DNA from: an alpha proteobacterium AAP38
GTDB taxonomy: Bacteria; Pseudomonadota; Alphaproteobacteria; Azospirillales; Azospirillaceae
Direction of reading: 5' to 3'
Assembly: GCA_001296005.1 (NCBI GenBank)
Contig: LJHR01000005.1
Coordinates: 248,001 to 312,000 of the forward strand
DNA: 64,000 nucleotides
Shown here piece after piece: positions 1 to 64,000 of the stretch. A program made the translations under genes and the position numbers. The notes below the pieces were generated by a model. It was not told where the DNA came from. It did not search any database and worked only from the letters and a program-made list of their open reading frames with translations. How positions within the stretch are numbered: the first letter of the stretch is position 1; each line of letters opens with the position of its first letter.

Positions 1-559
1 CTTGACGGGCTGGGCAGAGGTGGCGGCGGCGGCCAAGGCTGCAAAGCTGCCAACCAGTATCACCATCGGCGCGTCCTTCGGCTGCCCCTTTGAAGGGGAA
101 GTGCCGGTGGAACGCGTGGTGGAGGTGGCGAAACGCGCCGCCGACCATGGCGTGGATGAAATTGCGCTGGCCGACACGATCGGCGTCGCCAGCCCCGCCG
201 ATGTGGTGGAACGGTTTGCCGCCGTGTCGGCGGCGCTGCCCGGTATCCGGCTGCGTGCCCATTTCCACAATACCCGTAACACCGGTATCGCCAATGCCTA
301 TGCTGCCGTGATGGCCGGTGTGGGTGTGCTGGACAGCTCGCTGGGCGGCATTGGCGGCTGCCCGTTTGCACCGGCGGCCACGGGCAATATCCCGACCGAG
401 GATCTGGTCTACATGCTGAACCGCATGAAGATCGGGACAGGCATCGACCTTGCCGCCGCCATCGAGGCCGCTAGTTGGTTGGAAGGGATCATCGGACGCC
501 GGAACCAGGCAATGCTGGGCCGGGCGGGTATCTTCCCGCCGCCGGCGAAGACGCAATAG
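1..559 (+). CDS. HMG-CoA lyase-like protein (5' part cut by window edge)
   Basis: C-terminal 185 residues of a pyruvate-carboxyltransferase/HMGL-fold TIM-barrel lyase. Family members split 3-hydroxy-3-methylglutaryl-CoA or related hydroxyacyl-CoAs into acetyl-CoA and an oxo acid in the cytoplasm. Visible marks are the metal-binding HFHNT segment, the HMGL-type active-site loop GGIGGCPFAP with its Cys, and the following TGNIPTEDLVYML helix. The start lies outside the window, so the first in-frame codon here is not a start. It is followed after 60 bases by hydantoinase A and B genes on the same strand, which suggests one catabolic operon. The family is secure; the exact acyl-CoA substrate is not, because many catabolic paralogues keep these motifs. 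Confidence 0.85.
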   Translation, partial: LTGWAEVAAAAKAAKLPTSITIGASFGCPFEGEVPVERVVEVAKRAADHGVDEIALADTIGVASPADVVERFAAVSAALPGIRLRAHFHNTRNTGIANAYAAVMAGVGVLDSSLGGIGGCPFAPAATGNIPTEDLVYMLNRMKIGTGIDLAAAIEAASWLEGIIGRRNQAMLGRAGIFPPPAKTQ

Positions 560-619
560 CGGCGGGAAAAATCCACGCCGCATCAAAAGCAGAAAACATT
601 CGGGAACAGGAGTTTTAGG

Positions 620-2677
620 ATGGCTTACAGGCTCGGCGTGGACGTGGGGGGAACCTTCACGGACCTGCTGCTGATCGAGGATGAGACGGGTGAAACCTTC
701 CGCGACAAGGTGCCGTCCACCCCGCATGACCCGTCGGTCGCTGTCGTCACCGGCACCCTGAAAATTTGCGCCAAGGCGGGTATCGACCCGAAGGATGTGC
801 AGCTTTTCATGCACGGCACCACGGTTGCCACCAACACGGTCCTGACCAGTACCGGCGCGCGCGTCGGTCTGGTGACCACCGACGGCTACCGTCAGGTGCT
901 GCATATCGCCCGCAGCTTTGTGCCGGGCGGTCTGGCCGGCTGGATCGTCTGGAACAAGCCGCCGCTGACGGCCCCGCTGGAATGCACCGTGGAGGTGCCG
1001 GAACGTATCGGTGCCGACGGGTCCATCGTCACGCCGCTGGACGAGGCCGCGCTCCGCACTGCCCTGGAAAGGCTGAAGGGGGAGGGGATCGAGGCCCTGA
1101 CCATCGCCTTCATCAATGCCTATCGCAATGACGCGCATGAGGTGCGGGCCGGACAGATCGCGCGGGAATTGTTCCCCGACCTACCGGTGTCGCTGTCGTC
1201 CGAAGTCTTGCCGGAGATGCAGGAGTATGAACGCGCCCTGACCACCGTCGCCAATTCCTATGTCCGCCCGCGCGTGGCCAATTATGTGCGCAACCTGAAG
1301 GCCGAGCTTAACAAGGCCGGCATGAATGGGCAGATGAACCTGCTGCGCTCCGACGCCGGGTTGATGAGCTTTGAGAAGGCGCAGGACCATCCCGTCAATC
1401 TGCTGATGAGCGGGCCTGCCGGCGGTGTGGCAGGCGCCCTGTGGGTCTGCGGCAAGTCGGGCTTCAAGAACCTGCTGACCGTGGATGTCGGCGGCACGTC
1501 AACCGACGTGGCGTTGATCGAAAATGGTCAGCCGCGTCTGGCGCGGGAGACGGAGTGCGGCGACCTGAAGGTGCGCGCCACCTCGCTGGATATCCGTACC
1601 GTGGGGGCCGGCGGCGGGTCTATCGCCTTTGTCCCGGAATTGACCAAGGCGCTGCGTGTCGGCCCGGCGTCGGCTGGTGCCGTGCCCGGCCCTGTCTGCT
1701 ATTCCCGTGGCGGGGACAAGCCGACCGTGACAGACGCCAATGTCGTGCTGGGTTACCTGCCGGAGGAGTTGCTGGGCGGCACCATGCGGCTGGACCGGCC
1801 AGCGGCGGCGGCATCGGTGCAGGGGATTGCCGACACGCTGGGCATTGATCTGTCGGCGGCGGCCAATGGCATCTATTCCATCGCCAACGAGACGATGATG
1901 GGTGCCCTGCGCCTGATCTCCGTCCAGCAGGGCTATGACCCGCGCGATTTTGCGCTGGTGGCCTTTGGCGGGGCGGGTCCGCTGCATGCAAATGCGCTGG
2001 GCAAGCTGCTGGGCAGCTGGCCCGTCATCGTGCCGCCCAGCCCTGGCGTGCTCTGTGCCTTCGGTGACGCCACCACGCGTCTGCGCGCCGAACGGGCCAA
2101 GTCGGTGGGCAAGGTTTTTGCCGATGTCACCAATGGCGATGTTGCCGGCCTGCTGGCCGACCTGCGCGCCGCCGTGGCGCGGGAACTGCTGGCGGAAGGC
2201 GTGGCCGAAACGGACCAGGAAATCACCTTCGAAGCGGGTGTGCGCTATTCCGGTCAGGCGTTTGAAGTGTCTCTGCCTGTGGCCCTGGACGGGTTTGCCG
2301 ATGGCGGACTGGAGGCATTGGCTGCCGCGTTCGATAAGGAACACGAGCGGCTTTTCACCTTCTGCCTGGACAGTGACCGCGAACTGGTGACGGTGCGCGC
2401 CACGGCCCTTGGCAAGGCGTCGGCCATCCGGCTGGAAAAGCTGCCCAAGGGTAATGGCGATCCGTCGGCGGCCAAGGTGCGCGACCATGCGATATGGGCC
2501 GATGGCAAGGAGCATCCGGCTATAATCTATGACCGGGCCAAGCTGAAGGCCGGGGATTTCATCACGGGTCCCGCCATCATCTGTGAGATGGACAGCACCA
2601 CCGTGCTGCTGCCCGACCATGGGGCGGAGGTTGACGATTACGGGCTGATCCTGATCCGCCCGCTCGCCACCGCCTGA
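620..2677 (+). CDS. hyuA: Hydantoinase/oxoprolinase family protein, subunit A
   Basis: 685-residue HyuA-type subunit. With HyuB it forms an ATP-dependent cyclic amidase acting on hydantoins, N-methylhydantoin or 5-oxoproline, or a related acetone-carboxylase-like enzyme. The N-terminal phosphate-binding motif GVDVGGTFTDLL is at about residues 5-16. A second actin-fold ATP motif, TVDVGGTSTDVAL, lies near residue 288, and the C-terminal domain ends in the usual PAIICEMDSTT region. Length is normal for the family. The ATG is preceded by CAGGAG about 8 bases upstream. HyuB follows after 28 bases, so the two are almost certainly co-transcribed. The substrate cannot be read from sequence; an adjacent HMGL-like lyase and a GntR/FCD regulator point to catabolism rather than glutathione recycling. 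Confidence 0.9.
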   Translation: MAYRLGVDVGGTFTDLLLIEDETGETFRDKVPSTPHDPSVAVVTGTLKICAKAGIDPKDVQLFMHGTTVATNTVLTSTGARVGLVTTDGYRQVLHIARSFVPGGLAGWIVWNKPPLTAPLECTVEVPERIGADGSIVTPLDEAALRTALERLKGEGIEALTIAFINAYRNDAHEVRAGQIARELFPDLPVSLSSEVLPEMQEYERALTTVANSYVRPRVANYVRNLKAELNKAGMNGQMNLLRSDAGLMSFEKAQDHPVNLLMSGPAGGVAGALWVCGKSGFKNLLTVDVGGTSTDVALIENGQPRLARETECGDLKVRATSLDIRTVGAGGGSIAFVPELTKALRVGPASAGAVPGPVCYSRGGDKPTVTDANVVLGYLPEELLGGTMRLDRPAAAASVQGIADTLGIDLSAAANGIYSIANETMMGALRLISVQQGYDPRDFALVAFGGAGPLHANALGKLLGSWPVIVPPSPGVLCAFGDATTRLRAERAKSVGKVFADVTNGDVAGLLADLRAAVARELLAEGVAETDQEITFEAGVRYSGQAFEVSLPVALDGFADGGLEALAAAFDKEHERLFTFCLDSDRELVTVRATALGKASAIRLEKLPKGNGDPSAAKVRDHAIWADGKEHPAIIYDRAKLKAGDFITGPAIICEMDSTTVLLPDHGAEVDDYGLILIRPLATA

Positions 2678-2705
2678 CGATACTTCTGGAAAGAGGGACA
2701 GACCC

Positions 2706-4583
2706 ATGGTTGCCAAGATCATCGAAACCAACCCCACCCCGTTTCAGAAGATCGCCATCGACCCGATCACGCTGGACATCATTGAAAACGCCCTGCGCAA
2801 TGCGCGGGCCGAAATGGACGCCACCCTGTTCCGTACGGCCATGTCGCCCGGCATCCGTGAGCAGGGCGACGCCTTCCCCCTGATCGCCAACAACGAAGGC
2901 AAGATGGTGGTAGGGCAGTTCGGCTCCTTCCTCGGCGGCTTTCTGAAGAACTACAAGGGTACGATTGAGGACGGGGACATCATCTGGCTGTCCGACCCCT
3001 ATTCGGTAGAGGGCGCCATCAGCCATCTAAATGACTGGCTGGTGATCCTGCCGGTATTCAAGGATGGTAAGCTGGTCGCCTGGACCTGCCATTTCGGGCA
3101 TCAGACCGATGTCGGCGGCAAGGTGCCGGGTAGCCTGCCCACCGACGCTACCTCCATCTTTCAGGAAGGCATCCGCATCCCGCCCGTGAAGCTTTACCGC
3201 AAGGGTGTGTTGAACGAGGATCTGCTGGAACTGGTGCTGAACAATACCCGCACACGGGATTGGTGCCGGTCGGATCTGAACGCCATCATCGCGTCCTGCC
3301 GCATCGCCGCGCGGCGCATCACGGAGCTATGCAGCCGTTTCGGAACCGAGACGTTCGTTTCTGCGACGGGAGAGTTGCTGGAGCGGAACAAACGCGCCAT
3401 GGCCAAGCTGATCGCCACCTCGATCAGTGAGGAGAAGGTCAGCTTTGAGGATTATATCTGCGACGATGGCCGCGGCTATGGCCCCTATAAGCTGAAAGCT
3501 ACCATGTGGCGCGAGGGGGAGAAGGTGATCCTGGACTGGGAAGGCACCTCGCCCCAATCGGAAAGCTCCATCAACTTCTACCTCAATGAAAACATGCTGA
3601 AGATGTTCTTCGGCATCTACATGATCATGGTCTTCGACCCGCAGATTTTGTTCAATGACGGCTTCTACGATCTGGTGGAAACGCGCATTCCGGAAGGATC
3701 GCTGCTGAAGCCGAAATATCCCGCCGCCCTGTCCTGCCGTACCCATGGCATTGGCCGTGTGTTCGACGTACTGGGCGCGCTTTTGGGCCAGCGCACGCCG
3801 GAATTCCTGAACGCGGCCGGCTTCTCCTCCTCCCCGCATTTGATGCTGTCGGGCAGCTATCGCGGGTCGGGGAAATATTATCAGCTGTTCCAGATCGGCT
3901 TCGGCGGCATTCCGGGCCGGCCCTTTGGTGACGGGCCTGACGGGCATTCCCTGTGGCCCAATTTCACCAATGTGCCCAACGAGTTCCTGGAAGCCTATTT
4001 CCCGCTGCGGATCGAGCGGTACGAGACCATCCCCGACAGTGGGGGCCCTGGCCTGCATCGCGGCGGCAATGGTGTCCGCATCGCCTATCGCTTCCTGGAG
4101 CCCGGCGCCATCGCCATCCATGATGACCGCTGGTTCACCTATCCATGGGGCGTGAATGGCGGCGAACCGGGCTGGCGCTCCCGCCGCGTTCTCATCTGCG
4201 CTGATGGTACGGAAAAGGTGCTGGCCGCCAAGATCGACGATATCCAGGTCCGCCCCGGCGACCTGTTGATCTTCGACACCTGGGGCGGTGGCGGCTGGGG
4301 CGACCCCCTGGCCCGCGATGCTTCTTTGGTGGCGGGCGATGTGAAGCGCGGGCTGGTGACGGTGGATGGCGCAAAGCGTTATGGTGTGGTCCTGGCCGCC
4401 AATGGGGGCGTGGACATGACTGCGACGGAGGCATTGCGCGACAGCCTGCGTAAAGCACGCGGTGACACCAGCCTGTTCAATTTTGGCGCCGGTATCGAGG
4501 AACTACGCGAACGCTGCCTTGCCGAGACCGGCTTGCCAGCCCCAGTCGATCCGGCGATGCAGGAGAGTGTGCGGGCTGCCTGA
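2706..4583 (+). CDS. hyuB: Hydantoinase/oxoprolinase family protein, subunit B
   Basis: 625-residue HyuB subunit, partner of the preceding HyuA. Family hallmarks are the N-terminal segment PITLDIIENALRNARAEMDA and the long central region with the LSDPY and SLPTDA-type loops. The C-terminal GGGGWGDP turn (about residue 530) is characteristic of the B subunits of hydantoinases and acetone carboxylases. The ATG has AGAGGGA upstream at good spacing. Full length and intact. A strong hairpin follows the stop codon, so the operon (HMGL-like gene, hyuA, hyuB) probably ends here. The subunit is cytoplasmic and without HyuA is not expected to be active. Confidence 0.9.
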   Translation: MVAKIIETNPTPFQKIAIDPITLDIIENALRNARAEMDATLFRTAMSPGIREQGDAFPLIANNEGKMVVGQFGSFLGGFLKNYKGTIEDGDIIWLSDPYSVEGAISHLNDWLVILPVFKDGKLVAWTCHFGHQTDVGGKVPGSLPTDATSIFQEGIRIPPVKLYRKGVLNEDLLELVLNNTRTRDWCRSDLNAIIASCRIAARRITELCSRFGTETFVSATGELLERNKRAMAKLIATSISEEKVSFEDYICDDGRGYGPYKLKATMWREGEKVILDWEGTSPQSESSINFYLNENMLKMFFGIYMIMVFDPQILFNDGFYDLVETRIPEGSLLKPKYPAALSCRTHGIGRVFDVLGALLGQRTPEFLNAAGFSSSPHLMLSGSYRGSGKYYQLFQIGFGGIPGRPFGDGPDGHSLWPNFTNVPNEFLEAYFPLRIERYETIPDSGGPGLHRGGNGVRIAYRFLEPGAIAIHDDRWFTYPWGVNGGEPGWRSRRVLICADGTEKVLAAKIDDIQVRPGDLLIFDTWGGGGWGDPLARDASLVAGDVKRGLVTVDGAKRYGVVLAANGGVDMTATEALRDSLRKARGDTSLFNFGAGIEELRERCLAETGLPAPVDPAMQESVRAA

Positions 4584-4594
4584 ATGTGTTGATT

Positions 4595-4621
4595 GGCGGG
4601 GTCGCTTACAGCGGTCCCGCC
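4595..4621. terminator. Bidirectional hairpin terminator
   Basis: Twelve-base-pair stem (GGCGGGGTCGCT / AGCGGTCCCGCC, two G-T wobbles) with a three-base loop, between the stop codons of the convergent hyuB and GntR genes. Only a short T-rich tail (GTTT) follows on the plus strand. Confidence 0.6.
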
Positions 4622-4623
4622 GT

Positions 4624-5298
4624 TTACTCCGCCGCTTCCCTCGCCCCCACCGCCTTCTCCGCCCGGCTCGCCTCAATCGCGTGCCAGGCGGCGGCGATGT
4701 GGCTACGCATGACGGAGCCGGCCCAGGCGCCGTCGCGTACCTCGAACGCTGATACAATTTCCATATGGTGGCGCAGGCTGCGGCGCAGCGCCTCGGCGTT
4801 GTAGCGGTGGAAGGTGCGCAAGACCAGCGGGACCTCCACCACCTGCGCCATCATCAAGGACAGGCGCTGTGTGCCGGCGGCCTGGATGATCAGGCGATGG
4901 AATTCGCCATTGGCCTCCGCGATGCGGGACAGCGCGTCGGGTGTCCCCTTGGCTTCCAGTGCCAGCATCTCCTCCGCCAAATGGCGCAGGCGTACCACCT
5001 GTTCCGGGCTGGCGCGTTCGGCGGCGCGTTCGACGGCGTAGCCTTCGAGCATGGCGCGCAGATCGAAGATTTCCTTGATCTCGTCCAGCGACCAGTCGGC
5101 GACGAAGGCACCGTGGTTGCGCATGAACTTCACCGCCCCCTCGGCATTCAACCGGCGCAGCGCCTCGCGGATCGGCGTGCGGCTGACGCCGATCAGGTCG
5201 GCCAGTTCGCCTTCCTTCAGGTGCGCGCCGGGGGGGAATCGGCCGGCATGGATGGCGTCGCGGATTTCGGCATAGGCCTTTTCGACGGCATTACTCAT
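4624..5298 (-). CDS. GntR family regulator, FCD (FadR-like) effector domain
   Basis: 224-residue transcription factor. Residues 1-70 form the winged helix-turn-helix, with recognition segment GELADLIGVSRTPIREALRRL. Residues 80-205 form the all-helical FCD domain, which binds carboxylate-type effectors through a metal site. I chose ATG 5298 (MSNAVEKAYAEI) because upstream in-frame sequence is low-quality and Arg/Pro-rich and lies in the non-coding gap. It is convergent with hyuAB and divergent from the TBDR at 5608, so it may control either. Effectors of this class are usually small organic acids, fitting the lyase/hydantoinase neighbours; that link is inference. Confidence 0.85.
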   Translation of the reverse strand: MSNAVEKAYAEIRDAIHAGRFPPGAHLKEGELADLIGVSRTPIREALRRLNAEGAVKFMRNHGAFVADWSLDEIKEIFDLRAMLEGYAVERAAERASPEQVVRLRHLAEEMLALEAKGTPDALSRIAEANGEFHRLIIQAAGTQRLSLMMAQVVEVPLVLRTFHRYNAEALRRSLRHHMEIVSAFEVRDGAWAGSVMRSHIAAAWHAIEASRAEKAVGAREAAE

Positions 5299-5607
5299 CG
5301 CTGCATGTCCTGGTGGGTTCCGTCCCGGCGGTGTGACGCTTGTTCTTAGCGCAAGGAACCCTGTTCGCACCACCCATCCGTTCTGCCGGGCCGGTACGTT
5401 GAGTGACAGATCCCTGCGCTGCGCAGCCTTTGGGGGCCAGCGCGGCTTTCGCGTCACATTCCATCCATAAAGTATACAATGTCATGCATCGGTGCTTGCC
5501 GAAAGCGGAATCTCATATAAGTTTTTGCTGAGGCGAGCGGTACGGCGAATAGTCGGGCCAACCCCGGAAAATCAATAAAATCCATAGAACAGCGGAGACA
5601 AGAGATC
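5299..5607. promoter_or_regulatory. Divergent intergenic region between GntR and TBDR
   Basis: About 310 bases without a convincing gene. It must hold the promoters of the GntR gene (leftward) and the TBDR (rightward). A GTATAC core at 5472-5477 inside AAAGTATACAATG resembles the TTGTATAC half sites reported for FCD-type GntR proteins, but only one side matches. I cannot assign -35/-10 boxes with confidence. No hairpin terminator or small RNA is evident. Confidence 0.35.
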
Positions 5608-7917
5608 ATGCGCAACGGTATTTCCTTAGGCCACCTGCTGACCGGCACGGCCATCTGTGCATCCATGATTGTATCCAATATGCCGGCCCAGGCGCAGAAC
5701 GCCCCGTCGGCGGGCGCCAGCAACCCGATCATGCTGGAGGAGATCGTCGTTACCGCCCGCCAGCGTAACGAGACGGCGCGCGAAACCCCGGTTGCCGTGG
5801 CGGCCTTCACATCCGAGACCATTGAAAAGGCAGGCATCTCCGGCCCGGCTGATTTCCTGGCCCTGACGCCCAATGTCAGCTTCCTGCAGACCACCAATGT
5901 CGGTGAAAGCCAGGTGCATATCCGCGGCGTGATCCAGCCGCGCGATGCCGAACCGCCCTTTGCCTATGTTCTGGATGGCGTGCTGGTGCCCAATCCCAAC
6001 GCCTTCAACCAGGAAATGGTGGATATTGAGCAGATCGAGGTGATCAAGGGGCCGCTGGGGTCGATCTATGGCCGCAACGCCATTGGCGGCGCCATCCTGG
6101 TCAACACCAAGAAGCCCGGCGACACGCCCGAGGGTCAGGTGCAGGCGGGTTATGAGTTCCGGGGCAATGAATACAAGGTAGGCGGCTATGTCGGCGGTCC
6201 GCTGGTGGAGAACAAGCTGTTCGCCCGCATCACGGCGGTACACAAGGATCGCAAGGGCTATTACGACAATATCACCTTGAAGGAGAAGGAAGATCCCTTC
6301 ACCGAGAGCTTGGTGCGCGGCCGCCTCGTCTATAAGGCGACGGAGGATATCGAGGTCGATCTGTCGGCTGGCTATGGCGAGATCGAGGGCTATGCCTTCA
6401 ATTTCAACAACCAGACGGCAGGCACGCCCGGCTTCGTCAATGGCGTGAACATTAAGGACACGTCCATCCCCTATGCCGGCAATGTCCGCAGCTTCAACAA
6501 TCAGGAACGTGTCGACCTGTCGGGCAAGATCGACTGGAACGGCGATGCCGGCACCCTGACCTTCACCGCCGCCTATCATGACCTGAAGGAGAATATGGGC
6601 GGCGAGGGTGCTGTCGATCTGGCGCTGTTCGGCGTGCCGTTCCCCGGTGGGCCGGCGCCGACGGATTTCTTCACCAATCCGGCCCTGATTGAAGGTTACG
6701 GCCCCACCCTGCGTGATGGTACGCAGTATCAGGAGCGTAATCAGGACGATACGTCCTTCGAACTGCGATTTACCTCTCCGGGCGAGAACCGCCTGCGCTA
6801 CATCGCCGGTGCCTATTACATCAAGTTCAACCGCGAGGTCGTGCTGAACCGTGGCAACGATCTGGGGCAGGGTGTGATTGTATCCGATCCGCTGGGCGGT
6901 CCCGCCAACCCCATCGTGGCTGTCACCTGGACCGACAATGCCAACGAGGCCTGGGCCCTGTTCGGTCAGTTGGCCTATGACATTACGCCCGAACTCGAAA
7001 TATCCACCGCCATGCGGTACGACAAGGAAGACCGCAAGTCCAAGAACCTGACCCCGGCCGCTTACTCCCCCATCCCCAATGTCACGGGTCTGGTCCGGTC
7101 GGATAACTTCAGCGCCGCACAGCCGCGCGTCTCCCTGCGCTGGAAGGCCACCGATGACGTGTCGCTTTACGCCACCTACGGCGAGGGCTTCCGTTCGGGC
7201 GGTTTCAATCCGCTGGGCAGTCGTTTCAACATCATCAATGTCGATGGCGTTCGCAACACCACGGTTCAGGATGCGTTCGGCAAGGAGACGTCGTCGTCTT
7301 ATGAGGCGGGTGTGAAAAGCCGCCTTCTTGATGGGCGCCTGACCCTGAATGTCGCGGCGTTCAGCACGAAGGTCGAGAATGCACAGTTCTTCCAGTTCTT
7401 CCCCTTCTCGCTGTCGCGCGTGATCTCCATCGTGGACCGCAATCAGATCAAGGGTTTCGAACTGGACGGGCAGGCGCGAATTGCTGAAGGCCTGGACCTG
7501 TTCTTCGGCTATGGTTACCTGGACAGCGAGATCAAGAAGAATGCTGAACTGCCGCAGACCGTGGGCAACCGCTTCCCCTTCACGGCCAAGTATGACGTGA
7601 TCCTGGGTACGCAGTACACGGTCCCGGTCTTCGCCGACTATGACATGTCGGCGCGTGTGGAGTATAACCGCACCGGCCCGATGTTCTTTGACACGCTGAA
7701 CACGCCGGGCACGGAACGTCCGGCCCTGGACCTCGTCAATGTCCGTCTGGGTGTGGAGAACGAGACCTGGGGCGCCACGCTCTATGCCCGTAACCTGTTT
7801 GACAAGCGGTACAATGTCGATGGTGTGGTCCTGGTCGTGCCCAACACCACCGTCTTCAACTTCACCACCAAGGCCCCGCCGCGCACGGTTGGCGTGGAAT
7901 TGAAGGCCCGGTTCTGA
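5608..7917 (+). CDS. TonB-dependent outer-membrane receptor
   Basis: 769 residues. The signal peptide is followed by a TonB box-like stretch EEIVVTARQR (about 46-55) and a plug domain with the conserved VHIRGV and IEQIEVIKGPLGSIYGRNAIGG motifs (split here over residues 110-165). The 22-strand barrel ends in GVELKARF with a C-terminal Phe. It imports a ligand across the outer membrane using TonB energy. Receptors with this EEIVVTARQR ancestry are typical of proteobacterial carbohydrate and aromatic-compound loci rather than classic siderophore uptake, so ligand identity is open. It faces away from the GntR/FCD gene, a plausible regulator, and is closed by a perfect hairpin. Confidence 0.9.
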   Translation: MRNGISLGHLLTGTAICASMIVSNMPAQAQNAPSAGASNPIMLEEIVVTARQRNETARETPVAVAAFTSETIEKAGISGPADFLALTPNVSFLQTTNVGESQVHIRGVIQPRDAEPPFAYVLDGVLVPNPNAFNQEMVDIEQIEVIKGPLGSIYGRNAIGGAILVNTKKPGDTPEGQVQAGYEFRGNEYKVGGYVGGPLVENKLFARITAVHKDRKGYYDNITLKEKEDPFTESLVRGRLVYKATEDIEVDLSAGYGEIEGYAFNFNNQTAGTPGFVNGVNIKDTSIPYAGNVRSFNNQERVDLSGKIDWNGDAGTLTFTAAYHDLKENMGGEGAVDLALFGVPFPGGPAPTDFFTNPALIEGYGPTLRDGTQYQERNQDDTSFELRFTSPGENRLRYIAGAYYIKFNREVVLNRGNDLGQGVIVSDPLGGPANPIVAVTWTDNANEAWALFGQLAYDITPELEISTAMRYDKEDRKSKNLTPAAYSPIPNVTGLVRSDNFSAAQPRVSLRWKATDDVSLYATYGEGFRSGGFNPLGSRFNIINVDGVRNTTVQDAFGKETSSSYEAGVKSRLLDGRLTLNVAAFSTKVENAQFFQFFPFSLSRVISIVDRNQIKGFELDGQARIAEGLDLFFGYGYLDSEIKKNAELPQTVGNRFPFTAKYDVILGTQYTVPVFADYDMSARVEYNRTGPMFFDTLNTPGTERPALDLVNVRLGVENETWGATLYARNLFDKRYNVDGVVLVVPNTTVFNFTTKAPPRTVGVELKARF

Positions 7918-7931
7918 CCAAGGTCCTGCTT

Positions 7932-7953
7932 CCGGGTCGGTTCGCCGACCCGG
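7932..7953. terminator. Hairpin with TTCG tetraloop
   Basis: Perfect nine-base-pair stem CCGGGTCGG / CCGACCCGG closed by a TTCG loop, placed between the convergent TBDR and GH106 genes. It lacks a clear T tract, so it may act in both directions or as an mRNA 3' stabiliser. Confidence 0.65.
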
Positions 7954-7962
7954 AATGTGGGC

Positions 7963-10900
7963 CTATCGCGTCAGCAATTGTACCGGTCCCAGAAGACCGG
8001 AAGGCAGCAGTTGGGCATCCGCACCATAGGCGGGGGCCTGGGTGTAGGTGATCTTTTCTGCCCCCGGCTGAGCATCGCCGATCAGGCGATTGACCCAAAG
8101 ATTGGTTACCTTCACCTCAATCCGGTTCCGACCCGGCGTCAGGTGCGGTGTTATCTCAATCCGGTAAGGCGGATGCCACAGCAGGCCCACGGGTTGGCCG
8201 TTGATGCTGATCTCTGCGATGTCCCGCACCACGCCCAGATCCAGCAGCACCGGTTGGCTTTGCCCGATCCGGCCCTTTGGCATATCAAATGTCTGGCTGT
8301 ATTTGGCTGTGCCGGAGAAATAGCGGATGCCCGGCTCCGTCCGTTCCGTCCATGACATAAGCCGGTCGAAGCGGCTTTGGGCGGGGGCGCCGCGTTGGGC
8401 CTGGAACTGCACCTCCCATGGCCCCTTCAGTTCAAGCATGGGCCGCAGGGGTGGGGTTTGCAGGTCCAGCTTGTCCGACAGGGAGGCTTTGCGGAACAGC
8501 ACGAAAAATGCCTCGTGCCCATCCATCGTCAGCGGCAGATATGTGCGGTCCTCTGCGATCCGGTAGGATACCGGATTAATAATGCCGGTTTCGGCCCGCG
8601 CCAGTTCCGGTGCCTTGCCGCTGATCCGGAAGCTGATCTCACCGTTGAGAGGTTCCGCCCGGCGGTTGCTGACGAAATAAAGGTCGCCATCGGGCAGACG
8701 GCGGTGCAGCACCTGTATATCCCCCGCCAAGGCACCGGAATCCCAGTCCGGTGTCAGGTTGCGGGTCTTTAGGGCTGTGTCCAGATCGGGATGAATGCGG
8801 CCTGACGCCCAGAGCTGATCGGCCAATATCCGGAACGTACCGGCATCATCGGCAAGGCTGGGCGTGCCCACGGGTTTCTGCCCCACGATGGTGGCACCCG
8901 CCGCCGCGAAGGCCGCGATCCGGCGCAGGACGGACAGCGTCATCATCCGGCTGGAACCGCCCAGCACCAGAATGGGATAGCGCACGCCGCTTTTGCCCAC
9001 CAGATCCCCGTTTTCGACGGATAACTGGTTCAGCAGCCCATCCGCCCCGACGAAGTCGAACGCGTATCCGGCGGGGATATCGTTCAGGAAGCGCTCACCA
9101 TAAAGCCCGGTGATTGGCGCCTCCTCCCCATAGAAATAGGCGATATCCCGCTGCGACTGCCCCTGTTGCAGCAGGTAGGAGGAGCGGGCGAGATAGTCGG
9201 TCCAGCCCCGCGCCTGTTCGGCCCAGGTTTCACCCCGGCTGAAATACTGGCCCAGTACAGTGGCAAGCGCCAAGCCGGGGACCCGCCCGTCAGTGAAGGG
9301 CTGATGCGGCGAGGTGTGGATGACCGGCCGGTTGACGCCCAGGGCGAATAATGTGTCTGCGGTCGGTTTCAGGTCGCGCGGGGAAAAAGCCCAGGGCTGC
9401 CCAAAGGCCGTGAAGGATTCGGCGGCCACCAGCTTCTGACCATAAATGTGGGCGACCGATGCCGCACCCTGAAGGTCGGCGACATAGGTGGGCTTGGGCT
9501 GTCCCCCCTTGGGCAGTGTCCACATGGCGCCCATGGGAATATCGGCATGGCGCCGCATCTCCATATCGTCGCCAAGCTGCGGGCGCTGGTCCTCCAGCGC
9601 TTCAGCGTAGTAGGTCAGCCCTTGTTCCCGCGCGGCCCTGGCCAGTACGCCATAATGGTTCTCGGCCAGCAGTTCGGCGATGGTACGGCGGAAATCCCAG
9701 AGGAAGCGGTCGCTGGCCTCCGCCCCACCGATGACTGCACCGGTCAGGGCGGGCAGCCAGGGCAGGGCGTCATAGCCCCGCCTGGACCGGAATTCGGCCA
9801 GCATAGTCTCGGTCCAGTTCTGCGGCCCTGACTCGATACTGTCGGAGAGCAGGGCGCGGATGCCCTTCTCCCCCATCAGTTCCGCCCCGACCGCATCGCG
9901 GTACATGCCGAAATACCTGTTGGCATAGTCCCCGACATGCTGCGTATTCAGCTTGTCCACCTCCAGCCCCGTCGCTTCCTTCGGCGCCGGCGCGTTCTGA
10001 TGTCCGGTCAGGGAATATCCCAGCCGGACTACACGCCAGCGCCCGGCGGGCGGGGTCCAGTCCAGCGTGCCATCGGGCCGCAGATGACGGGTCAGATCGA
10101 TCACATTCCCCGGCGGCGGTGCGCCACCGACGGCTTCGGCGGGTGTGGCGATGGCGTAATAGTCGCGAACGGTGGCATACCCGGCCTTTTCCTCTGCCCG
10201 ATGGACGCGCGGGGCGCTGTCCAGGCGGAATTCGGAAAGGCGGTAGTTTGCCGGGGGTGCCGGAAAGCGGGGCAGGACGACACCCGATGCCAGCGGGGGC
10301 GGACCGCCGGCGGATGATGCCTCCACCGACAGGGTAAGACGGAAATGCCGTGCCGTCACCGGCGCGAAGGAGGCGGAGCGAACGGGAGAGCGTGTGGCGG
10401 GCAGGGTGGTAATTTCGCGGAAAGCGACGCCGTCGTCACTGGCCTCCAAGCGGACCAGTGGCGGGACGGGTGAACCGAACCCGCGCGCCCCCGGCTGTCC
10501 GACCACGACAGAGCGGATGGTGACCGGTTTTTCAAAACTCTGCATGACCCAGGCGGCTGATGTGGGACCACCGAAGGGCAGGTCGATTGTCTCGCTATAG
10601 CGTTCGTCATTCATCAAGTGGGCGGGAACCGTGCCGCTGCTGGCCGTCAACCGCGCCGGGGGCAGGGGATCGGTCTGCGTCCGCCAGGCCAGGACAGCAA
10701 TATCCCGGTAGAAGGCGGGTCCATCGCCACTGCCCGGCTTGATCAGGTTTCGCGGAACGTCCTGATAAGGGCCAGCCACGTCTGGCGGCTTTGATAAGGA
10801 AATGCGCTGCTTTCGCCCGCCCGTAACGGTGGTGCCACTCCATACCAGCTTCTTCATTGCCGCTTCGGGCGTGACCCAGGGGCCGCCCGTCGCACTCCAT

Positions 10901-11280
10901 CCGGGGGAAGAGGCGATGGCGACATCCAGCCCCAGTTCCTTTGCCTTCGCGACAGAACTGCGTAGGGCCGCCTTCCAGGCTGGCGACATGTAGATCAGCC
11001 GTTCAGGAACCAATTGCGGCGTTTCCAGATTGCCTTCGAAAATCTGGACACCGCCGATCCCGGCCCCCTTCATCCATTCCAGATCAAGCTTCGCCCCGTC
11101 GGCGCTGACATTCCCATTCATCCAGTGCCACCAGACATGCGGACGTGCCTGGGCCGGTGGGTTACGGAACTGCTGGTCCAATGTGCCATCCGGCTCCCCG
11201 GCCAGCACCGGGGATACCAGCAGCAGGGTTGCGGCCAGACGAATGGCGGAAAGGCCCTTCGGCGTGATCATGATGTTCAC
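7963..11280 (-). CDS. GH106-type alpha-L-rhamnosidase, secreted
   Basis: 1105-residue glycoside hydrolase with a signal peptide (cleavage around LLLVSPVLA-GEP). The mature start RPHVWWHWMNGNVS, the DLEWMKGAGIGGVQIF segment and IASSPGWSATGGPW match the N-terminal catalytic region of GH106 rhamnosidases. The C-terminal end (LLDLGVVRDIAEISINGQ then NRIEVKVTNLWVNRLIGD) is the galactose-binding-like beta-sandwich that closes these proteins. Known members remove terminal alpha-L-rhamnose from flavonoid glycosides or pectic RG-II side chains in the periplasm or outside. It lies 53 bases downstream of a TetR gene on the same strand and probably shares its transcript. A role in trimming rutinose- or neohesperidose-type plant glycosides would suit the 12-22 kb locus; this is inferred. 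Confidence 0.82.
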   Translation of the reverse strand: MNIMITPKGLSAIRLAATLLLVSPVLAGEPDGTLDQQFRNPPAQARPHVWWHWMNGNVSADGAKLDLEWMKGAGIGGVQIFEGNLETPQLVPERLIYMSPAWKAALRSSVAKAKELGLDVAIASSPGWSATGGPWVTPEAAMKKLVWSGTTVTGGRKQRISLSKPPDVAGPYQDVPRNLIKPGSGDGPAFYRDIAVLAWRTQTDPLPPARLTASSGTVPAHLMNDERYSETIDLPFGGPTSAAWVMQSFEKPVTIRSVVVGQPGARGFGSPVPPLVRLEASDDGVAFREITTLPATRSPVRSASFAPVTARHFRLTLSVEASSAGGPPPLASGVVLPRFPAPPANYRLSEFRLDSAPRVHRAEEKAGYATVRDYYAIATPAEAVGGAPPPGNVIDLTRHLRPDGTLDWTPPAGRWRVVRLGYSLTGHQNAPAPKEATGLEVDKLNTQHVGDYANRYFGMYRDAVGAELMGEKGIRALLSDSIESGPQNWTETMLAEFRSRRGYDALPWLPALTGAVIGGAEASDRFLWDFRRTIAELLAENHYGVLARAAREQGLTYYAEALEDQRPQLGDDMEMRRHADIPMGAMWTLPKGGQPKPTYVADLQGAASVAHIYGQKLVAAESFTAFGQPWAFSPRDLKPTADTLFALGVNRPVIHTSPHQPFTDGRVPGLALATVLGQYFSRGETWAEQARGWTDYLARSSYLLQQGQSQRDIAYFYGEEAPITGLYGERFLNDIPAGYAFDFVGADGLLNQLSVENGDLVGKSGVRYPILVLGGSSRMMTLSVLRRIAAFAAAGATIVGQKPVGTPSLADDAGTFRILADQLWASGRIHPDLDTALKTRNLTPDWDSGALAGDIQVLHRRLPDGDLYFVSNRRAEPLNGEISFRISGKAPELARAETGIINPVSYRIAEDRTYLPLTMDGHEAFFVLFRKASLSDKLDLQTPPLRPMLELKGPWEVQFQAQRGAPAQSRFDRLMSWTERTEPGIRYFSGTAKYSQTFDMPKGRIGQSQPVLLDLGVVRDIAEISINGQPVGLLWHPPYRIEITPHLTPGRNRIEVKVTNLWVNRLIGDAQPGAEKITYTQAPAYGADAQLLPSGLLGPVQLLTR

Positions 11281-11333
11281 TTTCCAAAGCCGGGGATTGT
11301 TCTAAGGCCTGCGCAGCGTGGCGCCTGCGCTGG

Positions 11334-12047
11334 TCAGTTCTTCAGATAGGAACTGATCATCTTGCACAGTTCCTGGACGACCCAGTCCGGGTGCTGCTGT
11401 GGCTTGGTCGGGCGCTGGGTTTCCGGTGTCAGCTGCCAGGCCAGGGCGAAGAAGATCATATGCAGCGCATAGGATGCCTTCAGGTCGAGATCGCCCGGAA
11501 TGTCACCCGCGAACCTTTTCAACGCCTCATGCAGCCGTTTTGCGGCCCGCTGCTCATGCAGGTCACCCAGCGTTGCGGCGGCCGGGTCCGTGGCGGCGCG
11601 GCGGATATTGAGGCGGATGAAAAGGGAGTTGCGCTTCAGTACCTCAAAGAAATCAAGAACGTAGAGCTTGATGAACTGATCCAGCGAGGATGAGCGGTCA
11701 AGCGACTGCTGCTGAACCAGTGTTTCCGCGGCCTCGATCTCATGCATTTCGGCTTCAAGGACGGCACGGACCAGTTCGTCCTTGCTGCTGAACCGATGAT
11801 AGATGGAACCGATGGAGACGCTGCCGGTGCTGCTCACCTCGTTCAGGGTGAATTCTTCGCCATCGCGTTCCAGCATCAGGTCGCGGGCGGCGGCGAGCAT
11901 GCGTTTCAAGGAGGCCTGACTGCGCCCCTGCACCGGCTCTCGGTCCAGGCTGAGCGGAACCGGATCGCCCGATGGCACGGAAGCCCGGCGGGACCGCGCC
12001 GGGGATTGTCCGTTTTCAGGCGATTTCAGCTGTTTGACCATAAGCAT
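11334..12047 (-). CDS. TetR family transcriptional regulator
   Basis: 237 residues. A disordered, basic N-terminal extension of about 45 residues precedes the TetR helix-turn-helix (FTLNEVSSTGSVSIGSIYHRF, about 72-92, interrupted here only for description). A helical ligand-binding domain follows. The ATG at 12047 has GGAG six bases upstream; an internal ATG at 12041 is the alternative. A perfect 8+8 palindrome lies 25 bases upstream of the start and is a good autoregulatory operator. It heads the GH106 transcript and diverges from the TBDR/C-deglycosidase series, so it may control both in response to an aromatic aglycone. No ligand can be assigned. Confidence 0.85.
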   Translation of the reverse strand: MLMVKQLKSPENGQSPARSRRASVPSGDPVPLSLDREPVQGRSQASLKRMLAAARDLMLERDGEEFTLNEVSSTGSVSIGSIYHRFSSKDELVRAVLEAEMHEIEAAETLVQQQSLDRSSSLDQFIKLYVLDFFEVLKRNSLFIRLNIRRAATDPAAATLGDLHEQRAAKRLHEALKRFAGDIPGDLDLKASYALHMIFFALAWQLTPETQRPTKPQQHPDWVVQELCKMISSYLKN

Positions 12048-12071
12048 TGCTTACTCCGAAGACGGCACATT

Positions 12072-12089
12072 TCGCAACGTCCGTTGCGA
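12072..12089. promoter_or_regulatory. Palindromic operator candidate for the TetR protein
   Basis: TCGCAACG-TC-CGTTGCGA, a perfect inverted repeat with eight-base arms and a two-base spacer, located just upstream of the tetR start codon. Size and position suit a TetR dimer site. Binding is inferred. Confidence 0.55.
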
Positions 12090-12269
12090 GGGATTTTCTG
12101 ACCCTTGATCCGCCGACATATCTGATGCCGCCGGTTCCAACCCATGGGCTGTTTCTCGGGATGGGTAAGGGAGTTATTTCAGATCAATGACTTATGTTGT
12201 CATCCCCGCCCCCGTCGCGATCTGTCGGCCTTTTGGAGCATGATTTATTCGGGGGGCAAACAAGGGCAC

Positions 12270-12298
12270 TTGACATCGTCCTTCAACAGCCATACTAA
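12270..12298 (+). promoter_or_regulatory. Sigma-70-like promoter candidate for the TBDR
   Basis: TTGACA at 12270-12275, a 17-base spacer, then TACTAA at 12293-12298, about 165 bases before the TBDR start. The -35 is perfect and the -10 matches four of six consensus positions. The region between 12090 and 12463 otherwise shows no gene. Confidence 0.45.
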
Positions 12299-12463
12299 AA
12301 TTATATTCCAATTCGAGTTTGACGCAAGGGAATTGCGGCGGCCGGCAGTCGGCCCTGTCTCTTGATGGAGGTGATGTTTGGTCCCGGCGTGCTTCCGGGG
12401 CTTTGCGCCGTCACGCCCGAATTGGGGCTCACAAAACCAAGATAAAATTAGGGAGATGCAAGA

Positions 12464-14800
12464 ATGAGAACGTGTCAGTCGATCAAGATGCTGCTGTTGG
12501 CCTCGTGCGCCGCCATGGTGCCCGGTCTTGCCCAGGCGCAGGCCCCGGCGGCATCGGCCCAGGATGATGTGCTGGCCGAGATTATCGTGACGGCGCAGCG
12601 CCGTAGCGAAAGCGTGCTGAAGGTGCCGACCAGCGTCGCCGTGGTGTCTGCCGACCTGCTGACCTCCAACGGGGTCAATGACCTTGCCTCGATCACCAAG
12701 CTGACGCCCAGCCTGCAGACCGGCATTGATGACACCTTCTCCATCCGCGGGATCGGCACCAACACCTATGCGCCGACCGTTGAGTCCACCGTGTCGCAGG
12801 TTGTTGATGACGTTGTGCTGGGCATTCCCGCCTTTGCTGCCAATGCCTTCTATGATGTTGCGCGGGTTGAGGTTCTGAACGGTCCGCAGGGTCTGCTGTT
12901 CGGCAAGAACGCCTCTGCCGGTCTGGTCAACATCACCACCGTTAATCCGGTTCTGGGAGAGACAAGCGGCTTCATCGACGCGGAGGGCACCAGCCGTTTC
13001 CGGCCCGGATCGAACGGCCTGGGCATCCGCAATCGCGCGGCCCTGAATGTTCCGGTCACGGAAGCCAGCGCCCTTCGTATTGCCGGCACCTACAGTTCAC
13101 AGGACTCGCTGGTCCGTAATGTCACCAAGCCTGCGGGCCGCTATGAGGATGATGTCGAGGAGAAGGGTGTCCGCCTCAAGTTCCTGAGCGATCCCGGCAA
13201 TGGTTTCACCATCAATCTTGGCGGCGACTATTTCAAGCGCACCGGCATCTCGGGTTTCTGGGATACCACCTACCGGTCGCTGGGTGCCAATACGCAGTAC
13301 CGGACGATCCTTGGCGGGGCCGGCGTTGTCCCCAGCGCTGAGAACCTGGAAATCGCCCAGGACGGCCAGTCCTGGCGCGATATCGAGATGGGTGGTGTCC
13401 AGGCAAAGCTCGCCTATGTCTTCGATGACGGTATGGAACTGTCCAGCATTTCGGCCTGGAAGAAGATGGATCATTCCTACGCGAATGACTCCGATCAGAC
13501 CCCGGTCAATTTCCTGAACGTCAATACCAACAGCACGCAGTACGACCAGTTCTCCCAGGAAGTACGTCTGGCGCTTCCCGATGATGGTCCCTTTGGCGGT
13601 CAGGCGGGGCTGTATTACTTCCAGAGCAATACTGACAATCAGGTACAGCGGGGAGGCTTTAACAATCTGCCCGCCGCGGCCCTGCCGCGCTTCCCCTTCT
13701 GTGTGAACGCCACCGTCACGGCGGGGCCGCCGCCGGCTTGCAGTGTCAGCAACCTTTACTTCCTGGGGCAGGATTCCCGGCTTGAAAGCCAAGTGCGCAG
13801 CTACGCCGCCTTTGGCCAGTTCAATTACGCCCTGACCGAGCAGTTGAAGCTGACCACCGGCGGTCGGTTGACCTATGACAAGGCTTCCATTGATCTGGTG
13901 GAAAACACCAAGAAGTATTTCGTCACGCTTGGCGTTCCCAACAATGTCAGCAAGGGCGATGTCGATAACACCAACTTCAGCTGGAAAGTTGGCCTGGACT
14001 ATGACCTCGACCCGAACACCCTTGTCTATGGCTTCTATGGCCGTGGCTATAAGGGGCCGGGTTTCTCCAACGCCTCACCGAAGGCGGGCGCTGATATCAG
14101 CGTGCGTCCCGAAATCTCGAAGGGCGGTGAGGTTGGCATCAAGTCGTCACTGCTGGACCGCAAGCTGATCATCTCCGCTTCGGTCTTCCACACCCGCTTC
14201 ACCGACCTTCAGGTTCAGTCATTTGACGAGGTGCTGCAGGCCAACACCCTGAACAACGCCGCCACCGCTACCACCAAGGGTGCGGATCTGACCCTGCAGG
14301 CCCGTCCGGTTCGGGGGCTGACCTTGGGGGCGTCGCTTTCCTACACGGATGCGAAGTTCAATTCCTATCCGGGGGCGCAGTGCTATGTGCTGCAATCCAA
14401 TGCAAGCTGTGCCGTGAATAACACGTTCGACGCCGGTGGTCTGCGGGTGCCGCTGTCGGCCAAGTTCACCAGCACCTTGACGGCGGATTACACGGTGCCG
14501 GTGACCGACAGCCTGGATGGCGTCACGGGCGTCACCTATTACCACCGCTCGCCGCTGAACTCCGGCTTTGCGCCGGGGATGACGGTTCCCACCACGGACC
14601 GCTTCGACGCCAATCTGGGGATCAAGGCGGAAAGCTGGTCGGTCAGCCTGTTCTGCAAGAACTGCTTCAACCAGATCAGGCCCTACGCCATCGGCAATGA
14701 CGCCGGCGATGCCGTCAATGCCAAGACCCTGTCTCTGACGCAGCGGTTCAACTACGACTCCGTCCGCACCGTTGGTGTGCGCATGGGCGTGAACTTCTGA
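12464..14800 (+). CDS. TonB-dependent outer-membrane receptor of the glycoside locus
   Basis: 778 residues with a signal peptide (ending near LAQAQAPA), a TonB box-like LAEIIVTAQRR, a plug with FSIRGIGTN and VEVLNGPQGLLFGKNASAG, and a barrel ending GVRMGVNF. It is the first gene of the plus-strand series leading into the C-deglycosidase-like pair and should bring a bulky glycoside into the periplasm. Oddities are several Cys pairs in predicted outer loops or strands (CVNATVTAGPPPAC, CYVLQSNASC, FCKNC), unusual for a TBDR barrel and compatible with disulfides. The ATG follows AGGGAGATGCAAG at good spacing. A very stable hairpin directly follows the stop. Confidence 0.9.
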   Translation: MRTCQSIKMLLLASCAAMVPGLAQAQAPAASAQDDVLAEIIVTAQRRSESVLKVPTSVAVVSADLLTSNGVNDLASITKLTPSLQTGIDDTFSIRGIGTNTYAPTVESTVSQVVDDVVLGIPAFAANAFYDVARVEVLNGPQGLLFGKNASAGLVNITTVNPVLGETSGFIDAEGTSRFRPGSNGLGIRNRAALNVPVTEASALRIAGTYSSQDSLVRNVTKPAGRYEDDVEEKGVRLKFLSDPGNGFTINLGGDYFKRTGISGFWDTTYRSLGANTQYRTILGGAGVVPSAENLEIAQDGQSWRDIEMGGVQAKLAYVFDDGMELSSISAWKKMDHSYANDSDQTPVNFLNVNTNSTQYDQFSQEVRLALPDDGPFGGQAGLYYFQSNTDNQVQRGGFNNLPAAALPRFPFCVNATVTAGPPPACSVSNLYFLGQDSRLESQVRSYAAFGQFNYALTEQLKLTTGGRLTYDKASIDLVENTKKYFVTLGVPNNVSKGDVDNTNFSWKVGLDYDLDPNTLVYGFYGRGYKGPGFSNASPKAGADISVRPEISKGGEVGIKSSLLDRKLIISASVFHTRFTDLQVQSFDEVLQANTLNNAATATTKGADLTLQARPVRGLTLGASLSYTDAKFNSYPGAQCYVLQSNASCAVNNTFDAGGLRVPLSAKFTSTLTADYTVPVTDSLDGVTGVTYYHRSPLNSGFAPGMTVPTTDRFDANLGIKAESWSVSLFCKNCFNQIRPYAIGNDAGDAVNAKTLSLTQRFNYDSVRTVGVRMGVNF

Positions 14801-14809
14801 TCCTCACGA

Positions 14810-14841
14810 CCCCCGGGGGAAGCGGGCGCTTCCCCCGGGGG
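14810..14841. terminator. Very stable intercistronic hairpin
   Basis: Perfect 14-base-pair stem (CCCCCGGGGGAAGC / GCTTCCCCCGGGGG) with a four-base GGGC loop between the TBDR and the next gene. There is no T tract. It may be a partial terminator or an RNA processing/stability element that lets the TBDR be expressed more strongly than the downstream enzymes. Confidence 0.65.
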
Positions 14842-14879
14842 CGATGACGGAAATCCTGACCAAGAGGGAGTGCAACGCC

Positions 14880-15797
14880 TTGAGCGCGTTCAAATACGGG
14901 GTGTCGCTCTATAGCTACACCGAAGATCTTGGTACTGTGATGAGCTTGGAGGATGCCTTCGATCATGTCGCGGGCACCGGTTCCACGGGTATCGAAATCC
15001 TGGGTGAAACCAGCATTCCCACTTATCCGGAGCCGACATCGGCCTGGCTGGATAACTGGTTCGCTCTGCTGGACCGATACCAGTTGGAGCCGACCAACAT
15101 GGCGGCCTGGGTGGATACCCGCATCACCATTGGCCGCAACATGAGTGCGCAGGAGGGGACGGCGCAGATTGCCCAGGACCTGCGGCTTGCGCACCGGCTG
15201 GGCTTCAAGTTCCTGCGGCCCAAGTTCGGGGTGATCGATGGCGACCTGACCCCCGATCCGATCTGGGAGCCGGCGGTTGAGCGCAATCTTGATCTGGCCC
15301 AGCAGTTGGACATCGTGATCCTGCCGGAAATCCATTCGCCGACGCCGATCCGTCATCCGGTGACCGATGCCTACATCGCCTTCATCGAACGGACCGGCAC
15401 GAAGAATTTCGGTCTGATGATCGATACCGGCATCTTCCAGGACCGTCCCCTGAACAAATGGGGCGGCGGGGAAACGGACGAAATCCGCAAAGGTGCGTTG
15501 AGTTTCCTGAACGGTATCAAGGTGCCGGTCGAACATCTGGTCGACGTCATCAAATATGTGCCCTTCATCCAGGCCAAGTTCCACCATATCGACGAGACGC
15601 TGCACGACCACCACATCCCGTGGGACCGGATCGTGCCCATGCTGAAGAAGCTGGGTTATGCGGGTTACCTGTCGAGCGAGTATGAGGGCGCGCGCGATCC
15701 CTGGGTATCCATTGAGCAGGTGCGCCGTCAGCACGCCCTGATCCGCAAACTTGAAGCCGAATACGATGCCGCCCACGGGGGGAACCTCCATGCTTGA
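14880..15797 (+). CDS. Sugar isomerase/epimerase-fold protein, probable C-glycoside deglycosidase alpha subunit
   Basis: About 305 residues forming an AP-endonuclease-2/xylose-isomerase-type TIM barrel. Probable metal ligands sit where the family has them: Glu150 (LPEIHS), Asp182 (MIDTG), His235 (KFHHID) and Glu267 (SSEYEG). The next gene, overlapping by 8 bases, is a DUF6379-like small protein. That pairing is the signature of C-glycoside deglycosidases (CarBC, DgpBC, DfgAB), in which the metal subunit opens the C-C bond of a 3-keto-C-glucoside. I prefer TTG 14880: GAGGGAG sits 9 bases upstream, whereas ATG 14844 lies only two bases after a 14-bp hairpin and has no binding site. No signal peptide, so cytoplasmic. 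It could instead eliminate 3-keto-O-glycosides; sequence alone cannot decide. Confidence 0.78.
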   Translation: MSAFKYGVSLYSYTEDLGTVMSLEDAFDHVAGTGSTGIEILGETSIPTYPEPTSAWLDNWFALLDRYQLEPTNMAAWVDTRITIGRNMSAQEGTAQIAQDLRLAHRLGFKFLRPKFGVIDGDLTPDPIWEPAVERNLDLAQQLDIVILPEIHSPTPIRHPVTDAYIAFIERTGTKNFGLMIDTGIFQDRPLNKWGGGETDEIRKGALSFLNGIKVPVEHLVDVIKYVPFIQAKFHHIDETLHDHHIPWDRIVPMLKKLGYAGYLSSEYEGARDPWVSIEQVRRQHALIRKLEAEYDAAHGGNLHA

Positions 15798-16194
15798 GCG
15801 CAGCCATATCCAGAGCACGGGTTTCCACAATATCGGCCCTGTCGGTGCGCGCACCGGCTTTGAGGTGCGTATCCGTCAGCCCAATTACCGCAGTTCCCGC
15901 CTCAGCCTGATCGAAGGGGTCGATCTGGTAATCGACGGGGTGGAATATCCCGCTGAACAGAGCCGCATCCGCGTGGGCGACCGGGAGTATACCCATGCGG
16001 AGATGGCTGAGGAAACGGTGGCCCGCCTCTATGTAGGCACCTTCTTCACGGTGATCGTGCCCAAGGAAGGTGGTCTGGCGCCGGGCGTTCACCATGTGGC
16101 CAGCTCCATTCGTTTCCGCCACCCCTATTTCCCGCCGCAGTTCCAGCCGGTTTTCGTGCGCGATGCGCGGCACGCCACGATCATCCTGCCCTAG
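15790..16194 (+). CDS. DUF6379-like C-glycoside deglycosidase beta subunit
   Basis: 134-residue beta-rich protein starting at MLERSHIQSTGFHNIG. The VDLVIDGVEYPAEQSRIRVG segment, the GDREYTHAEM loop and the VPKEGGLAPGVHHV turn match the small subunit of bacterial C-glycoside deglycosidases. In those enzymes it packs on the TIM-barrel subunit and completes the active site. The ATG at 15790 lies inside the end of the alpha gene (8-base overlap), so translation is coupled and a 1:1 complex is likely. A longer in-frame reading from 15751 would overlap the alpha gene further and lacks support. Family assignment rests on motif memory plus the diagnostic neighbour. It is cytoplasmic, without signal or membrane segment. 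Confidence 0.75.
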   Translation: MLERSHIQSTGFHNIGPVGARTGFEVRIRQPNYRSSRLSLIEGVDLVIDGVEYPAEQSRIRVGDREYTHAEMAEETVARLYVGTFFTVIVPKEGGLAPGVHHVASSIRFRHPYFPPQFQPVFVRDARHATIILP

Positions 16195-16221
16195 CAAACG
16201 AAGAATATCGGGGGGGGCAAC

Positions 16222-17763
16222 ATGCGCTCCAGGATTATGACTTCTTTGGTTGCGACCTTCTTGCTTCTGCTTGGGTCTGCCCACGCTGCCGATCGGGTGG
16301 TGCGGGTGGATACAGGTGCCCTTGAGGGGGCGGAGCAGAACGGGGTCCGCTCCTTCAAGGGTATCCCCTTTGCGGCACCGCCGGTGGGGAACTTGCGCTG
16401 GCGTGCGCCGGTCCCTCACGCCTCCTGGACGGGCGTGCGGCAGGCCAAATCCTTTGGCAATGATTGTCAGCAATTGCCGTTTGCGGGGGATGCAGCACCC
16501 TTGGGTGGACCCTTGGGAGAGGATTGCCTCTACCTGAATATCTGGGCACCGGCGGACGCGAAGCCGGGTATCCAATATCCGGTGATGTTCTGGATTTATG
16601 GCGGTGGCTTCGTCAATGGCGGTACGTCGCCGGGTGTCTATGACGGCAGTGCCTTTGCCCGCAGCGGGGTGATCCTGGTCAGCGCCAATTACCGCATCGG
16701 CCGGCTTGGCTTTTTCGCCCATCCGGCCCTCACGGCGGAGGCGGCGGATGGCCCCACTGGCAATTTCGGTTTCATGGATCAGCTTGCGGCGCTGAAATGG
16801 GTTCAGCGCAATATCGCTGCCTTCGGCGGTGATCCGGCGAATGTCACGATCTTCGGTGAATCCGCCGGTGGCCGGTCGGTGCATATGTTGCAGTCGCTGG
16901 ATACCGCAAAAGGGCTTTTCAGTCGGGCCATCATGATGTCGGGCGCCGGGCGCCCCGGCAGTGTGATGAGCATGACGGATCGTAAGGCGGCGGAAGAAAA
17001 GGGTGTGGCTTACGCCCGGTCCGTTGGTGTCACCGATACCGGACCCGCCGGTCTTGCGGCCTTGCGGGCGCTGCCGGCATCCACGCTGGGTGATGCAAGC
17101 ATGGCGAGCCTGCTGAAAACCGGCGATCAGTTGATGATCAACCCGCATATTGACGGGCGGTTCGTGACGGATGAGCCGGAGCGGCTGTTGGCGGCGGGTC
17201 ATGGCTCGCCCCACATTCCCGTGATGGTCGGTGCGACCGGCATGGACGGGTTTCCCCTGGACCGCGACCCGGCGCGTGCGCTGGCCAGCTTCGGCGCCAG
17301 GGCCGATGAAGCCAGCCGCCTTTATGCCAGCCGGAATGATCTGATCACGGTCTGGAAGATTGCCGGCGACCGGGGGTTCATCGAACCGGCGCGTTACGTC
17401 GTCCGCGCGGCAGCAGCGCGGAACGCCACCAGTTACGGGTATCGCTTCTCCTATATCGCGCAATCGCAGCAGGCAACCGCAATGGGCGCCATGCATGCCA
17501 GCGAAATTCCGTTTGTCTTCCGCACCATCAATGTCCGGTTTCCGGGGCAGGTGACGCCGGCGGACGAGGCAACGTCAAAGGCCTTCCACGATTACGTCGT
17601 GTCCTTTGCCCGCGACGGTGTGCCCAGCGCAACGGGGGGGCCAGATTGGCGCCCCTATGACCCTGCGGCGGACAAGATACTGGATTTCACCCTGCAAGGT
17701 CCCCGTTTCATCGATGACCCGTACCGTGCCCGCCTGGATCTGGTGGAAAGCACGGCACCGTGA
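16222..17763 (+). CDS. Secreted type-B carboxylesterase
   Basis: 513-residue alpha/beta hydrolase with a signal peptide (MRSRIMTSLVATFLLLLGSA-HA). The carboxylesterase B signature is plain: early SFKGIPFAAPPVGNLRW, EDCLYLNIW, the oxyanion loop YGGGFVNGG, and nucleophile Ser214 in FGESAGG. The catalytic His is about residue 425 (GAMHASEIPF). Such enzymes hydrolyse carboxylic esters; in this context removal of acetyl, malonyl or aromatic acyl groups from plant glycosides in the periplasm is plausible. A GGGGGGG-rich binding site precedes the ATG, 27 bases after the deglycosidase beta gene, indicating the same operon. Confidence 0.88.
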   Translation: MRSRIMTSLVATFLLLLGSAHAADRVVRVDTGALEGAEQNGVRSFKGIPFAAPPVGNLRWRAPVPHASWTGVRQAKSFGNDCQQLPFAGDAAPLGGPLGEDCLYLNIWAPADAKPGIQYPVMFWIYGGGFVNGGTSPGVYDGSAFARSGVILVSANYRIGRLGFFAHPALTAEAADGPTGNFGFMDQLAALKWVQRNIAAFGGDPANVTIFGESAGGRSVHMLQSLDTAKGLFSRAIMMSGAGRPGSVMSMTDRKAAEEKGVAYARSVGVTDTGPAGLAALRALPASTLGDASMASLLKTGDQLMINPHIDGRFVTDEPERLLAAGHGSPHIPVMVGATGMDGFPLDRDPARALASFGARADEASRLYASRNDLITVWKIAGDRGFIEPARYVVRAAAARNATSYGYRFSYIAQSQQATAMGAMHASEIPFVFRTINVRFPGQVTPADEATSKAFHDYVVSFARDGVPSATGGPDWRPYDPAADKILDFTLQGPRFIDDPYRARLDLVESTAP

Positions 17764-17815
17764 CAGGTCACGCGAAATCGTAAAATGAAACAAAATGAAT
17801 GAGGGAGTTGGAAAC

Positions 17816-19147
17816 ATGCTCACGAGGCGGCAAATCGGTTTGGGTCTGGCTGGACTTGGTGTTGCGGCGGCGGCCCGGCCCTTGCCCGGTCTGGCGGCAA
17901 CGGGCCAGCGCCAGTTTCCCCAGGGTTTCCTGTGGGGTGCCTCCACCTCCGCCTATCAGGTGGAAGGCAATAATATCAATTCCGACGTCTGGACGGCGGA
18001 ACGCGCCCCCGGATCGCCCTATGCCGATGTGGCCGGCGATGCCGCCAACAGTTTCATGCTGTGGCCGGTCGATCTTGATCTGGTCAAGAATATGGGCCTG
18101 ACATCCTATCGGTTCAGCCTGGAATGGGCGCGGATCGAACCATGGCAGGGTGAGTTCTCCATCGCCATGCTGGACCATTACAAGCGCATCATTGAGGGCT
18201 GCCACGCGCGCGGCCTGACGCCAGCCGTGACCTTCAACCATTTCAGCAATCCGCTCTGGTTTGCGTTGGCGGGCGGCTGGCACAATCCCGAAGCGCCGGA
18301 TCTGTTCGCGCGTTTCTGTGCCAAGGCCGCCGCTCATCTGGGTGACGGTATCGCCTTTGCCATGACGCTGAACGAGCCGAACCTAGCGGGCAACCTGCCT
18401 GCGGTACTGCCGCCGGCGGTGGTCAACTGGCTGGTACCGGCGGACAAGGCCGCGTGTGAGGCGGTGGCTAAGCGTTTCGGCGTGCCGCTGTTCCTGACCG
18501 GCAATAACATCTGGTATCCCGACCCGGTTGCCGTGCAGGTCAATCTGCTGAAGGGCCACGCGCTGGGTCGGCAGGCGATCAAGGCTGAACGTCGTAACCT
18601 GCCGGTCGGCGTGACGCTGGCTATGATCGATGATCAGGCGGTGGGCATCGACACCAGCCTGCGCGACAGCGTGCGGGAGCGGCTCTATAATCCCTGGCTG
18701 CGCGCAGCACAGCAGGATGATTTTATCGGCGTGCAGAATTACGAACGCGCGCTTTGGGATGCCAAGGGCCGCGTCAACCCGCCAGCCGGCGGTGACCGCA
18801 ACATGGGCGGGGCGGAGGTTTATCCCGCATCCTTGGCGGGCGTGGTCCGTTATGCCCATTTCATTGCCAAGGTGCCGGTGATCGTGACCGAGCATGGTGT
18901 GAACACCCCTGATGACGCTGTGCGCCAACGTCTGATCCCGGCGGCCCTGACGGAACTGCACAAGGTGATGGCCGAGGGCGTGCCGGTGAAGGGCTATTTC
19001 CATTGGTCGCTGATCGACAATTTCGAATGGGGCTTCGGGTACAAGCCGCAGTTCGGGCTGCATAGTCTGGACCGCCAGACCTTCGCCCGCACGCCAAAGC
19101 CCAGCACCGCCGTTCTGGGTGCCATCGCGCGCGCCAATGCCTGCTGA
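17816..19147 (+). CDS. GH1 beta-glucosidase with Tat signal
   Basis: 443-residue family GH1 enzyme that cleaves beta-O-glucosides (or galactosides/fucosides) with retention. The acid/base Glu187 lies in TLNEPN and the nucleophile Glu359 in VTEHG; the N-terminal FPQGFLWGASTSAYQVEG motif is typical. The start MLTRRQIGLGLAGLGVAAAARP carries a twin-arginine motif followed by a hydrophobic stretch, so folded export to the periplasm is predicted. This is uncommon for GH1, which is mostly cytoplasmic. ATG 17816 is chosen because GAGGGAG precedes it and the Tat motif begins there; an upstream ATG at 17795 adds seven residues without support. It overlaps or abuts the transporter gene that follows. Confidence 0.9.
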   Translation: MLTRRQIGLGLAGLGVAAAARPLPGLAATGQRQFPQGFLWGASTSAYQVEGNNINSDVWTAERAPGSPYADVAGDAANSFMLWPVDLDLVKNMGLTSYRFSLEWARIEPWQGEFSIAMLDHYKRIIEGCHARGLTPAVTFNHFSNPLWFALAGGWHNPEAPDLFARFCAKAAAHLGDGIAFAMTLNEPNLAGNLPAVLPPAVVNWLVPADKAACEAVAKRFGVPLFLTGNNIWYPDPVAVQVNLLKGHALGRQAIKAERRNLPVGVTLAMIDDQAVGIDTSLRDSVRERLYNPWLRAAQQDDFIGVQNYERALWDAKGRVNPPAGGDRNMGGAEVYPASLAGVVRYAHFIAKVPVIVTEHGVNTPDDAVRQRLIPAALTELHKVMAEGVPVKGYFHWSLIDNFEWGFGYKPQFGLHSLDRQTFARTPKPSTAVLGAIARANAC

Positions 19148-19206
19148 TGAATTCACCGCCGGCGGGGCCGATGGTGCCCAGAGCCGGCGAAAACGGGAAT
19201 GTGATC

Positions 19207-20400
19207 ATGACCGACGCGACAAAAGCCGGTCAGGGGACCGTGGCCAAGGGCCTTACCCTGATCTATGCCCAGATTCTGCCGGTGATGGCGATTGTCTCGC
19301 TGTTTCCCGCCATTCCCAAGCTGTTTGCGGAATTCGGGTCCAATCCCAATGCCGGTTTCCTGATCCCCGCCATCGTCACGGCGCCATCGCTCTGTGCCGC
19401 CCTGTTCGCCCCGCTGGCGGGGATCATCGCCGACCGATATGGCCGGCGGCGCAGTTTCATCGGCGGCATGGCGCTTTATGTGCTGGCCGGTCTGGTCCCC
19501 TTGTTCGTGGCCGATCTGGGCCTGATCATTGCCAGCCGTGCCGTGCTGGGCATTGCCGAAGCCTTTGCCATCACCATTTCCAGCGCCTTGATCGGCGATT
19601 ATTTCGGTGAACAGCGTCACCGCTGGACCGCCTGGGTCGGCGTTGCCACCTCCGTGGCGGGGACGGGGCTGATTGCGGCGGGTGGTGCGCTGGCGGATAT
19701 CAGTTGGCGTGGCCCGTTCTCCATCTATCTGGCGGCCATCCCCGGTCTGATCATGGCGGTGCTGTTCATTGATGAGCCACGCCCCACGGTCAGCGCACAG
19801 GGCGGCACCCGCCGCCAACTGGCGTTCCCGTGGAAGGAGGCGCTGCTGATCGGCACCGTCACCCTGATCAGCTCCGTTCTCTACTATGTCGAACCGCTGA
19901 ACATTGCCCGTGTGCTGGATGCCAAGGGGGCCGGATCATCGACGGAGATCGGCCTGATCCAGGCGGCGACCAGCCTCACCTATATCGCCGGCGCCTTCCT
20001 GTATCGTCGCCTGCATCACTGGCCCATTGGCCGTCTGCTGGGGCTGGCGGCACTGCTGATCGGTGCGGGACAATTGGTCATCGGTATGGGGCCGACCTGG
20101 CAGGTCGTGTCGGTGGGTGCTGCCATTCAGCAGCTTGGCGGTGGCATGGTGATCCCGGCCCTGCTGGCCTGGGGGCAGGCGATCCTGCCACTGGAACAGC
20201 GCGGGCGTGGCATGGGTATCTGGGCAACCGCTTTCTTCAGCGGCACCTTTGCCTGTGGCGCCATTGTCGCCCTGGCCACCAGCCTGACGGGTGGTCTGAC
20301 CCCGGCCATGACGGCGCTGGGTGTTGTCACCCTGGTCTTCGCCTTGCTGGCCCGCCTGATCCCGGCGGGAAACCGCCCCACCCCAACCGTGAATAGCTGA
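19207..20400 (+). CDS. Major facilitator superfamily permease
   Basis: About 397 residues with 12 predicted membrane spans. The MFS loop 2-3 motif is visible as GIIADRYGRRRSF, and later helices are rich in Gly/Ala. In this operon it most likely carries a deacylated or partly trimmed glycoside, or the released sugar, across the inner membrane. An in-frame ATG at 19147 overlaps the GH1 stop (ATGA) and would add 20 residues with no helix or binding site. I prefer ATG 19207, which starts directly before the first span, but the choice is uncertain. Family certain, substrate not. Confidence 0.85.
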   Translation: MTDATKAGQGTVAKGLTLIYAQILPVMAIVSLFPAIPKLFAEFGSNPNAGFLIPAIVTAPSLCAALFAPLAGIIADRYGRRRSFIGGMALYVLAGLVPLFVADLGLIIASRAVLGIAEAFAITISSALIGDYFGEQRHRWTAWVGVATSVAGTGLIAAGGALADISWRGPFSIYLAAIPGLIMAVLFIDEPRPTVSAQGGTRRQLAFPWKEALLIGTVTLISSVLYYVEPLNIARVLDAKGAGSSTEIGLIQAATSLTYIAGAFLYRRLHHWPIGRLLGLAALLIGAGQLVIGMGPTWQVVSVGAAIQQLGGGMVIPALLAWGQAILPLEQRGRGMGIWATAFFSGTFACGAIVALATSLTGGLTPAMTALGVVTLVFALLARLIPAGNRPTPTVNS

Positions 20401-20402
20401 TC

Positions 20403-22016
20403 ATGACCGACACCGTTTACGACTACATCATCGTGGGGGCGGGTTCATCCGGCTGCGTCCTTGCCGACCGGTTGAGCGCCAGTGGCAGGCACAAGGTCCT
20501 GCTGGTGGAGGCTGGTGGCCGGAACGAGACCGAACTGGTCAACATGCCGCGCGCCTTCATGAAGATGTTCGGCAATCCCACGCATTTCTGGCATTTCCCC
20601 ATCAAGCCGCAGCCGGGCCGCCCGGCGGGTGAGGTCTGGCCCTATGGGCGGGGGTTGGGCGGGTCCAGTTCCACCAATGGCACCTGGTACCTGCGCGGCA
20701 TGCCGGCTGACTATGAAGGCTGGGGACCGGAATGGTCCTGGACGGAGATTTCGCGCTGTTTCCAGGCAATGGAAAGCTATCGCGGGCACGGGGCACACCC
20801 AACGCGTGGTCGCGATGGGCCGTTGCAGGTAACGCAGCTTCCCTACCGTTCGCCCGCCATTGCCGCCTCAATTGAGGCGGGGGTGGAAATGGGGCTTCCC
20901 CGGCTGACCGATATCAACACGCCGGGCACGCTGGGCATCGGCTATACCCAGGCGAGTGTGGATCGGCGGGGCCGGCGGGCGTCCAGTTACCGCGCCTTCC
21001 TGAAGCCGGCTTTGTCGCGCCCCAATCTGAGCGTGCTGACCGATACGCTGGTGGAACGGGTGGAACTGGAGGGAGCGCGCGCCACCGGCATCACGATCCG
21101 TACCGCCGAGGGGACCCGCATCATCAAGGCTGGGCGGGAGGTGATCCTGTCCGCCGGTGCCTTGCAAAGCCCCAAGCTGCTGCAGCTGTCGGGCATCGGC
21201 CCCGCCGATCTGCTGATCCGTGCCGGGGTGGCGGTGCGGCATGATCTGGCCGCCGTGGGGCGCAATCTGGCCGACCATGCGATGCTCTCCATGTCATACC
21301 GGCTACATAATGATCCAGGCTTTAACAGGGAATTTTCCGGCTGGCGCCTAATGACCCACGTTCTGCGCTATTACCTGACGCGCAAGGGTCTGATGGCCTA
21401 TACCTCGCCAGAGGTGACGGCGCTGCTGTCCCTTCATGGTCGTCCCGACTGGCCCGATGTGCAGTTCGGCATCGGCCCCTTCTCCATGCGCTCGTCAGAG
21501 GAGATCAAAGCCGATCCGGGGCGCGGCGCGCTGGAGGACAAGCCGGGTATCACCGTCAATGCCATCGCCCTGCGCCCCAAAAGTCGGGGCAGCGTCGCGA
21601 TCCGCAGCGCCGATATCGCCGACCAGATTGAGGTCGATGCCAACTGGTGGGGCGACCCGGCAGACAAGGCCTTCATGGTGGAGATGGTGCGGCTGGTCCG
21701 CAAGTACATGCGCCAGCCCGCCTTGAAGCCCTTTGTGGGGGAGGAGATTGTGCCCGGTCCCCGCATCGAAAGTGATGAGCAGATTGCTGACGTGCTGGAA
21801 TGGCTGACCAGTCCGGGCGTTCACGCCACAGGCACCTGCCGCATTGGCAATCCGGTGGACAGTGTGGTGGATGGTTGCCTGCGGGTGCATCGGGTGCAGG
21901 GGCTGCGCGTCGTGGATTGTTCCGTCATGCCTGTACCACCCGCCGGCAACACCAATGGTCCCGCCATGGTCATCGGCTGGCGTGCCGCGGAAATGATCCT
22001 GCGGGATGTGGTGTGA
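20403..22016 (+). CDS. GMC-family FAD-dependent oxidoreductase
   Basis: 537 residues. The Rossmann motif GAGSSGCVLADRLS is at about 12-25, the acidic LLVEAGG ends beta-2, and GMC signature 1 is GRGLGGSSSTNGTWYLRG. Signature 2 is SAGALQSPKLLQLSGIGP. The C-terminal catalytic pair appears as His474 (HATGTC) and Asn516/Asn518 (PAGNTNGP). GMC enzymes oxidise alcohol groups of sugars, choline or aryl alcohols. C-glycoside cleavage needs prior oxidation of the sugar C3 hydroxyl, which in CarA is done by a flavin enzyme, so this gene is the best candidate for that step here. It is closer in look to choline/alcohol dehydrogenases than to pyranose oxidase, so the role is inferred. It ends the operon, two bases after the permease stop. 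Confidence 0.87.
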   Translation: MTDTVYDYIIVGAGSSGCVLADRLSASGRHKVLLVEAGGRNETELVNMPRAFMKMFGNPTHFWHFPIKPQPGRPAGEVWPYGRGLGGSSSTNGTWYLRGMPADYEGWGPEWSWTEISRCFQAMESYRGHGAHPTRGRDGPLQVTQLPYRSPAIAASIEAGVEMGLPRLTDINTPGTLGIGYTQASVDRRGRRASSYRAFLKPALSRPNLSVLTDTLVERVELEGARATGITIRTAEGTRIIKAGREVILSAGALQSPKLLQLSGIGPADLLIRAGVAVRHDLAAVGRNLADHAMLSMSYRLHNDPGFNREFSGWRLMTHVLRYYLTRKGLMAYTSPEVTALLSLHGRPDWPDVQFGIGPFSMRSSEEIKADPGRGALEDKPGITVNAIALRPKSRGSVAIRSADIADQIEVDANWWGDPADKAFMVEMVRLVRKYMRQPALKPFVGEEIVPGPRIESDEQIADVLEWLTSPGVHATGTCRIGNPVDSVVDGCLRVHRVQGLRVVDCSVMPVPPAGNTNGPAMVIGWRAAEMILRDVV

Positions 22017-22058
22017 TGGCGGAGTGGGGCGGCCTGGAAACATTGGTTGCCGGTCCGG

Positions 22059-22205
22059 TCATCCCGGAACATAGATGGCGCTGATCCGGTTCAGGCCGTC
22101 TGCCCGGTAGAAGCGGACCTGTTCGAAGCATCGCTTGATGATGCCGAGCCCGCGACCGGAGGTGGCATCAGGCGCTACGTCATCCGTCGCATTGTCATAG
22201 CGTTG
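22059..22205 (-). pseudogene. C-terminal remnant of an RsbW-like anti-sigma serine kinase
   Basis: Reading the minus strand in the frame ending at TGA 22059-22061 gives about 45 residues ending ATSGRGLGIIKRCFEQVRF then YRADGLNRISAIYVPG. This matches the G2-box and last strands of HATPase_c domains of RsbW/SpoIIAB kinases (GRGLxII...D.V.Y...G.N). No start codon or N-terminal ATP-binding half exists upstream, where the STAS gene lies instead. The normal gene would be about 140 codons, so roughly two thirds is missing. It directly overlaps the STAS stop codon, as in intact partner-switch operons. Confidence 0.6.
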
Positions 22206-22520
22206 CTTTCGACGTCGGGATGGATGGCGAAGACCTTATCCATGCGCGTCAGGGAGAACATGGTCTGAACCGATTTCTGTAGGCCGCAGATGGTGGGCCG
22301 CTGCTTCAGGCCCAGGGCCTTGATGATGGAGATCAGGGCGCCGAGACCGCTGGAATCGATGAAGGCGACGGGGGCCAGATCGATGACGATGCCATTCTCG
22401 GCGGCCGGCAGCTGTTCCAGGAACTGCTGCCGGAAGCGTACCGCCACGGCGGCGTCGATGCGAGGCAAGGCAACGGTGGCGACGGGGACGGAACCGATAT
22501 GTCCTGATCTCAGTCATCAT
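22175..22520 (-). pseudogene. STAS-domain anti-sigma-factor antagonist, apparently frameshifted near its start
   Basis: The STAS body reads VPVATVALPRIDAAVAVRF, then VIDLAPVAFIDSSGLGALIS with the phosphorylatable Ser in DSSG, and ends at TAG 22175. In partner switching this Ser is phosphorylated by an RsbW-type kinase and dephosphorylated by a PP2C phosphatase. The best start, ATG ATG at 22520-22515 with GAGG five bases upstream, is one base out of frame with the domain (52 bases to the TTG at 22468). In the domain frame only CTG 22513 or TTG 22468 could initiate, and TTG would delete the first strand. Either a frameshift or a rare CTG start is needed. It lies immediately downstream of the phosphatase. 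Confidence 0.65.
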
Positions 22521-22524
22521 TACC

Positions 22525-23364
22525 TCAATCTCTTATCGCGACTTCAAAGGCCAGTACGCTGACATCATCCTCGAACCTCTCCCCACCCTGCCACGCGGTC
22601 AGGGTTTCATAGAGCAGGGGTTCCAGAGCGTTTAGGGGCCGATCCTTCGCCTTCTCCAAAAGGGCATGTAATCGATCTTGACCGAAATGCGTGCCGTCCG
22701 GGTGGGCGCATTCGGTCGTACCGTCGGAATGCAGAATGATGCGTGATCCGCGTGGCAACGGGACCGTCACCGCCGTGTAATCCTCATGCGCCATCACGCC
22801 CACGGGAAAGCCGCCATCACCGATCAGTTCAGCTGGCTGACCGGCCTGGATTAGGATCGGGCTGGGGTGCCCCGCCTGGCAGAAGGTCATGCTGTCGCCC
22901 GCTGGGTTCACCACGCCACAGACCATGGTGAAATAATCCAGCATCTCGCCATCGGCCCGGGTGAAGCGTCGGTTCAGGTCCGCCACCACCAGATCCGGGC
23001 GGGGTGGTCCGCCATCCGCCCCCGACAGAAAGGCCGCTTCGTCCAGCAGATGGTTCAGTGTCACCGACATCAGGGCGGCCCGCACCCCATGTCCGGCAAC
23101 GTCGACCATATAGAAGGCGACCGATCCGTCCGGCAGTTTCAGGTAATTATACATGTCACCCGACACCAGCGCCGATGGCAGCAGGCAGGAGGCGAAACGC
23201 AGCCGCCCGATTTCCTTGTAAGGCTCCGCCAGCAGGCAGCGCTGGGCCATTGCTACGGCCTCCATATCCTCCTTCAGCTTGGCGTAGGCCACGCGCAGCT
23301 GATCGGTCAGCAGCTTGTTCTTGCTCTGCAGGCGGTAATGCAGGCCCAGAAGCCGCTTCACCAC
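22525..23364 (-). CDS. SpoIIE/PP2C-type phosphatase (split from its receiver domain by a stop codon)
   Basis: About 280 residues. An N-terminal coiled-coil linker (HYRLQSKNKLLTDQLRVAYA) leads into a SpoIIE-like PP2C domain with all metal-binding acidic motifs present: SGDMYNY, MVDVAGHGVRA, SDGTTEC and FEDDVSVLAFEV. Such phosphatases dephosphorylate STAS proteins. The reading frame is continuous with the preceding receiver domain except for one TAG at 23365-23367. Two GTG codons immediately after that stop (23364, 23361) could allow reinitiation. The original product was probably a 400-residue REC-PP2C fusion. The STAS gene follows 4 bases after the stop. Confidence 0.75.
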   Translation of the reverse strand: MVKRLLGLHYRLQSKNKLLTDQLRVAYAKLKEDMEAVAMAQRCLLAEPYKEIGRLRFASCLLPSALVSGDMYNYLKLPDGSVAFYMVDVAGHGVRAALMSVTLNHLLDEAAFLSGADGGPPRPDLVVADLNRRFTRADGEMLDYFTMVCGVVNPAGDSMTFCQAGHPSPILIQAGQPAELIGDGGFPVGVMAHEDYTAVTVPLPRGSRIILHSDGTTECAHPDGTHFGQDRLHALLEKAKDRPLNALEPLLYETLTAWQGGERFEDDVSVLAFEVAIRD

Positions 23365-23724
23365 CTACAGCCGCGCTTTCAGGATCGGCGGACTGATCGG
23401 TTTCAGCAGGAAGTTGTCGGTGCCCGCCTCAATGGCTGCGATGAAATCATCCTGCTGCTGGCGGGCGGTCAGCAGGATGAAGTGGATATAGTTCGGCAGA
23501 TGCATCTGCCGAACCGCCCGACACAGTTCAACACCGGTAATACCCGGCATTTCCCAGTCACTGATGATCAGATCGACCTCCTGGCCGGCCTGGATGAGGC
23601 CCAGGGCGGCGATGCCGTCGCCCGCATGGGTCACCTGGAACTCGTGCTGACGGATCAGGGCCGTCAGCAGTTTCCGCATCAGAGGGTCGTCATCGAAAAA
23701 CAGAACATGGATAGGTCGTTCCAT
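23365..23724 (-). CDS. Response-regulator receiver domain, ended by an in-frame amber codon
   Basis: 119-residue REC domain. The acidic cluster FFDDDP, phosphoacceptor Asp in IISDWEMPG, conserved Thr in ILLTAR and Lys in LLKPIS are all intact, so it should accept phosphate from a histidine kinase. It ends ...LKARL-stop, exactly where REC-PP2C fusions run on into a linker such as VVKRLLGLHYRL, which indeed follows in the same frame after TAG. The start ATG overlaps the end region of the adhesin frame (4 bases after its stop at 23728). It is best described as the N-terminal half of a gene broken by a nonsense mutation, or a recent split. Confidence 0.75.
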   Translation of the reverse strand: MERPIHVLFFDDDPLMRKLLTALIRQHEFQVTHAGDGIAALGLIQAGQEVDLIISDWEMPGITGVELCRAVRQMHLPNYIHFILLTARQQQDDFIAAIEAGTDNFLLKPISPPILKARL

Positions 23725-23727
23725 ATA

Positions 23728-25949
23728 TCAGGTTCCAGTAGGGTCCAGGTGATGAAGCGGATCGTTGGACGGGTCGACGGTGGAACTTCCACCATCATGC
23801 CGGAACGGATCGGTAACGTGTAGCCCATCCGAAAGCAGTGCCCCATCAAGGCCACCTGTATCGGCACCGCCCATATCCGGCATCGGGGCGGCCATGGCCG
23901 ATTCGCCATTGCCCATACCATGATGCAGATCATGGTGGCCTGCCGGGATCACCGCACCCGCCTGATCATAAAGATCGATGGAGATATCCCGAATGCCGCC
24001 CTCCGATCCGGGTTCCAGCGACAGGCTGCGCAGCACGGACTGATAGACCGACGCATCCGCCGTACCCGACAGGATCAGCGTATGGCTGGTGCCATCGAAG
24101 CCACCATCCAGCAGTTCGATATTGGTGCTGGCGATATCACCTTGCCCGTGGCCGTCGTCTTCTGATGCAGACCCGCCAGCGACAGGCTGTCGCCCTGATG
24201 GAAGTCCAGCGGATCCAGGCTGATGATGGCCCGCGACACGCTTTGCCCACCCAGCAGGGACAGGTCCATGCCGGACGCGACCAGGATATCGTCGGACAGG
24301 GCGCCCGTATCGGCGGTCATGGCGACGGACAGGTTCGCGGACAGCAATGCCCGGCCGTTATCCGCCCCTTCCACCGCTGTGGCGGTGACTGTCAGGTTGA
24401 CGGTGCCGCTGCTGCCATCGGGGGCCAGCAGCGACAGGTTGGGCAGATCGCCCGGCGCCAGTGTCCAGGTGCCGTTATGATTGTCGGTCCCCGCGGACAG
24501 CAGGCCCCCCACCGGCACGCCGGCGATGGTGACATGCAGCGCCTCCGACCCATCCAGATCGGTCAGCGCCGACTGGATGTTCAGCGGGATGCCATGGCCG
24601 GAAACGCCCACCGCAGCGGTGACATTCAGGCTGGGCATGTCCGCCACCGGCAACACGGTGACATGCAGTTGCGCGCTGACGCTGCTGTCGATGCCGGCCA
24701 GACCGGTAACCTTGGCCGTGACGCCCAGGTTGAAATCGGCGTCGCTGTTGGCCGGCGGCGTCAGCTTCAACCCGGTCAGCTGTGCTGCCGTCAGGGTCCA
24801 GGTGCCATTGCCATTGTTGGTGCCCGCCGACAGGCACTTCACCACGAAGGACAGGGCCTCTGACCCGTCCAGATCGCCCAACACCCCGCCCAGCGACAAG
24901 GCCACCCCTTGATCCTCCGTTCCCGCTGCCGCGGAGAAGGTGACGGTCGGCAGATCGGCCACGCCTTCGACATTGACGTTCAGCAGGCCGATCTGCGTGG
25001 TAATGCCCAGAATCTTGACCGATATGCCCAGCTGGAAATCACTGCTGTCATTGGTTGGCGGCGTGATCTTCAGCGTGGATAGCAGGCTCTGCCCCACGGT
25101 CCAGGTGCCATCGGCATTCTTGGTGCCCCCAGACAGGCTGGCGCCCACCGGGACGCCGGTGATGGTGACGGCGAGGACCTCACCCGTAGCGGCGCCCACC
25201 AGCCCTGCGGCGATGGAGAGCGACACCGGTTGATCCTCCAGCCCGATGGCCGAAGAGATTGTCAGCGAGGGGGCAGACAGACCCGCCCCGGTGCTGCCTG
25301 TGCTGCCGGTGTTGGAGCCAGTGCCCGTCCCGGTGCCGGTTGAGCCAGTGCTGCCGGTGTTGGTTCCGGTGCCCGTTTCACCCCCCGTCGTTTGTGTTGT
25401 CGCGGGGCCGGGGGTGGCGAAGCTGGTGGATTCGGCGGGGGCGGCGGCGCTGCGGATGGGGGTGGAGCTGGTTTGGGCCTCGCCGGCGCCGGGCTGTGCG
25501 ACAAAAGATTGGGTCGGTGTGACCGGGCGGCCATTGTCGGCAAGCGAGGGGGGCGTCGTGTCGGTGACCTGGGCGAAGCCACCACCGCCGCCGCCGACAT
25601 CCACCATTCCGGCACCACCCTGATCCGCGATCACGTCCGTGCCTATGGCCAGGTGCTGACGGAAATCGCCGATGGTGGCGGTTCCGGTCGGCGCGGCGCC
25701 GCTGCCCCCTGGTGTCACGGGTGCCAGGGAAGCGATACCGCCGGTGAAGCTTTCACCGATCCCGCCTTCCTGCTGGCTGCCATGATGCACGGTCCCCGGA
25801 TAGGCCTGACCCTGCTGCGTCTGGCGCACAGTTTCGGCGACGGGGCGCTCCAGAGCCTTGAGTGGGCGGTCGGGGGCATCGGCGACGCTTTCCCGCACGA
25901 AGGTGGCTTTGGGGGCGGGGGTGGGCTTGTCGCCGTTGGACGGGGCCAT
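23728..25949 (-). pseudogene. Type I secreted repeat adhesin, frameshifted
   Basis: The main frame (25949 down to 24075) encodes a Pro/Gly-rich N-terminus, a Thr-Gly-Ser linker and three tandem immunoglobulin/cadherin-like repeats of about 110 residues. The repeats begin APSLTISSAIGLEDQPVSL, LPTVTFSAAAGTEDQGVAL and MPSLNVTAAVGVSGHGIPL, each holding a GTWT motif. Near 24175 the frame breaks. The natural continuation (SEDDGHGQGDIASTNIELL, then the cadherin-like end and a His/Asp-rich tail) is in another frame and runs to a stop at 23728. The second repeat is also short by a few residues around FVVKCLSAG. There is no RTX nonapeptide block. It was probably exported by the adjoining ABC/HlyD system and acted at the cell surface. 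Confidence 0.65.
25291..25380. repeat. Short tandem repeat encoding a Thr-Gly-Ser linker
   Basis: Two near-identical units containing GTGCTGCCGGTGTTGG followed by GTGCCCGT occur at about 25299-25330 and 25345-25379. On the minus strand they encode TGSTGSTGTGTG-type sequence in the adhesin. Such tracts are prone to slippage. Confidence 0.6.
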
Positions 25950-27267
25950 GGGGGTATCTCCAGCCGAGAAGAGGTGGGCGGCGGAGCAGGGATTGGATCA
26001 GCGACTTTTCACCCGTGGTGATGTCGGCCTGTACCGTCATGCCGGCCACGAGCACATGGTGGAGGTCGGCATTGCCGACATGGTTTGTGCCCAGCCGCAC
26101 ACGGGCCTGGTAATAGGGCTGCTTCTGTTCATCCAGGAAGGTGGTGGGCGACACGCTTTCCAGCGTGCCTTCCACGCGCCCGAACCGGGTGTAGTCGAAG
26201 GCCTGGATCTTCACCTTCACCGGCTGTCCGACCTTGACGAAGCCGATATCGCGCGGGGATACGCGCACATCGGCGACCAGTTCGTCATCCAAGCGCACCA
26301 GCCGCGCCACAACGCCGCCGGGGGAGATGACGCCACCGACGGTCTTCACCGGCAGTTCCTGCACGATGCCGCGGGCCGGCGCTGTGGAGACAAGGCGTTC
26401 GACCCGATCCTCCTGACCGTCCAGCATCTTTTCAAGTTCCGCCAGCTCGGTATTGACCGCGCCCAGCTTGTCCAGTGCTTCCTGCCGAAGCCGTCCGTCC
26501 AGCTCTGTCAGGCGGGAGGCATTGCCGCTCAGGTTGCTGCGCGTGCCGGCGATGACGCCTTCCAGCCGCTGCCGCTCCGACATGGCGGCGGCGCGTTCTC
26601 GTTCCGCCTCGATCAGCAGCAGTTTGGAGTTCAACCCCTTCTCCACGAGGTCGGCGCGCAGCGCCACCTTGCTTTCGGCAAAGCCCAGGTTGGTGTTGAC
26701 GCTGGCCAGCTGCGCCTGACTGGATTGCAGCAGCGAGCGCAGCTCCTGCGCCTGATCGGCCAGGATCTTGCGCTGGTTGTCCCATGCCTCGATCTGGCTG
26801 GACAGCAGTCGGGCATTCTCGGCCATCAGGTCGGGATTATCGCTGAAGGCGGAGAAGTCGGGCTCCCGTCCGTCGGCAAAGGCGCCCAGACGTTCGGCCT
26901 GGGCCTGCAGCGCCCGCTGACGGACCAGCATCTGGTCACGGCTGGACTGGGTGGCGGCCCCCTGGAAGCGCAGCAGCGGCTGGCCAGGCTCCACCATTTC
27001 ACCCTGACGGACCAGCATTTCGGCGACGATCCCGCCCTCCAGATGCTGCACGATCTGCACGGCGCCGGCAGGCACGATCTCACCGAAGGAGACGGCGACT
27101 TCCTGCACGGGGGTCAGGGAGGCCCAGGCGATGAAGGCGGCGACGCTGACGCCGGACAACAGGATGGCGGCGCGGGTCAGGGGGCGGACGCCGGGATCTT
27201 CCACCATCTCGTCTGTGGCGAAGGGGGGGGCGGGGGCGGGCATGGACAGGGCGGGGGCGGTGCGCAT
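25753..27267 (-). CDS. HlyD-family membrane fusion protein of type I secretion, aberrant C-terminus
   Basis: 504 codons. Residues 30-52 form the single membrane anchor (AAILLSGVSVAAFIAWASLT). Next come a lipoyl half motif (GAVQIVQHLEGGIVAEMLV), a long coiled coil (about 95-290), the second lipoyl half and the periplasmic barrel with GMTVQADI. The family signature ends ITTGEKSLIQ followed by a short tail; here the tail after LLRR turns into some 85 Arg/Pro-rich residues overlapping the adhesin start by about 200 bases. That suggests a small indel near 25960-25985. The start overlaps the ABC stop (TGATG). The transport core looks complete. Confidence 0.75.
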   Translation of the reverse strand: MRTAPALSMPAPAPPFATDEMVEDPGVRPLTRAAILLSGVSVAAFIAWASLTPVQEVAVSFGEIVPAGAVQIVQHLEGGIVAEMLVRQGEMVEPGQPLLRFQGAATQSSRDQMLVRQRALQAQAERLGAFADGREPDFSAFSDNPDLMAENARLLSSQIEAWDNQRKILADQAQELRSLLQSSQAQLASVNTNLGFAESKVALRADLVEKGLNSKLLLIEAERERAAAMSERQRLEGVIAGTRSNLSGNASRLTELDGRLRQEALDKLGAVNTELAELEKMLDGQEDRVERLVSTAPARGIVQELPVKTVGGVISPGGVVARLVRLDDELVADVRVSPRDIGFVKVGQPVKVKIQAFDYTRFGRVEGTLESVSPTTFLDEQKQPYYQARVRLGTNHVGNADLHHVLVAGMTVQADITTGEKSLIQSLLRRPPLLGWRYPHGPVQRRQAHPRPQSHLRAGKRRRCPRPPTQGSGAPRRRNCAPDAAGSGLSGDRASWQPAGRRDR

Positions 27268-28077
27268 CAGATCATCCCCCTCGGAATACGGTCCCGGACC
27301 TTGTCCGCGGTGCCGAAATAGCGGGTGGTGCCGTGTTCCAGGATCAGCACCTTGTCGGCGATCCCCAGATGGTTGCGGCGGTGGGTGACGAAGAAGACGG
27401 TTGCCTGCTGACGCAGCGTTTCGATGGCCGACATGAAGGCGAACTCACCCTCGAAATCGAAGCCGCTGATCGGTTCGTCCAGTAGCACCAGCGGGGCGCG
27501 GCGCAGATAGGCGCGGGCCAGCGACAGGCGGGCCAGGACAGCCGTCGGCAGCGGTTTCTCATGCAGGTCGAAGCGGGTCTGAAGCCCATCCTTCAACCGG
27601 CGAACCGCCTCCAGTGCACCCGCCCGGTCCAGCGCGTCCATCAGCTCATTATCGCTGGCGGTGGGGGCGGCCAGGCGCAGATTGTCGGCCAGCGTCCCCT
27701 GGAAGAACTGCGGGACCTGCGTGACAAAGGCGATGGAGCGGCGCAGCTGCACCGGATCGAACTGCCGGATGTCGCGCCCATCGATCTGGATGGAGCCGCC
27801 CTGCGGGGTGTACGGGCCGCTGACCGGCAGGTAGAGCAGGGGCAGGCGCCGATCGCGCCCGCGTACCGTGCAACCGGGCCAGTGTCTTCGGGCTGAAATA
27901 ACCCCCAGGCTGCACCATGGCGCTGAAACCCAGCCAGCCCAGATGCTTCAGCAGGAGCGAAAGACCCTCAAAACAAGGGGTCATACCGGGCGATACCGTG
28001 GCATTGGCCGTTCCGGCATTGGTGCCCCAGATGAAATCGGGGGGATGGGTCTTGGTGGCCTCCAGTGACAGGGTCAT
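27267..28077 (-). pseudogene. ABC transporter (second type I secretion ATPase) with internal deletion
   Basis: The start MTLSLEATKTHPPDF (ATG 28077, overlapping the previous stop as ATGA) runs about 70 codons to FSPKTLARLHGTRAR and then loses frame. Downstream, another frame gives LLYLPVSGPYTPQGGSIQID, then FVTQVPQFFQGTLADNL (Q loop), LARLSLARAYLRR (degenerate signature) and LVLLDEPISGFD (Walker B), ending at 27267. The six membrane spans and the Walker A loop are missing between these parts. A normal gene of this class is more than 500 codons; about 270 remain. It cannot be a functional ATPase. Confidence 0.75.
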
Positions 28078-29159
28078 GCCTGGCACTCCTGTGTGAGGTC
28101 GAGCTTGCCATCAGCAAGGCTGTAGATGCGGTCGGCAAGTTTCAGGACTGCCGGGCGGTGGCTGATAAGGATGACCAGGGATTCGGAACGCACTTCGTTC
28201 AGCAGGGCGAAAAGGCTGCGGTCGCCATCATCATCGACTGCTGAATTCGCATCATCGAACAGGATGATGCGGGGGCGGTTCATCAGGGCGCGTGCCACGG
28301 CGATCCGTTGGGCCAGGCCACGGGGCAGCGGCTCGGTCGCGCCGTCACCTACATAGGTTGAAAAACCATGTGGCAGGGCGTGGATAAGGTCTAGAAGGCC
28401 CGCCCGTTCGGCAGGGGCCATGTCCGCCTCCTCCAGTTCGGGGCAGAACATGGTGATATTCTCAGTGATAGTATCGCGAAACAGTATTCCGTGTTGGGGA
28501 AGCAGGGCAATCGCGTGACGAAGGCTTTCCTGATCATATTCGGTCAATTCTCGCCCATCGAGAAGAACCTTGCCCTTTGACGGCGCGTAAAAGCCGGCGA
28601 TAAGGGACAGAAGTGTACTCTTGCCGCTGCCATTCGCGCCGACCAGGGCCACAATCTCCCCCCGGCCAACCTCAAGGTCGATCCCGTCCAGTAGATTGTT
28701 TCCATTATCGAAACCGTAGTGAATGTTCGACAGCTGCAAGCGGGGTTCGGTTGCCATGGCGTCGGCTGTGCCGGTGCTGCGGGCGGCCAGGGGCATGTCA
28801 TGGATCTGAGCCAACTGCTGGCGGGCGATGGAGGCGGATTGCAGCAGCGACCAGAATTGCATGATGCTTTGCATCGGTGCCAGGGCGCGCCCGACAAGCA
28901 ACATGCAGGCCGACAATCCGCCAACGGACAGGCTGCCATCCAGGACCATCAGGCTGCCGAAGCCGACCGTTGCCAGACCGGCGATCTGCACCGCGAACTG
29001 CCCCTGTTCGGCCAGATGCTGGCCGGACAGTTCGGTTGCCTGATGTTCGGTCAACCGATCTTCCTGCAAGCGTTCGTATCGGCGCAGAAGCGGCTGTTGG
29101 TTTTGTCCATAAATGATTAATGAACTCCACAATAAATGAAGAATCCGCACGCCGGCCAT
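28074..29159 (-). pseudogene. 5'-truncated ABC transporter ATPase/permease
   Basis: 361 codons. The C-terminal half of a type I secretion ABC exporter is intact: the last spans (IAGLATVGFGSLMVLDGSLS), Walker A GANGSGKST, Q loop LPQHGILF, signature LPRGLAQRIAVARAL, Walker B RIILFDDAN and H loop LISHRP. Homologues begin with several further membrane spans and often a peptidase-like domain. Here recognisable homology starts only at QPLLRRYERLQEDRLTEHQ, preceded by an AT-rich stretch (29105-29135). Any product would lack most of the membrane domain. The truncation point faces the intact plus-strand regulator at 29395. Confidence 0.7.
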
Positions 29160-29394
29160 GGGATGGGTTTCTTACCTGTCAGCCGCAGGCATTTGCCGCG
29201 TTTAGGAGGGACGTTGATGATTGATTGCCGGGCGCGGGCCGTGTGCGCATGCCTTGTCGGCAATCCCCGCCTGCCGATGCCGTCGCGGCGAGGCGGCAAT
29301 CGATTGCAGAATTCTGATTGCCCCTGTTAATTGTTATGCATGATAGTGAAGTGACGTGGTCAGCCAGGTTGTGAATGCCGGGGGAGATGCGGTC
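29160..29394. other. Gap between truncated ABC gene and regulator
   Basis: No gene recognised. The sequence around 29105-29140 and 29310-29350 is more AT-rich than its surroundings and may mark a deletion junction plus the promoter of the regulator. I see no inverted repeats or insertion-sequence ends. Confidence 0.4.
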
Positions 29395-30552
29395 ATGATG
29401 ACGCCGGAATTGCAGGAAGCGACAGGCATCCATCATTATGTCCCGACCAGCCGCGCCCTGCTGCTGGCGGATCGCCTTGAAATGTCGCTGATGGATCGGG
29501 GCTGGCCTGTCGGTCACGTCCTGGGGTCGGAGATTGATCTTGCCCGCGAGCATGGCGCCACACCACCGGCCATGCGTCAGGCGCTGCGCGTTCTGGAATG
29601 GCGTGGTTTGGGCCAGATGCGAAGGGGGGCGTCAGGCGGCCTTCTTATCCATACGCCGTCACTGGCCGTCACGGGGCGCCGGCTTATGGCCCTGCATCTG
29701 ATGGCGCGCGGTGTTCCGGTGGAAGCTGTGCGTGCCGCCCGCACAACCCTGCTGTTGCGTCTTCCCATCGGGCAGATTGATCTGGCGCCGGCGCGGGCCT
29801 TCGTGGTGGAGCTTTTCGGACATATCGAAGGCGCCTGGCAGGATGTGCAGGCGGCCCAGCCATCCAACAACCGCGCCCTTCGCATCGCGCACCGTATCCT
29901 GCGTGACGGATGGGGCGGTGGCGTTGAACTGGGGACCATCGATGACCTGATGGAGACCCATTCCGCCTGCCGCGCCATCATCATCCAATCCCTGCGGATT
30001 TTGGAGAATTTGGGTGTGGCCATCTCTGTCCGTGGCCGTACCGGCGGGTTCAAGCGGATTGATCCCACGCCTGGATCGCTGGTTCGGTCGACATTGCCGC
30101 ATTTCGTGGCCCACGCCATGGATATCGAGGTCTGCAACCAGTTGATCGGCATCGTGAACGAGATCAATGCCGCTCAGGCGGCAGAACGGGAACGGGACCC
30201 GGAGCGGCTGCGGATGCTGGCCGGTCGGCTGCAGGTGGAGGAATTACGGCGCGGAAACGTCGCCTCGCATGTGGCGCTGCTTCGGCATGTCGCGACCAGT
30301 GCGGGGAACGAGGTGTTGCACATGCTGGTCCGCTGCCTGTGGTACTACTGGCACCACAAGGTCATGCGCAACGCTGCGCCGCCGGTGATCCTGAGCACGG
30401 CGCTGGCGGGGGAGATGATTGCCGTCACACAGCGGATTGTGGCCGAAATCCTTGCCGGCAAACCAGATGACGCCCGTTTCGCCATGGCGGAGTGCGGCGA
30501 GGTCGCCCGTGCTATCCATGGCGTCGTCAGCCGGGAACAGGGCCATTGCTGA
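29395..30552 (+). CDS. Transcriptional regulator with two GntR-type winged helices
   Basis: 385 residues. The first winged helix spans about residues 22-85 (EIDLAREHGATPPAMRQALR, then LGQMRRGASGGLLIH). After an FCD-like helical stretch a second winged helix follows at about 160-225 (LGTIDDLMETHSACRAIII, then GVAISVRGRTGGFKRI). A second helical domain completes the protein. Each half thus looks like a FadR-type GntR unit, giving an internal duplication. ATG 29395 is chosen because GGGGGAGA lies about 9 bases upstream; a GTG at 29356 would only add residues with no domain. It stands alone, divergent from the decayed secretion operon and convergent with the tannase gene. Its target is unknown. 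Confidence 0.75.
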   Translation: MMTPELQEATGIHHYVPTSRALLLADRLEMSLMDRGWPVGHVLGSEIDLAREHGATPPAMRQALRVLEWRGLGQMRRGASGGLLIHTPSLAVTGRRLMALHLMARGVPVEAVRAARTTLLLRLPIGQIDLAPARAFVVELFGHIEGAWQDVQAAQPSNNRALRIAHRILRDGWGGGVELGTIDDLMETHSACRAIIIQSLRILENLGVAISVRGRTGGFKRIDPTPGSLVRSTLPHFVAHAMDIEVCNQLIGIVNEINAAQAAERERDPERLRMLAGRLQVEELRRGNVASHVALLRHVATSAGNEVLHMLVRCLWYYWHHKVMRNAAPPVILSTALAGEMIAVTQRIVAEILAGKPDDARFAMAECGEVARAIHGVVSREQGHC

Positions 30553-30560
30553 TGCCAGAA

Positions 30561-30592
30561 CGGCGGGGCGGTCCATTCTGAACGCCCCGCCG
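30561..30592. terminator. Bidirectional hairpin terminator
   Basis: Perfect ten-base-pair stem CGGCGGGGCG / CGCCCCGCCG with a 12-base loop, lying between the convergent regulator and tannase genes. Confidence 0.6.
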
Positions 30593-30599
30593 CTGACCT

Positions 30600-32327
30600 T
30601 CATGGTGCCTGACAGGTGAAGTTCTCTGCCTTCTCCGCATCCCCGGTTCCCTTGTAACGGACCGTGGTGGGATAGGCGCAGATGGGCCGCGTGCGGCCCG
30701 GCCAGGGCGACATCGGGTTGGCGATGCCGGTCAGCCGGTCTGGGGCCTTGCCTTGTTCAACCCAGGCAACCAGGGAGCTGAAGGCATCAATCCCATCGGT
30801 TGCCGGGCCGCCGGCGCAATGACCCATGCCGGGAACAGGGAAGACACGGACCGTCTGTGCCGCCTTCCCGCCTGTGCGCTGATTGACCTCCTGCCACCAG
30901 GCGGTGGTGTCATTGACGGAAAAGACCGGATCGGAAACCCCATGGGGCACGATCATTCGCCCACCCCGCCGCGCGAATGCATCGATATCGGGTGAACGCG
31001 CGCCGATATCGGTCCAGGCGGAGCGGACAAAGGCCCCGCCCGTGGCATTGATCTTCGATGCATCCCGGTCGAAATCAAACGCCAGCGCATAGTCCATCAG
31101 GCCTTGCAGGCCGGGTGGGGGAAGGGTGGGCGGTGTGGTGAAGACCATGGCCAATGACGGGGCGCCCATCATGACATTGATGGCGGGGATGCGCCCGTCG
31201 CCGGAACCCAGCTTCCAGACCCGCCACCCCATATCGGCCCAGCCGGCGTCCCAGGGGAAGGAAGCGTAGAGGCTTTCCCCCTTGCTGTTGCGTGCCCCTT
31301 CCTGCACCCGGATCAAGGCATCGACCTGGGCATTGCTGAGGCACCCCGCCTGCTTGTCGCCGGTACAGGTGGCCTTGCGCAGAACCGGCATCACCTTCTG
31401 CGGGGTGCAGGCGGGATAGTTCCCGATCAGCCCATCCCCCAAGCCATCATCGGCGTCGCAGGCATCCAGGACGGCACGGGTGACAAGCTTCAGGTCGCCA
31501 TCGCTGAAACTAGCGGCCAGGCTGGCCGGGGTGATGGGCTTGGCGGCGACGGCGGCTAGGCTTTGCGTGTCCCAGGCCTCCGCAACGGCGGCACGGGGCA
31601 GGGACATGCCGGGGGCGGCGGCCACGATGCCGTCGAACAGGTCGGGATAGCGCTGTGCGGCCATCATCCCCTCCTGCCCGCCCTTGGAACAGCCGGCGAA
31701 ATAGCTGTAGCGCGGGTTGGCGGCGTAGAAGGCGCCGATCAGCGTCTTCGCGGCCCCAACTGACAAAGGCAGGGAGGAGCCGCCATAATCCGCCCGCGCC
31801 TCGGGGTCGAAACCAAAGGCCGGCGCGCCGCCGCGTTCCGGTGCGGCATTGACGGCATTGTCATGCCCGGAATCCTGCGACAGGACCGCGTAGCCCTGGG
31901 CCAGGGCCGGCGCCCCCGGTCCCGTGCGGCCCAGCGCGTCCCCCAACTCCCCGTTGGTTCCGCCGCCACCCTGCATCAGGAAGCGCTGGTTCCAGGCGGC
32001 AGGCAGGCGCAGGTGGAAACGGATGGCATAGGGCTGTCCATCAACGCCCGTCCGTTCCTTCATGACGCCCACGATTTCGCAATGGGCCGGCAATTGCGGC
32101 GGCGGCCCCGGCGGTGGCGCCATGGGGTTGGGCGGCGGCAGCTTCGCGGGTCCCGCCTCATTATAGGTGGCGGACAGGATGCGTGCACCATTGCCCCCCG
32201 TCCAGCCTGCCAGTGCGGCGCAGCGGCTGGCTGGTTCGCCTGGTCTCATCGGCGCGCCCTGTCCCCAGGCGGCCGGTGAGGCCATAAGGGCAATGGTCGC
32301 TGCCCCCATCATGAACATGCGCTGCAT
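30600..32327 (-). CDS. Tannase/feruloyl esterase family protein, secreted
   Basis: 575-residue alpha/beta hydrolase with signal peptide (MFMMGAATIALMASPAAWG-QG). The family's Cys-Ser and His-Cys disulfide/catalytic arrangement is visible: nucleophile in FAGCSKGGQEG, the Asp in VPHGVSDPVFSVNDT, and His-Cys in PGMGHCAGG. Members hydrolyse gallate, ferulate or other hydroxycinnamate esters and also MHET-like aromatic diesters, in the periplasm or outside. The gene is 15 bases downstream of a TBDR on the same strand, so receptor and esterase are probably co-expressed for an aromatic ester. A proline-rich insert PPPNPMAPPPGPPP lies near residue 65. Confidence 0.88.
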   Translation of the reverse strand: MQRMFMMGAATIALMASPAAWGQGAPMRPGEPASRCAALAGWTGGNGARILSATYNEAGPAKLPPPNPMAPPPGPPPQLPAHCEIVGVMKERTGVDGQPYAIRFHLRLPAAWNQRFLMQGGGGTNGELGDALGRTGPGAPALAQGYAVLSQDSGHDNAVNAAPERGGAPAFGFDPEARADYGGSSLPLSVGAAKTLIGAFYAANPRYSYFAGCSKGGQEGMMAAQRYPDLFDGIVAAAPGMSLPRAAVAEAWDTQSLAAVAAKPITPASLAASFSDGDLKLVTRAVLDACDADDGLGDGLIGNYPACTPQKVMPVLRKATCTGDKQAGCLSNAQVDALIRVQEGARNSKGESLYASFPWDAGWADMGWRVWKLGSGDGRIPAINVMMGAPSLAMVFTTPPTLPPPGLQGLMDYALAFDFDRDASKINATGGAFVRSAWTDIGARSPDIDAFARRGGRMIVPHGVSDPVFSVNDTTAWWQEVNQRTGGKAAQTVRVFPVPGMGHCAGGPATDGIDAFSSLVAWVEQGKAPDRLTGIANPMSPWPGRTRPICAYPTTVRYKGTGDAEKAENFTCQAP

Positions 32328-32342
32328 TTCGTTTCCTTTCCC

Positions 32343-34544
32343 TTAGAACCGTACAGAGGCGCGGATACCGTATTCACGCGGGGCGCCATAAAGTTCGTTA
32401 TTGCCGCTTTGGCCGCTGACATAATCCTTGTCGGCCAGATTGCTGCCATAGGCCTCCAGCGTCCAGTCACCCATGGCCAGCGTAAGCTGCGCCGACAGCA
32501 GGCCGCGTGCCTTCAGGTAATCCAGCGTCGGGGTATAGAGCAGGTTGGTCCAGCGCGGCCCGACATAGGCATAGTTCAGGCGCGGGGTCAGGACCATGTC
32601 CGGCCCCACATCCATGTCGTACTGCACACCCAGATTGTAGCTCCATTTCGGGGAGAACAGGTTGTCCCCGCCACCCGCCGTCGTCAGGTAGGGCCGGAAA
32701 TCAAAGCAGACGGGCGGGTTGGACGCAGTGCCGGCGGGGCATTGCGGCCCATACTGCGCCAAGGACGGCAGGGTGCGGGTATTGACCAGCGTCAGCTTGT
32801 CCAGCTTGCTGTCGACATAGGCAAGGCCGCCATCGACAGAGAAGCCGCCCGCCTTTGCCTGAACCTGCAGCTCCGCCCCCTTGATGGTGGCGTTGGCGAT
32901 GTTGAACACGCCCGACTGACCGGTGGAGGTGTCGCGGGCATCGAACTGGAAGCCCTTGTAATTCATGTAGAAGATGCCGGCCTGGGTGCGCAGGTGCCCG
33001 TCCAGCAGGGTCGATTTCACGCCCGCCTCATAGTCCCACACCGTTTCCGGCCCGAATTCCGACACGGCGGAATTCGATCCCCCCGGCTTGTACCCGCGCG
33101 CGGCGAAAGCGTAGACCATAGTCTCGTCATCGGCTTGCCAGTTCAAACCCAGCTTGCCCGTGACGCGGCCATCCTGGTGGCTGCCCTTCAGGTCCGCAAC
33201 CTGTAGGCCCGCCGGACCAAAAATGGCGGACCCGGCACCGATCACGACGCTGCCTTCCTGTTCGGCCTTGAAATGCGAGTAGCGAAGGCCCGCCTGAAGC
33301 TCCAGCGACGATGCCAGTTCATAATTACCCTGGGCGAAGACGCCGGTCGTCACCTTGTCCGGATACTGGTTGATATCGGTGGGATCGACGGGCGACCCGC
33401 TACGGGTCTGGATATCCACGTCGATCTTGTTCCGCTGGTAATACCCGCCCAGGATCCAATCGAAGACGCCGTCAGTGGGGGAGATCAGGTTGAATTCCTG
33501 ACTCCATTGCCGTTCGCGGACATACTGATCCTGGGTCTGCGTGGCGCTTTCGCCCGCCGGGGCCGTGATGGCCGCGTCCGTGTCATAGAGATTGTTGATG
33601 CGTTTGTTGGTGAACCCGCTGACCGACCGCAGCGTAAGGCCATTATCGAATTCCTGGCGCAGTTCCAGGCTGGCCAGCAACGCCCTTTCATGGTTCTTCG
33701 TGGGCGCGTTATAGGTCAGTTCGCGGAAATCGGCGCGGCGGTTGACCGCAAAGGTCGTGCTGGCGATGGGGCGATAGGCATAGCCGCCGGTTTCCTTGTC
33801 GATCAGTTCGATCTTGCCCAGGGCCTGGAAGCTGCCCGGCTCCCATTTCACACCCACGCGCCCCGCCTTCTCGTCCAGGCTATCGGGCTTGTTGTTGAAG
33901 CTGCCAACATCGTCGTAATAGCTGTCGCGCTTGCGATAATTGCCGGCTACACGCACTGCCAGCGTGTCGGACACCGGCACATTAACGGCCCCCTGACCCG
34001 TCACCTCGTCATAGGTGCCGTAACTGGCCTGGGCATAGCCCTTCACGCGGTCGGTCGATGGGCTTTGCGTATTGATGAAGATGGCCCCACCGGTGGAGTT
34101 GGAGCCGACCAGTGTGCCCTGGGGCCCGCGCAGCACTTCCACATTCTGGATGTCGTAGAAACTGCTAGTGGTCAGGATCGGAGGCTGGAACACGCCATCA
34201 ATATAGGTGGCGACACCGTTCGCGACGGCTGGTGATCCGCTGGCGATGCCGATGCCGCGGATATTCACCGACTGGGTCAGGCCCTGATCGGTGATGGACA
34301 GGGAAGGGGTCGCGAATTGCAGATCGGCCAGCCGTTCCACCCCCTTATCCTCCAGCGCGTCACCCGTCAGGGCCGTCGCGGCGATGGGCACGGATTGCAG
34401 GTTTTCCGACCGGCGCTGTGCCGTCACTACGATCTCCTCCAACCCATCGAAGGAAGCGGGGTCGGCGGGGGCCTGCGCCCCGGCAATGGTCGGCAGGGCT
34501 GTACAGGCCGCGACGGCAACGGTCGCGAGCAGTTTTGACTTCAT
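32343..34544 (-). CDS. TonB-dependent receptor paired with tannase-family esterase
   Basis: 733 residues from ATG 34544 (MKSKLLATVAVAACTALPTIAGA signal peptide, GGGGAGG upstream). It has the TonB box-like LEEIVVTAQRR, plug motifs VNIRGIGIASG and VEVLRGPQGTLVGSNSTGG, and a barrel ending YGIRASVRF. In-frame sequence upstream of 34544 is lysine/arginine-rich and lacks signal character, so the longer reading was rejected. It likely imports the aromatic ester or its acid handled by the downstream esterase. A spaced inverted repeat 84 bases upstream may be its operator. Confidence 0.9.
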   Translation of the reverse strand: MKSKLLATVAVAACTALPTIAGAQAPADPASFDGLEEIVVTAQRRSENLQSVPIAATALTGDALEDKGVERLADLQFATPSLSITDQGLTQSVNIRGIGIASGSPAVANGVATYIDGVFQPPILTTSSFYDIQNVEVLRGPQGTLVGSNSTGGAIFINTQSPSTDRVKGYAQASYGTYDEVTGQGAVNVPVSDTLAVRVAGNYRKRDSYYDDVGSFNNKPDSLDEKAGRVGVKWEPGSFQALGKIELIDKETGGYAYRPIASTTFAVNRRADFRELTYNAPTKNHERALLASLELRQEFDNGLTLRSVSGFTNKRINNLYDTDAAITAPAGESATQTQDQYVRERQWSQEFNLISPTDGVFDWILGGYYQRNKIDVDIQTRSGSPVDPTDINQYPDKVTTGVFAQGNYELASSLELQAGLRYSHFKAEQEGSVVIGAGSAIFGPAGLQVADLKGSHQDGRVTGKLGLNWQADDETMVYAFAARGYKPGGSNSAVSEFGPETVWDYEAGVKSTLLDGHLRTQAGIFYMNYKGFQFDARDTSTGQSGVFNIANATIKGAELQVQAKAGGFSVDGGLAYVDSKLDKLTLVNTRTLPSLAQYGPQCPAGTASNPPVCFDFRPYLTTAGGGDNLFSPKWSYNLGVQYDMDVGPDMVLTPRLNYAYVGPRWTNLLYTPTLDYLKARGLLSAQLTLAMGDWTLEAYGSNLADKDYVSGQSGNNELYGAPREYGIRASVRF

Positions 34545-34627
34545 CTTGGTCAACCTCCCCTTTTTGCGAAGGCGCGCACGGATTTCGTGTCTGCCACCCT
34601 CGGCGTTTATTTTGTTATGAGACATTC

Positions 34628-34657
34628 CAATTCGGTCGGAAAAAAGCTACCGAATTG
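34628..34657. promoter_or_regulatory. Spaced inverted repeat, operator candidate
   Basis: CAATTCGGT (34628-34636) and ACCGAATTG (34649-34657), perfect nine-base arms separated by 12 bases, in the divergent gap between the TBDR and the SH3-like gene. No regulator is adjacent; the nearest is the double winged-helix protein at 29.4 kb. Confidence 0.45.
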
Positions 34658-34746
34658 ATGGTGGTGCGTTTCGGCGCCGATGATTGACAAGCAGGGTTGT
34701 GGAACCGTTCGATGGGAGCGTTCGGTTCAGGCGGAGGTGCTTTGTC

Positions 34747-35118
34747 ATGCTGTACCATTTTCCCCCCGGCCTTCAGGCCCGCGTCACAAAGGCCTACACA
34801 CGACCTTATGATGATCCGATCAATGTGTGGGCGGGTGAGGCGGTGGAGATTGATCCGGGCAAGAGCGCACAGACCGACCTGTTCGGTTGGGTTTGGTGCC
34901 GGGCGCCGGACGGGCGGGAAGGCTGGACGCCGGAGGCGTGGCTGGAGGGGGCGGGGAACCAGCGCACCCTGCTGCGGGACTTCAATGCCATTGAACTAAC
35001 CGTCGCTACCGGCGACAGGGTGCTGCCGCTTTACAGCGAAAGTGGCTTCATCTGGTGCCGTACCGATGATGACCGTCAGGGATGGTTGCCAGATGCCTTC
35101 CTTGCACTGTCAATGTAG
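34747..35118 (+). CDS. Small cytoplasmic protein with two SH3-like domains
   Basis: 123 residues from ATG 34747, with GGAGG 9 bases upstream. Two SH3b-like units are visible: residues 10-60 (ARVTKAYTRPYDDPINVWAG, then WVWCRAPDGREGWTPEAWL) and 68-120 (LLRDFNAIELTVATGDRV, then IWCRTDDDRQGWLPDAFL). The repeated WxWCR...GREGW pattern marks the duplication. There is no signal peptide. Comparable stand-alone SH3 proteins occur in many proteobacteria with no known role; ligand binding or protein scaffolding is the usual guess. It sits alone between two receptor genes. Confidence 0.75.
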   Translation: MLYHFPPGLQARVTKAYTRPYDDPINVWAGEAVEIDPGKSAQTDLFGWVWCRAPDGREGWTPEAWLEGAGNQRTLLRDFNAIELTVATGDRVLPLYSESGFIWCRTDDDRQGWLPDAFLALSM

Positions 35119-35134
35119 AGCCACAGCCATATCA

Positions 35135-35158
35135 ATTTTTTATGGCCTGATAAAAAAT
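35135..35158. promoter_or_regulatory. AT-rich perfect inverted repeat
   Basis: ATTTTTTAT-GGCCTG-ATAAAAAAT, nine-base arms with a six-base spacer, 17 bases after the SH3 gene stop and 109 bases before the next TBDR start. Low stem stability argues against an efficient terminator; an operator or upstream promoter element is more likely. Confidence 0.4.
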
Positions 35159-35266
35159 GACCATCACATTGCATGCATTTCGACTTGGCCGATAACCTGC
35201 CCTTCGAAACAACGAAATGGCGGTGCTGCGTGAATGGCGCCGCCCATGGACAGAAGGGGACCGGTG

Positions 35267-38104
35267 ATGAGCCTTGAACGTGCGAAGATTGCGAAACTGA
35301 CCCTGGCGGCCTTGCTGCTGACCGGTACGGCGCCCCAGGCAATGGCGCAGGGCAGCACCGACGACGCCGGCATCCTGGAAGAGATCGTGGTCACCGGTTC
35401 GCGCATAGCCCGCCGCGATGCGACGGCGGTGGGGCCCATCACCACCATGACGGCAGAAGACATGGTCTATGCCGCCCCCACGTCCGTCGGTGACTTGCTG
35501 CAAAGCCTGCCTAGCGTCGGCGTCTCGCTGAATTCCAACGGCACCCAGGGGACATCCTTCGGTGTTAGTTCCATCAATCTGCGTTATCTGGGCAGCGCGG
35601 AAGGCAGCGGCAATCGCACCCTGGTGCTGGTGGATGGGCATCGCTGGGTCAATGCCGTCGGTGGGCGCGGTTTTCGCGACTTCGTGGATCTGAACACCAT
35701 CCCGCTGGGCATCATCGACCGGATCGAGGTGCTGAAGGACGGTGCCTCGGCCATCTATGGCGCGGATGCCATTGCCGGTGTGGTGAATATCCACACCAAG
35801 CGCAAGGTGGAAGGCATTGAGGCCAATATGCGCGCCGGCATCACCGAGCGCGGAGATAATGAGAATGTCAGCGCCTATGTGAATGCCGGTCACGGCTTTG
35901 ACCGGGGCCATGTGCTGCTGTCCGCCAGCTACACGAAATCCGAACCGATCCTGACCAGCGATCGCGAGATTACGCGCCGTGCGCTGGCCCCGCTGACGGC
36001 ACCGCCGACCAGCCCGCGCGGTCTGTTCGTGCTGCCGGGTCTGGCCAATAACAGCTATTTCGGCACCCCCGCCGCCTTCGCCAACAATGCCGCCAACGCC
36101 ATCACCCTGATCCCCGGCACCAGCAGCATCGGGGCCGGGGCGGCGGCCGATAGCAGCTTCCGCGTCGCCACGCTGGTGGCCGATGATTACAACACCATGA
36201 CCCAGGGCATCTATGCCACGGGTCCGGCGGAACGCGCGGGCCTGTTCGGGCGCCTGACCTATGACCTGACGGACACCGTCACGGGCAAGGTGGAGGCGCT
36301 GTATAATAACCGCAAATCCAGCCAGCGTTTCTCGCCCTTCCCCCTGGATATCCGCGGTTCCAACGGTTTCAGCATCTCCCGTGATCAGGCCTTCAACCCG
36401 TTCGGCATGGCCAATGGCGTGCCCACCGCCAATGCCCTGGCCTTCTCCGGCTCCACCTTCCGCATCCAGCGGGTGCCGCTGGAGGTGGGTAACCGCGACA
36501 ATATCCAGGAAGTGGATACCTATCGTTTGGCCGGCAGCCTGGAGGGCCAGTTTGATCTGGCCGGTGAATGGCGTTGGGATGCGTTTGCATCCTATGCCAA
36601 GAACAAGGCGTCGTTCGATGCGGTCAACCAGATCAATCTGGAAAATGTCTACCGTTCGCTCGCCTCTCCCGCCATCTGCGCGGCGGCGGCTGGATGCGTG
36701 CCGCTGAATATCTTTGGTGCCATCACGCCGCAGATGGCGGACTATATCCGCTACAACGCGCATGATGAAAACGGCGCCAGCCAGTATGATCTGGCCGTCA
36801 ATGTCTCCCGCGAACTGTGGGAACTGCCCGCCGGCCCGCTGGGCTTCGCGGCGGGGTATGAATACCGCAAGGAAAAGGCCTACGATCTGCCTGACGCCTT
36901 CGCGGCCAGCCTGTCGACCGTCCTGCCCCTGGTGTCGGGTGCGCGGCAGTCCCCGACCACGGCGCAGTCGCGCGACCCCACGCGCGGTTCCTATGACCTG
37001 CATGAGGTGTATGGCGAGGTGAATGTGCCGCTTCTGGCCGATCTGCCGGGCGCCTATCGCCTGGATGTCGATGCCGCTGTGCGCTATTCCGACTATTCCA
37101 CGGTGGGTGGCAAGGCGACGACGAAGTTCGGCGTCTCCTATCGCCCGGTGGAGGATCTGCTGGTCCGCTCCACCTATTCCCAGGGCTTCCGCGCCCCCTC
37201 CATCCTGGAACTGTACCAGGGCCAGCGTCAGACGAATTTCCAGGGTGTCGATCCCTGCAATGGGGGCGGGGCGGGCAAGACGGGCTGCACCGGCGTTCCC
37301 ACCGCCTATAACCAGAACCAGTTCAATGGCGGCCTGATCGCCGGCATCACGGCGGGCAACCAGAACCTGAAGCCTGAAACGGCGGATACCTACAGCGCCG
37401 GTCTGGCCGTGACCCCGTCCGGCCTGCCGGGCCTGACCCTGACCGCCGACTGGTTTGAGATCAAGGTGAAGGACGCCATCGCGTCCCAGACCGCCACACA
37501 GATCCTGACTTCCTGCGCCAATACCGGCGTGTTCTGCGATCTGGTGACCCGCGCCGCCAGCGGTGAGGTCACCCGCCTGACCCAGGCAGTGGTCAACCTG
37601 TCCCGGATCGAGGTGGAAGGCATCGACGCCACCGCCCGCTATGAATTCACCACCGATGTCGGTGATTTCGAGGTTGCGGTCGATGTCTCCTACCTGGAGA
37701 AGTACCGCACCTTCGTGCCGCAGCCCGATGGCAGCGTCGCCGTGGATGACCGGGCTGGCAAGGGTGATCAGCCGCGGTCCACCTTCCCCCGCTGGAAGGG
37801 GCAGGCATCGGCCCGGTACAAGGTGGACAGCGTCGATCTGGGCTGGAAGGCCCGCTATATCGGCTCCTCCACCGATGTCGCCGGCAATGCCATCAATGGC
37901 GGACGGACCAAGAGCATCACCTATCAGGATCTGCAATTGGGCTACACGATCCCCGACAGCGACACGCGCGTGGCGTTGGGCGTCGACAATGTGCTGGACC
38001 GGCAGCCACCCTTGTCCGCTGCCAATAATCCCATCAATTTCGACATGTACACCTATGACATCCGGGGCCGGTACTTCTATGCCACCCTGTCGACCAAGTT
38101 CTGA
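35267..38104 (+). CDS. Large TonB-dependent receptor
   Basis: 945 residues from ATG 35267 ([20 protein letters not shown] signal peptide, AAGGGGA upstream). The [14 protein letters not shown] start, the plug motif [20 protein letters not shown] and [20 protein letters not shown] place it in the long-barrel receptor group common in sphingomonads, Caulobacter and Xanthomonas, often linked to peptide or amide substrates. The barrel ends FYATLSTKF. Co-directional genes downstream encode an AbgT-type inner-membrane transporter and a CocE-type hydrolase, so the ligand could be a peptide-like or aromatic-amide compound; this is inference. Confidence 0.9.
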
Positions 38105-38163
38105 CATGCTGCCTGGGCGGGCGGGCCTCTGTGCCCGTCCGCCGGATGTCTGAAGGTTACATC

Positions 38164-39720
38164 ATGCAGTCCACGCGCAACGATGACCGTCCCGGTTGGT
38201 TGGACCGGGTTGAACGCTGGGGCAATGCCTTGCCCGACCCGGTGTTTATCTTCCTGGGCTTCATCCTGCTGGTCATCGCCCTGTCGGTGCTGGCCGCCAG
38301 TGTCGGGTGGAGTGCCGTTAACCCGGTCAGCGGCAAGCTTTTACAGGTTGAAAGCCTGCTGACAGAGGCGAACCTGCGCCGGCTGCTGGTCGGCATGCCC
38401 ACGACGCTGACGGGCTTTCCGCCGTTGGGTCTGGTGCTGGTGGTCATGTTGGGTGCGGCGGTGGCCGAACGATCGGGCCTGTTCACGGCCTTGCTGTCCG
38501 GGTCGATCGGCAAGGTGCCGCGCTGGGCCCTGACACCGTCGGTATTCATCATCGGCCTCTTGTCCCATCACGCGTCAGATGCCGCCTATGTCGTGTTCAT
38601 CCCCCTGGCGGCCTTGGTCTATGCCGAGGCGGGGCGCCATCCCATGGCCGGTATCGCCACGGCGTTCGCCGCCATTTCCGGTGGTTTTGCCGGCAATGTC
38701 GTGCCGGGACAGGTGGATGTGCTGCTGCTGGGCATCACGGAGGCGGCGGCCCGCCTGATCGATCCGAAATTCACCATGAACCCGCTGGGCAACTGGTGGT
38801 TCAGCATCGGCATCTGCCTGGCCTTTGCGCCCGTTGCCTGGTTCATCACCGACCGGATCGTGGAACCGCGCCTGGGTCCCTGGCGGCCCGATGCAGAAGC
38901 CGCCGCCCTGGTCGTGCCGCATGAAGGGCTGACCAAGATGCAGCGGCGCGGGCTGGCCCATGCGAGGCTGGCGGCGCTGGCCGTGATCGGCCTGTTCGCG
39001 GCCTTCACCTTCTGGCCCGGCTTCACCCCGCTGCTGGATCGCGCGGCGGAGGGGCCGCAGCGGACCACTCCCTTCTACCGCGCCCTGATCGGCGGTTTCA
39101 TGCTGCTGTTCCTGGCCTGCGGCTGGGCCTATGGCCGGGCCGTGGGCACCGTGAAATCGCATCGCGATATCGTCGCCATGATGGGCCATGGCATGAAGAC
39201 CATGGCCCCCTATCTGGTGATCGTCTTCTTTGCCGCCCATTTCGTGGCTCTGTTCAACTGGTCCAACCTGGGTCCCGTCATCGCCATCAAGGGGGCCGAG
39301 ACGCTCCGGACGCTGGACATTCCCCGGCCCCTGCTGCTGGTCAGCCTTCTGCTGATGTCGTCAGGTTTCGACCTGTTCATCGGATCGGCATCCGCGAAAT
39401 GGAGCGCCATGGCGCCTGTGGTGGTGCCTATGCTGATGCTGCTGGGCATTTCACCGGAAATGACCACCGCCGCCTATCGCATGGGGGACAGCGTCACCAA
39501 CATCCTGACGCCCTTGATGTCCAACTTCCCCCTGGTGCTGGTCATCTGTCAGCGGTGGAACAAGGGGGCGGGTGTCGGCTCCGTCCTGGCCCTGATGCTG
39601 CCCTATGGTCTGGCCTTCCTGGGGGCGGGGTGCCTGCTGGTGATGGGCTGGGTCGCCCTTGAACTGCCGGTCGGGCCGGGTGCCGCCGTGGCCTATCATC
39701 TGCCCGTGGTGTCGCCATGA
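38164..39720 (+). CDS. AbgT-family inner-membrane transporter
   Basis: 518 residues with about 11-12 membrane spans. Diagnostic parts are LPDPVFIFLGFILLVIALS at the N-terminus, LLSHHASDAAYVVFIPLAAL, and SSGFDLFIGSASAKWSAMAP near the C-terminus, all typical of AbgT. The characterised E. coli protein takes up p-aminobenzoyl-glutamate; others export sulfonamides. ATG 38164 is preceded by GAAGG at good spacing; upstream in-frame ATGs add unsupported residues. The CocE-like hydrolase begins inside its last codons (ATGA overlap). Import of an aromatic amide or short peptide for cytoplasmic hydrolysis is the natural reading. Confidence 0.87.
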   Translation: MQSTRNDDRPGWLDRVERWGNALPDPVFIFLGFILLVIALSVLAASVGWSAVNPVSGKLLQVESLLTEANLRRLLVGMPTTLTGFPPLGLVLVVMLGAAVAERSGLFTALLSGSIGKVPRWALTPSVFIIGLLSHHASDAAYVVFIPLAALVYAEAGRHPMAGIATAFAAISGGFAGNVVPGQVDVLLLGITEAAARLIDPKFTMNPLGNWWFSIGICLAFAPVAWFITDRIVEPRLGPWRPDAEAAALVVPHEGLTKMQRRGLAHARLAALAVIGLFAAFTFWPGFTPLLDRAAEGPQRTTPFYRALIGGFMLLFLACGWAYGRAVGTVKSHRDIVAMMGHGMKTMAPYLVIVFFAAHFVALFNWSNLGPVIAIKGAETLRTLDIPRPLLLVSLLLMSSGFDLFIGSASAKWSAMAPVVVPMLMLLGISPEMTTAAYRMGDSVTNILTPLMSNFPLVLVICQRWNKGAGVGSVLALMLPYGLAFLGAGCLLVMGWVALELPVGPGAAVAYHLPVVSP

Positions 39721-41552
39721 CCATGATCGTTCTGCGCGATGTGATGGTGGCGATGCGGGATGGTGTCCGGCTGGCGACCGACATCTACTTGCCGGGACCC
39801 GGTGCCTGGCCGGTCATTCTGGAACGCACCCCCTATAACAAGCGCGGCACCAACCATGCCGACCGCAGCCTGGCAGAGCCGGCCCCCCGTTCCAAACCCG
39901 ACATCGCGGCGGAATTCGCCGCCATCGGCTATGCCTATATCCTACAGGATTGCCGGGGAAGGTTCGGATCGGAGGGGGAGTTCACGAAATATGTGAACGA
40001 GGCCGAAGACGGCATCGACATGCTGGACTGGTTGCGGGGTCAGCCCTGGTGCGATGGCCGCATCGGTACGCTGGGCCTGTCCTACAGCGCCCATACCCAG
40101 GCGGCGATGGCCAGCCTGGGCGCGCCGGGCGTCGGCGCCATGATCATGGATAGCGGTGGTTTCGCCAGCGCCTATCACAGCGGCATCCGCCAGGGTGGCG
40201 CCTATGAGCTGAAACAACTGACCTGGGCTGTCAAGCATGCGGCCCTGTCCCCCCGCACGGCTGCGGACCCGCAGCGGAAGGCGGCGCTGGCGGCTCAGGA
40301 CATCCGCCATTGGATGGCGGTCAATCCCTGGCGCACCGGCCATTCCCCGGTCAGTGCCGCCCCTGAATATGAGGATTATATCGTCCGGCAATGGGCGGAT
40401 GAATGTTTCAACAGCGGCTGGCAGCGACCGGGCCTCTATGCGTGCGGTTATTATGATGTCTTTCCCGACGTGCCGATGCTGCATGTCTGTTCCTGGTACG
40501 ACCCCTATGCCCTGTCCACACCGCAGAATTTCCAGGGCTTGACGGGCGGGGGACGGCAGGCGCCGGGCCGGCTGATCATGGGGCCCTGGACGCATGGACA
40601 GCGGTCCGTCACCCATGCGGGGGAGGTGGATTTCGGCCCGGCGGCGACCCTGGATGGCAATCTGGCCCCCGATTACACGGCCCTGCGCCGGGCATTCCTG
40701 GATCACCATCTGCTGCGCCGCGCCGATGTGCCCGACCCGCTGCCCCAACCGGTCAGCCTGTTCATCATGGGCGGTGGCCCCGGCGGGCGGAACGGGGAGG
40801 GGCGGTGGCGCCATGGCGGGCACTGGCGGTCATTCGCCGCCTGGCCGCCGGCGCAGGTGCGCTCAACTGCCTTCCACCTGTTGCCCGATGGCACCTTGTC
40901 GGAAAGGCCCGGTACACCGGGCACCCGTTCCTGGGACCATGACCCGCACAACCCGGTCCCCAGCATCGGCGGGGCGGTGGCCAGCGGTGGGGCCATCATC
41001 CCCGCAGGTGCCTATGATCAGCGGGAACGTGAGGGCTGGATGGCGTGCCCACAGCCGGGCCGGGCGCTGGCCGACAGGCCCGATGTCGTGGTTTTCCGCA
41101 CCCCGGCCTTGGAAAGGGACGTGATGGTCGCCGGCCCGATCAGGGCGCGTCTCTACCTGTCGTCCAGCGCAGTTGATACCGACATCGTGGTAAAGCTGGT
41201 GGATGAATATCCGGCAGGCGCGGACGGCACGCCCGGCTTTGCCATGAACCTGTGCCATGGCATCATCCGGGCGCGGTTCCGTGATGGGTTTGAACAGCCG
41301 CGCCTGATGCTGCCGGGACAGGTCTATGCGTTCGAGATTGAGATGTTTCCCACCGCCAACCGGTTCCAGGCCGGCCATCATATCCGGCTGGATGTGGCCA
41401 GCAGCCATTTCCCACATTTCGATGTCAATCCCGGCACCGGTGCGCCAGCGGGTCAGGACCCCGGCATTCCCGTCATCGCGCGCAACAGCCTGCATATTGG
41501 GCCGCTGCACCCGTCCCATATCATCCTTCCCATCCTGCCCGACGATACCTGA
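39717..41552 (+). CDS. CocE/NonD family hydrolase (X-Pro dipeptidyl-peptidase fold)
   Basis: 611 residues. The alpha/beta hydrolase domain carries RDGVRLATDIYLPG, LERTPYNKRG, QDCRGRFGSEG and nucleophile Ser in LGLSYSAHTQ (about residue 121). The helical cap follows, and a C-terminal jelly roll (MVAGPIRARLYLSSSAVDTD, then HHIRLDVASSHFPHFDVNPG) completes the CocE architecture. Members cleave acyl esters (cocaine), glutaryl-7-ACA amides or X-Pro peptides. No signal peptide, so cytoplasmic, which agrees with uptake through the overlapping AbgT gene. Substrate not determinable. Confidence 0.87.
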   Translation: MTMIVLRDVMVAMRDGVRLATDIYLPGPGAWPVILERTPYNKRGTNHADRSLAEPAPRSKPDIAAEFAAIGYAYILQDCRGRFGSEGEFTKYVNEAEDGIDMLDWLRGQPWCDGRIGTLGLSYSAHTQAAMASLGAPGVGAMIMDSGGFASAYHSGIRQGGAYELKQLTWAVKHAALSPRTAADPQRKAALAAQDIRHWMAVNPWRTGHSPVSAAPEYEDYIVRQWADECFNSGWQRPGLYACGYYDVFPDVPMLHVCSWYDPYALSTPQNFQGLTGGGRQAPGRLIMGPWTHGQRSVTHAGEVDFGPAATLDGNLAPDYTALRRAFLDHHLLRRADVPDPLPQPVSLFIMGGGPGGRNGEGRWRHGGHWRSFAAWPPAQVRSTAFHLLPDGTLSERPGTPGTRSWDHDPHNPVPSIGGAVASGGAIIPAGAYDQREREGWMACPQPGRALADRPDVVVFRTPALERDVMVAGPIRARLYLSSSAVDTDIVVKLVDEYPAGADGTPGFAMNLCHGIIRARFRDGFEQPRLMLPGQVYAFEIEMFPTANRFQAGHHIRLDVASSHFPHFDVNPGTGAPAGQDPGIPVIARNSLHIGPLHPSHIILPILPDDT

Positions 41553-41567
41553 CAAGGGGGGTCGGGT

Positions 41568-42467
41568 ATGAGCAATGATGGCCCTGATTTCGGCCTGCGG
41601 GCGCTGCGTGCCTTTCATGCCATCGTGAAGACGGGATCGGTAACGGCGGCGGCGACCGACATGGGCCTGACCCAGCCCGCCGTCAGCCGTCTATTGGCGC
41701 AGTTCGAACAGACCATCGGCTTCGACCTGTTCTACCGTGACAAGGGGCGGCTGGTGCCGACGCCGGACGGGCTTTTGCTATTTGATGAGGTGGATCTGGC
41801 GCTGGGTAATGTCGAACGGGTGCGCGCCCTGGTGCGTGACATCGCGGATTTCCGTGTGGGTCAACTCCGTCTGGTCGCCCCGCCCAGCTTTGCTGAAGGT
41901 GTGCTGCCCGACATTATCGACCGGTTCCTGACCCGCTTTCCCAAGGTTCACCTGACCATCGATAGCCGCAGTGTGGAAACGGCCAAGACCCTGATCGCCA
42001 CCCGCGCTGTCGATGGCGGCTTCCTGAAACTGCCCCTGGACCGGCCCGACCTGACTTCGGTTCCGGTGATCAGCAGCGGTACCGTCTGTGTGCTGCCCGC
42101 CGACCATCCGCTGGCGGCGCGCGCCTGGCTGGACCCCAAAACCCTGAAGGGCGTGCCGCTGGTCCTGCTGGGTCTGGGCCGGCTGTCGCGCGCCCATATC
42201 GATGCGGCCTTCGCGCGGGCCGGTGTGCGGCCAGAGGTGCGGGTGGAAACACATACGATCGGTTCCGCCTGCGCCCTGGCCGCACGCGGTATCGGCATTT
42301 CCATCGTGAATGAGATGCTGGCCCGGTCCTATCTGGGGGACCGGCTGGTGGTGCGGCCTTTCCGCCCCGACCTGCGCCACGACTATGCCTTCGTGACTTC
42401 GTCCCTGGTGACGCCATCCCGTCTGGCGCAGGAGTTTTTGCTGGAGGTGCAGCGATCCCTGGTCTGA
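41568..42467 (+). CDS. LysR family transcriptional regulator
   Basis: 299 residues. The N-terminal helix-turn-helix reads ALRAFHAIVKTGSVTAAATD then LTQPAVSRLLAQFE, followed by a linker helix and a periplasmic-binding-protein-like effector domain (from about residue 93). Unusually for LysR, it is not divergent from its likely target but is the last gene of the TBDR-AbgT-CocE series, 15 bases after the hydrolase, so it is probably part of the operon it controls. A palindromic terminator follows. Confidence 0.88.
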   Translation: MSNDGPDFGLRALRAFHAIVKTGSVTAAATDMGLTQPAVSRLLAQFEQTIGFDLFYRDKGRLVPTPDGLLLFDEVDLALGNVERVRALVRDIADFRVGQLRLVAPPSFAEGVLPDIIDRFLTRFPKVHLTIDSRSVETAKTLIATRAVDGGFLKLPLDRPDLTSVPVISSGTVCVLPADHPLAARAWLDPKTLKGVPLVLLGLGRLSRAHIDAAFARAGVRPEVRVETHTIGSACALAARGIGISIVNEMLARSYLGDRLVVRPFRPDLRHDYAFVTSSLVTPSRLAQEFLLEVQRSLV

Positions 42468-42486
42468 TAAAGATCGCCTCATGCAA

Positions 42487-42513
42487 AAGCCCGCTCCGGA
42501 TCGGAGCGGGCTT
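42487..42513. terminator. Bidirectional intrinsic terminator
   Basis: AAGCCCGCTCCG / CGGAGCGGGCTT, perfect 12-base-pair stem with a three-base loop. It is flanked by AAAA on the left and a T-rich tail (GTCTTT) on the right, between the convergent LysR and TBDR genes. Confidence 0.8.
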
Positions 42514-42546
42514 GTCTTTACCTGCGAATGTAAGCGCCGACTGGGG

Positions 42547-44751
42547 TCAGAACTTGTACCCCGCCGTCAGCGTCCAGGTGCGCGGCTCCGCCACTGCGAT
42601 GGCGGCGTTGCTGGGCGCGGTGGTGAAGTAGCTTTCGTTGGTCAGGTTCTTGGCCGCCAGCGTCAGGCTCCAGCTGTCATTGTCCGACACCAGGGCAATG
42701 GCGCCATTGACCAGACCCACCGTCTCCGTCTGGATCAGGTTGGCGACGGTGGAATAGTAATCGTCCTGATACTGATAATTGGCCGACAGCCGCACCCGCG
42801 CCTGATCCTGCCAGAAGGCAGGGGTCTCGTAGGTGAAGCCGGCCTGAACGCTCCACGGCGACACCAGCGGCAGATGCTTCGCGCCGGCGGTTGCGCTGTC
42901 GGACAGCGGGTTCTTGGACTTGTACTTGTCGTCCATCAGACCCAGATTGGCAAACAGGTCCAGCCCTTCCGCCGCCTTCAGGGTCAGTTCCAGTTCCACG
43001 CCATCGACGCGGGCATTGCCGATATTCTTGATGGCATAGGAACCGGCGGCGACCTGTTCGGTCTGCTGCAGATCGGACAGGTCGTTGCGATAGACGGACA
43101 GGTTGGCGCGCATGCGCCCATCCAGCCCCGTCACCTTCAACCCGCCCTCATAGGCCCAGACGGTCTGCGGATCATAGACGGTGCCGAACACCACCGGGTT
43201 GGCGACGGCCAGCCCGTTGAAGCCGCCGGCCTTGAACCCGCGCGAGACGGTGGCATAGGCAAAGACATCGCCGGTGATCTTGTAATCGGCGCCGACCTTG
43301 GGCGACCAGGAGCTGAATTTCGGCTCCCGCTTCACGGGCACCAGGGCGATGGCCGGGCCGGGCGCGAAGGGCAGGTAGTTCTGGATGGTGCCATCCAGCT
43401 TCTTCTTGTCCTCGGTATAGCGAAGGCCGCCAGTCACGGACAGGCGGTCATCCACCTGATAGGTGCCCTGGACAAAGGCGGCGTAGCTGTCAGTGGTGGT
43501 GTCGATGGTCTGCGGCAGGACGGGCATGGTGAAGAACTGACCCAGCACCAGCTGGTCCTTCAGCACCTGATGGCTTTCCTCCCGGAAGTAATATAGGCCG
43601 GTGATCCAGTTCAGCTTGCTGTCCAGCCCATCGCCCTGGAACTGGATTTCCTGGCTGTACTGATCGGTGCTGCCGCGCCCGTCACGGACCAGACCGTTGG
43701 GGCGATAGGTGCCGTCAGGATTGCGGATGCCGCCCGACAGGTCGAAGACGAACCCGTCCTGTGTACCGACAAAGGCGGAGATGGACCGCACCGTCACATC
43801 GCCCCATTCGGCACTGATATCCAGCGATACTGCCGTTTGGTCGGTGTAACCGTCCGGATCGGTGGTCGACAGGCTGACAAAGCGCGACCCGGCGCGCGGG
43901 ATGGCGTCGGTGGTGGAAACGGCGTTGGCGGCCAGCGTCGGATAGGTGCCGGCGAAGGTGACGGGGATCAGGTTGGCCGGGCCGTCATTGCGGTCCTTGG
44001 TGTGGGTGACCGACAGGGTCGCCTTCAGCCCTTCGCGACCATAGAAATGCAGTTTGCCGCGCAGGGCCAGGTTCTCCTGCCCGAAAACATCCTTGTTCAG
44101 GGCCTGATTATGTACATAACCATCCTGGTCGCGGTACAGGACCGACAGGGACGCGCCCAGCGCATCCTCGATCACGTCGCCGCCCCAGGAGGCGGAACCA
44201 TAGACCATGTCCTGCGACCCGATGCCGCCCTGCACCTCCGCCCATTCATCCTCGCCCGGCGTGCGGGTGACGATCTTGATGGCGCCTGAGAAGGAATTGC
44301 GGCCATAGAGCGTGCCCTGCGGCCCGCGCAGAACCTCGACCCGCTGAATATCGGCCAGTTCCATGTTCGACCCGGCCAGACGCCCGCGATAGACATCATC
44401 GACATAGAAGGCGACGGCGGATTCAGAGGTGACAAGGCCGCCCGACTGTTCGGTACCGCCGCGCAGGCCGACCTGCAGGGTGGAGCGGCTGGCCGTGACG
44501 GGCATCATGATCAGGCTGGGCACGATTGCGGCCAGATCCTCGGCACTGCTGACATTCTGTTCGGCCAGGGCGTCGGCGGTCAGGGCGGTGACCGCGACGG
44601 GCGTGGTCTGGAGCGAGGTTTCGCGGCGCTGGGCCGTGACGATGATCTCATCCAGAACCAGAGTGTCGCTCTGCGCCAGGGCCGGCAGTGCGGTTGCGGC
44701 GATGGTGGTGGCCAGAAGCAGGGAACGGCCGGAATTGCGGGTGCGGAACAT
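42547..44751 (-). CDS. TonB-dependent receptor in operon with aldehyde dehydrogenase
   Basis: 734 residues from ATG 44751 (MFRTRNSGRSLLLATTIAAT signal peptide). It has LDEIIVTAQRR, plug motifs LRGGTEQSG and VEVLRGPQGTLYGRNSFSG, and a barrel ending WTLTAGYKF. It lies 41 bases downstream of the aldehyde dehydrogenase and shares its strand, so one transcript is likely. It resembles receptors of carotenoid, terpenoid or aromatic loci, but no ligand can be named. Confidence 0.9.
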   Translation of the reverse strand: MFRTRNSGRSLLLATTIAATALPALAQSDTLVLDEIIVTAQRRETSLQTTPVAVTALTADALAEQNVSSAEDLAAIVPSLIMMPVTASRSTLQVGLRGGTEQSGGLVTSESAVAFYVDDVYRGRLAGSNMELADIQRVEVLRGPQGTLYGRNSFSGAIKIVTRTPGEDEWAEVQGGIGSQDMVYGSASWGGDVIEDALGASLSVLYRDQDGYVHNQALNKDVFGQENLALRGKLHFYGREGLKATLSVTHTKDRNDGPANLIPVTFAGTYPTLAANAVSTTDAIPRAGSRFVSLSTTDPDGYTDQTAVSLDISAEWGDVTVRSISAFVGTQDGFVFDLSGGIRNPDGTYRPNGLVRDGRGSTDQYSQEIQFQGDGLDSKLNWITGLYYFREESHQVLKDQLVLGQFFTMPVLPQTIDTTTDSYAAFVQGTYQVDDRLSVTGGLRYTEDKKKLDGTIQNYLPFAPGPAIALVPVKREPKFSSWSPKVGADYKITGDVFAYATVSRGFKAGGFNGLAVANPVVFGTVYDPQTVWAYEGGLKVTGLDGRMRANLSVYRNDLSDLQQTEQVAAGSYAIKNIGNARVDGVELELTLKAAEGLDLFANLGLMDDKYKSKNPLSDSATAGAKHLPLVSPWSVQAGFTYETPAFWQDQARVRLSANYQYQDDYYSTVANLIQTETVGLVNGAIALVSDNDSWSLTLAAKNLTNESYFTTAPSNAAIAVAEPRTWTLTAGYKF

Positions 44752-44792
44752 CAGGTGTCTATCCTTGGTCGAAGGGTCACAATACCGGCAGG

Positions 44793-46301
44793 TCACAGAA
44801 CCATGCACACGGTTTTGATTTCCAAGTAATTTTCAATGGCGCCGGCCCCGCTTTCGCGGCCCCAGCCGGATTGTTTGAAGCCGCCGATGGGCAGCGCTAC
44901 ATCCCAGAAGGAATGGCAGTTCACCCAGACCGTGCCAGCGCGGATGTCCGACGACAGTCGGTGCGCCGCCGACAGGTCCTGGGTCCAGACGCTGGCCGCC
45001 AGCCCGAATTCGGTGTCGTTGGCGGCGGCGACAACTTCCGCCACGTCATCGAACGGGGCGGCGACCACCACGGGGCCGAACACTTCCTCGCACACGATGG
45101 CGGATTTGGGATCGGCATTAATGATCACGGTCGGTTCGATGAAGGTGCCTGCCGGCCCCTTCTGCCCGCCGCCGGTCACCAGGGTGGCACCATCGGCCAC
45201 GGCCTGATCGATATAGGCTTTCACGCGGTCTGCCTGCCGCTTGCTGACCAGCGGGCCCATCTGGGTATCGGGCGACAAGCCATGGCCCAGGCGGATGCTG
45301 CGGGCGATCTCCGCCACACCGGCCACCACCTTTTCGAAGATCGACCGGTGGGCATAAAGGCGCGAACCGGCCACGCAGACCTGTCCGCCATTGAAGAAGA
45401 TGGCGTTGGCGGCCCCGGCGATGGCGGCGTCCAGATCGGCATCCGGCATGATCACGACCGGCGATTTGCCACCCAGCTCCAGCGTCACCTTCTTCAGATT
45501 GCCCCTCGCCCCGTCCAGGATGGCGCGGCCCGTCTGGGTGGAGCCGGTAAAGGCTACCTTGTCGATGTCCTTGTGTGCCGCAAGCGCCGCCCCGACGACG
45601 GAGCCCAGACCGGTCACGACATTGACCACACCTGCCGGCACGCCCGCTTCGACCAGCAGTTCTGCCAGACGCAGGGCCGTCAGCGAGGTTTCCTCCGCCG
45701 GTTTCAGCACCACCGTACAGCCGGCGGCCAGCGCCGGGGCCAGCTTCATGGCATGCATGATCAGCGGCGAATTCCAAGGCGTGATGGCGGCCACCACGCC
45801 CACCGGTTCCTTGGTGGTATAGGCCGCGATGCGCTTGCCCGCCGGCTGATAGTTGATGCTGGATGGGATCGTATCGCCCGTCACCTTGGTGCACAGCCCG
45901 GCGAAAAAGCGGAACTGTTCGGCGGCCATCGGGATTTCAGCCCAGCGCCCGACATACAGCGCCTTGCCCTGGTCCAGCGTTTCCAGTTCCGACAGTTCAT
46001 CAATATGGGCATCGATCAGGTCGGCGATGCGCCACAGCAGCCGGGCGCGCAGGGCCGGCGTCATCGACCGCCATTCGCCATCATCGAACGCCTTGCGCGC
46101 CGCCGCGACGGCGCGGTCCACATCACCGGCATCGGCGGCGGCAATCTCCGCCAGAACCTCACCGGTGGCTGGATTGATAGTGGGGAGCGTGCGCCCCGCG
46201 ACCGGGTCCACCCATTGCCCGCCGATCAGCAGCTGATGGCGCGGCTTCTTCAGCCATTCGCGGACAGTTTCCTGTGCCGGCGCGATGTTTTCGATCTGCA
46301 T
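44793..46301 (-). CDS. NAD(P)-dependent aldehyde dehydrogenase
   Basis: 502 residues from ATG 46301 (MQIENIAPAQETVREWLKKP). The catalytic Glu275 is in LELGGKSP and nucleophile Cys309 in GGQVCVAGS; the cofactor-binding TGSTQTGR motif precedes them. Length and motifs suit the class of betaine-, phenylacetaldehyde- and vanillin-type dehydrogenases that oxidise small or aromatic aldehydes to acids in the cytoplasm. It leads a two-gene transcript with a TBDR. It is divergent from the GH3 beta-glucosidase, so it may finish the breakdown of an aglycone aldehyde released by that enzyme. That connection is inferred from position only. Confidence 0.9.
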   Translation of the reverse strand: MQIENIAPAQETVREWLKKPRHQLLIGGQWVDPVAGRTLPTINPATGEVLAEIAAADAGDVDRAVAAARKAFDDGEWRSMTPALRARLLWRIADLIDAHIDELSELETLDQGKALYVGRWAEIPMAAEQFRFFAGLCTKVTGDTIPSSINYQPAGKRIAAYTTKEPVGVVAAITPWNSPLIMHAMKLAPALAAGCTVVLKPAEETSLTALRLAELLVEAGVPAGVVNVVTGLGSVVGAALAAHKDIDKVAFTGSTQTGRAILDGARGNLKKVTLELGGKSPVVIMPDADLDAAIAGAANAIFFNGGQVCVAGSRLYAHRSIFEKVVAGVAEIARSIRLGHGLSPDTQMGPLVSKRQADRVKAYIDQAVADGATLVTGGGQKGPAGTFIEPTVIINADPKSAIVCEEVFGPVVVAAPFDDVAEVVAAANDTEFGLAASVWTQDLSAAHRLSSDIRAGTVWVNCHSFWDVALPIGGFKQSGWGRESGAGAIENYLEIKTVCMVL

Positions 46302-46614
46302 ATCCCGTAACTCCCAGGTTCCGTCACAGCTACCATGGCCGGTGCTGTCGTTCTGGAAGGCAATTGTGGGTAAGGAAACGCAGTGTGGCAGGTTCAATCT
46401 CTCCTTTATCCGCTGTGTGGCGATAAATGTAATTGTGATCTTTTCTGTCCAAAGCCTGCGACAAATTTGACCATCAATTGTCCATTATTCGTCTGACCAC
46501 GTGGCGGATAACCGGTGCGGTCATTCTGACGACGGTTTCTTTCCATGGCAGGCTTGAGGAAACTTCAACAACCGAATGATTGGCGTTGCCGTTATTCATG
46601 CAAGAGGGAAGTTC
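46302..46614. promoter_or_regulatory. Divergent promoter region, ALDH-TBDR and GH3
   Basis: 313 bases with no gene. It is more AT-rich than the flanks between 46420 and 46500. A near-palindrome ACAAATTTGA-CCA-TCAATTGT at 46461-46481 could be an operator; TTGACC within it could serve as a -35, but no convincing -10 follows at 17 bases. Confidence 0.4.
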
Positions 46615-48825
46615 ATGTCGAAAAACCGGGTACTGATGCCGTTCGTGGCTGCCAGCCTTTGCTTGGGCAGCCTTTCCTGTTCCGCTGTCGCTTTGGCGGC
46701 GGGGGAGGGCTGGCGCAATCCGTCACTGTCGCCGGATGAACGGGCCCGGTTGCTGGATGCAGAACTGACGCTTGATGAACGGATCGGTCTGCTGCACGGG
46801 CCGATGGCCCTGACCTTCCCTGGCGGTCCGCCCATTCCGGCGGGGTCGGTCGGTGGGGCCGGCTTTATCCCCGGTGTGCCACGCCTGGGCATTCCGGCGC
46901 TGACGGAAACTGACGCCAGCCTGGGCATCAGCAATCCCGGTGAGGTGCGGCCCGGCGATACCGCCACGGCCCTTCCGGCCAGTCTGGCCCTGGCCGCCAG
47001 CTTCAATCCCCGGCTTGCTTATGAAGGCGGTGCCATGATCGCCAGGGAAGCGGCGGCGCGGGGGTTCAACGTGCTGCTGGCCGGTGGCGTCAATCTGGCC
47101 CGCGACCCGCGAAATGGCCGCAATTTTGAGTATCTGGGGGAGGACCCATGGCTGGCCGGCATTCTGGCCGGTGAAAGCATCAAGGCCATCCAAGACCAGA
47201 ACATCATCTCCACCGTCAAGCATTTCAGCCTGAACGGGCAGGAGACGGGCCGCTTCTACGCCAATTCCATCATCAAGGAGGCCGCCCACCGCGAAAGCGA
47301 CCTGCTGGCCTTCCAGATCGCCATAGAGCGGGGCCAGCCCGGCTCCGTCATGTGCGCCTACAACCTTGTGAATGGCGACTATTCCTGCGGCAACGATCAC
47401 CTGCTGAACGGCGTGCTGAAGGGGGATTGGGGCTATAAGGGCTGGGTCATGTCGGACTGGGGGGCGGTCCACGCCACCGACTATGCCATCAAGGGTCTGG
47501 ATCAGCAGTCGGGCGAGCAACTGGACAAGCAGATCTGGTTCGGCGAACCGCTGAAACAGGCGGCCCTGGCCGGCACGGTACCGGAGGCGCGCCTGTCCGA
47601 CATGTCGCGCCGCATCCTGCGTTCCATGTTCGCTGCCGGCCTGTTTGACGGCAAGCCGGTGAAGCCTCAGATCGACGCCGCTGCCCATGCGGCGGTGGCC
47701 AAGAAAGTGGCCGATGAAGGCATCGTGCTGTTGGCCAACAAGGGTATCCTGCCGCTCAAGGGTGGGGCCGGTAAGAAAATCGTGGTGATCGGCGGGCAGG
47801 CGGATGCCGGCGTGCTGTCGGGTGCGGGTTCATCACAGGTGACGGGCATCGGCGGCAATGCCCGCGTGGTGCCGATCGGTGGCGACGGCCCCATGGCCAT
47901 GTGGGGGCGGCAGGTTTTCCACGCCTCCTCCCCGCTGAAGGCCCTGCGCGCCGCCCTGCCGGAAGCCACAATTACCTTCGCAGACGGGCGTTACCCGGCG
48001 GAGGCGGCGGCCGCCGCCAAGGCCGCCGATATCGCCATCGTGTTCGCCAACCAATGGATGGCAGAGGCGCTGGACGCCTATGACCTGTCGCTGCCGCAGG
48101 GCCAGGATGAGATGATCCAGGCGGTGGCATCCGCCAATCCCAACAGCATCGTGGTGCTACAGACCGGTGGCCCGGTCCTGATGCCCTGGCTGGACAAGGT
48201 TGGGGCCGTGGTCGCCGCCTGGTACAGCGGGCAGAAGGGCGGGGAATCCATCGCCGATGTCCTGACCGGCCGGGTCAATCCGTCGGGCCGTCTGCCGCTG
48301 ACCTTCCCGGCCAGCCTGGATCAATATCCGCGCCGCGACCTGCCCGGCTGGGGCCTGCCCAAGAAGCAGCAGTTCGACGTGGTCTATGATGAAGGGGCCG
48401 ATGTCGGTTACCGCCGCTTCGCCGCCCTGGGCATGAAGCCGCTATTCCCCTTCGGCCACGGCCTGTCCTATACGAGCTTTGCCTATGACAAGCTGTCGGT
48501 GAAGGGTGGCGATAGCCTGACCGTCAGCTTCCGCGTCACCAATACCGGTGCGGTGGCCGGCAAGGATGCGCCGCAGGTCTATCTGACCGGTGCCGGTGGG
48601 GTGAAGCTGCAGCGCCTGATCGGCTTCGACAAGGTCGATCTGAAGCCGGGTGAGACGCGGACGGTAACGTTGAAAGCTGATCCGCGTCTGCTGGCGAACT
48701 TTCACGAGGCGGGCCGGCAATGGCGGGTCGAGGGCGGCACCTATGAGGTGACGGTGGGTCCATCGGCGGAAAAGGCCGTCCTGACCGGTACCGCCAAGGT
48801 CACCAAACGCTTGATGAAGCCATGA
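46615..48825 (+). CDS. GH3 beta-glucosidase, exported
   Basis: 736 residues with a signal peptide (MSKNRVLMPFVAASLCLGSL...ALA-AG). The N-terminal TIM barrel shows TALPASLALAASF, KHFSLNGQETGR and the nucleophile Asp281 in GWVMSDWGAV. The second alpha/beta sandwich follows (IVLLANKGILPLKG, RLPLTFP), then a C-terminal fibronectin-III-like domain (FRVTNTGAVAGKDAPQVYL). It releases non-reducing beta-linked glucose (or xylose) from oligosaccharides or aryl glycosides in the periplasm. ATG 46615 has AGAGGGA upstream. It is monocistronic, ending in a strong terminator. An earlier ATG at 46576 lacks a binding site. Confidence 0.92.
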   Translation: MSKNRVLMPFVAASLCLGSLSCSAVALAAGEGWRNPSLSPDERARLLDAELTLDERIGLLHGPMALTFPGGPPIPAGSVGGAGFIPGVPRLGIPALTETDASLGISNPGEVRPGDTATALPASLALAASFNPRLAYEGGAMIAREAAARGFNVLLAGGVNLARDPRNGRNFEYLGEDPWLAGILAGESIKAIQDQNIISTVKHFSLNGQETGRFYANSIIKEAAHRESDLLAFQIAIERGQPGSVMCAYNLVNGDYSCGNDHLLNGVLKGDWGYKGWVMSDWGAVHATDYAIKGLDQQSGEQLDKQIWFGEPLKQAALAGTVPEARLSDMSRRILRSMFAAGLFDGKPVKPQIDAAAHAAVAKKVADEGIVLLANKGILPLKGGAGKKIVVIGGQADAGVLSGAGSSQVTGIGGNARVVPIGGDGPMAMWGRQVFHASSPLKALRAALPEATITFADGRYPAEAAAAAKAADIAIVFANQWMAEALDAYDLSLPQGQDEMIQAVASANPNSIVVLQTGGPVLMPWLDKVGAVVAAWYSGQKGGESIADVLTGRVNPSGRLPLTFPASLDQYPRRDLPGWGLPKKQQFDVVYDEGADVGYRRFAALGMKPLFPFGHGLSYTSFAYDKLSVKGGDSLTVSFRVTNTGAVAGKDAPQVYLTGAGGVKLQRLIGFDKVDLKPGETRTVTLKADPRLLANFHEAGRQWRVEGGTYEVTVGPSAEKAVLTGTAKVTKRLMKP

Positions 48826-48834
48826 ACAGGGCAG

Positions 48835-48859
48835 GGGCCGGCGATAATTTCGCCGGCCC
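48835..48859 (+). terminator. Intrinsic terminator of the GH3 gene
   Basis: GGGCCGGCGA / TCGCCGGCCC stem of ten base pairs with a five-base loop, followed by TTTTCCTTT. Confidence 0.85.
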
Positions 48860-48867
48860 TTTTCCTT

Positions 48868-49500
48868 TCAGCGCTTTGCCAACTGGGCAATCGCCTCTTC
48901 AAGGCCGATCACATCGGCATATTTAGCGTTCAGGTCGAACAGGTTCGCGTCATGCACGCGGGCATCGCGGTCACCAACGGCGTCGCGCACCACCAGCGGT
49001 ACGAACCCGTGTTGACAGGCATCAAGCGCGGAGGCGCGGACACAGCCCGAGGTGGACAGGCCGGAGATCAGCAACGTGTCGATGCCGCTGGACGCCAGTG
49101 TGGAGGCCAGCGAGGTGCCGAAAAAGGCACTGGCATATTGCTTGGTGATCACCGGCTCGCCCGCCGCCGGCTCCAGCCCCTCTGCAAACGATGCCCAGTG
49201 CGGATGCAAGCCGCGTTCGAAGCAGGACAGGGCCTTCACCTTGCGGAAGAACACACCGCCATCCACGCCGCCTGGCGTATAGGCGACATTGGTGTGGAAG
49301 ACCGGAATGCCGGCGGCGCGTGCGGCAGTCAGCAGCGTGACCGCCCCCGCCAGCGCCTTTTCCACCCCGGCGTAAAGCGGGCAGGCGGGGTCCAGGTAGG
49401 CATTCACGAAATCGATGATCAGCAGGGCCGGGCGCTTGCCCCAGCCAAGGCGGTTGCCGAACCCGGCCTGGGCATAATCGGCATTCAGATCGGTGGCCAT
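48868..49500 (-). CDS. Isochorismatase-family hydrolase, N-carbamoylsarcosine-amidase-like
   Basis: 210 residues from ATG 49500 with AGGGGAT upstream. Catalytic triad positions are visible: Asp in LLIIDFVNAY, Lys in VITKQYASAF, and Cys in GLSTSGCVRASALD. The STSGCVRA loop is typical of the N-carbamoylsarcosine/maleamate amidohydrolase branch, which releases ammonia or carbamate from an amide. It is cytoplasmic. The esterase gene upstream on the same strand ends in a terminator, so this gene probably has its own promoter in the short gap. A second member of the same branch lies at the window end. Confidence 0.85.
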   Translation of the reverse strand: MATDLNADYAQAGFGNRLGWGKRPALLIIDFVNAYLDPACPLYAGVEKALAGAVTLLTAARAAGIPVFHTNVAYTPGGVDGGVFFRKVKALSCFERGLHPHWASFAEGLEPAAGEPVITKQYASAFFGTSLASTLASSGIDTLLISGLSTSGCVRASALDACQHGFVPLVVRDAVGDRDARVHDANLFDLNAKYADVIGLEEAIAQLAKR

Positions 49501-49527
49501 GATCGGCGATCCCCTGTGCAAATGAAA

Positions 49528-49561
49528 ACGGCCTTCCCCGATACGCGACGGGGAAGGCCGT
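49528..49561 (-). terminator. Intrinsic terminator of the esterase gene
   Basis: Thirteen-base-pair perfect stem (ACGGCCTTCCCCG / CGGGGAAGGCCGT), eight-base loop, followed on the minus strand by TTTTCATT. Confidence 0.85.
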
Positions 49562-49588
49562 GACTTGTCTGTTCGCTGCGTCTGACCG

Positions 49589-50764
49589 TCAGTTGAACAG
49601 AAGCGGTGCGATCTGTTCCAGATAGGCGCGCCAGTTGATCCAGGTGTGGCCGCCGCCGCTTTCGACATAGGTATATTTGATACCGTAATCGGCCAGAATC
49701 TGGCGGAAGGGCGGCGCCATCTGGATGACGAAATCCTCCTTGCCGACGGCATAGAAGACCAGACCACCGGCCTTGGCCCGGGCCTTTAGGGCGGCGTCAT
49801 TGACCTTGCGGTAATTCGCCGTCTGTTCCGCCGACAACATGCCGATGGAGAAGACGCCGATGGAGCCGAACACGTCCGCGCGCGGCAGGCCGAACTGGAT
49901 CGTGTGCGCCCCGCCCATCGACAGGCCGACCATGGCGCGGGTCTTGGCCGCCGCCTGGGTTCGGAAATGCTTGTCGATGAAGGGGATCAGGTCCTTGTGC
50001 AGGTCGCTGCCGAAATCGGTATTCTCCATGCCCTGCACGCCTTCACGCGTCGGCGTGTGGCCATAGGGCATGACGATGATCATCGGCTTGGCCTTACCCG
50101 CCGCGATCAGGTTGTCCAGGATGTAATTGGCGTTGCCCTTCATGGTCCAGGCATCGTCGCTGTCGCTATAGCCATGGACCAGATACAGCACCGGATAACG
50201 GTCCTTACCCCCCGCCTCATACCCCGGCGGGGTATAGACATGGGCGCGGCGCGTGATGCCCAGGGTGGAAGACGGATACTCCACGACTGACACGACGCCG
50301 TGCGGCACCTCGGCCTTGTAGAACTGATTGGACTTGCCGTCACCCGGCAGCGGCACAATCGATTGCACGCCACCCAAAGCTTCGGCAAAGCGGGTGCCGC
50401 GCGGATCGGCGATGCGCATGCCATCGACCTTGAAGACATAGGTATAGACGCCGGCATCGACGGAGCCAGTCGTGGTAACCGACCAGTAGCCATCGGCATC
50501 CTTGGTCATGGGCAGGCCCGGCGGCTTGCCATCCATACCCATGGGGACGCTGTTCATTTCCTGCGGCAGGGCGACGACTTCCTTGGCGTCTTTGGCGCAC
50601 AGGCGGAAGGTGACGCGACCGTCGGGCAGATGTTCGACCGACTGATATTCCAGCGGCGGCTGGAAGAAGGTCCGGGCCTCACAGGCGGGCTGGGCCGCTT
50701 GGGCTGGCAGGGTTGCCAGGACAAGCGGCAGGGCGGCAACGGCGGACAGTAAAAGCTGGCGCAT
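49589..50764 (-). CDS. Secreted esterase with N-terminal E-set domain (CE1/feruloyl esterase-like)
   Basis: 391 residues with signal peptide (MRQLLLSAVAALPLVLATLP...QA). Residues 35-145 form an E-set/CBM48-like domain (GRVTFRLCAKDAKEVVALPQ, YTYVFKVDGMRIADP). The esterase-D-type alpha/beta hydrolase follows with LYLVHGYSDSDDAW and nucleophile Ser in MVGLSMGGAHT; the likely catalytic His is near the C-terminus (SGGGHTWINW). This arrangement matches periplasmic carbohydrate esterases that remove feruloyl or acetyl groups from xylan and related glycans. It follows a TBDR on the same strand, so it probably acts on the ligand family handled by that receptor. Confidence 0.88.
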   Translation of the reverse strand: MRQLLLSAVAALPLVLATLPAQAAQPACEARTFFQPPLEYQSVEHLPDGRVTFRLCAKDAKEVVALPQEMNSVPMGMDGKPPGLPMTKDADGYWSVTTTGSVDAGVYTYVFKVDGMRIADPRGTRFAEALGGVQSIVPLPGDGKSNQFYKAEVPHGVVSVVEYPSSTLGITRRAHVYTPPGYEAGGKDRYPVLYLVHGYSDSDDAWTMKGNANYILDNLIAAGKAKPMIIVMPYGHTPTREGVQGMENTDFGSDLHKDLIPFIDKHFRTQAAAKTRAMVGLSMGGAHTIQFGLPRADVFGSIGVFSIGMLSAEQTANYRKVNDAALKARAKAGGLVFYAVGKEDFVIQMAPPFRQILADYGIKYTYVESGGGHTWINWRAYLEQIAPLLFN

Positions 50765-50806
50765 GATCGCTCCTCGAAGGGCGTGGCGTGGGCCTGAAAC
50801 ACATTA

Positions 50807-50834
50807 CCCCTAGGGACAAGGTTGTCCCCAGGGG
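50807..50834. terminator. Hairpin between TBDR and esterase genes
   Basis: CCCCTAGGGACAA / TTGTCCCCAGGGG, 13-position stem with one mismatch and a two-base loop. No T tract. It may attenuate transcription from the TBDR into the esterase gene. Confidence 0.55.
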
Positions 50835-50847
50835 CGTGACTTTATGC

Positions 50848-53331
50848 TCAGAACTTGTACTTCGCCTGGACGCCCAGGGTGCGGCCTTCACGCAGACCGA
50901 CATTCAGCGTCGAGTAGGTGAAGGACGGGGCCGGCGTGAACAGGATGTTATTGTTCACCGTGGTGTAACGGCGGCTGTCGAACACATTATTGGCGAACAC
51001 ATCGACCGACACAGCACCAACAGTGACACCGGCCCGGGCATTAAAGATATGGGTTTCGGCCGTCTTCACGACGTTGGCCACATCTGACCAGACGCCGGAC
51101 TTGTAGTTATAGTCGACGCGCGCGAACCAGTTTGCATCTTCCCACTGGTCAAACTCGCCATTGAACATCACACCGCCGGAGGCGGAGTACTTGGACGTCG
51201 ACGGCAGTTCATTGCCGGAGAAATCGCTGCTGCCAACCAGGAACGTAACCAGCGGGGCGTTGTAATCCTTGATCTTGCTGTCGTTCAGCGCGCCTGCTGC
51301 CGTCAGCGTGATCATGTTGGTAACACGGAACGACCCGTCGAACTCCAGACCCTTCATGTCGGAATTGCCGCTATTGATGGTGCCGAACACGCTGCCGAAA
51401 CCACCGGTGGGCGTCACGAAGGTCTGGATGACCTGGTTCAGCTGATCCCGCCACTGCGAGTAATAGGCGGCAAAGGCATAGCGCAGACGGTTATCGACGG
51501 CGGTGCCCTTCAGGCCGATCTCGTAGGTCGTGACCTTTTCCGGGCTGACGAACAGGTCGATGCCCAGCGTCTTGGCAATGGTCGCGGCCTGACCGGTATA
51601 GGTGGTCACACCGGAATTTAGCGATGCCGGGTTCACGCCCTTGGCCACGGAGGCATAGGTCATGACCTGATCGGTCCACTGATACTGGGCGATCACGCGG
51701 GGCAGGAAGTTCTTGTAGGTCTGTTCCGCCAGCTTCGACCCAGCCTTGTAGGTGCCAACCGGTACGAAGGTGGGGTCGGTGACCACGGCATCGGCCAGCG
51801 GCGAGATATAGGCGAACAGCTTGTCGATCTGATAACGGCCTTCGACGCTGGCGGTCAGCTTGTCGGTGATGTCGTAGGTGACGCCGAAGAAGCCGCCATA
51901 GGTCTTGGATTCCGTCTTGCCGGACGGCGTGACCTGCTTGTTCAGGATCATGTTATCCAGGGTATCGACGGTCCGCTTGCCGTTCGCACCCAGATACGAC
52001 ACGCCGGCGACGAAGCGCAGCGCCTCGCCATCATCGTAGCTGGTGCGCAGTTCCTGAGAGATGTCCTTGGAGACGTTTTCCACCAGATAGGCCGAACTGA
52101 AATAGGAGCGCAGGCCGTTGGTGGCCGTATAGGCCGGGTTGGCGATGCCGGAGCTGTCGTAATTGCCGATATCCGACAGCGAGCCCCATTCCTCGTGATT
52201 GATGCCGGTCAGCGAGCTGATGGTGAAGTTCGTATCGGGGATTTCATAATCCACCACCAGATGGGCGTGGCGGTAATCACGCACCAGACCATAGCTGTCA
52301 ACGCTGTCATTCGGGTCGATCAGACGATTGGTGGTTACGGCCAGCGCGTTGCGCACGAAACTGTCGACATTGTAATTGCCGGCGGGCGTGGTGGCGGGCA
52401 GGGACGAAACGGTGCCGCACATGAACGGATTGAACCCGCCCAGGGTGCAGTTCGCCTGTGCCGGTACCACAACGCGGCCCGTGCTGTCCGTGATGGCGCG
52501 CGCGCTGATCAGGCCCAGGGCGGCGGGGCCATCCTTGTCATGGGACAGGATGCCGAACGCCTTGATCGTCAGGTTCTCGGTCGGCGTCGCCACCAGCAGC
52601 AGGTTGGCATTGCGCGACGACTGGTCACCCAGGGTCATGGACGGGTTGGCGTAGTTCTTGTACGTGCCGTCCTTGGCGTTGTAGTCGCCGGCAACGCGGA
52701 AGGACAGCTTGTCCTCCACCAGCGGGCCTTCCAGCTCGGCCTGAACACGGCGGGTGTTGCGGGTGCCGATCATGGTGGTCAGGCTGCCGGCATAATCGTT
52801 GCCCGGCTCCTTGTTGACGACGTTCAGGGCACCGGCAAAGGTGTTACGCCCGAAATAGGCCGACTGCGGCCCGCGCAGCAGCTCGATGCGTTCCGGGCTG
52901 GATACGCTCATCACCGCGGTGGGAGAGGAAACCGGAACGCCGTCGATGAAGGTGGCAACCGGCGTGCTGTCGGTCGTGGCTGGCGTGAAGCCGCGCAGGA
53001 TCAACTGCTGGAACGACCGGTCGCCGCGGCCGCTGCTGTTATTGTTGATGTTGAAGCCGGGCGTCTGTTCGGACAGGTTCTGAACGGACGTGATGCCCCG
53101 CTGCTCCACCTCTTCCGCCGTGACGGCGGTGACGGAAACAGGCGTCTTCAGGATGTTTTCGGACCGCTTGCGGGCGGTCACGATGATTTCCTCCAGCTGG
53201 ATCGTCTCACCGTTGCTGGTCTTGGCTGTCTCCTGCGCATGCGCGCCGGATACCAGCACGGATGCCCCGATGGCCATGGTGATGGCCAGGCGTGATGCGC
53301 CGGACGGGGGCTTAAACTTCACTTCCTTCAT
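50848..53331 (-). CDS. TonB-dependent receptor paired with CE1-like esterase
   Basis: 827 residues from ATG 53331 (MKEVKFKPPSGASRLAITMA signal region, cleaved near VSGAHA-QE). It has LEEIIVTARKRSEN, plug motifs LILRGFTPATT and IELLRGPQSAYFGRNTFAG, and a barrel ending LGVQAKYKF. The long in-frame stretch before 53331 is Arg/Pro-rich and overlaps a promoter-like gap, so it was excluded. The signal region is longer than usual (about 35 residues before the cleavage site). It heads a unit with the downstream esterase. Confidence 0.9.
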   Translation of the reverse strand: MKEVKFKPPSGASRLAITMAIGASVLVSGAHAQETAKTSNGETIQLEEIIVTARKRSENILKTPVSVTAVTAEEVEQRGITSVQNLSEQTPGFNINNNSSGRGDRSFQQLILRGFTPATTDSTPVATFIDGVPVSSPTAVMSVSSPERIELLRGPQSAYFGRNTFAGALNVVNKEPGNDYAGSLTTMIGTRNTRRVQAELEGPLVEDKLSFRVAGDYNAKDGTYKNYANPSMTLGDQSSRNANLLLVATPTENLTIKAFGILSHDKDGPAALGLISARAITDSTGRVVVPAQANCTLGGFNPFMCGTVSSLPATTPAGNYNVDSFVRNALAVTTNRLIDPNDSVDSYGLVRDYRHAHLVVDYEIPDTNFTISSLTGINHEEWGSLSDIGNYDSSGIANPAYTATNGLRSYFSSAYLVENVSKDISQELRTSYDDGEALRFVAGVSYLGANGKRTVDTLDNMILNKQVTPSGKTESKTYGGFFGVTYDITDKLTASVEGRYQIDKLFAYISPLADAVVTDPTFVPVGTYKAGSKLAEQTYKNFLPRVIAQYQWTDQVMTYASVAKGVNPASLNSGVTTYTGQAATIAKTLGIDLFVSPEKVTTYEIGLKGTAVDNRLRYAFAAYYSQWRDQLNQVIQTFVTPTGGFGSVFGTINSGNSDMKGLEFDGSFRVTNMITLTAAGALNDSKIKDYNAPLVTFLVGSSDFSGNELPSTSKYSASGGVMFNGEFDQWEDANWFARVDYNYKSGVWSDVANVVKTAETHIFNARAGVTVGAVSVDVFANNVFDSRRYTTVNNNILFTPAPSFTYSTLNVGLREGRTLGVQAKYKF

Positions 53332-53554
53332 TCTTGTCTCCCAGTCGAAACATGGTCCCAGAAAGCATGCCGGGCACTTGTCGGCCCGCCTTGCACGCAA
53401 AGCTCCGCCCCTCCGTGAAGAACCGGGGTTCCACGGGTTTTTTTCAGGGATGGATCGGAACTTTGAGCGTTGGTCGTTCGGCGGATGATGTGTTTGGCCT
53501 GGAAACCGCTCAAGCCTGACACCACGTCTGTCCACCACGCGGTCGCTATGGGGC
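53332..53554. promoter_or_regulatory. Gap upstream of the TBDR
   Basis: About 220 bases between the amidase stop and the TBDR start, both on the minus strand. It should hold the TBDR promoter. I find no clear operator and no strong terminator for the amidase operon. Confidence 0.35.
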
Positions 53555-54853
53555 TCAGGCGAGACACGCGGCGACGGCCAGCACGATTGCCGCGTCTCGG
53601 CCCATCACCTGCACCGACAAGGGCAACCCGTCGGGTGCCGTGCCAAAGCGCATGGCGACGGCGGGGCAGCCGATGAAATCGGCCAGTGCAGTGAAATCCG
53701 CCTGATTGGCCGGCACTGGGGCGTCAAAGGGAAACGCGGTCTGCGGTGCCGTGGGCAGCAGCACCACATCCACCTCTTCCAGCCAGGCGCTGCCGCCAGT
53801 GCGGATTGCATCCAGCCCCTGATAGGCAGCGGCCAGCTTCGTTGTCGGCTGCCGCTCGCCCCAGCGTAAAAGTCCCAGGAATTCCGGTGAGAAACCATCC
53901 TCACCCTGGGTCAGCCGGTCGGCATGGGCGTTCAGCCCTTCCACCTCCGACACCAGCAGGCCCAGGCGGCGGGCCTGGCCGGGCTGGTAACCCGGCATGT
54001 CCGACATTACCCGTTTCAGGCCGTTCAAAAGCAGCAGGGTCGCCGCTTCCTCCCGTGCCTTCCAGATGAAGTCCGGTGCATCGACACGTGCGTGCCAGTC
54101 CGGAATGGCAAGGCGCAGGCCCGCAATATCCACGGGCAGGAGCGCCCGCCGGTCCCCGGCATGGGCAGCCAGCAGGGTGCAGTCGGCCAGCGACCGCGCA
54201 TGTACCCCGACATGGTCCAACGTGGTGGAAAGCGGGATGACGCCATCCAGGCTGATGGCATGCCGCGCCGGCTTGTACCCCACGATCCCACAATAGGCGC
54301 TGGGAATGCGCACCGACCCCATCGTGTCGGACCCCAGCGCCGCCGCCGCCAGCCCGCCGGCCACGGATGCCGCCGATCCGCCGCTGGACCCACCCGCCGT
54401 ATACCCGTCGCGCAACGGGTTCTGCGTGCGCCCGAACCAGACATTGTCGGTCGTGGCGCCCAGGGCCCCTTCATGCATGTTGACGGTTCCCAGGATGACA
54501 GCACCCGCCGCGCGCAGTCGCGCCACGCAGTCGGCATCCTGTTGTGCCACCCGGTCGCGGTATGCGCCGATACCGGCGTGCCAGAAGGCACCCTCCACGG
54601 CGATGTTCGCCTTCACGGCCACCGGTGCCCCGTCAATCGCCGACAGGGGCTGGCCTTCCTGCCAGCGCCGGGCCGATGCCGCCGCCGCCGCCAGGGCACT
54701 GTCGGCCAGCACCTGATTATAGGCGCGGATATGCCCGTCCAGTGCCGCGATCCGGTCCAGATAGCAGCGGGTGACCGACAGGGCGTCGGCGTCGCCCCGC
54801 CGGTACAGGTCGGGCAGGCCGGTAATGCCGGCGGAAAGGATGGCGTCGCTCAT
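53555..54853 (-). CDS. Amidase signature family hydrolase
   Basis: 432 residues. The Ser-cis-Ser-Lys triad is visible: Lys81 (APVAVKANI), Ser156/157 (TAGGSSGGS) and Ser180 (GSDTMGSVRIPS). It hydrolyses a carboxamide to an acid and ammonia; no signal peptide, so cytoplasmic. It is slightly short for the family (usually 450-500). Its ATG overlaps the CoA-ligase stop (ATGA), making it the last gene of the MmgE/PrpD-CoA ligase operon. An amide-to-acid step feeding the ligase is a reasonable inference. Confidence 0.88.
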   Translation of the reverse strand: MSDAILSAGITGLPDLYRRGDADALSVTRCYLDRIAALDGHIRAYNQVLADSALAAAAASARRWQEGQPLSAIDGAPVAVKANIAVEGAFWHAGIGAYRDRVAQQDADCVARLRAAGAVILGTVNMHEGALGATTDNVWFGRTQNPLRDGYTAGGSSGGSAASVAGGLAAAALGSDTMGSVRIPSAYCGIVGYKPARHAISLDGVIPLSTTLDHVGVHARSLADCTLLAAHAGDRRALLPVDIAGLRLAIPDWHARVDAPDFIWKAREEAATLLLLNGLKRVMSDMPGYQPGQARRLGLLVSEVEGLNAHADRLTQGEDGFSPEFLGLLRWGERQPTTKLAAAYQGLDAIRTGGSAWLEEVDVVLLPTAPQTAFPFDAPVPANQADFTALADFIGCPAVAMRFGTAPDGLPLSVQVMGRDAAIVLAVAACLA

Positions 54854-56253
54854 TTGTACCGCTCATCAATCAGGCGGATCGGCTTCTGCCGCACGTCGAT
54901 CTGGGTCAGGCCGGCGGTGGCGCGGTGATCGACCAGTTCGACCCCGACTTCGATCCCGATCTTCTGTTTCAGGACGGCGCGGCTGCGTTCTGCCACGTCC
55001 TGACGGTCATTGCCGGCCGCGTTCGTCTCGGCGATGACAATGAACTCATCCCGCCCGGCGGCATCACGCACGGCCTTGCAGATATACTCGCCCGTAATCC
55101 CGGCCACGCCGTTCAGCATGGGGCCTATGGCCTGCGGGAAGATGTTGATGCCGCGGATCTTCACCATATTGTCCGACCGGCCCAGGAACCCCTCGATCCG
55201 CTTGAAACCGACACCGATGCTGGATGAACCGGTTCGCACCTGCGTCACGTCATGGGTGTTGAAGCGGATGATGGGGTGGATATCGTCCTTGTAGATGCAG
55301 GTGACGACCATGTCGCCCAGGGCGCCATCGGCCACCGGTGCGCCCGTGTCGATGTCGCAAACCTCCAGGACCTGCGCATCCTCCATGACGTAAAGACCGT
55401 CACGGTCCGGCCCTTCGCCGGCGATACAGCCCGTATCCCCCACGCCGTACCAGTCAAAGCATTCCGCCCCGCCCCAGGCCGCCGACAGGCCTGCCTTGTC
55501 CTCCTTGCCCAGATGGCCGGAGATCATGCGGATATTCAGGTCGCGGACAGGGTCGATCCCGTTCTCCCGCGCCACCTCGGCCAGCTTCTTGATGTAGTCG
55601 GAGAAGCCGACAATCACGGTCGCCCCGAACTCCTTCATCAACTGCACCTGCTGCGCCGACCGTGTTTCCACGCCCGTGCCTGCCGACATGAAGATGGAGG
55701 AGGTCCAGTGCAGCACGCTTTCGCGCACATAATGGCCACCATTGATCATGCCATGGCCATAGACGGAATGGACCACATCGTCGGGTCGCATGCCCTGGAA
55801 CCGGTAGAGCCGGCCCAGCAGCAGATTCTGCGCCTCACGCCCCCTGGCCCCGAACAGCAGGACCTGCGGCTTGCCGGTGGTGCCGCTGGTCGTGTGGAAC
55901 ACGACGGGCGGACGCTCCCCGGCGGGGTAGCTGGAGAAACCGGAGAAGTCACCGAAGGGCGGGGCGACTTCCAGGCTGGCCATGATGTCCGACTTGTCGA
56001 ACATGGGCAGACGCGGCAGATCGGCGATGGAACGGATGTCGCCCTTCTCGATCCCGGCCTTGCCCCACAGGCGCTGATAGAAGGGTGTGGCCCAGGCACG
56101 GGCGACGCAGCGCATGAACAGGCGGTTCTGATGCGCGGTCAGTGCGTCCCGGCTGGTCTGCGTGGCAAACCGCACGAAATCGTCACCGATCGGATGGTCC
56201 TTCTGCAGGGCATCCCAGTCCACGGCGTTGAAATAGGTTTTGTGCCCGTCCAT
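54850..56253 (-). CDS. Phenylacetate-CoA ligase-like AMP-forming ligase
   Basis: 467 residues of the PaaK-type adenylate-forming superfamily. The P-loop is HTTSGTTGKPQ, followed by an aromatic YGVGDTGCIAGEG acyl-binding motif, the FNTHDVT adenylate loop and a C-terminal domain with LGRSDNMVKIRGINIFP. These enzymes activate aryl or acyl acids to CoA thioesters in the cytoplasm. It is 21 bases downstream of an MmgE/PrpD gene and overlaps the amidase. The short length and PaaK-like hinge suggest an aromatic or small cyclic acid substrate, not a long-chain fatty acid. Confidence 0.87.
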   Translation of the reverse strand: MDGHKTYFNAVDWDALQKDHPIGDDFVRFATQTSRDALTAHQNRLFMRCVARAWATPFYQRLWGKAGIEKGDIRSIADLPRLPMFDKSDIMASLEVAPPFGDFSGFSSYPAGERPPVVFHTTSGTTGKPQVLLFGARGREAQNLLLGRLYRFQGMRPDDVVHSVYGHGMINGGHYVRESVLHWTSSIFMSAGTGVETRSAQQVQLMKEFGATVIVGFSDYIKKLAEVARENGIDPVRDLNIRMISGHLGKEDKAGLSAAWGGAECFDWYGVGDTGCIAGEGPDRDGLYVMEDAQVLEVCDIDTGAPVADGALGDMVVTCIYKDDIHPIIRFNTHDVTQVRTGSSSIGVGFKRIEGFLGRSDNMVKIRGINIFPQAIGPMLNGVAGITGEYICKAVRDAAGRDEFIVIAETNAAGNDRQDVAERSRAVLKQKIGIEVGVELVDHRATAGLTQIDVRQKPIRLIDERYK

Positions 56254-56274
56254 GGCAAAATTGCTCCCTTGATA

Positions 56275-57645
56275 TCAGTCTGACAGGCCGGCGGCCCGGC
56301 GCAGCAGACGGGCCATGTCGGCCTGGTCCTGAAGATCGTCGATGGCCTGGATCAGCGGATCAGCCAGATCGGCGGCACCGGCGAAATCCAGACAGGCGCG
56401 GAACTTCCGCAGATGCTGTTCCCGGCTGAGCGGGCTTATGGGACTGCCCAACTGGCTGTCGATATGGGCCCTCACGATGCGCCCATCGGTCAGGACGGCC
56501 TCCGCGATGCCGGGGGTGAAGGCGGCGGGGTCGGGATTGTCGTCCGCCACCACCTTGATCCGGCTGCCCAGCGCATGCAGTGCCGGGTCCGACAGCCGGC
56601 TTCCCGCGAAATCCGACAGGCCGACGGTGCCGCGCGTCAGTACGACCGCGCCCAGCCAGGCAAAGCAAAGCCGCGCGTAATTGGCCGTCAATGCCGCCGG
56701 ATATGCGGGCAGGGGACGCCCCACAAGCCGCTGGATCAGCGGCGGCGCGGTATAGGTCAGGCTTTCCAGATTGGCGGCAGTCACCCCATGATCGCGCATC
56801 AGCGTCTGCAGGGCGACGATCCCCCCATGCGCGGCGCGGCCCGTGGGGAAGGGCTTGTGACTGACCTCCGCGATACGCCAATCCTTGCCCAGCCGGTCCA
56901 GCAGCGGCGGCAGGTCGGTTCCCGTCTCGAACATCGCCAGATAGCCGAAGGGACCGTCGATGCTGCCCGCCGTACCGGGTATGCCGGCCATCGCCAGATC
57001 CAGCGCCATAAGGCTGGCTTGGGCGGCATGTGCCACCTGGATCGGCAGGCCGGGCTTGCCCTCCACATGCGCCTGCATGGTGCCCGACGCGAAGGCGAGG
57101 GCATGGCCAAAGGCGTTGCATGTCGTATCGACATCCAGTCGCCGCAGCCGGGCCATGGCCGCCACACAACCGAAAATCCCCGCCGTGGCCGGGCGGAAGA
57201 ATTTAAGGGGTGTCTTGGCCGCAAGGCCCAGTGTCACGGCGATATCGACACCGGCGGCCAGTGCCGCACCGAACTCCGCCCCCGTTACGGGCAGGGGCTG
57301 GCGTGCAGTATCGGCTATCATGGCGGCCAGGATGGTGGCCAGCGGATGCAACACCGCCACCTCATGCACGCAGTCAAATTCCTGGGCATGGATCTGAAAG
57401 GCGTTGATGAAGGCCGCCTGCGGCGCGCTCAATCGATATCCACGTCCCAGGATGGGGGCTTGACCATCCCCGCCCCATGCCTGCGCCACGGTACCGATCT
57501 CTGGCGCAAATGGCGCCCTGGCCCCCGCGATCCCCACCCCCAGCGTATCCAGAAGGAAGGTGCGTACCGCGTCGCGCGCCGGTTCAGGCAGGGTGACCCA
57601 TTCCACCGACAAGGCGTGACGGGCCATGATTTGCGAGGCGGTCAT
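56275..57645 (-). CDS. MmgE/PrpD family protein (second of tandem pair)
   Basis: 456 residues from ATG 57645, which overlaps the stop of the upstream MmgE/PrpD gene by four bases. Family marks are LLDTLGVGIAGARAPF at the N-terminus, the helical HAQEFDCVHEVAVLHPLATI segment, and KPFPTGRAAHGGIVALQTL. The family includes 2-methylcitrate dehydratase, cis-aconitate decarboxylase and iminodisuccinate epimerase, acting on polycarboxylates without metal clusters. The sequence is clearly different from its neighbour despite equal length, so an ancient duplication or a heteromeric complex is possible. Confidence 0.85.
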   Translation of the reverse strand: MTASQIMARHALSVEWVTLPEPARDAVRTFLLDTLGVGIAGARAPFAPEIGTVAQAWGGDGQAPILGRGYRLSAPQAAFINAFQIHAQEFDCVHEVAVLHPLATILAAMIADTARQPLPVTGAEFGAALAAGVDIAVTLGLAAKTPLKFFRPATAGIFGCVAAMARLRRLDVDTTCNAFGHALAFASGTMQAHVEGKPGLPIQVAHAAQASLMALDLAMAGIPGTAGSIDGPFGYLAMFETGTDLPPLLDRLGKDWRIAEVSHKPFPTGRAAHGGIVALQTLMRDHGVTAANLESLTYTAPPLIQRLVGRPLPAYPAALTANYARLCFAWLGAVVLTRGTVGLSDFAGSRLSDPALHALGSRIKVVADDNPDPAAFTPGIAEAVLTDGRIVRAHIDSQLGSPISPLSREQHLRKFRACLDFAGAADLADPLIQAIDDLQDQADMARLLRRAAGLSD

Positions 57646-59012
57646 GCGGCTTCTCCCGTCAAACGTCCCGGCCATTGCGTGGGCAGGGGGCGGCCTTCCG
57701 CCAGTTCCAGGCATTCCGTCACCAGCATGCCAATCTCCGCCGCCTCCATCCCCGCCGCCTGCATCAGGCTGCGCGCCTTGTCGATGGTGCGGTCGATGGA
57801 GAGCGGGTTCTCCGGATCGCCCAGGGCGTCCGGCTGTTCATGCACCAGCAGGTCGCCATTGCTGAGGTTGAGGACCACCCGTGCCCCGAAATGATGGGGA
57901 TAGGCCCCGGCATAGGGTTCGCCCACCGTCACCTTCACCCGCGACCGCAGTTCGGCCACGGTGGGGTCGGTAATCATCGGTGGATCGAAGGCCGAAAGCG
58001 GCGGGGGACCACCCAACAGGCTGACAGCCACCGCATGCTGGAGTGAGAATTTTGCCTCAATCACAGTGCGCGGTGCGGGCCGGTCGCAAAAGCGTATGGC
58101 ATCGCCATAGGTCTGAATGGCAATCCCCCGCACCTCCCGCAGGTCCAGCCCTTCGCGCCCCGTTTTGGACAGCAGGGCCAGGGCCGCGTCGATCACCGGA
58201 TGGACGTGGCGGCAGGCGGGCCAGGGCTTCAGGCTGACATCGGTGATGCACCATCCCGCCGGACTGACCCCGGCCAGAAGGTCGGCGGGCGTGGCACCGG
58301 GGGCCGTGGCCGCGAACAGCCCTTCCTTGCCCTCCAGGATCTGTGACGGCCCCCGCAGGCCGGCGGCGGCCATGCGTGCGGCCAGCAGCCCGTCACCGGC
58401 GGCCTGGGCATTGTGAACCTGTTTGGCGCTGGACCGTGGGTCGTTGCGTGTCTCCCACAGGCCGCCGGTGCGCGTGATGGCCAGCGCCATGGCCTGGGCC
58501 ATGCCGTCGCGGTCAAGGCCCAGCAGGCTGGCGCAGGCCGCCGCCGCGCCGACGGTTCCGGCACTGGCAGTGGTATGCCAGACGCGGTAATGCCCGTCGC
58601 CCAGCGCGCGGCCCAGGCGGATCACCGCCTCATACCCGCGCACAATGGCATCCAGAAGGGCATCGGCACTGGCGTTCGTCGCCTGGGCCAAGGCCAGGGC
58701 GGCGGGGATGACTATGGGGCCGGGATGCACCCTTGCCCGCTTGTCCACGTCATCCATTTCATAAATGTTGCCCAGTGCGCCGTTATACCGTGCAGCCGCT
58801 TCCGCGCCCGCACCATGGGCGCGACCGATCACGGTACAGGGACCGCCTGCACCATCCAGGAAGACAGCGGCAAGCGTGTCGGCAACTGGTGTTGCTGCCC
58901 CGATCACGGCACATCCCGCCCAATCCAGCAGATGAACAGCCGCCCGCCGCCGCATCGCGGTGGGAACCGGGCGGGAAAGATGGTCGGCGAACTGGGCGAT
59001 CAGCATCATCAT
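57642..59012 (-). CDS. MmgE/PrpD family protein (first of tandem pair)
   Basis: 456 residues. Start at ATG 59012 (MMMLIAQFADHLSRPVPTAM); two further ATGs follow directly. Family segments are HLLDWAGCAVIGAATPVADT, IYEMDDVDKRARVHPGPIVI (an acidic/His stretch at the usual active-site position) and LKPWPACRHVHPVIDAAL. The PrpD-like fold suggests dehydration or epimerisation of a hydroxy-polycarboxylate. It is the first gene of the minus-strand operon, starting eight bases from the perfect TTTGTCCGGACAAA palindrome. The upstream in-frame extension crosses that promoter and was rejected. Confidence 0.85.
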   Translation of the reverse strand: MMMLIAQFADHLSRPVPTAMRRRAAVHLLDWAGCAVIGAATPVADTLAAVFLDGAGGPCTVIGRAHGAGAEAAARYNGALGNIYEMDDVDKRARVHPGPIVIPAALALAQATNASADALLDAIVRGYEAVIRLGRALGDGHYRVWHTTASAGTVGAAAACASLLGLDRDGMAQAMALAITRTGGLWETRNDPRSSAKQVHNAQAAGDGLLAARMAAAGLRGPSQILEGKEGLFAATAPGATPADLLAGVSPAGWCITDVSLKPWPACRHVHPVIDAALALLSKTGREGLDLREVRGIAIQTYGDAIRFCDRPAPRTVIEAKFSLQHAVAVSLLGGPPPLSAFDPPMITDPTVAELRSRVKVTVGEPYAGAYPHHFGARVVLNLSNGDLLVHEQPDALGDPENPLSIDRTIDKARSLMQAAGMEAAEIGMLVTECLELAEGRPLPTQWPGRLTGEAA

Positions 59013-59019
59013 GACCCTA

Positions 59020-59033
59020 TTTGTCCGGACAAA
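59020..59033. promoter_or_regulatory. Perfect 14-base palindrome, operator candidate
   Basis: TTTGTCCGGACAAA lies in the divergent gap between the MmgE/PrpD operon (start 59012) and the GntR/UTRA gene (start 59197). So close to the operon start codon it would overlap the transcript leader or promoter and suit repression by the adjacent regulator. Confidence 0.55.
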
Positions 59034-59196
59034 GCTCCGTACCATGCTTCCCGGCATCAAACAGCCATGCGATGGCGGGACGGGATGGATTTCATGCCGC
59101 CCGTCCGACAGGTGGAGAGGCCGGGTCCCGGTCACGGTTGACGAAGCGGCCTTGCGGGGGCTTTCATCCCCCGTCCGCAGATAAGGAAAGTGCAGC

Positions 59197-59907
59197 GTGG
59201 CCGTTCCCCGATACCAGCAGATCGCCCAGATGCTGCGTGCCGCCATCACCAGCGGCACCTATAAGGTCGGCGACCTTCTGCCGACGGAGCAGGAGCTTTG
59301 TGCCACCCATGGCATTTCCCGCCACACGGCCCGCGATGCGCTACGCCTGTTGACCGATGCCGGTCTGGTGACACGCAAGCGCCGGGCGGGCACCGTGGTG
59401 GCGGCCAGTGTGGAGCCGGCCTTGTTCGTGCAGCCGCTGGGGGGATTTCAGGATCTGCTGCAATATGCCCGCACGGCCCGGCTGACCATCCTGGCCTATG
59501 TCCCCGCACCCGCCGATGGCATGGCCCGCGATCTTGGCCTGCTGCCGGGTGAATGGCGGGAATTGCGCGGCCTGCGCCGCGACGGGGCGAAGGTCGTGGG
59601 CCTTACCCGCATCCTGATCCGCACGGATTGCGCACCCTTGCAGGCGGAGATCGAGGAGACGCCAACCGTGGCCGACGCAATCGAGGCCCGGTTCGGCCTG
59701 ACACCCAGCCGCATTGACCAACAGATCAGCGCCATGGTGCTGGACAGCCGGAACGCGGCCCTGCTGGGCTGTGAAACGGGCACGGCGGCCCTGCGTACCC
59801 GCCGCACCTATCACGATGCCAAGGGCGTGCTGTTCCTGGCCAGCGAGAGCATCCATCCCGCCGACCGCTTCGTCTATTCGATGAGCTTCAATCGGGAGCG
59901 GGAGTGA
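59197..59907 (+). CDS. GntR family regulator with UTRA domain (HutC-like)
   Basis: 236 residues. GTG start with ATAAGGAAAG upstream. The winged helix (ISGTYKVGDLLPTEQ-like segment and ISRHTARDALRLLTDAG) spans residues 1-70. The UTRA effector domain follows (REWRELRGLRRDGAKVVGLT, ESIHPADRFVYSM). HutC-type members sense small organic ligands and usually repress adjacent operons. It is divergent from the MmgE/PrpD operon and convergent with the crotonase gene, six bases apart, leaving no room for a classic terminator. Confidence 0.87.
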   Translation: MAVPRYQQIAQMLRAAITSGTYKVGDLLPTEQELCATHGISRHTARDALRLLTDAGLVTRKRRAGTVVAASVEPALFVQPLGGFQDLLQYARTARLTILAYVPAPADGMARDLGLLPGEWRELRGLRRDGAKVVGLTRILIRTDCAPLQAEIEETPTVADAIEARFGLTPSRIDQQISAMVLDSRNAALLGCETGTAALRTRRTYHDAKGVLFLASESIHPADRFVYSMSFNRERE

Positions 59908-59913
59908 AGCCTT

Positions 59914-60696
59914 TTACCCAAAGGTAAAGTTCGGCTTGCGCTTCTCCCGGAAGGCATTGCGCCCTTCGATGAAATCCTCGCCCTCAATGGCGTCCAGGAA
60001 TTCCGCCACCGTCGCCGCATTGTCGGTCAACTGCCCACCCAGCACGCGATTGATCATCCGCTTGGTGGCGCGTGCCGTGTACTGGCTGGCCGCCGTGATC
60101 TGTCCGGCATAATCCAGCACTGCGGCTTCCAGCGTATCCACCGCCGTCACCCGGTTGACCAACCCCATCCCAAGCGCTTCGTCGGCACCCAGCAGGCGGC
60201 CTGTAAACAGTAGGTCCTTGGCATGGGACGGCCCCACCGCCTGCACCAGCCGCTTGGTATCGCCCAGCGGATAGACAAGGCCCAGCTTGCCCGGCGTGAT
60301 GCCCATGCGGGCGTCGGATGCGGCGAAGCGCAGGTCGCAGGCCAGGGCCAGGCCCAGCCCGCCGCCCACGCAGGCCCCCTGGATCATGGCGATGGTTGGC
60401 TTCACGAAATCGGCCAGCCCGTCCATGGCGCCCGCAATGTCGTCGGCATAGGCGGCGGTGCTTTCGCGCGTTTCATAGGCGGCTTCGAATTCGGAAATAT
60501 CGGCCCCGGCGGCAAAGGTTCCTTCCGCCCCCTGCACCACCAGCACGCGAATGGCGGGGTCCGCCGCCGCCTCATCCAGGCGCACACGCACCAGCCGCCA
60601 CATTTCCTGCGACAGGGCATTACGCTTGGCGGGATGGTTCAGGATCAGGCGACCGATGCCATCGGCGTCGCGGCGCAGAATAACCTTGTCGGACAT
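59914..60696 (-). CDS. Crotonase-superfamily protein lacking both canonical catalytic glutamates
   Basis: 260 residues with a clear crotonase fold: LNHPAKRNALSQEM, the oxyanion-hole segment AAGADISEF, and IQGACVGGGLGLALACDLRF. In true enoyl-CoA hydratases a Glu follows GGG (GGGxEL) and another lies in the (Q)PE motif; here the positions read GGGLGL and TPGK. So hydration by the standard two-Glu mechanism is unlikely. The protein may be an isomerase, dehalogenase/hydrolase-like or C-C-acting family member. It is 21 bases downstream of the second GntR/UTRA gene on the same strand, presumably co-transcribed. Confidence 0.85.
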   Translation of the reverse strand: MSDKVILRRDADGIGRLILNHPAKRNALSQEMWRLVRVRLDEAAADPAIRVLVVQGAEGTFAAGADISEFEAAYETRESTAAYADDIAGAMDGLADFVKPTIAMIQGACVGGGLGLALACDLRFAASDARMGITPGKLGLVYPLGDTKRLVQAVGPSHAKDLLFTGRLLGADEALGMGLVNRVTAVDTLEAAVLDYAGQITAASQYTARATKRMINRVLGGQLTDNAATVAEFLDAIEGEDFIEGRNAFREKRKPNFTFG

Positions 60697-60717
60697 GTCA
60701 CACCTTGTCTTTGTCTC

Positions 60718-61512
60718 TCACCCGTCCGCGCGCCAGCTTCCGGCGGATTTGCGGGTGGAACGCATGTGGTATTTGAAGCGGTCTGGCCGGTAATGGGCGT
60801 GGATCAACTGCACCGCGCGGCCAGCCTTGTCCCGCATCACCCGTTCCACCCGGAGTAAAGGCGATCCGGAGGCGAGGTCAAGGGCGGCCGCCATCTGCGG
60901 TTCGGCTGCGACTGCCGTGATCCACTGCTCCGCCTCATGCGGGGTGGCGCCGACCCGTTCCAGCAGGACCAGGGTGGGGATGCTTTCCATCTCCTCCCGG
61001 CTGATGCGGGCGGCGATATCGGTGGGCATGTACTGGATCAGATAGCTGAACGGCTCGCCCGACAGTTTGCGCAGGCGTACGGCGCGCTGCACCATTGTGC
61101 CGGCTTCCATATCCAGCAGTGCCGCCACGGCGGGCGGGGCCGGCATATCAGCCAGTTCCAGCACCTGCACCTGTGTTTCCAGCCCCATGGTCTTCAGGCT
61201 GTCGATCAGATTGTCGAAACTGCCATGGACCTGGGGCAGGGCGGCGGATGCGGTGACCAATGTGCCACGCCCGCGATGCCGGCTGACCAGATCATGGGCC
61301 GCCAGTTCGTTCAGCGCGCGTTTCACCGTGATACGGGACACATCGAACAGCCGGGCCAATTCCTGTTCGCCGGGGATCACCGAATGGGCCGGGAATTCGC
61401 CCGTGCGGATTTTCTCCCGCAGCACCAGATAGATCTGGTGATAAAGCGGGACCGGTGCGCTGGGGTCCAGTTGATCCGGGCTCAATCCCGCCGGGGTCAA
61501 TTCTTGATCCAT
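60718..61512 (-). CDS. GntR family regulator with UTRA domain (second)
   Basis: 264 residues from ATG 61512 (MDQELTPAGLSPDQLDPSAP). Winged helix at residues 22-88 (PVPLYHQIYLVLREKI, ELARLFDVSRITVKRALNEL), UTRA domain at 105-245. Alternative starts exist at 61533 and further up. ATG 61533 would have GGGAG 12 bases upstream, so the exact start is uncertain. The gene leads a unit with the crotonase. Two inverted copies of a 15-base motif lie directly upstream and are likely its autoregulatory sites. Confidence 0.83.
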   Translation of the reverse strand: MDQELTPAGLSPDQLDPSAPVPLYHQIYLVLREKIRTGEFPAHSVIPGEQELARLFDVSRITVKRALNELAAHDLVSRHRGRGTLVTASAALPQVHGSFDNLIDSLKTMGLETQVQVLELADMPAPPAVAALLDMEAGTMVQRAVRLRKLSGEPFSYLIQYMPTDIAARISREEMESIPTLVLLERVGATPHEAEQWITAVAAEPQMAAALDLASGSPLLRVERVMRDKAGRAVQLIHAHYRPDRFKYHMRSTRKSAGSWRADG

Positions 61513-61538
61513 GAAGGGGCGTCCAGGGGGCATGGAAA

Positions 61539-61553
61539 GGGAATGCTCCCGAC
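61539..61553 (-). promoter_or_regulatory. 15-base regulatory motif, copy 1
   Basis: On the minus strand GTCGGGAGCATTCCC. It matches copy 2 (61595-61609, plus strand, GTCGGGAGCGTTCCG) at 13 of 15 positions in inverted orientation, with 41 bases between them. Located just upstream of the second GntR/UTRA gene. Confidence 0.45.
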
Positions 61554-61594
61554 TTATCCGCATCTTATGCCTGCCGCACAAGGATGGCGTTGCG

Positions 61595-61609
61595 GTCGGG
61601 AGCGTTCCG
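61595..61609 (+). promoter_or_regulatory. 15-base regulatory motif, copy 2
   Basis: GTCGGGAGCGTTCCG on the plus strand, four bases from the stop of the upstream polysaccharide-deacetylase-fold gene. It forms an inverted pair with copy 1. Confidence 0.45.
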
Positions 61610-61612
61610 TCC

Positions 61613-62536
61613 TCATGCCGACAGGGTGCGTGTCAGGTCGCGCGGCGTCACCCCGGTGGCCCCGGCACGGTCCAGCACATCCTTCAGACTGTCACCCAGC
61701 GCCTTGACACGATAGGGCAGGCCGCTGACATAGGGGCGCACGGTCAGGGTGAGAAGGCGCGGGCTGTTGAACCGGCCCGCCTCGTCCAGAAGCCAGTCGG
61801 CGGCATCCGCCACCTGCGTGGCCCATTCATGCTCAGGCCGTGTGTAGTTGATCAGGATCTGCCAGTCGTCCAACTCGTTGGACAGGGGCAGGGCCGCCAG
61901 TTCGCCCGCCTCCGTCCGGAACCGGGTGGGCAGATCGTCATGCGCCCAATCCGCGAACCAGCTTATCCCCTTGGCCGCCAGCCGGGCCGGTGTGGCGAAG
62001 CCCTCGGCCCGTGCCGGGCTCAACCACCCGTCGGGGCGATACCCGCAGGCCGTCTGCACCGCGTCCAGGGTGCGGGTGATGTAGCCATCCTCCACCTCTG
62101 CCGACAGGCCGGAATGGTGGAGGCTGTCCGCATCCCAGCCATGGGCGCAGATGTCATGCCCGTCCGACAGGACATCCCGTACCAGCCCCGGATAGCGTTC
62201 CGCGACCGCCCCCTGTACAGCGAACGTTACGCGCAGTCCCAGCTTGCCAAACAGTGTCAGCAGACGATAGGCACCGACCCGGTTGCCATAATCACGCGTG
62301 GTGTAATGGCGCAGGTCCGGATAGGGCGTCTGCATGGCACCCGGCGCCTTGAACGGCTGCCCCGATGGGTTCAGGGGGAAGAATTCCAGCGGGACCACTA
62401 CCCACAGGCCCAGCTTCGCCCCACCCGGCAGGGTGATGGGCGTGCGGTCGATAATGGGGGATGCCGGATAATGGTCATGGTCCGGGCCGGCATGACGCTT
62501 GGCATAGGTGAAATAGCTGTCGGGCAGGATGCTCAT
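61613..62536 (-). CDS. Polysaccharide-deacetylase-fold hydrolase, PuuE-like (second of pair)
   Basis: 307 residues from ATG 62536, which overlaps the previous stop by one base (TGATG). NodB-fold features are VVVPLEFFPLNPSGQ, RDYGNRVGAYRLLTLF, VTFAVQGAVAERYPGLVRD and DICAHGWDADSLH. The AHGWD site in place of the classic HxxxH, and the RDYGNRVG motif, are shared with PuuE allantoinase-type and cyclic-imide hydrolases rather than chitin deacetylases. Cytoplasmic (no signal). It is paired with a paralogue and an amidase-like isochorismatase, so a ring-opening amidohydrolase role is more likely than glycan deacetylation. Confidence 0.8.
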   Translation of the reverse strand: MSILPDSYFTYAKRHAGPDHDHYPASPIIDRTPITLPGGAKLGLWVVVPLEFFPLNPSGQPFKAPGAMQTPYPDLRHYTTRDYGNRVGAYRLLTLFGKLGLRVTFAVQGAVAERYPGLVRDVLSDGHDICAHGWDADSLHHSGLSAEVEDGYITRTLDAVQTACGYRPDGWLSPARAEGFATPARLAAKGISWFADWAHDDLPTRFRTEAGELAALPLSNELDDWQILINYTRPEHEWATQVADAADWLLDEAGRFNSPRLLTLTVRPYVSGLPYRVKALGDSLKDVLDRAGATGVTPRDLTRTLSA

Positions 62537-63489
62537 CACAGGCCCCCCTGCGGATTGAAACCGGTGCCAGGCCGCGCATCGCCGCGCCGGGCGATGTCGG
62601 CCAGGGTCTGGTCGTAATGGTTGGCCATATAGAACTCGGCGATTTCCTTGGCCGTAGTCACCCAGACATCGTCGCGGTGGCTGGTGATATAGCGCAAGGC
62701 CTCCCGGAACGGGCCAATACGATGCGGATGGCCGACCAGATAGGCATGAAGCGGGATGCACATGACGGTCCCTGTCTCCGCCCCTTCCTCCAGCAACTGG
62801 TCGAAATGGCGCTTCAGGGCATCGGCATAGGCGCGTGGGCTCTGGTGATAGATGCCATAGGTGATGACGTCATTGACCTCCAGGCTGTAGGGCATGGAAA
62901 TCAGGCGGTTGTCGCCCTTCACCTTCACGGGTTGCGGCTGGTCGTCCTGGAATAGGTCGCAGCTATACCAGAAGCCATATTCGGCCAAGAGATCGAGCGT
63001 GCGTTCGGTATGGGTCAATGCCGGTGCCAGATAGCCCCGGATGCGCTGCCCCGTGGCATCCATGACGGATTTGATGCTGTCTTCCAGCACGGCGCGTTCC
63101 TGCGCCTCCGTCATGTTGTAGGAATAGCGGGTGTTGTAGATGCCGTGGCTGAAGAATTCCCAGTCACGGTCCACGCAGGCGCGGATGATTTCCGGGTGAT
63201 GGTCCAGCATGGCGACGGACAGGCTGATGCTGCCGCGCACATTGAACTCGTCCATCACCTCCATCAGCCGCCAATGCCCAACCCGATTGCCCCAGTCGCG
63301 GGCCGAATAGGGCACGATGTCGGGATGCGGCCGGCCCCAGGGCTTGCGCGATGGGTTGATGGGCGGGTCCAGCTCATAGAACTCGATATTCGGGGCCACC
63401 CAGAAGGCGACCTTCTTGTTCCCCGGCCAAGTGATCTTGGGCCGGTCGCGGTAGGGCCAGAAATCGTACAGGTTGGGATCGCTGTGCAT
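62536..63489 (-). CDS. Polysaccharide-deacetylase-fold hydrolase, PuuE-like (first of pair)
   Basis: 317 residues from ATG 63489 with GGAAG five bases upstream. Motifs are VAFWVAPNIEFYELDPPINP, RDWGNRVGHWRLMEVM, LSVAMLDHHPEIIRACVDR, WEFFSHGIYNTRY and PLHAYLVGHPHRIGPF. The latter His-rich C-terminal motif is typical of PuuE-like amidohydrolases. The gene lies 17 bases after the isochorismatase-family gene and runs into its own paralogue. Two co-encoded homologues could act on successive intermediates or form one complex. Confidence 0.8.
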   Translation of the reverse strand: MHSDPNLYDFWPYRDRPKITWPGNKKVAFWVAPNIEFYELDPPINPSRKPWGRPHPDIVPYSARDWGNRVGHWRLMEVMDEFNVRGSISLSVAMLDHHPEIIRACVDRDWEFFSHGIYNTRYSYNMTEAQERAVLEDSIKSVMDATGQRIRGYLAPALTHTERTLDLLAEYGFWYSCDLFQDDQPQPVKVKGDNRLISMPYSLEVNDVITYGIYHQSPRAYADALKRHFDQLLEEGAETGTVMCIPLHAYLVGHPHRIGPFREALRYITSHRDDVWVTTAKEIAEFYMANHYDQTLADIARRGDARPGTGFNPQGGL

Positions 63490-63506
63490 CACTTCCGTCC
63501 TCCCGC

Positions 63507-64000
63507 TCAACCGGCCAGCGCCGCCAGATGGGCGTCCACTTCCGCCACATTCACGACGTCGGCATATTTCAGCAGAAGGTCGGTCAGGTTGGCGTAGTGG
63601 TAGCTTTCGTGTTTATCGGCCACGCATTCCTCCGCAACGATGGTGCGATAGCCGCGGGACAGGCTGTCCACCGCCGTGGCGCGGACGCAGCCCGATGTGC
63701 TTCCGCCTGTCACGATCACCGTATCGACCTTGTGCCAGACCAGATAGCTGGGCAGCGGCGTTTCGAAAAAGGCGGATGGCATGCGCTTGTCAAAGACGAA
63801 GTCCACGGCAGGATCGATCTCCACACGCGGGTCGAAGGCGTGGCGGTCACTGTCGGCCTTGATGTTCTGCAGGCTGTCAGGCGTGTTTGTGCGCGTGCCC
63901 CAGACGCCGGCATCGCCCGCGTCGGGCTTGTACATCACGCGGGTCCAGATGACAGGCATGCCCAGCCGGCGGGCGGCGGCACTGATCCGGTTCACATGCG
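63507..64000 (-). CDS. Isochorismatase-family amidohydrolase (N-terminus beyond window)
   Basis: At least 163 residues are present; the start lies past base 64000. The Lys of the triad is in FVFDKRMPSAFF and the Cys in VTGGSTSGCVRATAVD, followed by the ADKHESYHYANLTDLLLKYA region. The STSGCVRA loop places it with N-carbamoylsarcosine amidase, maleamate amidase and RutB-like enzymes, which hydrolyse terminal amide or carbamoyl groups. It heads the minus-strand set with the two PuuE-like hydrolases. Together they look like a ring-opening and deamidation module for a nitrogen heterocycle. Confidence 0.83.
   Translation of the reverse strand, partial: HVNRISAAARRLGMPVIWTRVMYKPDAGDAGVWGTRTNTPDSLQNIKADSDRHAFDPRVEIDPAVDFVFDKRMPSAFFETPLPSYLVWHKVDTVIVTGGSTSGCVRATAVDSLSRGYRTIVAEECVADKHESYHYANLTDLLLKYADVVNVAEVDAHLAALAG

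Follow-up and report, generated by a model that had tools for sequence, protein, structure and literature searches.

C-glycosides withstand hydrolysis. In the available parts of the literature, the systems characterised for their cleavage come from Firmicutes of the gut and actinobacteria of the soil, not from Gram-negative bacteria of soil or plants. Proteobacterial homologues of the C-glycoside deglycosidase (CGD) enzymes are already mentioned in the accessible text of PMC8563793 and PMC12724307. The soil actinobacterial systems CarABC and PurABC are described in the accessible text of PMC12724307 and PMC10807413 as a GMC flavoenzyme with a CGD pair, which is also the combination found at the locus reported here. 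DfgAB/EuCGD of the gut anaerobe Eubacterium cellulosolvens is likewise an alpha-beta pair. In the actinobacterium Microbacterium testaceum, beta and alpha form one 435-residue chain (8qrz, 8un2), whereas here they are encoded by two overlapping genes. The status of 8qrz as a C-glucosyl deglycosidase comes from the depositors' title alone; no paper naming 8qrz or 8un2 was found, and none of the literature matches listed concerned the M. testaceum enzyme.

Two further pathways act on O-glycosides. The GlycDH-AtOGE-AtHYD-Gfo operon of Agrobacterium shares the four-step logic of oxidation, elimination, hydration and reduction, but AtOGE is described as unrelated in sequence to CGD, and the accessible text mentions no small beta partner (PMC10628242). 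The Caulobacter lactose pathway, LacABC with DUF1080, is an alphaproteobacterial 3-keto route built from a dehydrogenase and DUF1080, and features akin to it (GMC with Gluconate_2-dh3; DUF1080) adjoin relatives of the pair studied here; its oxidation and proposed hydrolysis are periplasmic, however, and CGD is not mentioned in the accessible text (PMC9007349). The word "TonB" does not occur in the accessible text of PMC12724307 and PMC8563793, nor in the matches listed for C-glycoside cleavage, and no paper found combines C-glycoside, Sphingomonas and deglycosidase, both searches being limited evidence of absence. DUF6379 does not appear in the CGD papers among the matches listed.

The window (the whole stretch of DNA analysed, 64,000 nucleotides) carries seven co-directional plus-strand genes at 12464-22016, separated by 43, -8, 27, 31, -1 and 2 bases (Table 1). 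Gene calls and profiles agreed with the earlier note on the position, order and strand of these genes, on the 8-base overlap between the TIM barrel and the small protein, and on a single run that also holds the TonB-dependent receptor (TBDR), esterase, GH1, MFS and GMC genes. The unit is larger than that run, since divergent TetR and GH106 genes share the intergenic region with it and accompany the operon in four sibling loci (L023, L031, L032, L033). A consensus promoter scan found no site in this intergenic region; across 11200-22600 it gave one promoter-like site (18663, inside GH1) against 2.8 expected, and four terminator-like sites against 8.9 expected, figures that are uninformative. 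Judged by eye, the N-termini of GH106 and the esterase resemble signal peptides and that of GH1 contains a twin arginine. GH1 has Glu194 (NEP) and Glu366 (TEHG) at its presumed functional motifs.

Table 1. Features of the operon and its divergent flank, with positions in the window.
Feature	Position	Strand	Evidence
GH106 alpha-L-rhamnosidase	7963-11280	-	PF17132 E 1.3e-287; best solved relative 6q2f, 1038.6 bits
TetR-family regulator	11334-12047	-	PF00440 E 1.2e-9; upstream of GH106, divergent from operon
Divergent intergenic region, 416 bp, presumed promoter/operator	12048-12463	.	lies between TetR and TBDR
TonB-dependent receptor (TBDR)	12464-14800	+	PF00593 E 3.4e-36; PF07715 E 7e-12
CGD alpha-type TIM barrel	14844-15797	+	PF01261 E 4.5e-13; 8qrz E 3.5e-111; fold Z 41.7 to 8qrz
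CGD beta subunit (DUF6379)	15790-16194	+	PF19906 E 6.8e-33; Y33 aligned with DgpB Tyr39
Carboxylesterase-family protein	16222-17763	+	PF00135 E 6.6e-110; GESAGG motif, Ser214
GH1 beta-glycosidase	17795-19147	+	PF00232 E 1.6e-53; best solved relative 4r27, E 1.4e-106
MFS carrier, presumed inner-membrane importer	19147-20400	+	PF07690 E 3.5e-38
GMC flavoenzyme, choline-dehydrogenase-like branch	20403-22016	+	PF00732 E 4.2e-43; PF05199 E 1.8e-30

By sequence, predicted fold and catalytic residues, the TIM barrel and its small neighbour are a predicted CGD pair, as the earlier note had proposed. The small protein, which that note took for DUF6379-like, matched the PF19906 profile ("C-glycoside deglycosidase beta subunit") along its full length, 112 of 112 positions; the lack of a DUF6379 match, which the note had named as refuting, was not what was seen. 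All eight solved sequences matching alpha at E 1e-3 were CGD-type chains, and when the predicted alpha model (pLDDT 87.4) was used in a fold search, the top 13 rows were the CGD group, with Z from 41.7 down to 31.2 and the next row at 24.7. The best fold match was 8qrz, 58% identical over 292 residues, and its beta part matches as well. Alignment placed the alpha metal site at E162, D194, Q243, K245 and E279, and the base and its partner at H164 and E281, the equivalents of His149 and Glu307 in AgCGD2 numbering. Six of the seven active-site residues named in the accessible text of PMC8563793 were identical in 55 of 56 loci found by PF19906; the other, L108, has a truncated ORF. The beta tyrosine was present in all 100 beta ORFs (88 distinct), and its equivalent, Tyr39 of DgpB, sits at the aglycone and is reported to be critical for C-C cleavage. 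The alpha table omits L020, L021, L022 and L025, which are the same genomes as L034, L032, L033 and L031, respectively; the tree comprised 90 non-identical sequences, each 270 residues or longer, and in L051 and L052 the second alpha copy, cut by the end of the sequence stretch, lacks some residues.

PF19906 is uncommon: a sample of 385 genomes from the class had it in 3 and a set of 145 relatives in 11, the window's own genome included in each, and it was found in 23 of 397 genomes of the family of G407 and in none of 14 control genomes. At least one nearby 3-keto-sugar gene (GMC, DUF1080, Gfo or hydratase-like) accompanied 24 of 39 clade loci: Gfo/Idh at 18 (weak matches included), GMC at 12, DUF1080 at 11 and GMC with Gluconate_2-dh3 at 6. 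The other 15 had none of the four types within the available stretches, several of which are short. The associations at the 24 loci support the 3-keto reading, and the 15 loci were weighed against the proposed route. A TBDR lay close by on the same strand in 22 of 42 clade loci and was not seen there in 20, with 200 bases of overlap permitted between stop-to-stop ORF ends; the 20 were likewise weighed against the route. TonB coupling of the clade is therefore recurrent, not unique, and the TBDR-fed version highlighted by the earlier note is notable without being singular.

This operon of a plant-associated bacterium probably imports decorated plant C-glycosides across the outer membrane and splits the C-C bond to the sugar, a bond that is ordinarily unreactive. 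We consider it fairly probable that it is a regulated operon for consuming decorated plant aryl C-glycosides by the following route. The glycoside would enter the periplasm through the TBDR. Acyl groups would be stripped by the esterase, rhamnose by GH106 and O-linked glucose by GH1, and the MFS carrier would pass the bare C-glucoside to the cytoplasm. The GMC flavoenzyme would oxidise C3 of the sugar, after which the alpha-beta CGD would eliminate the aglycone to leave 2-hydroxy-3-keto-glucal, using a divalent metal, the base His164 and, at the phenol, beta Tyr33. Hydration of this product and its reduction to glucose would then fall to the IolE-like and Gfo/Idh proteins encoded at another CGD locus. 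The published order of oxidation, elimination, hydration and reduction, as given in the accessible text of PMC10628242, fits and was counted for the route. Association across genomes supports the roles of the GMC, hydratase-like, Gfo and TBDR proteins, while the substrate, transport direction, step order, GMC activity and regioselectivity, and regulation are only what we infer.

An unlikely alternative casts the pair as a beta-eliminase of 3-keto O-glycosides, which deglucosylates O-glucosides after C3 oxidation with no C-C cleavage in vivo. According to the accessible text of PMC13273386, PuCGE also eliminates 3-keto-phlorizin, and the DUF1080 and Gluconate_2-dh3-linked GMC genes beside 11 and 6 of the 39 loci have relatives that act on O-glycosides (PMC9007349, accessible text). 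However, the operon already has GH1 for O-glycosides, every beta ORF retains the tyrosine reported critical for C-C cleavage, and the nearest solved homologue was deposited as a C-glucosyl deglycosidase.

The GMC enzyme is a proposed glycoside 3-dehydrogenase/oxidase and the likely source of the 3-keto substrate, a suggestion of the earlier note that stands on genomic association only. It scored 423 bits against NF002550, below the cut-off of 605. Its closest relatives are choline-dehydrogenase-like enzymes, whose branch acts on a variety of alcohols, and this was weighed against the route. The motifs of this GMC are GAGSSG at 12, which we take to be the FAD motif, and HATGT with His474, presumably the catalytic histidine; its predicted structure was of low confidence (pLDDT 35.7, six close sequences). 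The pyranose oxidase profile TIGR02462 was absent from its nine NCBIfam matches at E 1e-3 or better, and GMC-B of a relative matched that profile weakly (59.5 of 544.9 bits). CarA, in contrast, is grouped in the accessible literature with the pyranose oxidases, the type used by known soil systems. Orthologues 75% identical to this GMC adjoin CGD genes in Sphingomonas (L052, L053). Across the window's own genome and 12 relatives, 13 in all, five had a GMC at least 90% identical, and all five carry the window-type pair; in one, G005, adjacency is not visible because GMC and pair lie on separate contigs. The best GMC in the other eight reached 46%, leaving aside a second copy in G002 at 55%. G001 and G011 have window-type pairs without this GMC, which was weighed against the route. 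In N. irakense (L034), an orthologous alpha (88%) stands with a different GMC and a Gluconate_2-dh3 protein; such a linked GMC replaces the operon-type enzyme there and in some sphingomonads.

The earlier note had read a full route from this one operon, and that did not hold: the hydratase-like and Gfo/Idh genes needed after elimination in the published four-step pathway are absent from it, so this operon does not hold a complete 3-keto pathway. About 77 kb away, the second CGD locus (G000:C45:338215) has a His-type pair with a hydratase-like (IolE-like) gene, the sole close copy in this genome, and a Gfo beside it. In the sister strains RU38E and SYP-B3756, Gfo and hydratase-like genes lie within the operon itself. 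The idea of one hydratase/Gfo module per genome, moved between both CGD loci, was rejected because these strains hold several hydratase copies. RU38E (G002) and SYP-B3756 (G010) each have one close copy within operon 1 and a further one about 11 kb and 25 kb, respectively, from their locus 2; RU38E has a third (67%) elsewhere.

It is also rather doubtful that a DgpA-like Gfo/Idh oxidises C3 while the GMC oxidises the released aglycone or an alcohol derived from the acyl part. Gfo/Idh occurs near the clade more often than GMC (18 against 12 of 39 loci, weak matches included), the Gfo of locus 2 is similar to levoglucosan dehydrogenase but scores far under the model cut-off (87 of 650 bits), and the GMC is choline-dehydrogenase-like. 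Yet in this genome the GMC is inside the operon and the Gfo outside it, another GMC with Gluconate_2-dh3 takes the same setting at six loci, and Agrobacterium uses Gfo as the final reductase (PMC10628242, accessible text).

Compared with the CGD ligands Glu147, Asp179, His269, Lys271 and Glu305 (AgCGD2 numbering), Glu, Asp, Lys and Glu are kept, but the usual His is not: alpha has Gln at position 243, unlike most solved CGDs, in which the residue is His. Sequence and predicted fold establish the active-site residues and this change, as they do the gene order and families. All clade members examined have Gln at this position, as does 8qrz, which has the same fold, whereas DfgAB/EuCGD shares the base and most metal residues but has the metal His; its structure 7dre is the nearest His-type relative in the fold list (Z 37.0, 35% identity). 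A contig scan gave 37 loci, but FIQAKFHH was among its six search patterns, so Gln there is not an independent count; the tally of Gln and His was accordingly restricted to loci that PF19906 by itself had found. These 56 loci, among them both loci of the window's own genome and those of several close sister strains, had Gln in 22 (12 in the window clade, 10 in a separate RHIQAKFY group) and His in 33, with one truncated. Alanine at this His strongly lowers activity in PuCGD and MiCGD (PMC8563793, accessible text). The Gln in place of the metal His was counted against the C-glycoside cleavage reading.

That the Gln-type alpha is a catalytically changed paralogue (e.g. a 3-keto-glucal hydratase or epimerase) and the second locus the true C-C lyase seems very unlikely: the clade members examined have no metal His and a His-type pair lies about 77 kb away, but this Gln is shared by 8qrz, deposited as a C-glucosyl deglycosidase, and by a separate CGD group, the base His, Lys, both Glu and the beta Tyr are kept, and 24 of 39 Gln-type loci have their own 3-keto genes. 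A tentative extension of the proposed C-glycoside route, possible though not what we would expect first, is a distinct Gln-type CGD branch in TonB-fed operons of Sphingomonadales and Azospirillaceae, served by a soluble choline-dehydrogenase-type GMC (here) or a Gluconate_2-dh3-linked one, with two CGD loci of different metal sites sharing one hydratase/reductase pair in this strain.

If the proposed route is true, it would be an outer-membrane-fed route for C-glycosides, and the His-to-Gln change in the clade would be an experiment of nature on the ligand requirement of the reaction. It would also draw in a GMC branch for which the accessible literature gave no published C-glycoside assays; under the tentative extension above, the choline-dehydrogenase-type GMC would represent a novel type of C-glycoside 3-dehydrogenase. 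Different oxidase modules stand beside orthologous lyases in sister strains, which makes the oxidation step directly testable. The CGD of this operon is probably a variant of a known enzyme pair in a little-studied proteobacterial branch.

The seven co-directional genes of the operon lay 43, -8, 27, 31, -1 and 2 bases apart by ORF coordinates, and Pfam assigned them, in order, to a TonB receptor (TBDR), a xylose-isomerase-like TIM barrel (alpha), CGDB (beta, PF19906), a carboxylesterase, GH1, an MFS permease and a GMC oxidoreductase, all above the curated cut-off. A 416-bp intergenic region was common to the operon and a divergent TetR-GH106 pair. The whole block recurred in four sibling loci (L023, L031, L032 and L033), with L031 ending at its contig end after beta and L032 and L033 carrying two additional genes. 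The nearest named record was L031, a Niveispirillum MAG whose alpha was 99% identical; L032 was deposited as Azospirillum sp. RU38E, yet it grouped in the window's genus.

Positions of the operon and of other features (window positions unless another record is named)
Feature	Position	Orientation
Hydantoinase A and B pair, GntR regulator, further TonB receptor	620-7914	
GH106 alpha-L-rhamnosidase	7963-11280	divergent from operon
TetR regulator	11334-12047	divergent from operon
Seven-gene operon	12464-22016	+
Tannase/feruloyl esterase family protein adjoining a TonB receptor	30603-34625	
Putative TonB receptor (judged by its N-terminus), then aldehyde dehydrogenase, GH3, putative esterase	42550-50764	
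Locus 2 (second PF19906 pair, G000:C45)	L003 226-16958	
RHIQAKFY-type CGD of L053	L053 16994-18444	
Tandem alpha-type ORFs, Arthrobacter plasmid StoSoilB13-2	L112 7584-10392	
GMC relative and adjoining IolE-like gene copy, RU38E	G002:C51:69215-71932	

At E 1e-3 or better, alpha matched eight distinct solved sequences, all of them C-glycoside deglycosidase (CGD)-type chains going by their titles, and the best was 8qrz (E 3.5e-111), titled as a Microbacterium testaceum C-glucosyl deglycosidase. Modelled by AlphaFold from 34 sequences (pLDDT 87.4, pTM 0.86), alpha superposed on 8qrz with Z 41.7 and an rmsd of 1.6 over 292 residues at 58% identity, and 13 CGD-group rows preceded the first other structure (Z 24.7) among the best 1000 Foldseek matches. 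Beta matched the N-terminal part of 8qrz, as well as DfgB, DgpB and others. On the Arthrobacter plasmid, the size of the two large tandem alpha-type ORFs (roughly 435 and 496 codons between stops) suggests putative fused beta-alpha chains like 8qrz; a GMC match lay 5 kb beyond them.

The metal ligands of AgCGD2 are given as Glu147, Asp179, His269, Lys271 and Glu305, and the base as His149 with Glu307, in an excerpt of PMC8563793, which also places His at this metal position in 7dnm (AgCGD2) and reports that alanine at the metal ligands of PuCGD and MiCGD strongly lowers activity. By alignment, the window equivalents were E162, D194, Q243, K245, E279, H164 and E281, so that His269 was replaced by Gln. 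Among solved chains with a readable residue, Gln was found in 8qrz only, and His in 8qvc, 7bvr, 7xrf, 7bvs, 9m3a and 9m3b. Of the 56 loci detected through PF19906 alone, 22 had Gln at this position, 33 had His and one was truncated; the other six residues were identical in the 55 complete loci. When 90 alphas were placed in a midpoint-rooted FastTree, 8qrz joined the window clade, which comprised 44 tips with it, all Gln (support 0.78), and 43 tips without it (support 0.98). A separate RHIQAKFY group, on the same side of the root as the locus-2 enzymes of His type, also carried Gln; the His-to-Gln change therefore seems to have arisen more than once. This group occurred in sphingomonads (L053, L077, L102, L103, L104 and L106), and in L053 it stood beside a window-type pair (alpha plus beta) and a window-type GMC. 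As for beta, Y33 aligned with DgpB Tyr39, described as critical for C-C cleavage in an excerpt of PMC13273386, and Tyr was present there in all 100 beta ORFs compared, of which 88 were distinct, from 97 loci.

A TBDR lay directly upstream of the pair in the window, L023 and L031-L033, and downstream in N. irakense and many sphingomonads. Counting receptors on the same strand that ended at most 600 bp before alpha or started at most 3.5 kb after it (200-base overlap allowed), 22 of 42 loci had a nearby TBDR and 20 had none. TBDRs are common in these genera, so the count of receptors anywhere in the stretch (29/42) carries little weight.

The window GMC fell in the choline-dehydrogenase-like branch. 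A 75% identical orthologue was found a few kb from the CGD pair in Sphingomonas loci L052 and L053, where the gene order differed from that of the window and MFS and Gfo/Idh genes stood with GMC and CGD. Thirteen genomes were compared, two from a sister genus and 11, the window genome among them, from the window's genus. A GMC of at least 90% identity was present in five, namely the window genome, G002 (RU38E), G005, G006 and G010 (SYP-B3756), all of which carried a window-type pair, on a different contig from the GMC in G005; the best GMC in the other eight was 46% identical. N. irakense (G001) had an orthologous pair without the window-type GMC; its locus held a TBDR, a monooxygenase and MFS, then a Gluconate_2-dh3 protein with a different GMC. 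This swap of the GMC module beside an orthologous pair is the best evidence that the two GMC types do the same job, a reading based on genomic association. In G011, which had a more distant window-type pair (59%), the profile survey found neither GMC type within the 19-kb stretch around it. Elsewhere in RU38E, a 55% identical GMC relative adjoined a further IolE-like gene copy of 67% identity, on a contig with no reported PF19906 match.

A genome scan gave 37 loci, mainly from Novosphingobium and Sphingomonas, with others from Niveispirillum, Croceicoccus, Ideonella and MAGs; with L023 and L024 added, 39 loci were surveyed by profile searches within stretches mostly of +/-10 kb, some far shorter. 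Counting also weak matches below 100 bits (L038, L042, L056, L058 and L064), Gfo/Idh was found in 18 loci, FAD monooxygenase in 13, GMC in 12, DUF1080 (PF06439, 3-keto-disaccharide hydrolase) in 11, GH1 in nine, aldose epimerase in seven, Gluconate_2-dh3 in six and the hydratase-like TIM barrel in four. Of the 39 loci, 24 carried one or more of GMC, DUF1080, Gfo and the hydratase-like gene and 15 carried none, in stretches of varying length. The loosest GMC candidate count among the 13 genomes (37 candidates over 7.5 Mb, or roughly 0.1 per 20 kb) gave a chance expectation of about 4/39 loci at most, compared with the 12 observed; since the loci are interrelated, this is a rough yardstick rather than a statistical test. 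Public annotation makes this pattern plain: Novosphingobium sp. ES2-1 plasmid p1 carries, in this order, DUF1080, Gfo/Idh/MocA, aldose 1-epimerase, TetR, TonB receptor, TIM barrel and DUF6379 genes. GH106 stood near a window-type pair in 11/39 loci (L023, L031-L033, L047, L048, L051, L052, L059, L060 and L062), an association extending outside Niveispirillum.

According to an excerpt of PMC10628242, the published pathway continues with hydration and then reduction, and the window operon was without hydratase-like and Gfo/Idh genes. About 77 kb away, the window genome held a second PF19906 pair (locus 2), whose His-type alpha was close to the Deinococcus aerius CGD 8qvc (E 2e-116). Pfam identified in locus 2 a Gfo/Idh protein resembling levoglucosan dehydrogenase and another TIM barrel resembling IolE (both below model cut-offs). 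The locus also held a GPH symporter above its cut-off, a hydroxypyruvate-isomerase-like gene, GH3 and, as judged by similarity, genes for a TonB receptor and TetR. Two further genes looked luciferase-like and FMN-reductase-like by eye, and the locus was mostly preserved in G001, G006 and four sister-genus genomes. The IolE-like gene had no second close copy in the window genome (next best 26% identity), and two strains, RU38E and SYP-B3756, carried Gfo and IolE-like genes within their window-type operon. Therefore, the window operon probably borrows both steps from locus 2.

Proteobacterial CGD homologues are already noted in excerpts of PMC8563793 and PMC12724307, and a limited literature search found no report of TonB linkage in a CGD operon, of the clade with Gln at the metal position or of a GMC partner of the choline-dehydrogenase type. 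The window system is thus a variant of known CGD systems, in which these three features are apparently new within the literature searched.

The operon esterase and GH1 and the neighbouring GH106 suggest a C-glycosyl flavonoid substrate that bears acyl groups and O-linked sugars; C-glucosyl flavones carrying feruloyl or sinapoyl groups, as in rice and barley, are examples. The FAD monooxygenase of sibling loci would fit a later hydroxylation of the aglycone. Elsewhere in the window, the stretch from the putative TonB receptor to the putative esterase is possibly another plant-glycoside unit. A GH3, and the tannase/feruloyl esterase family protein with its TBDR, both beyond the operon, fit an organism that feeds on plant phenolics.
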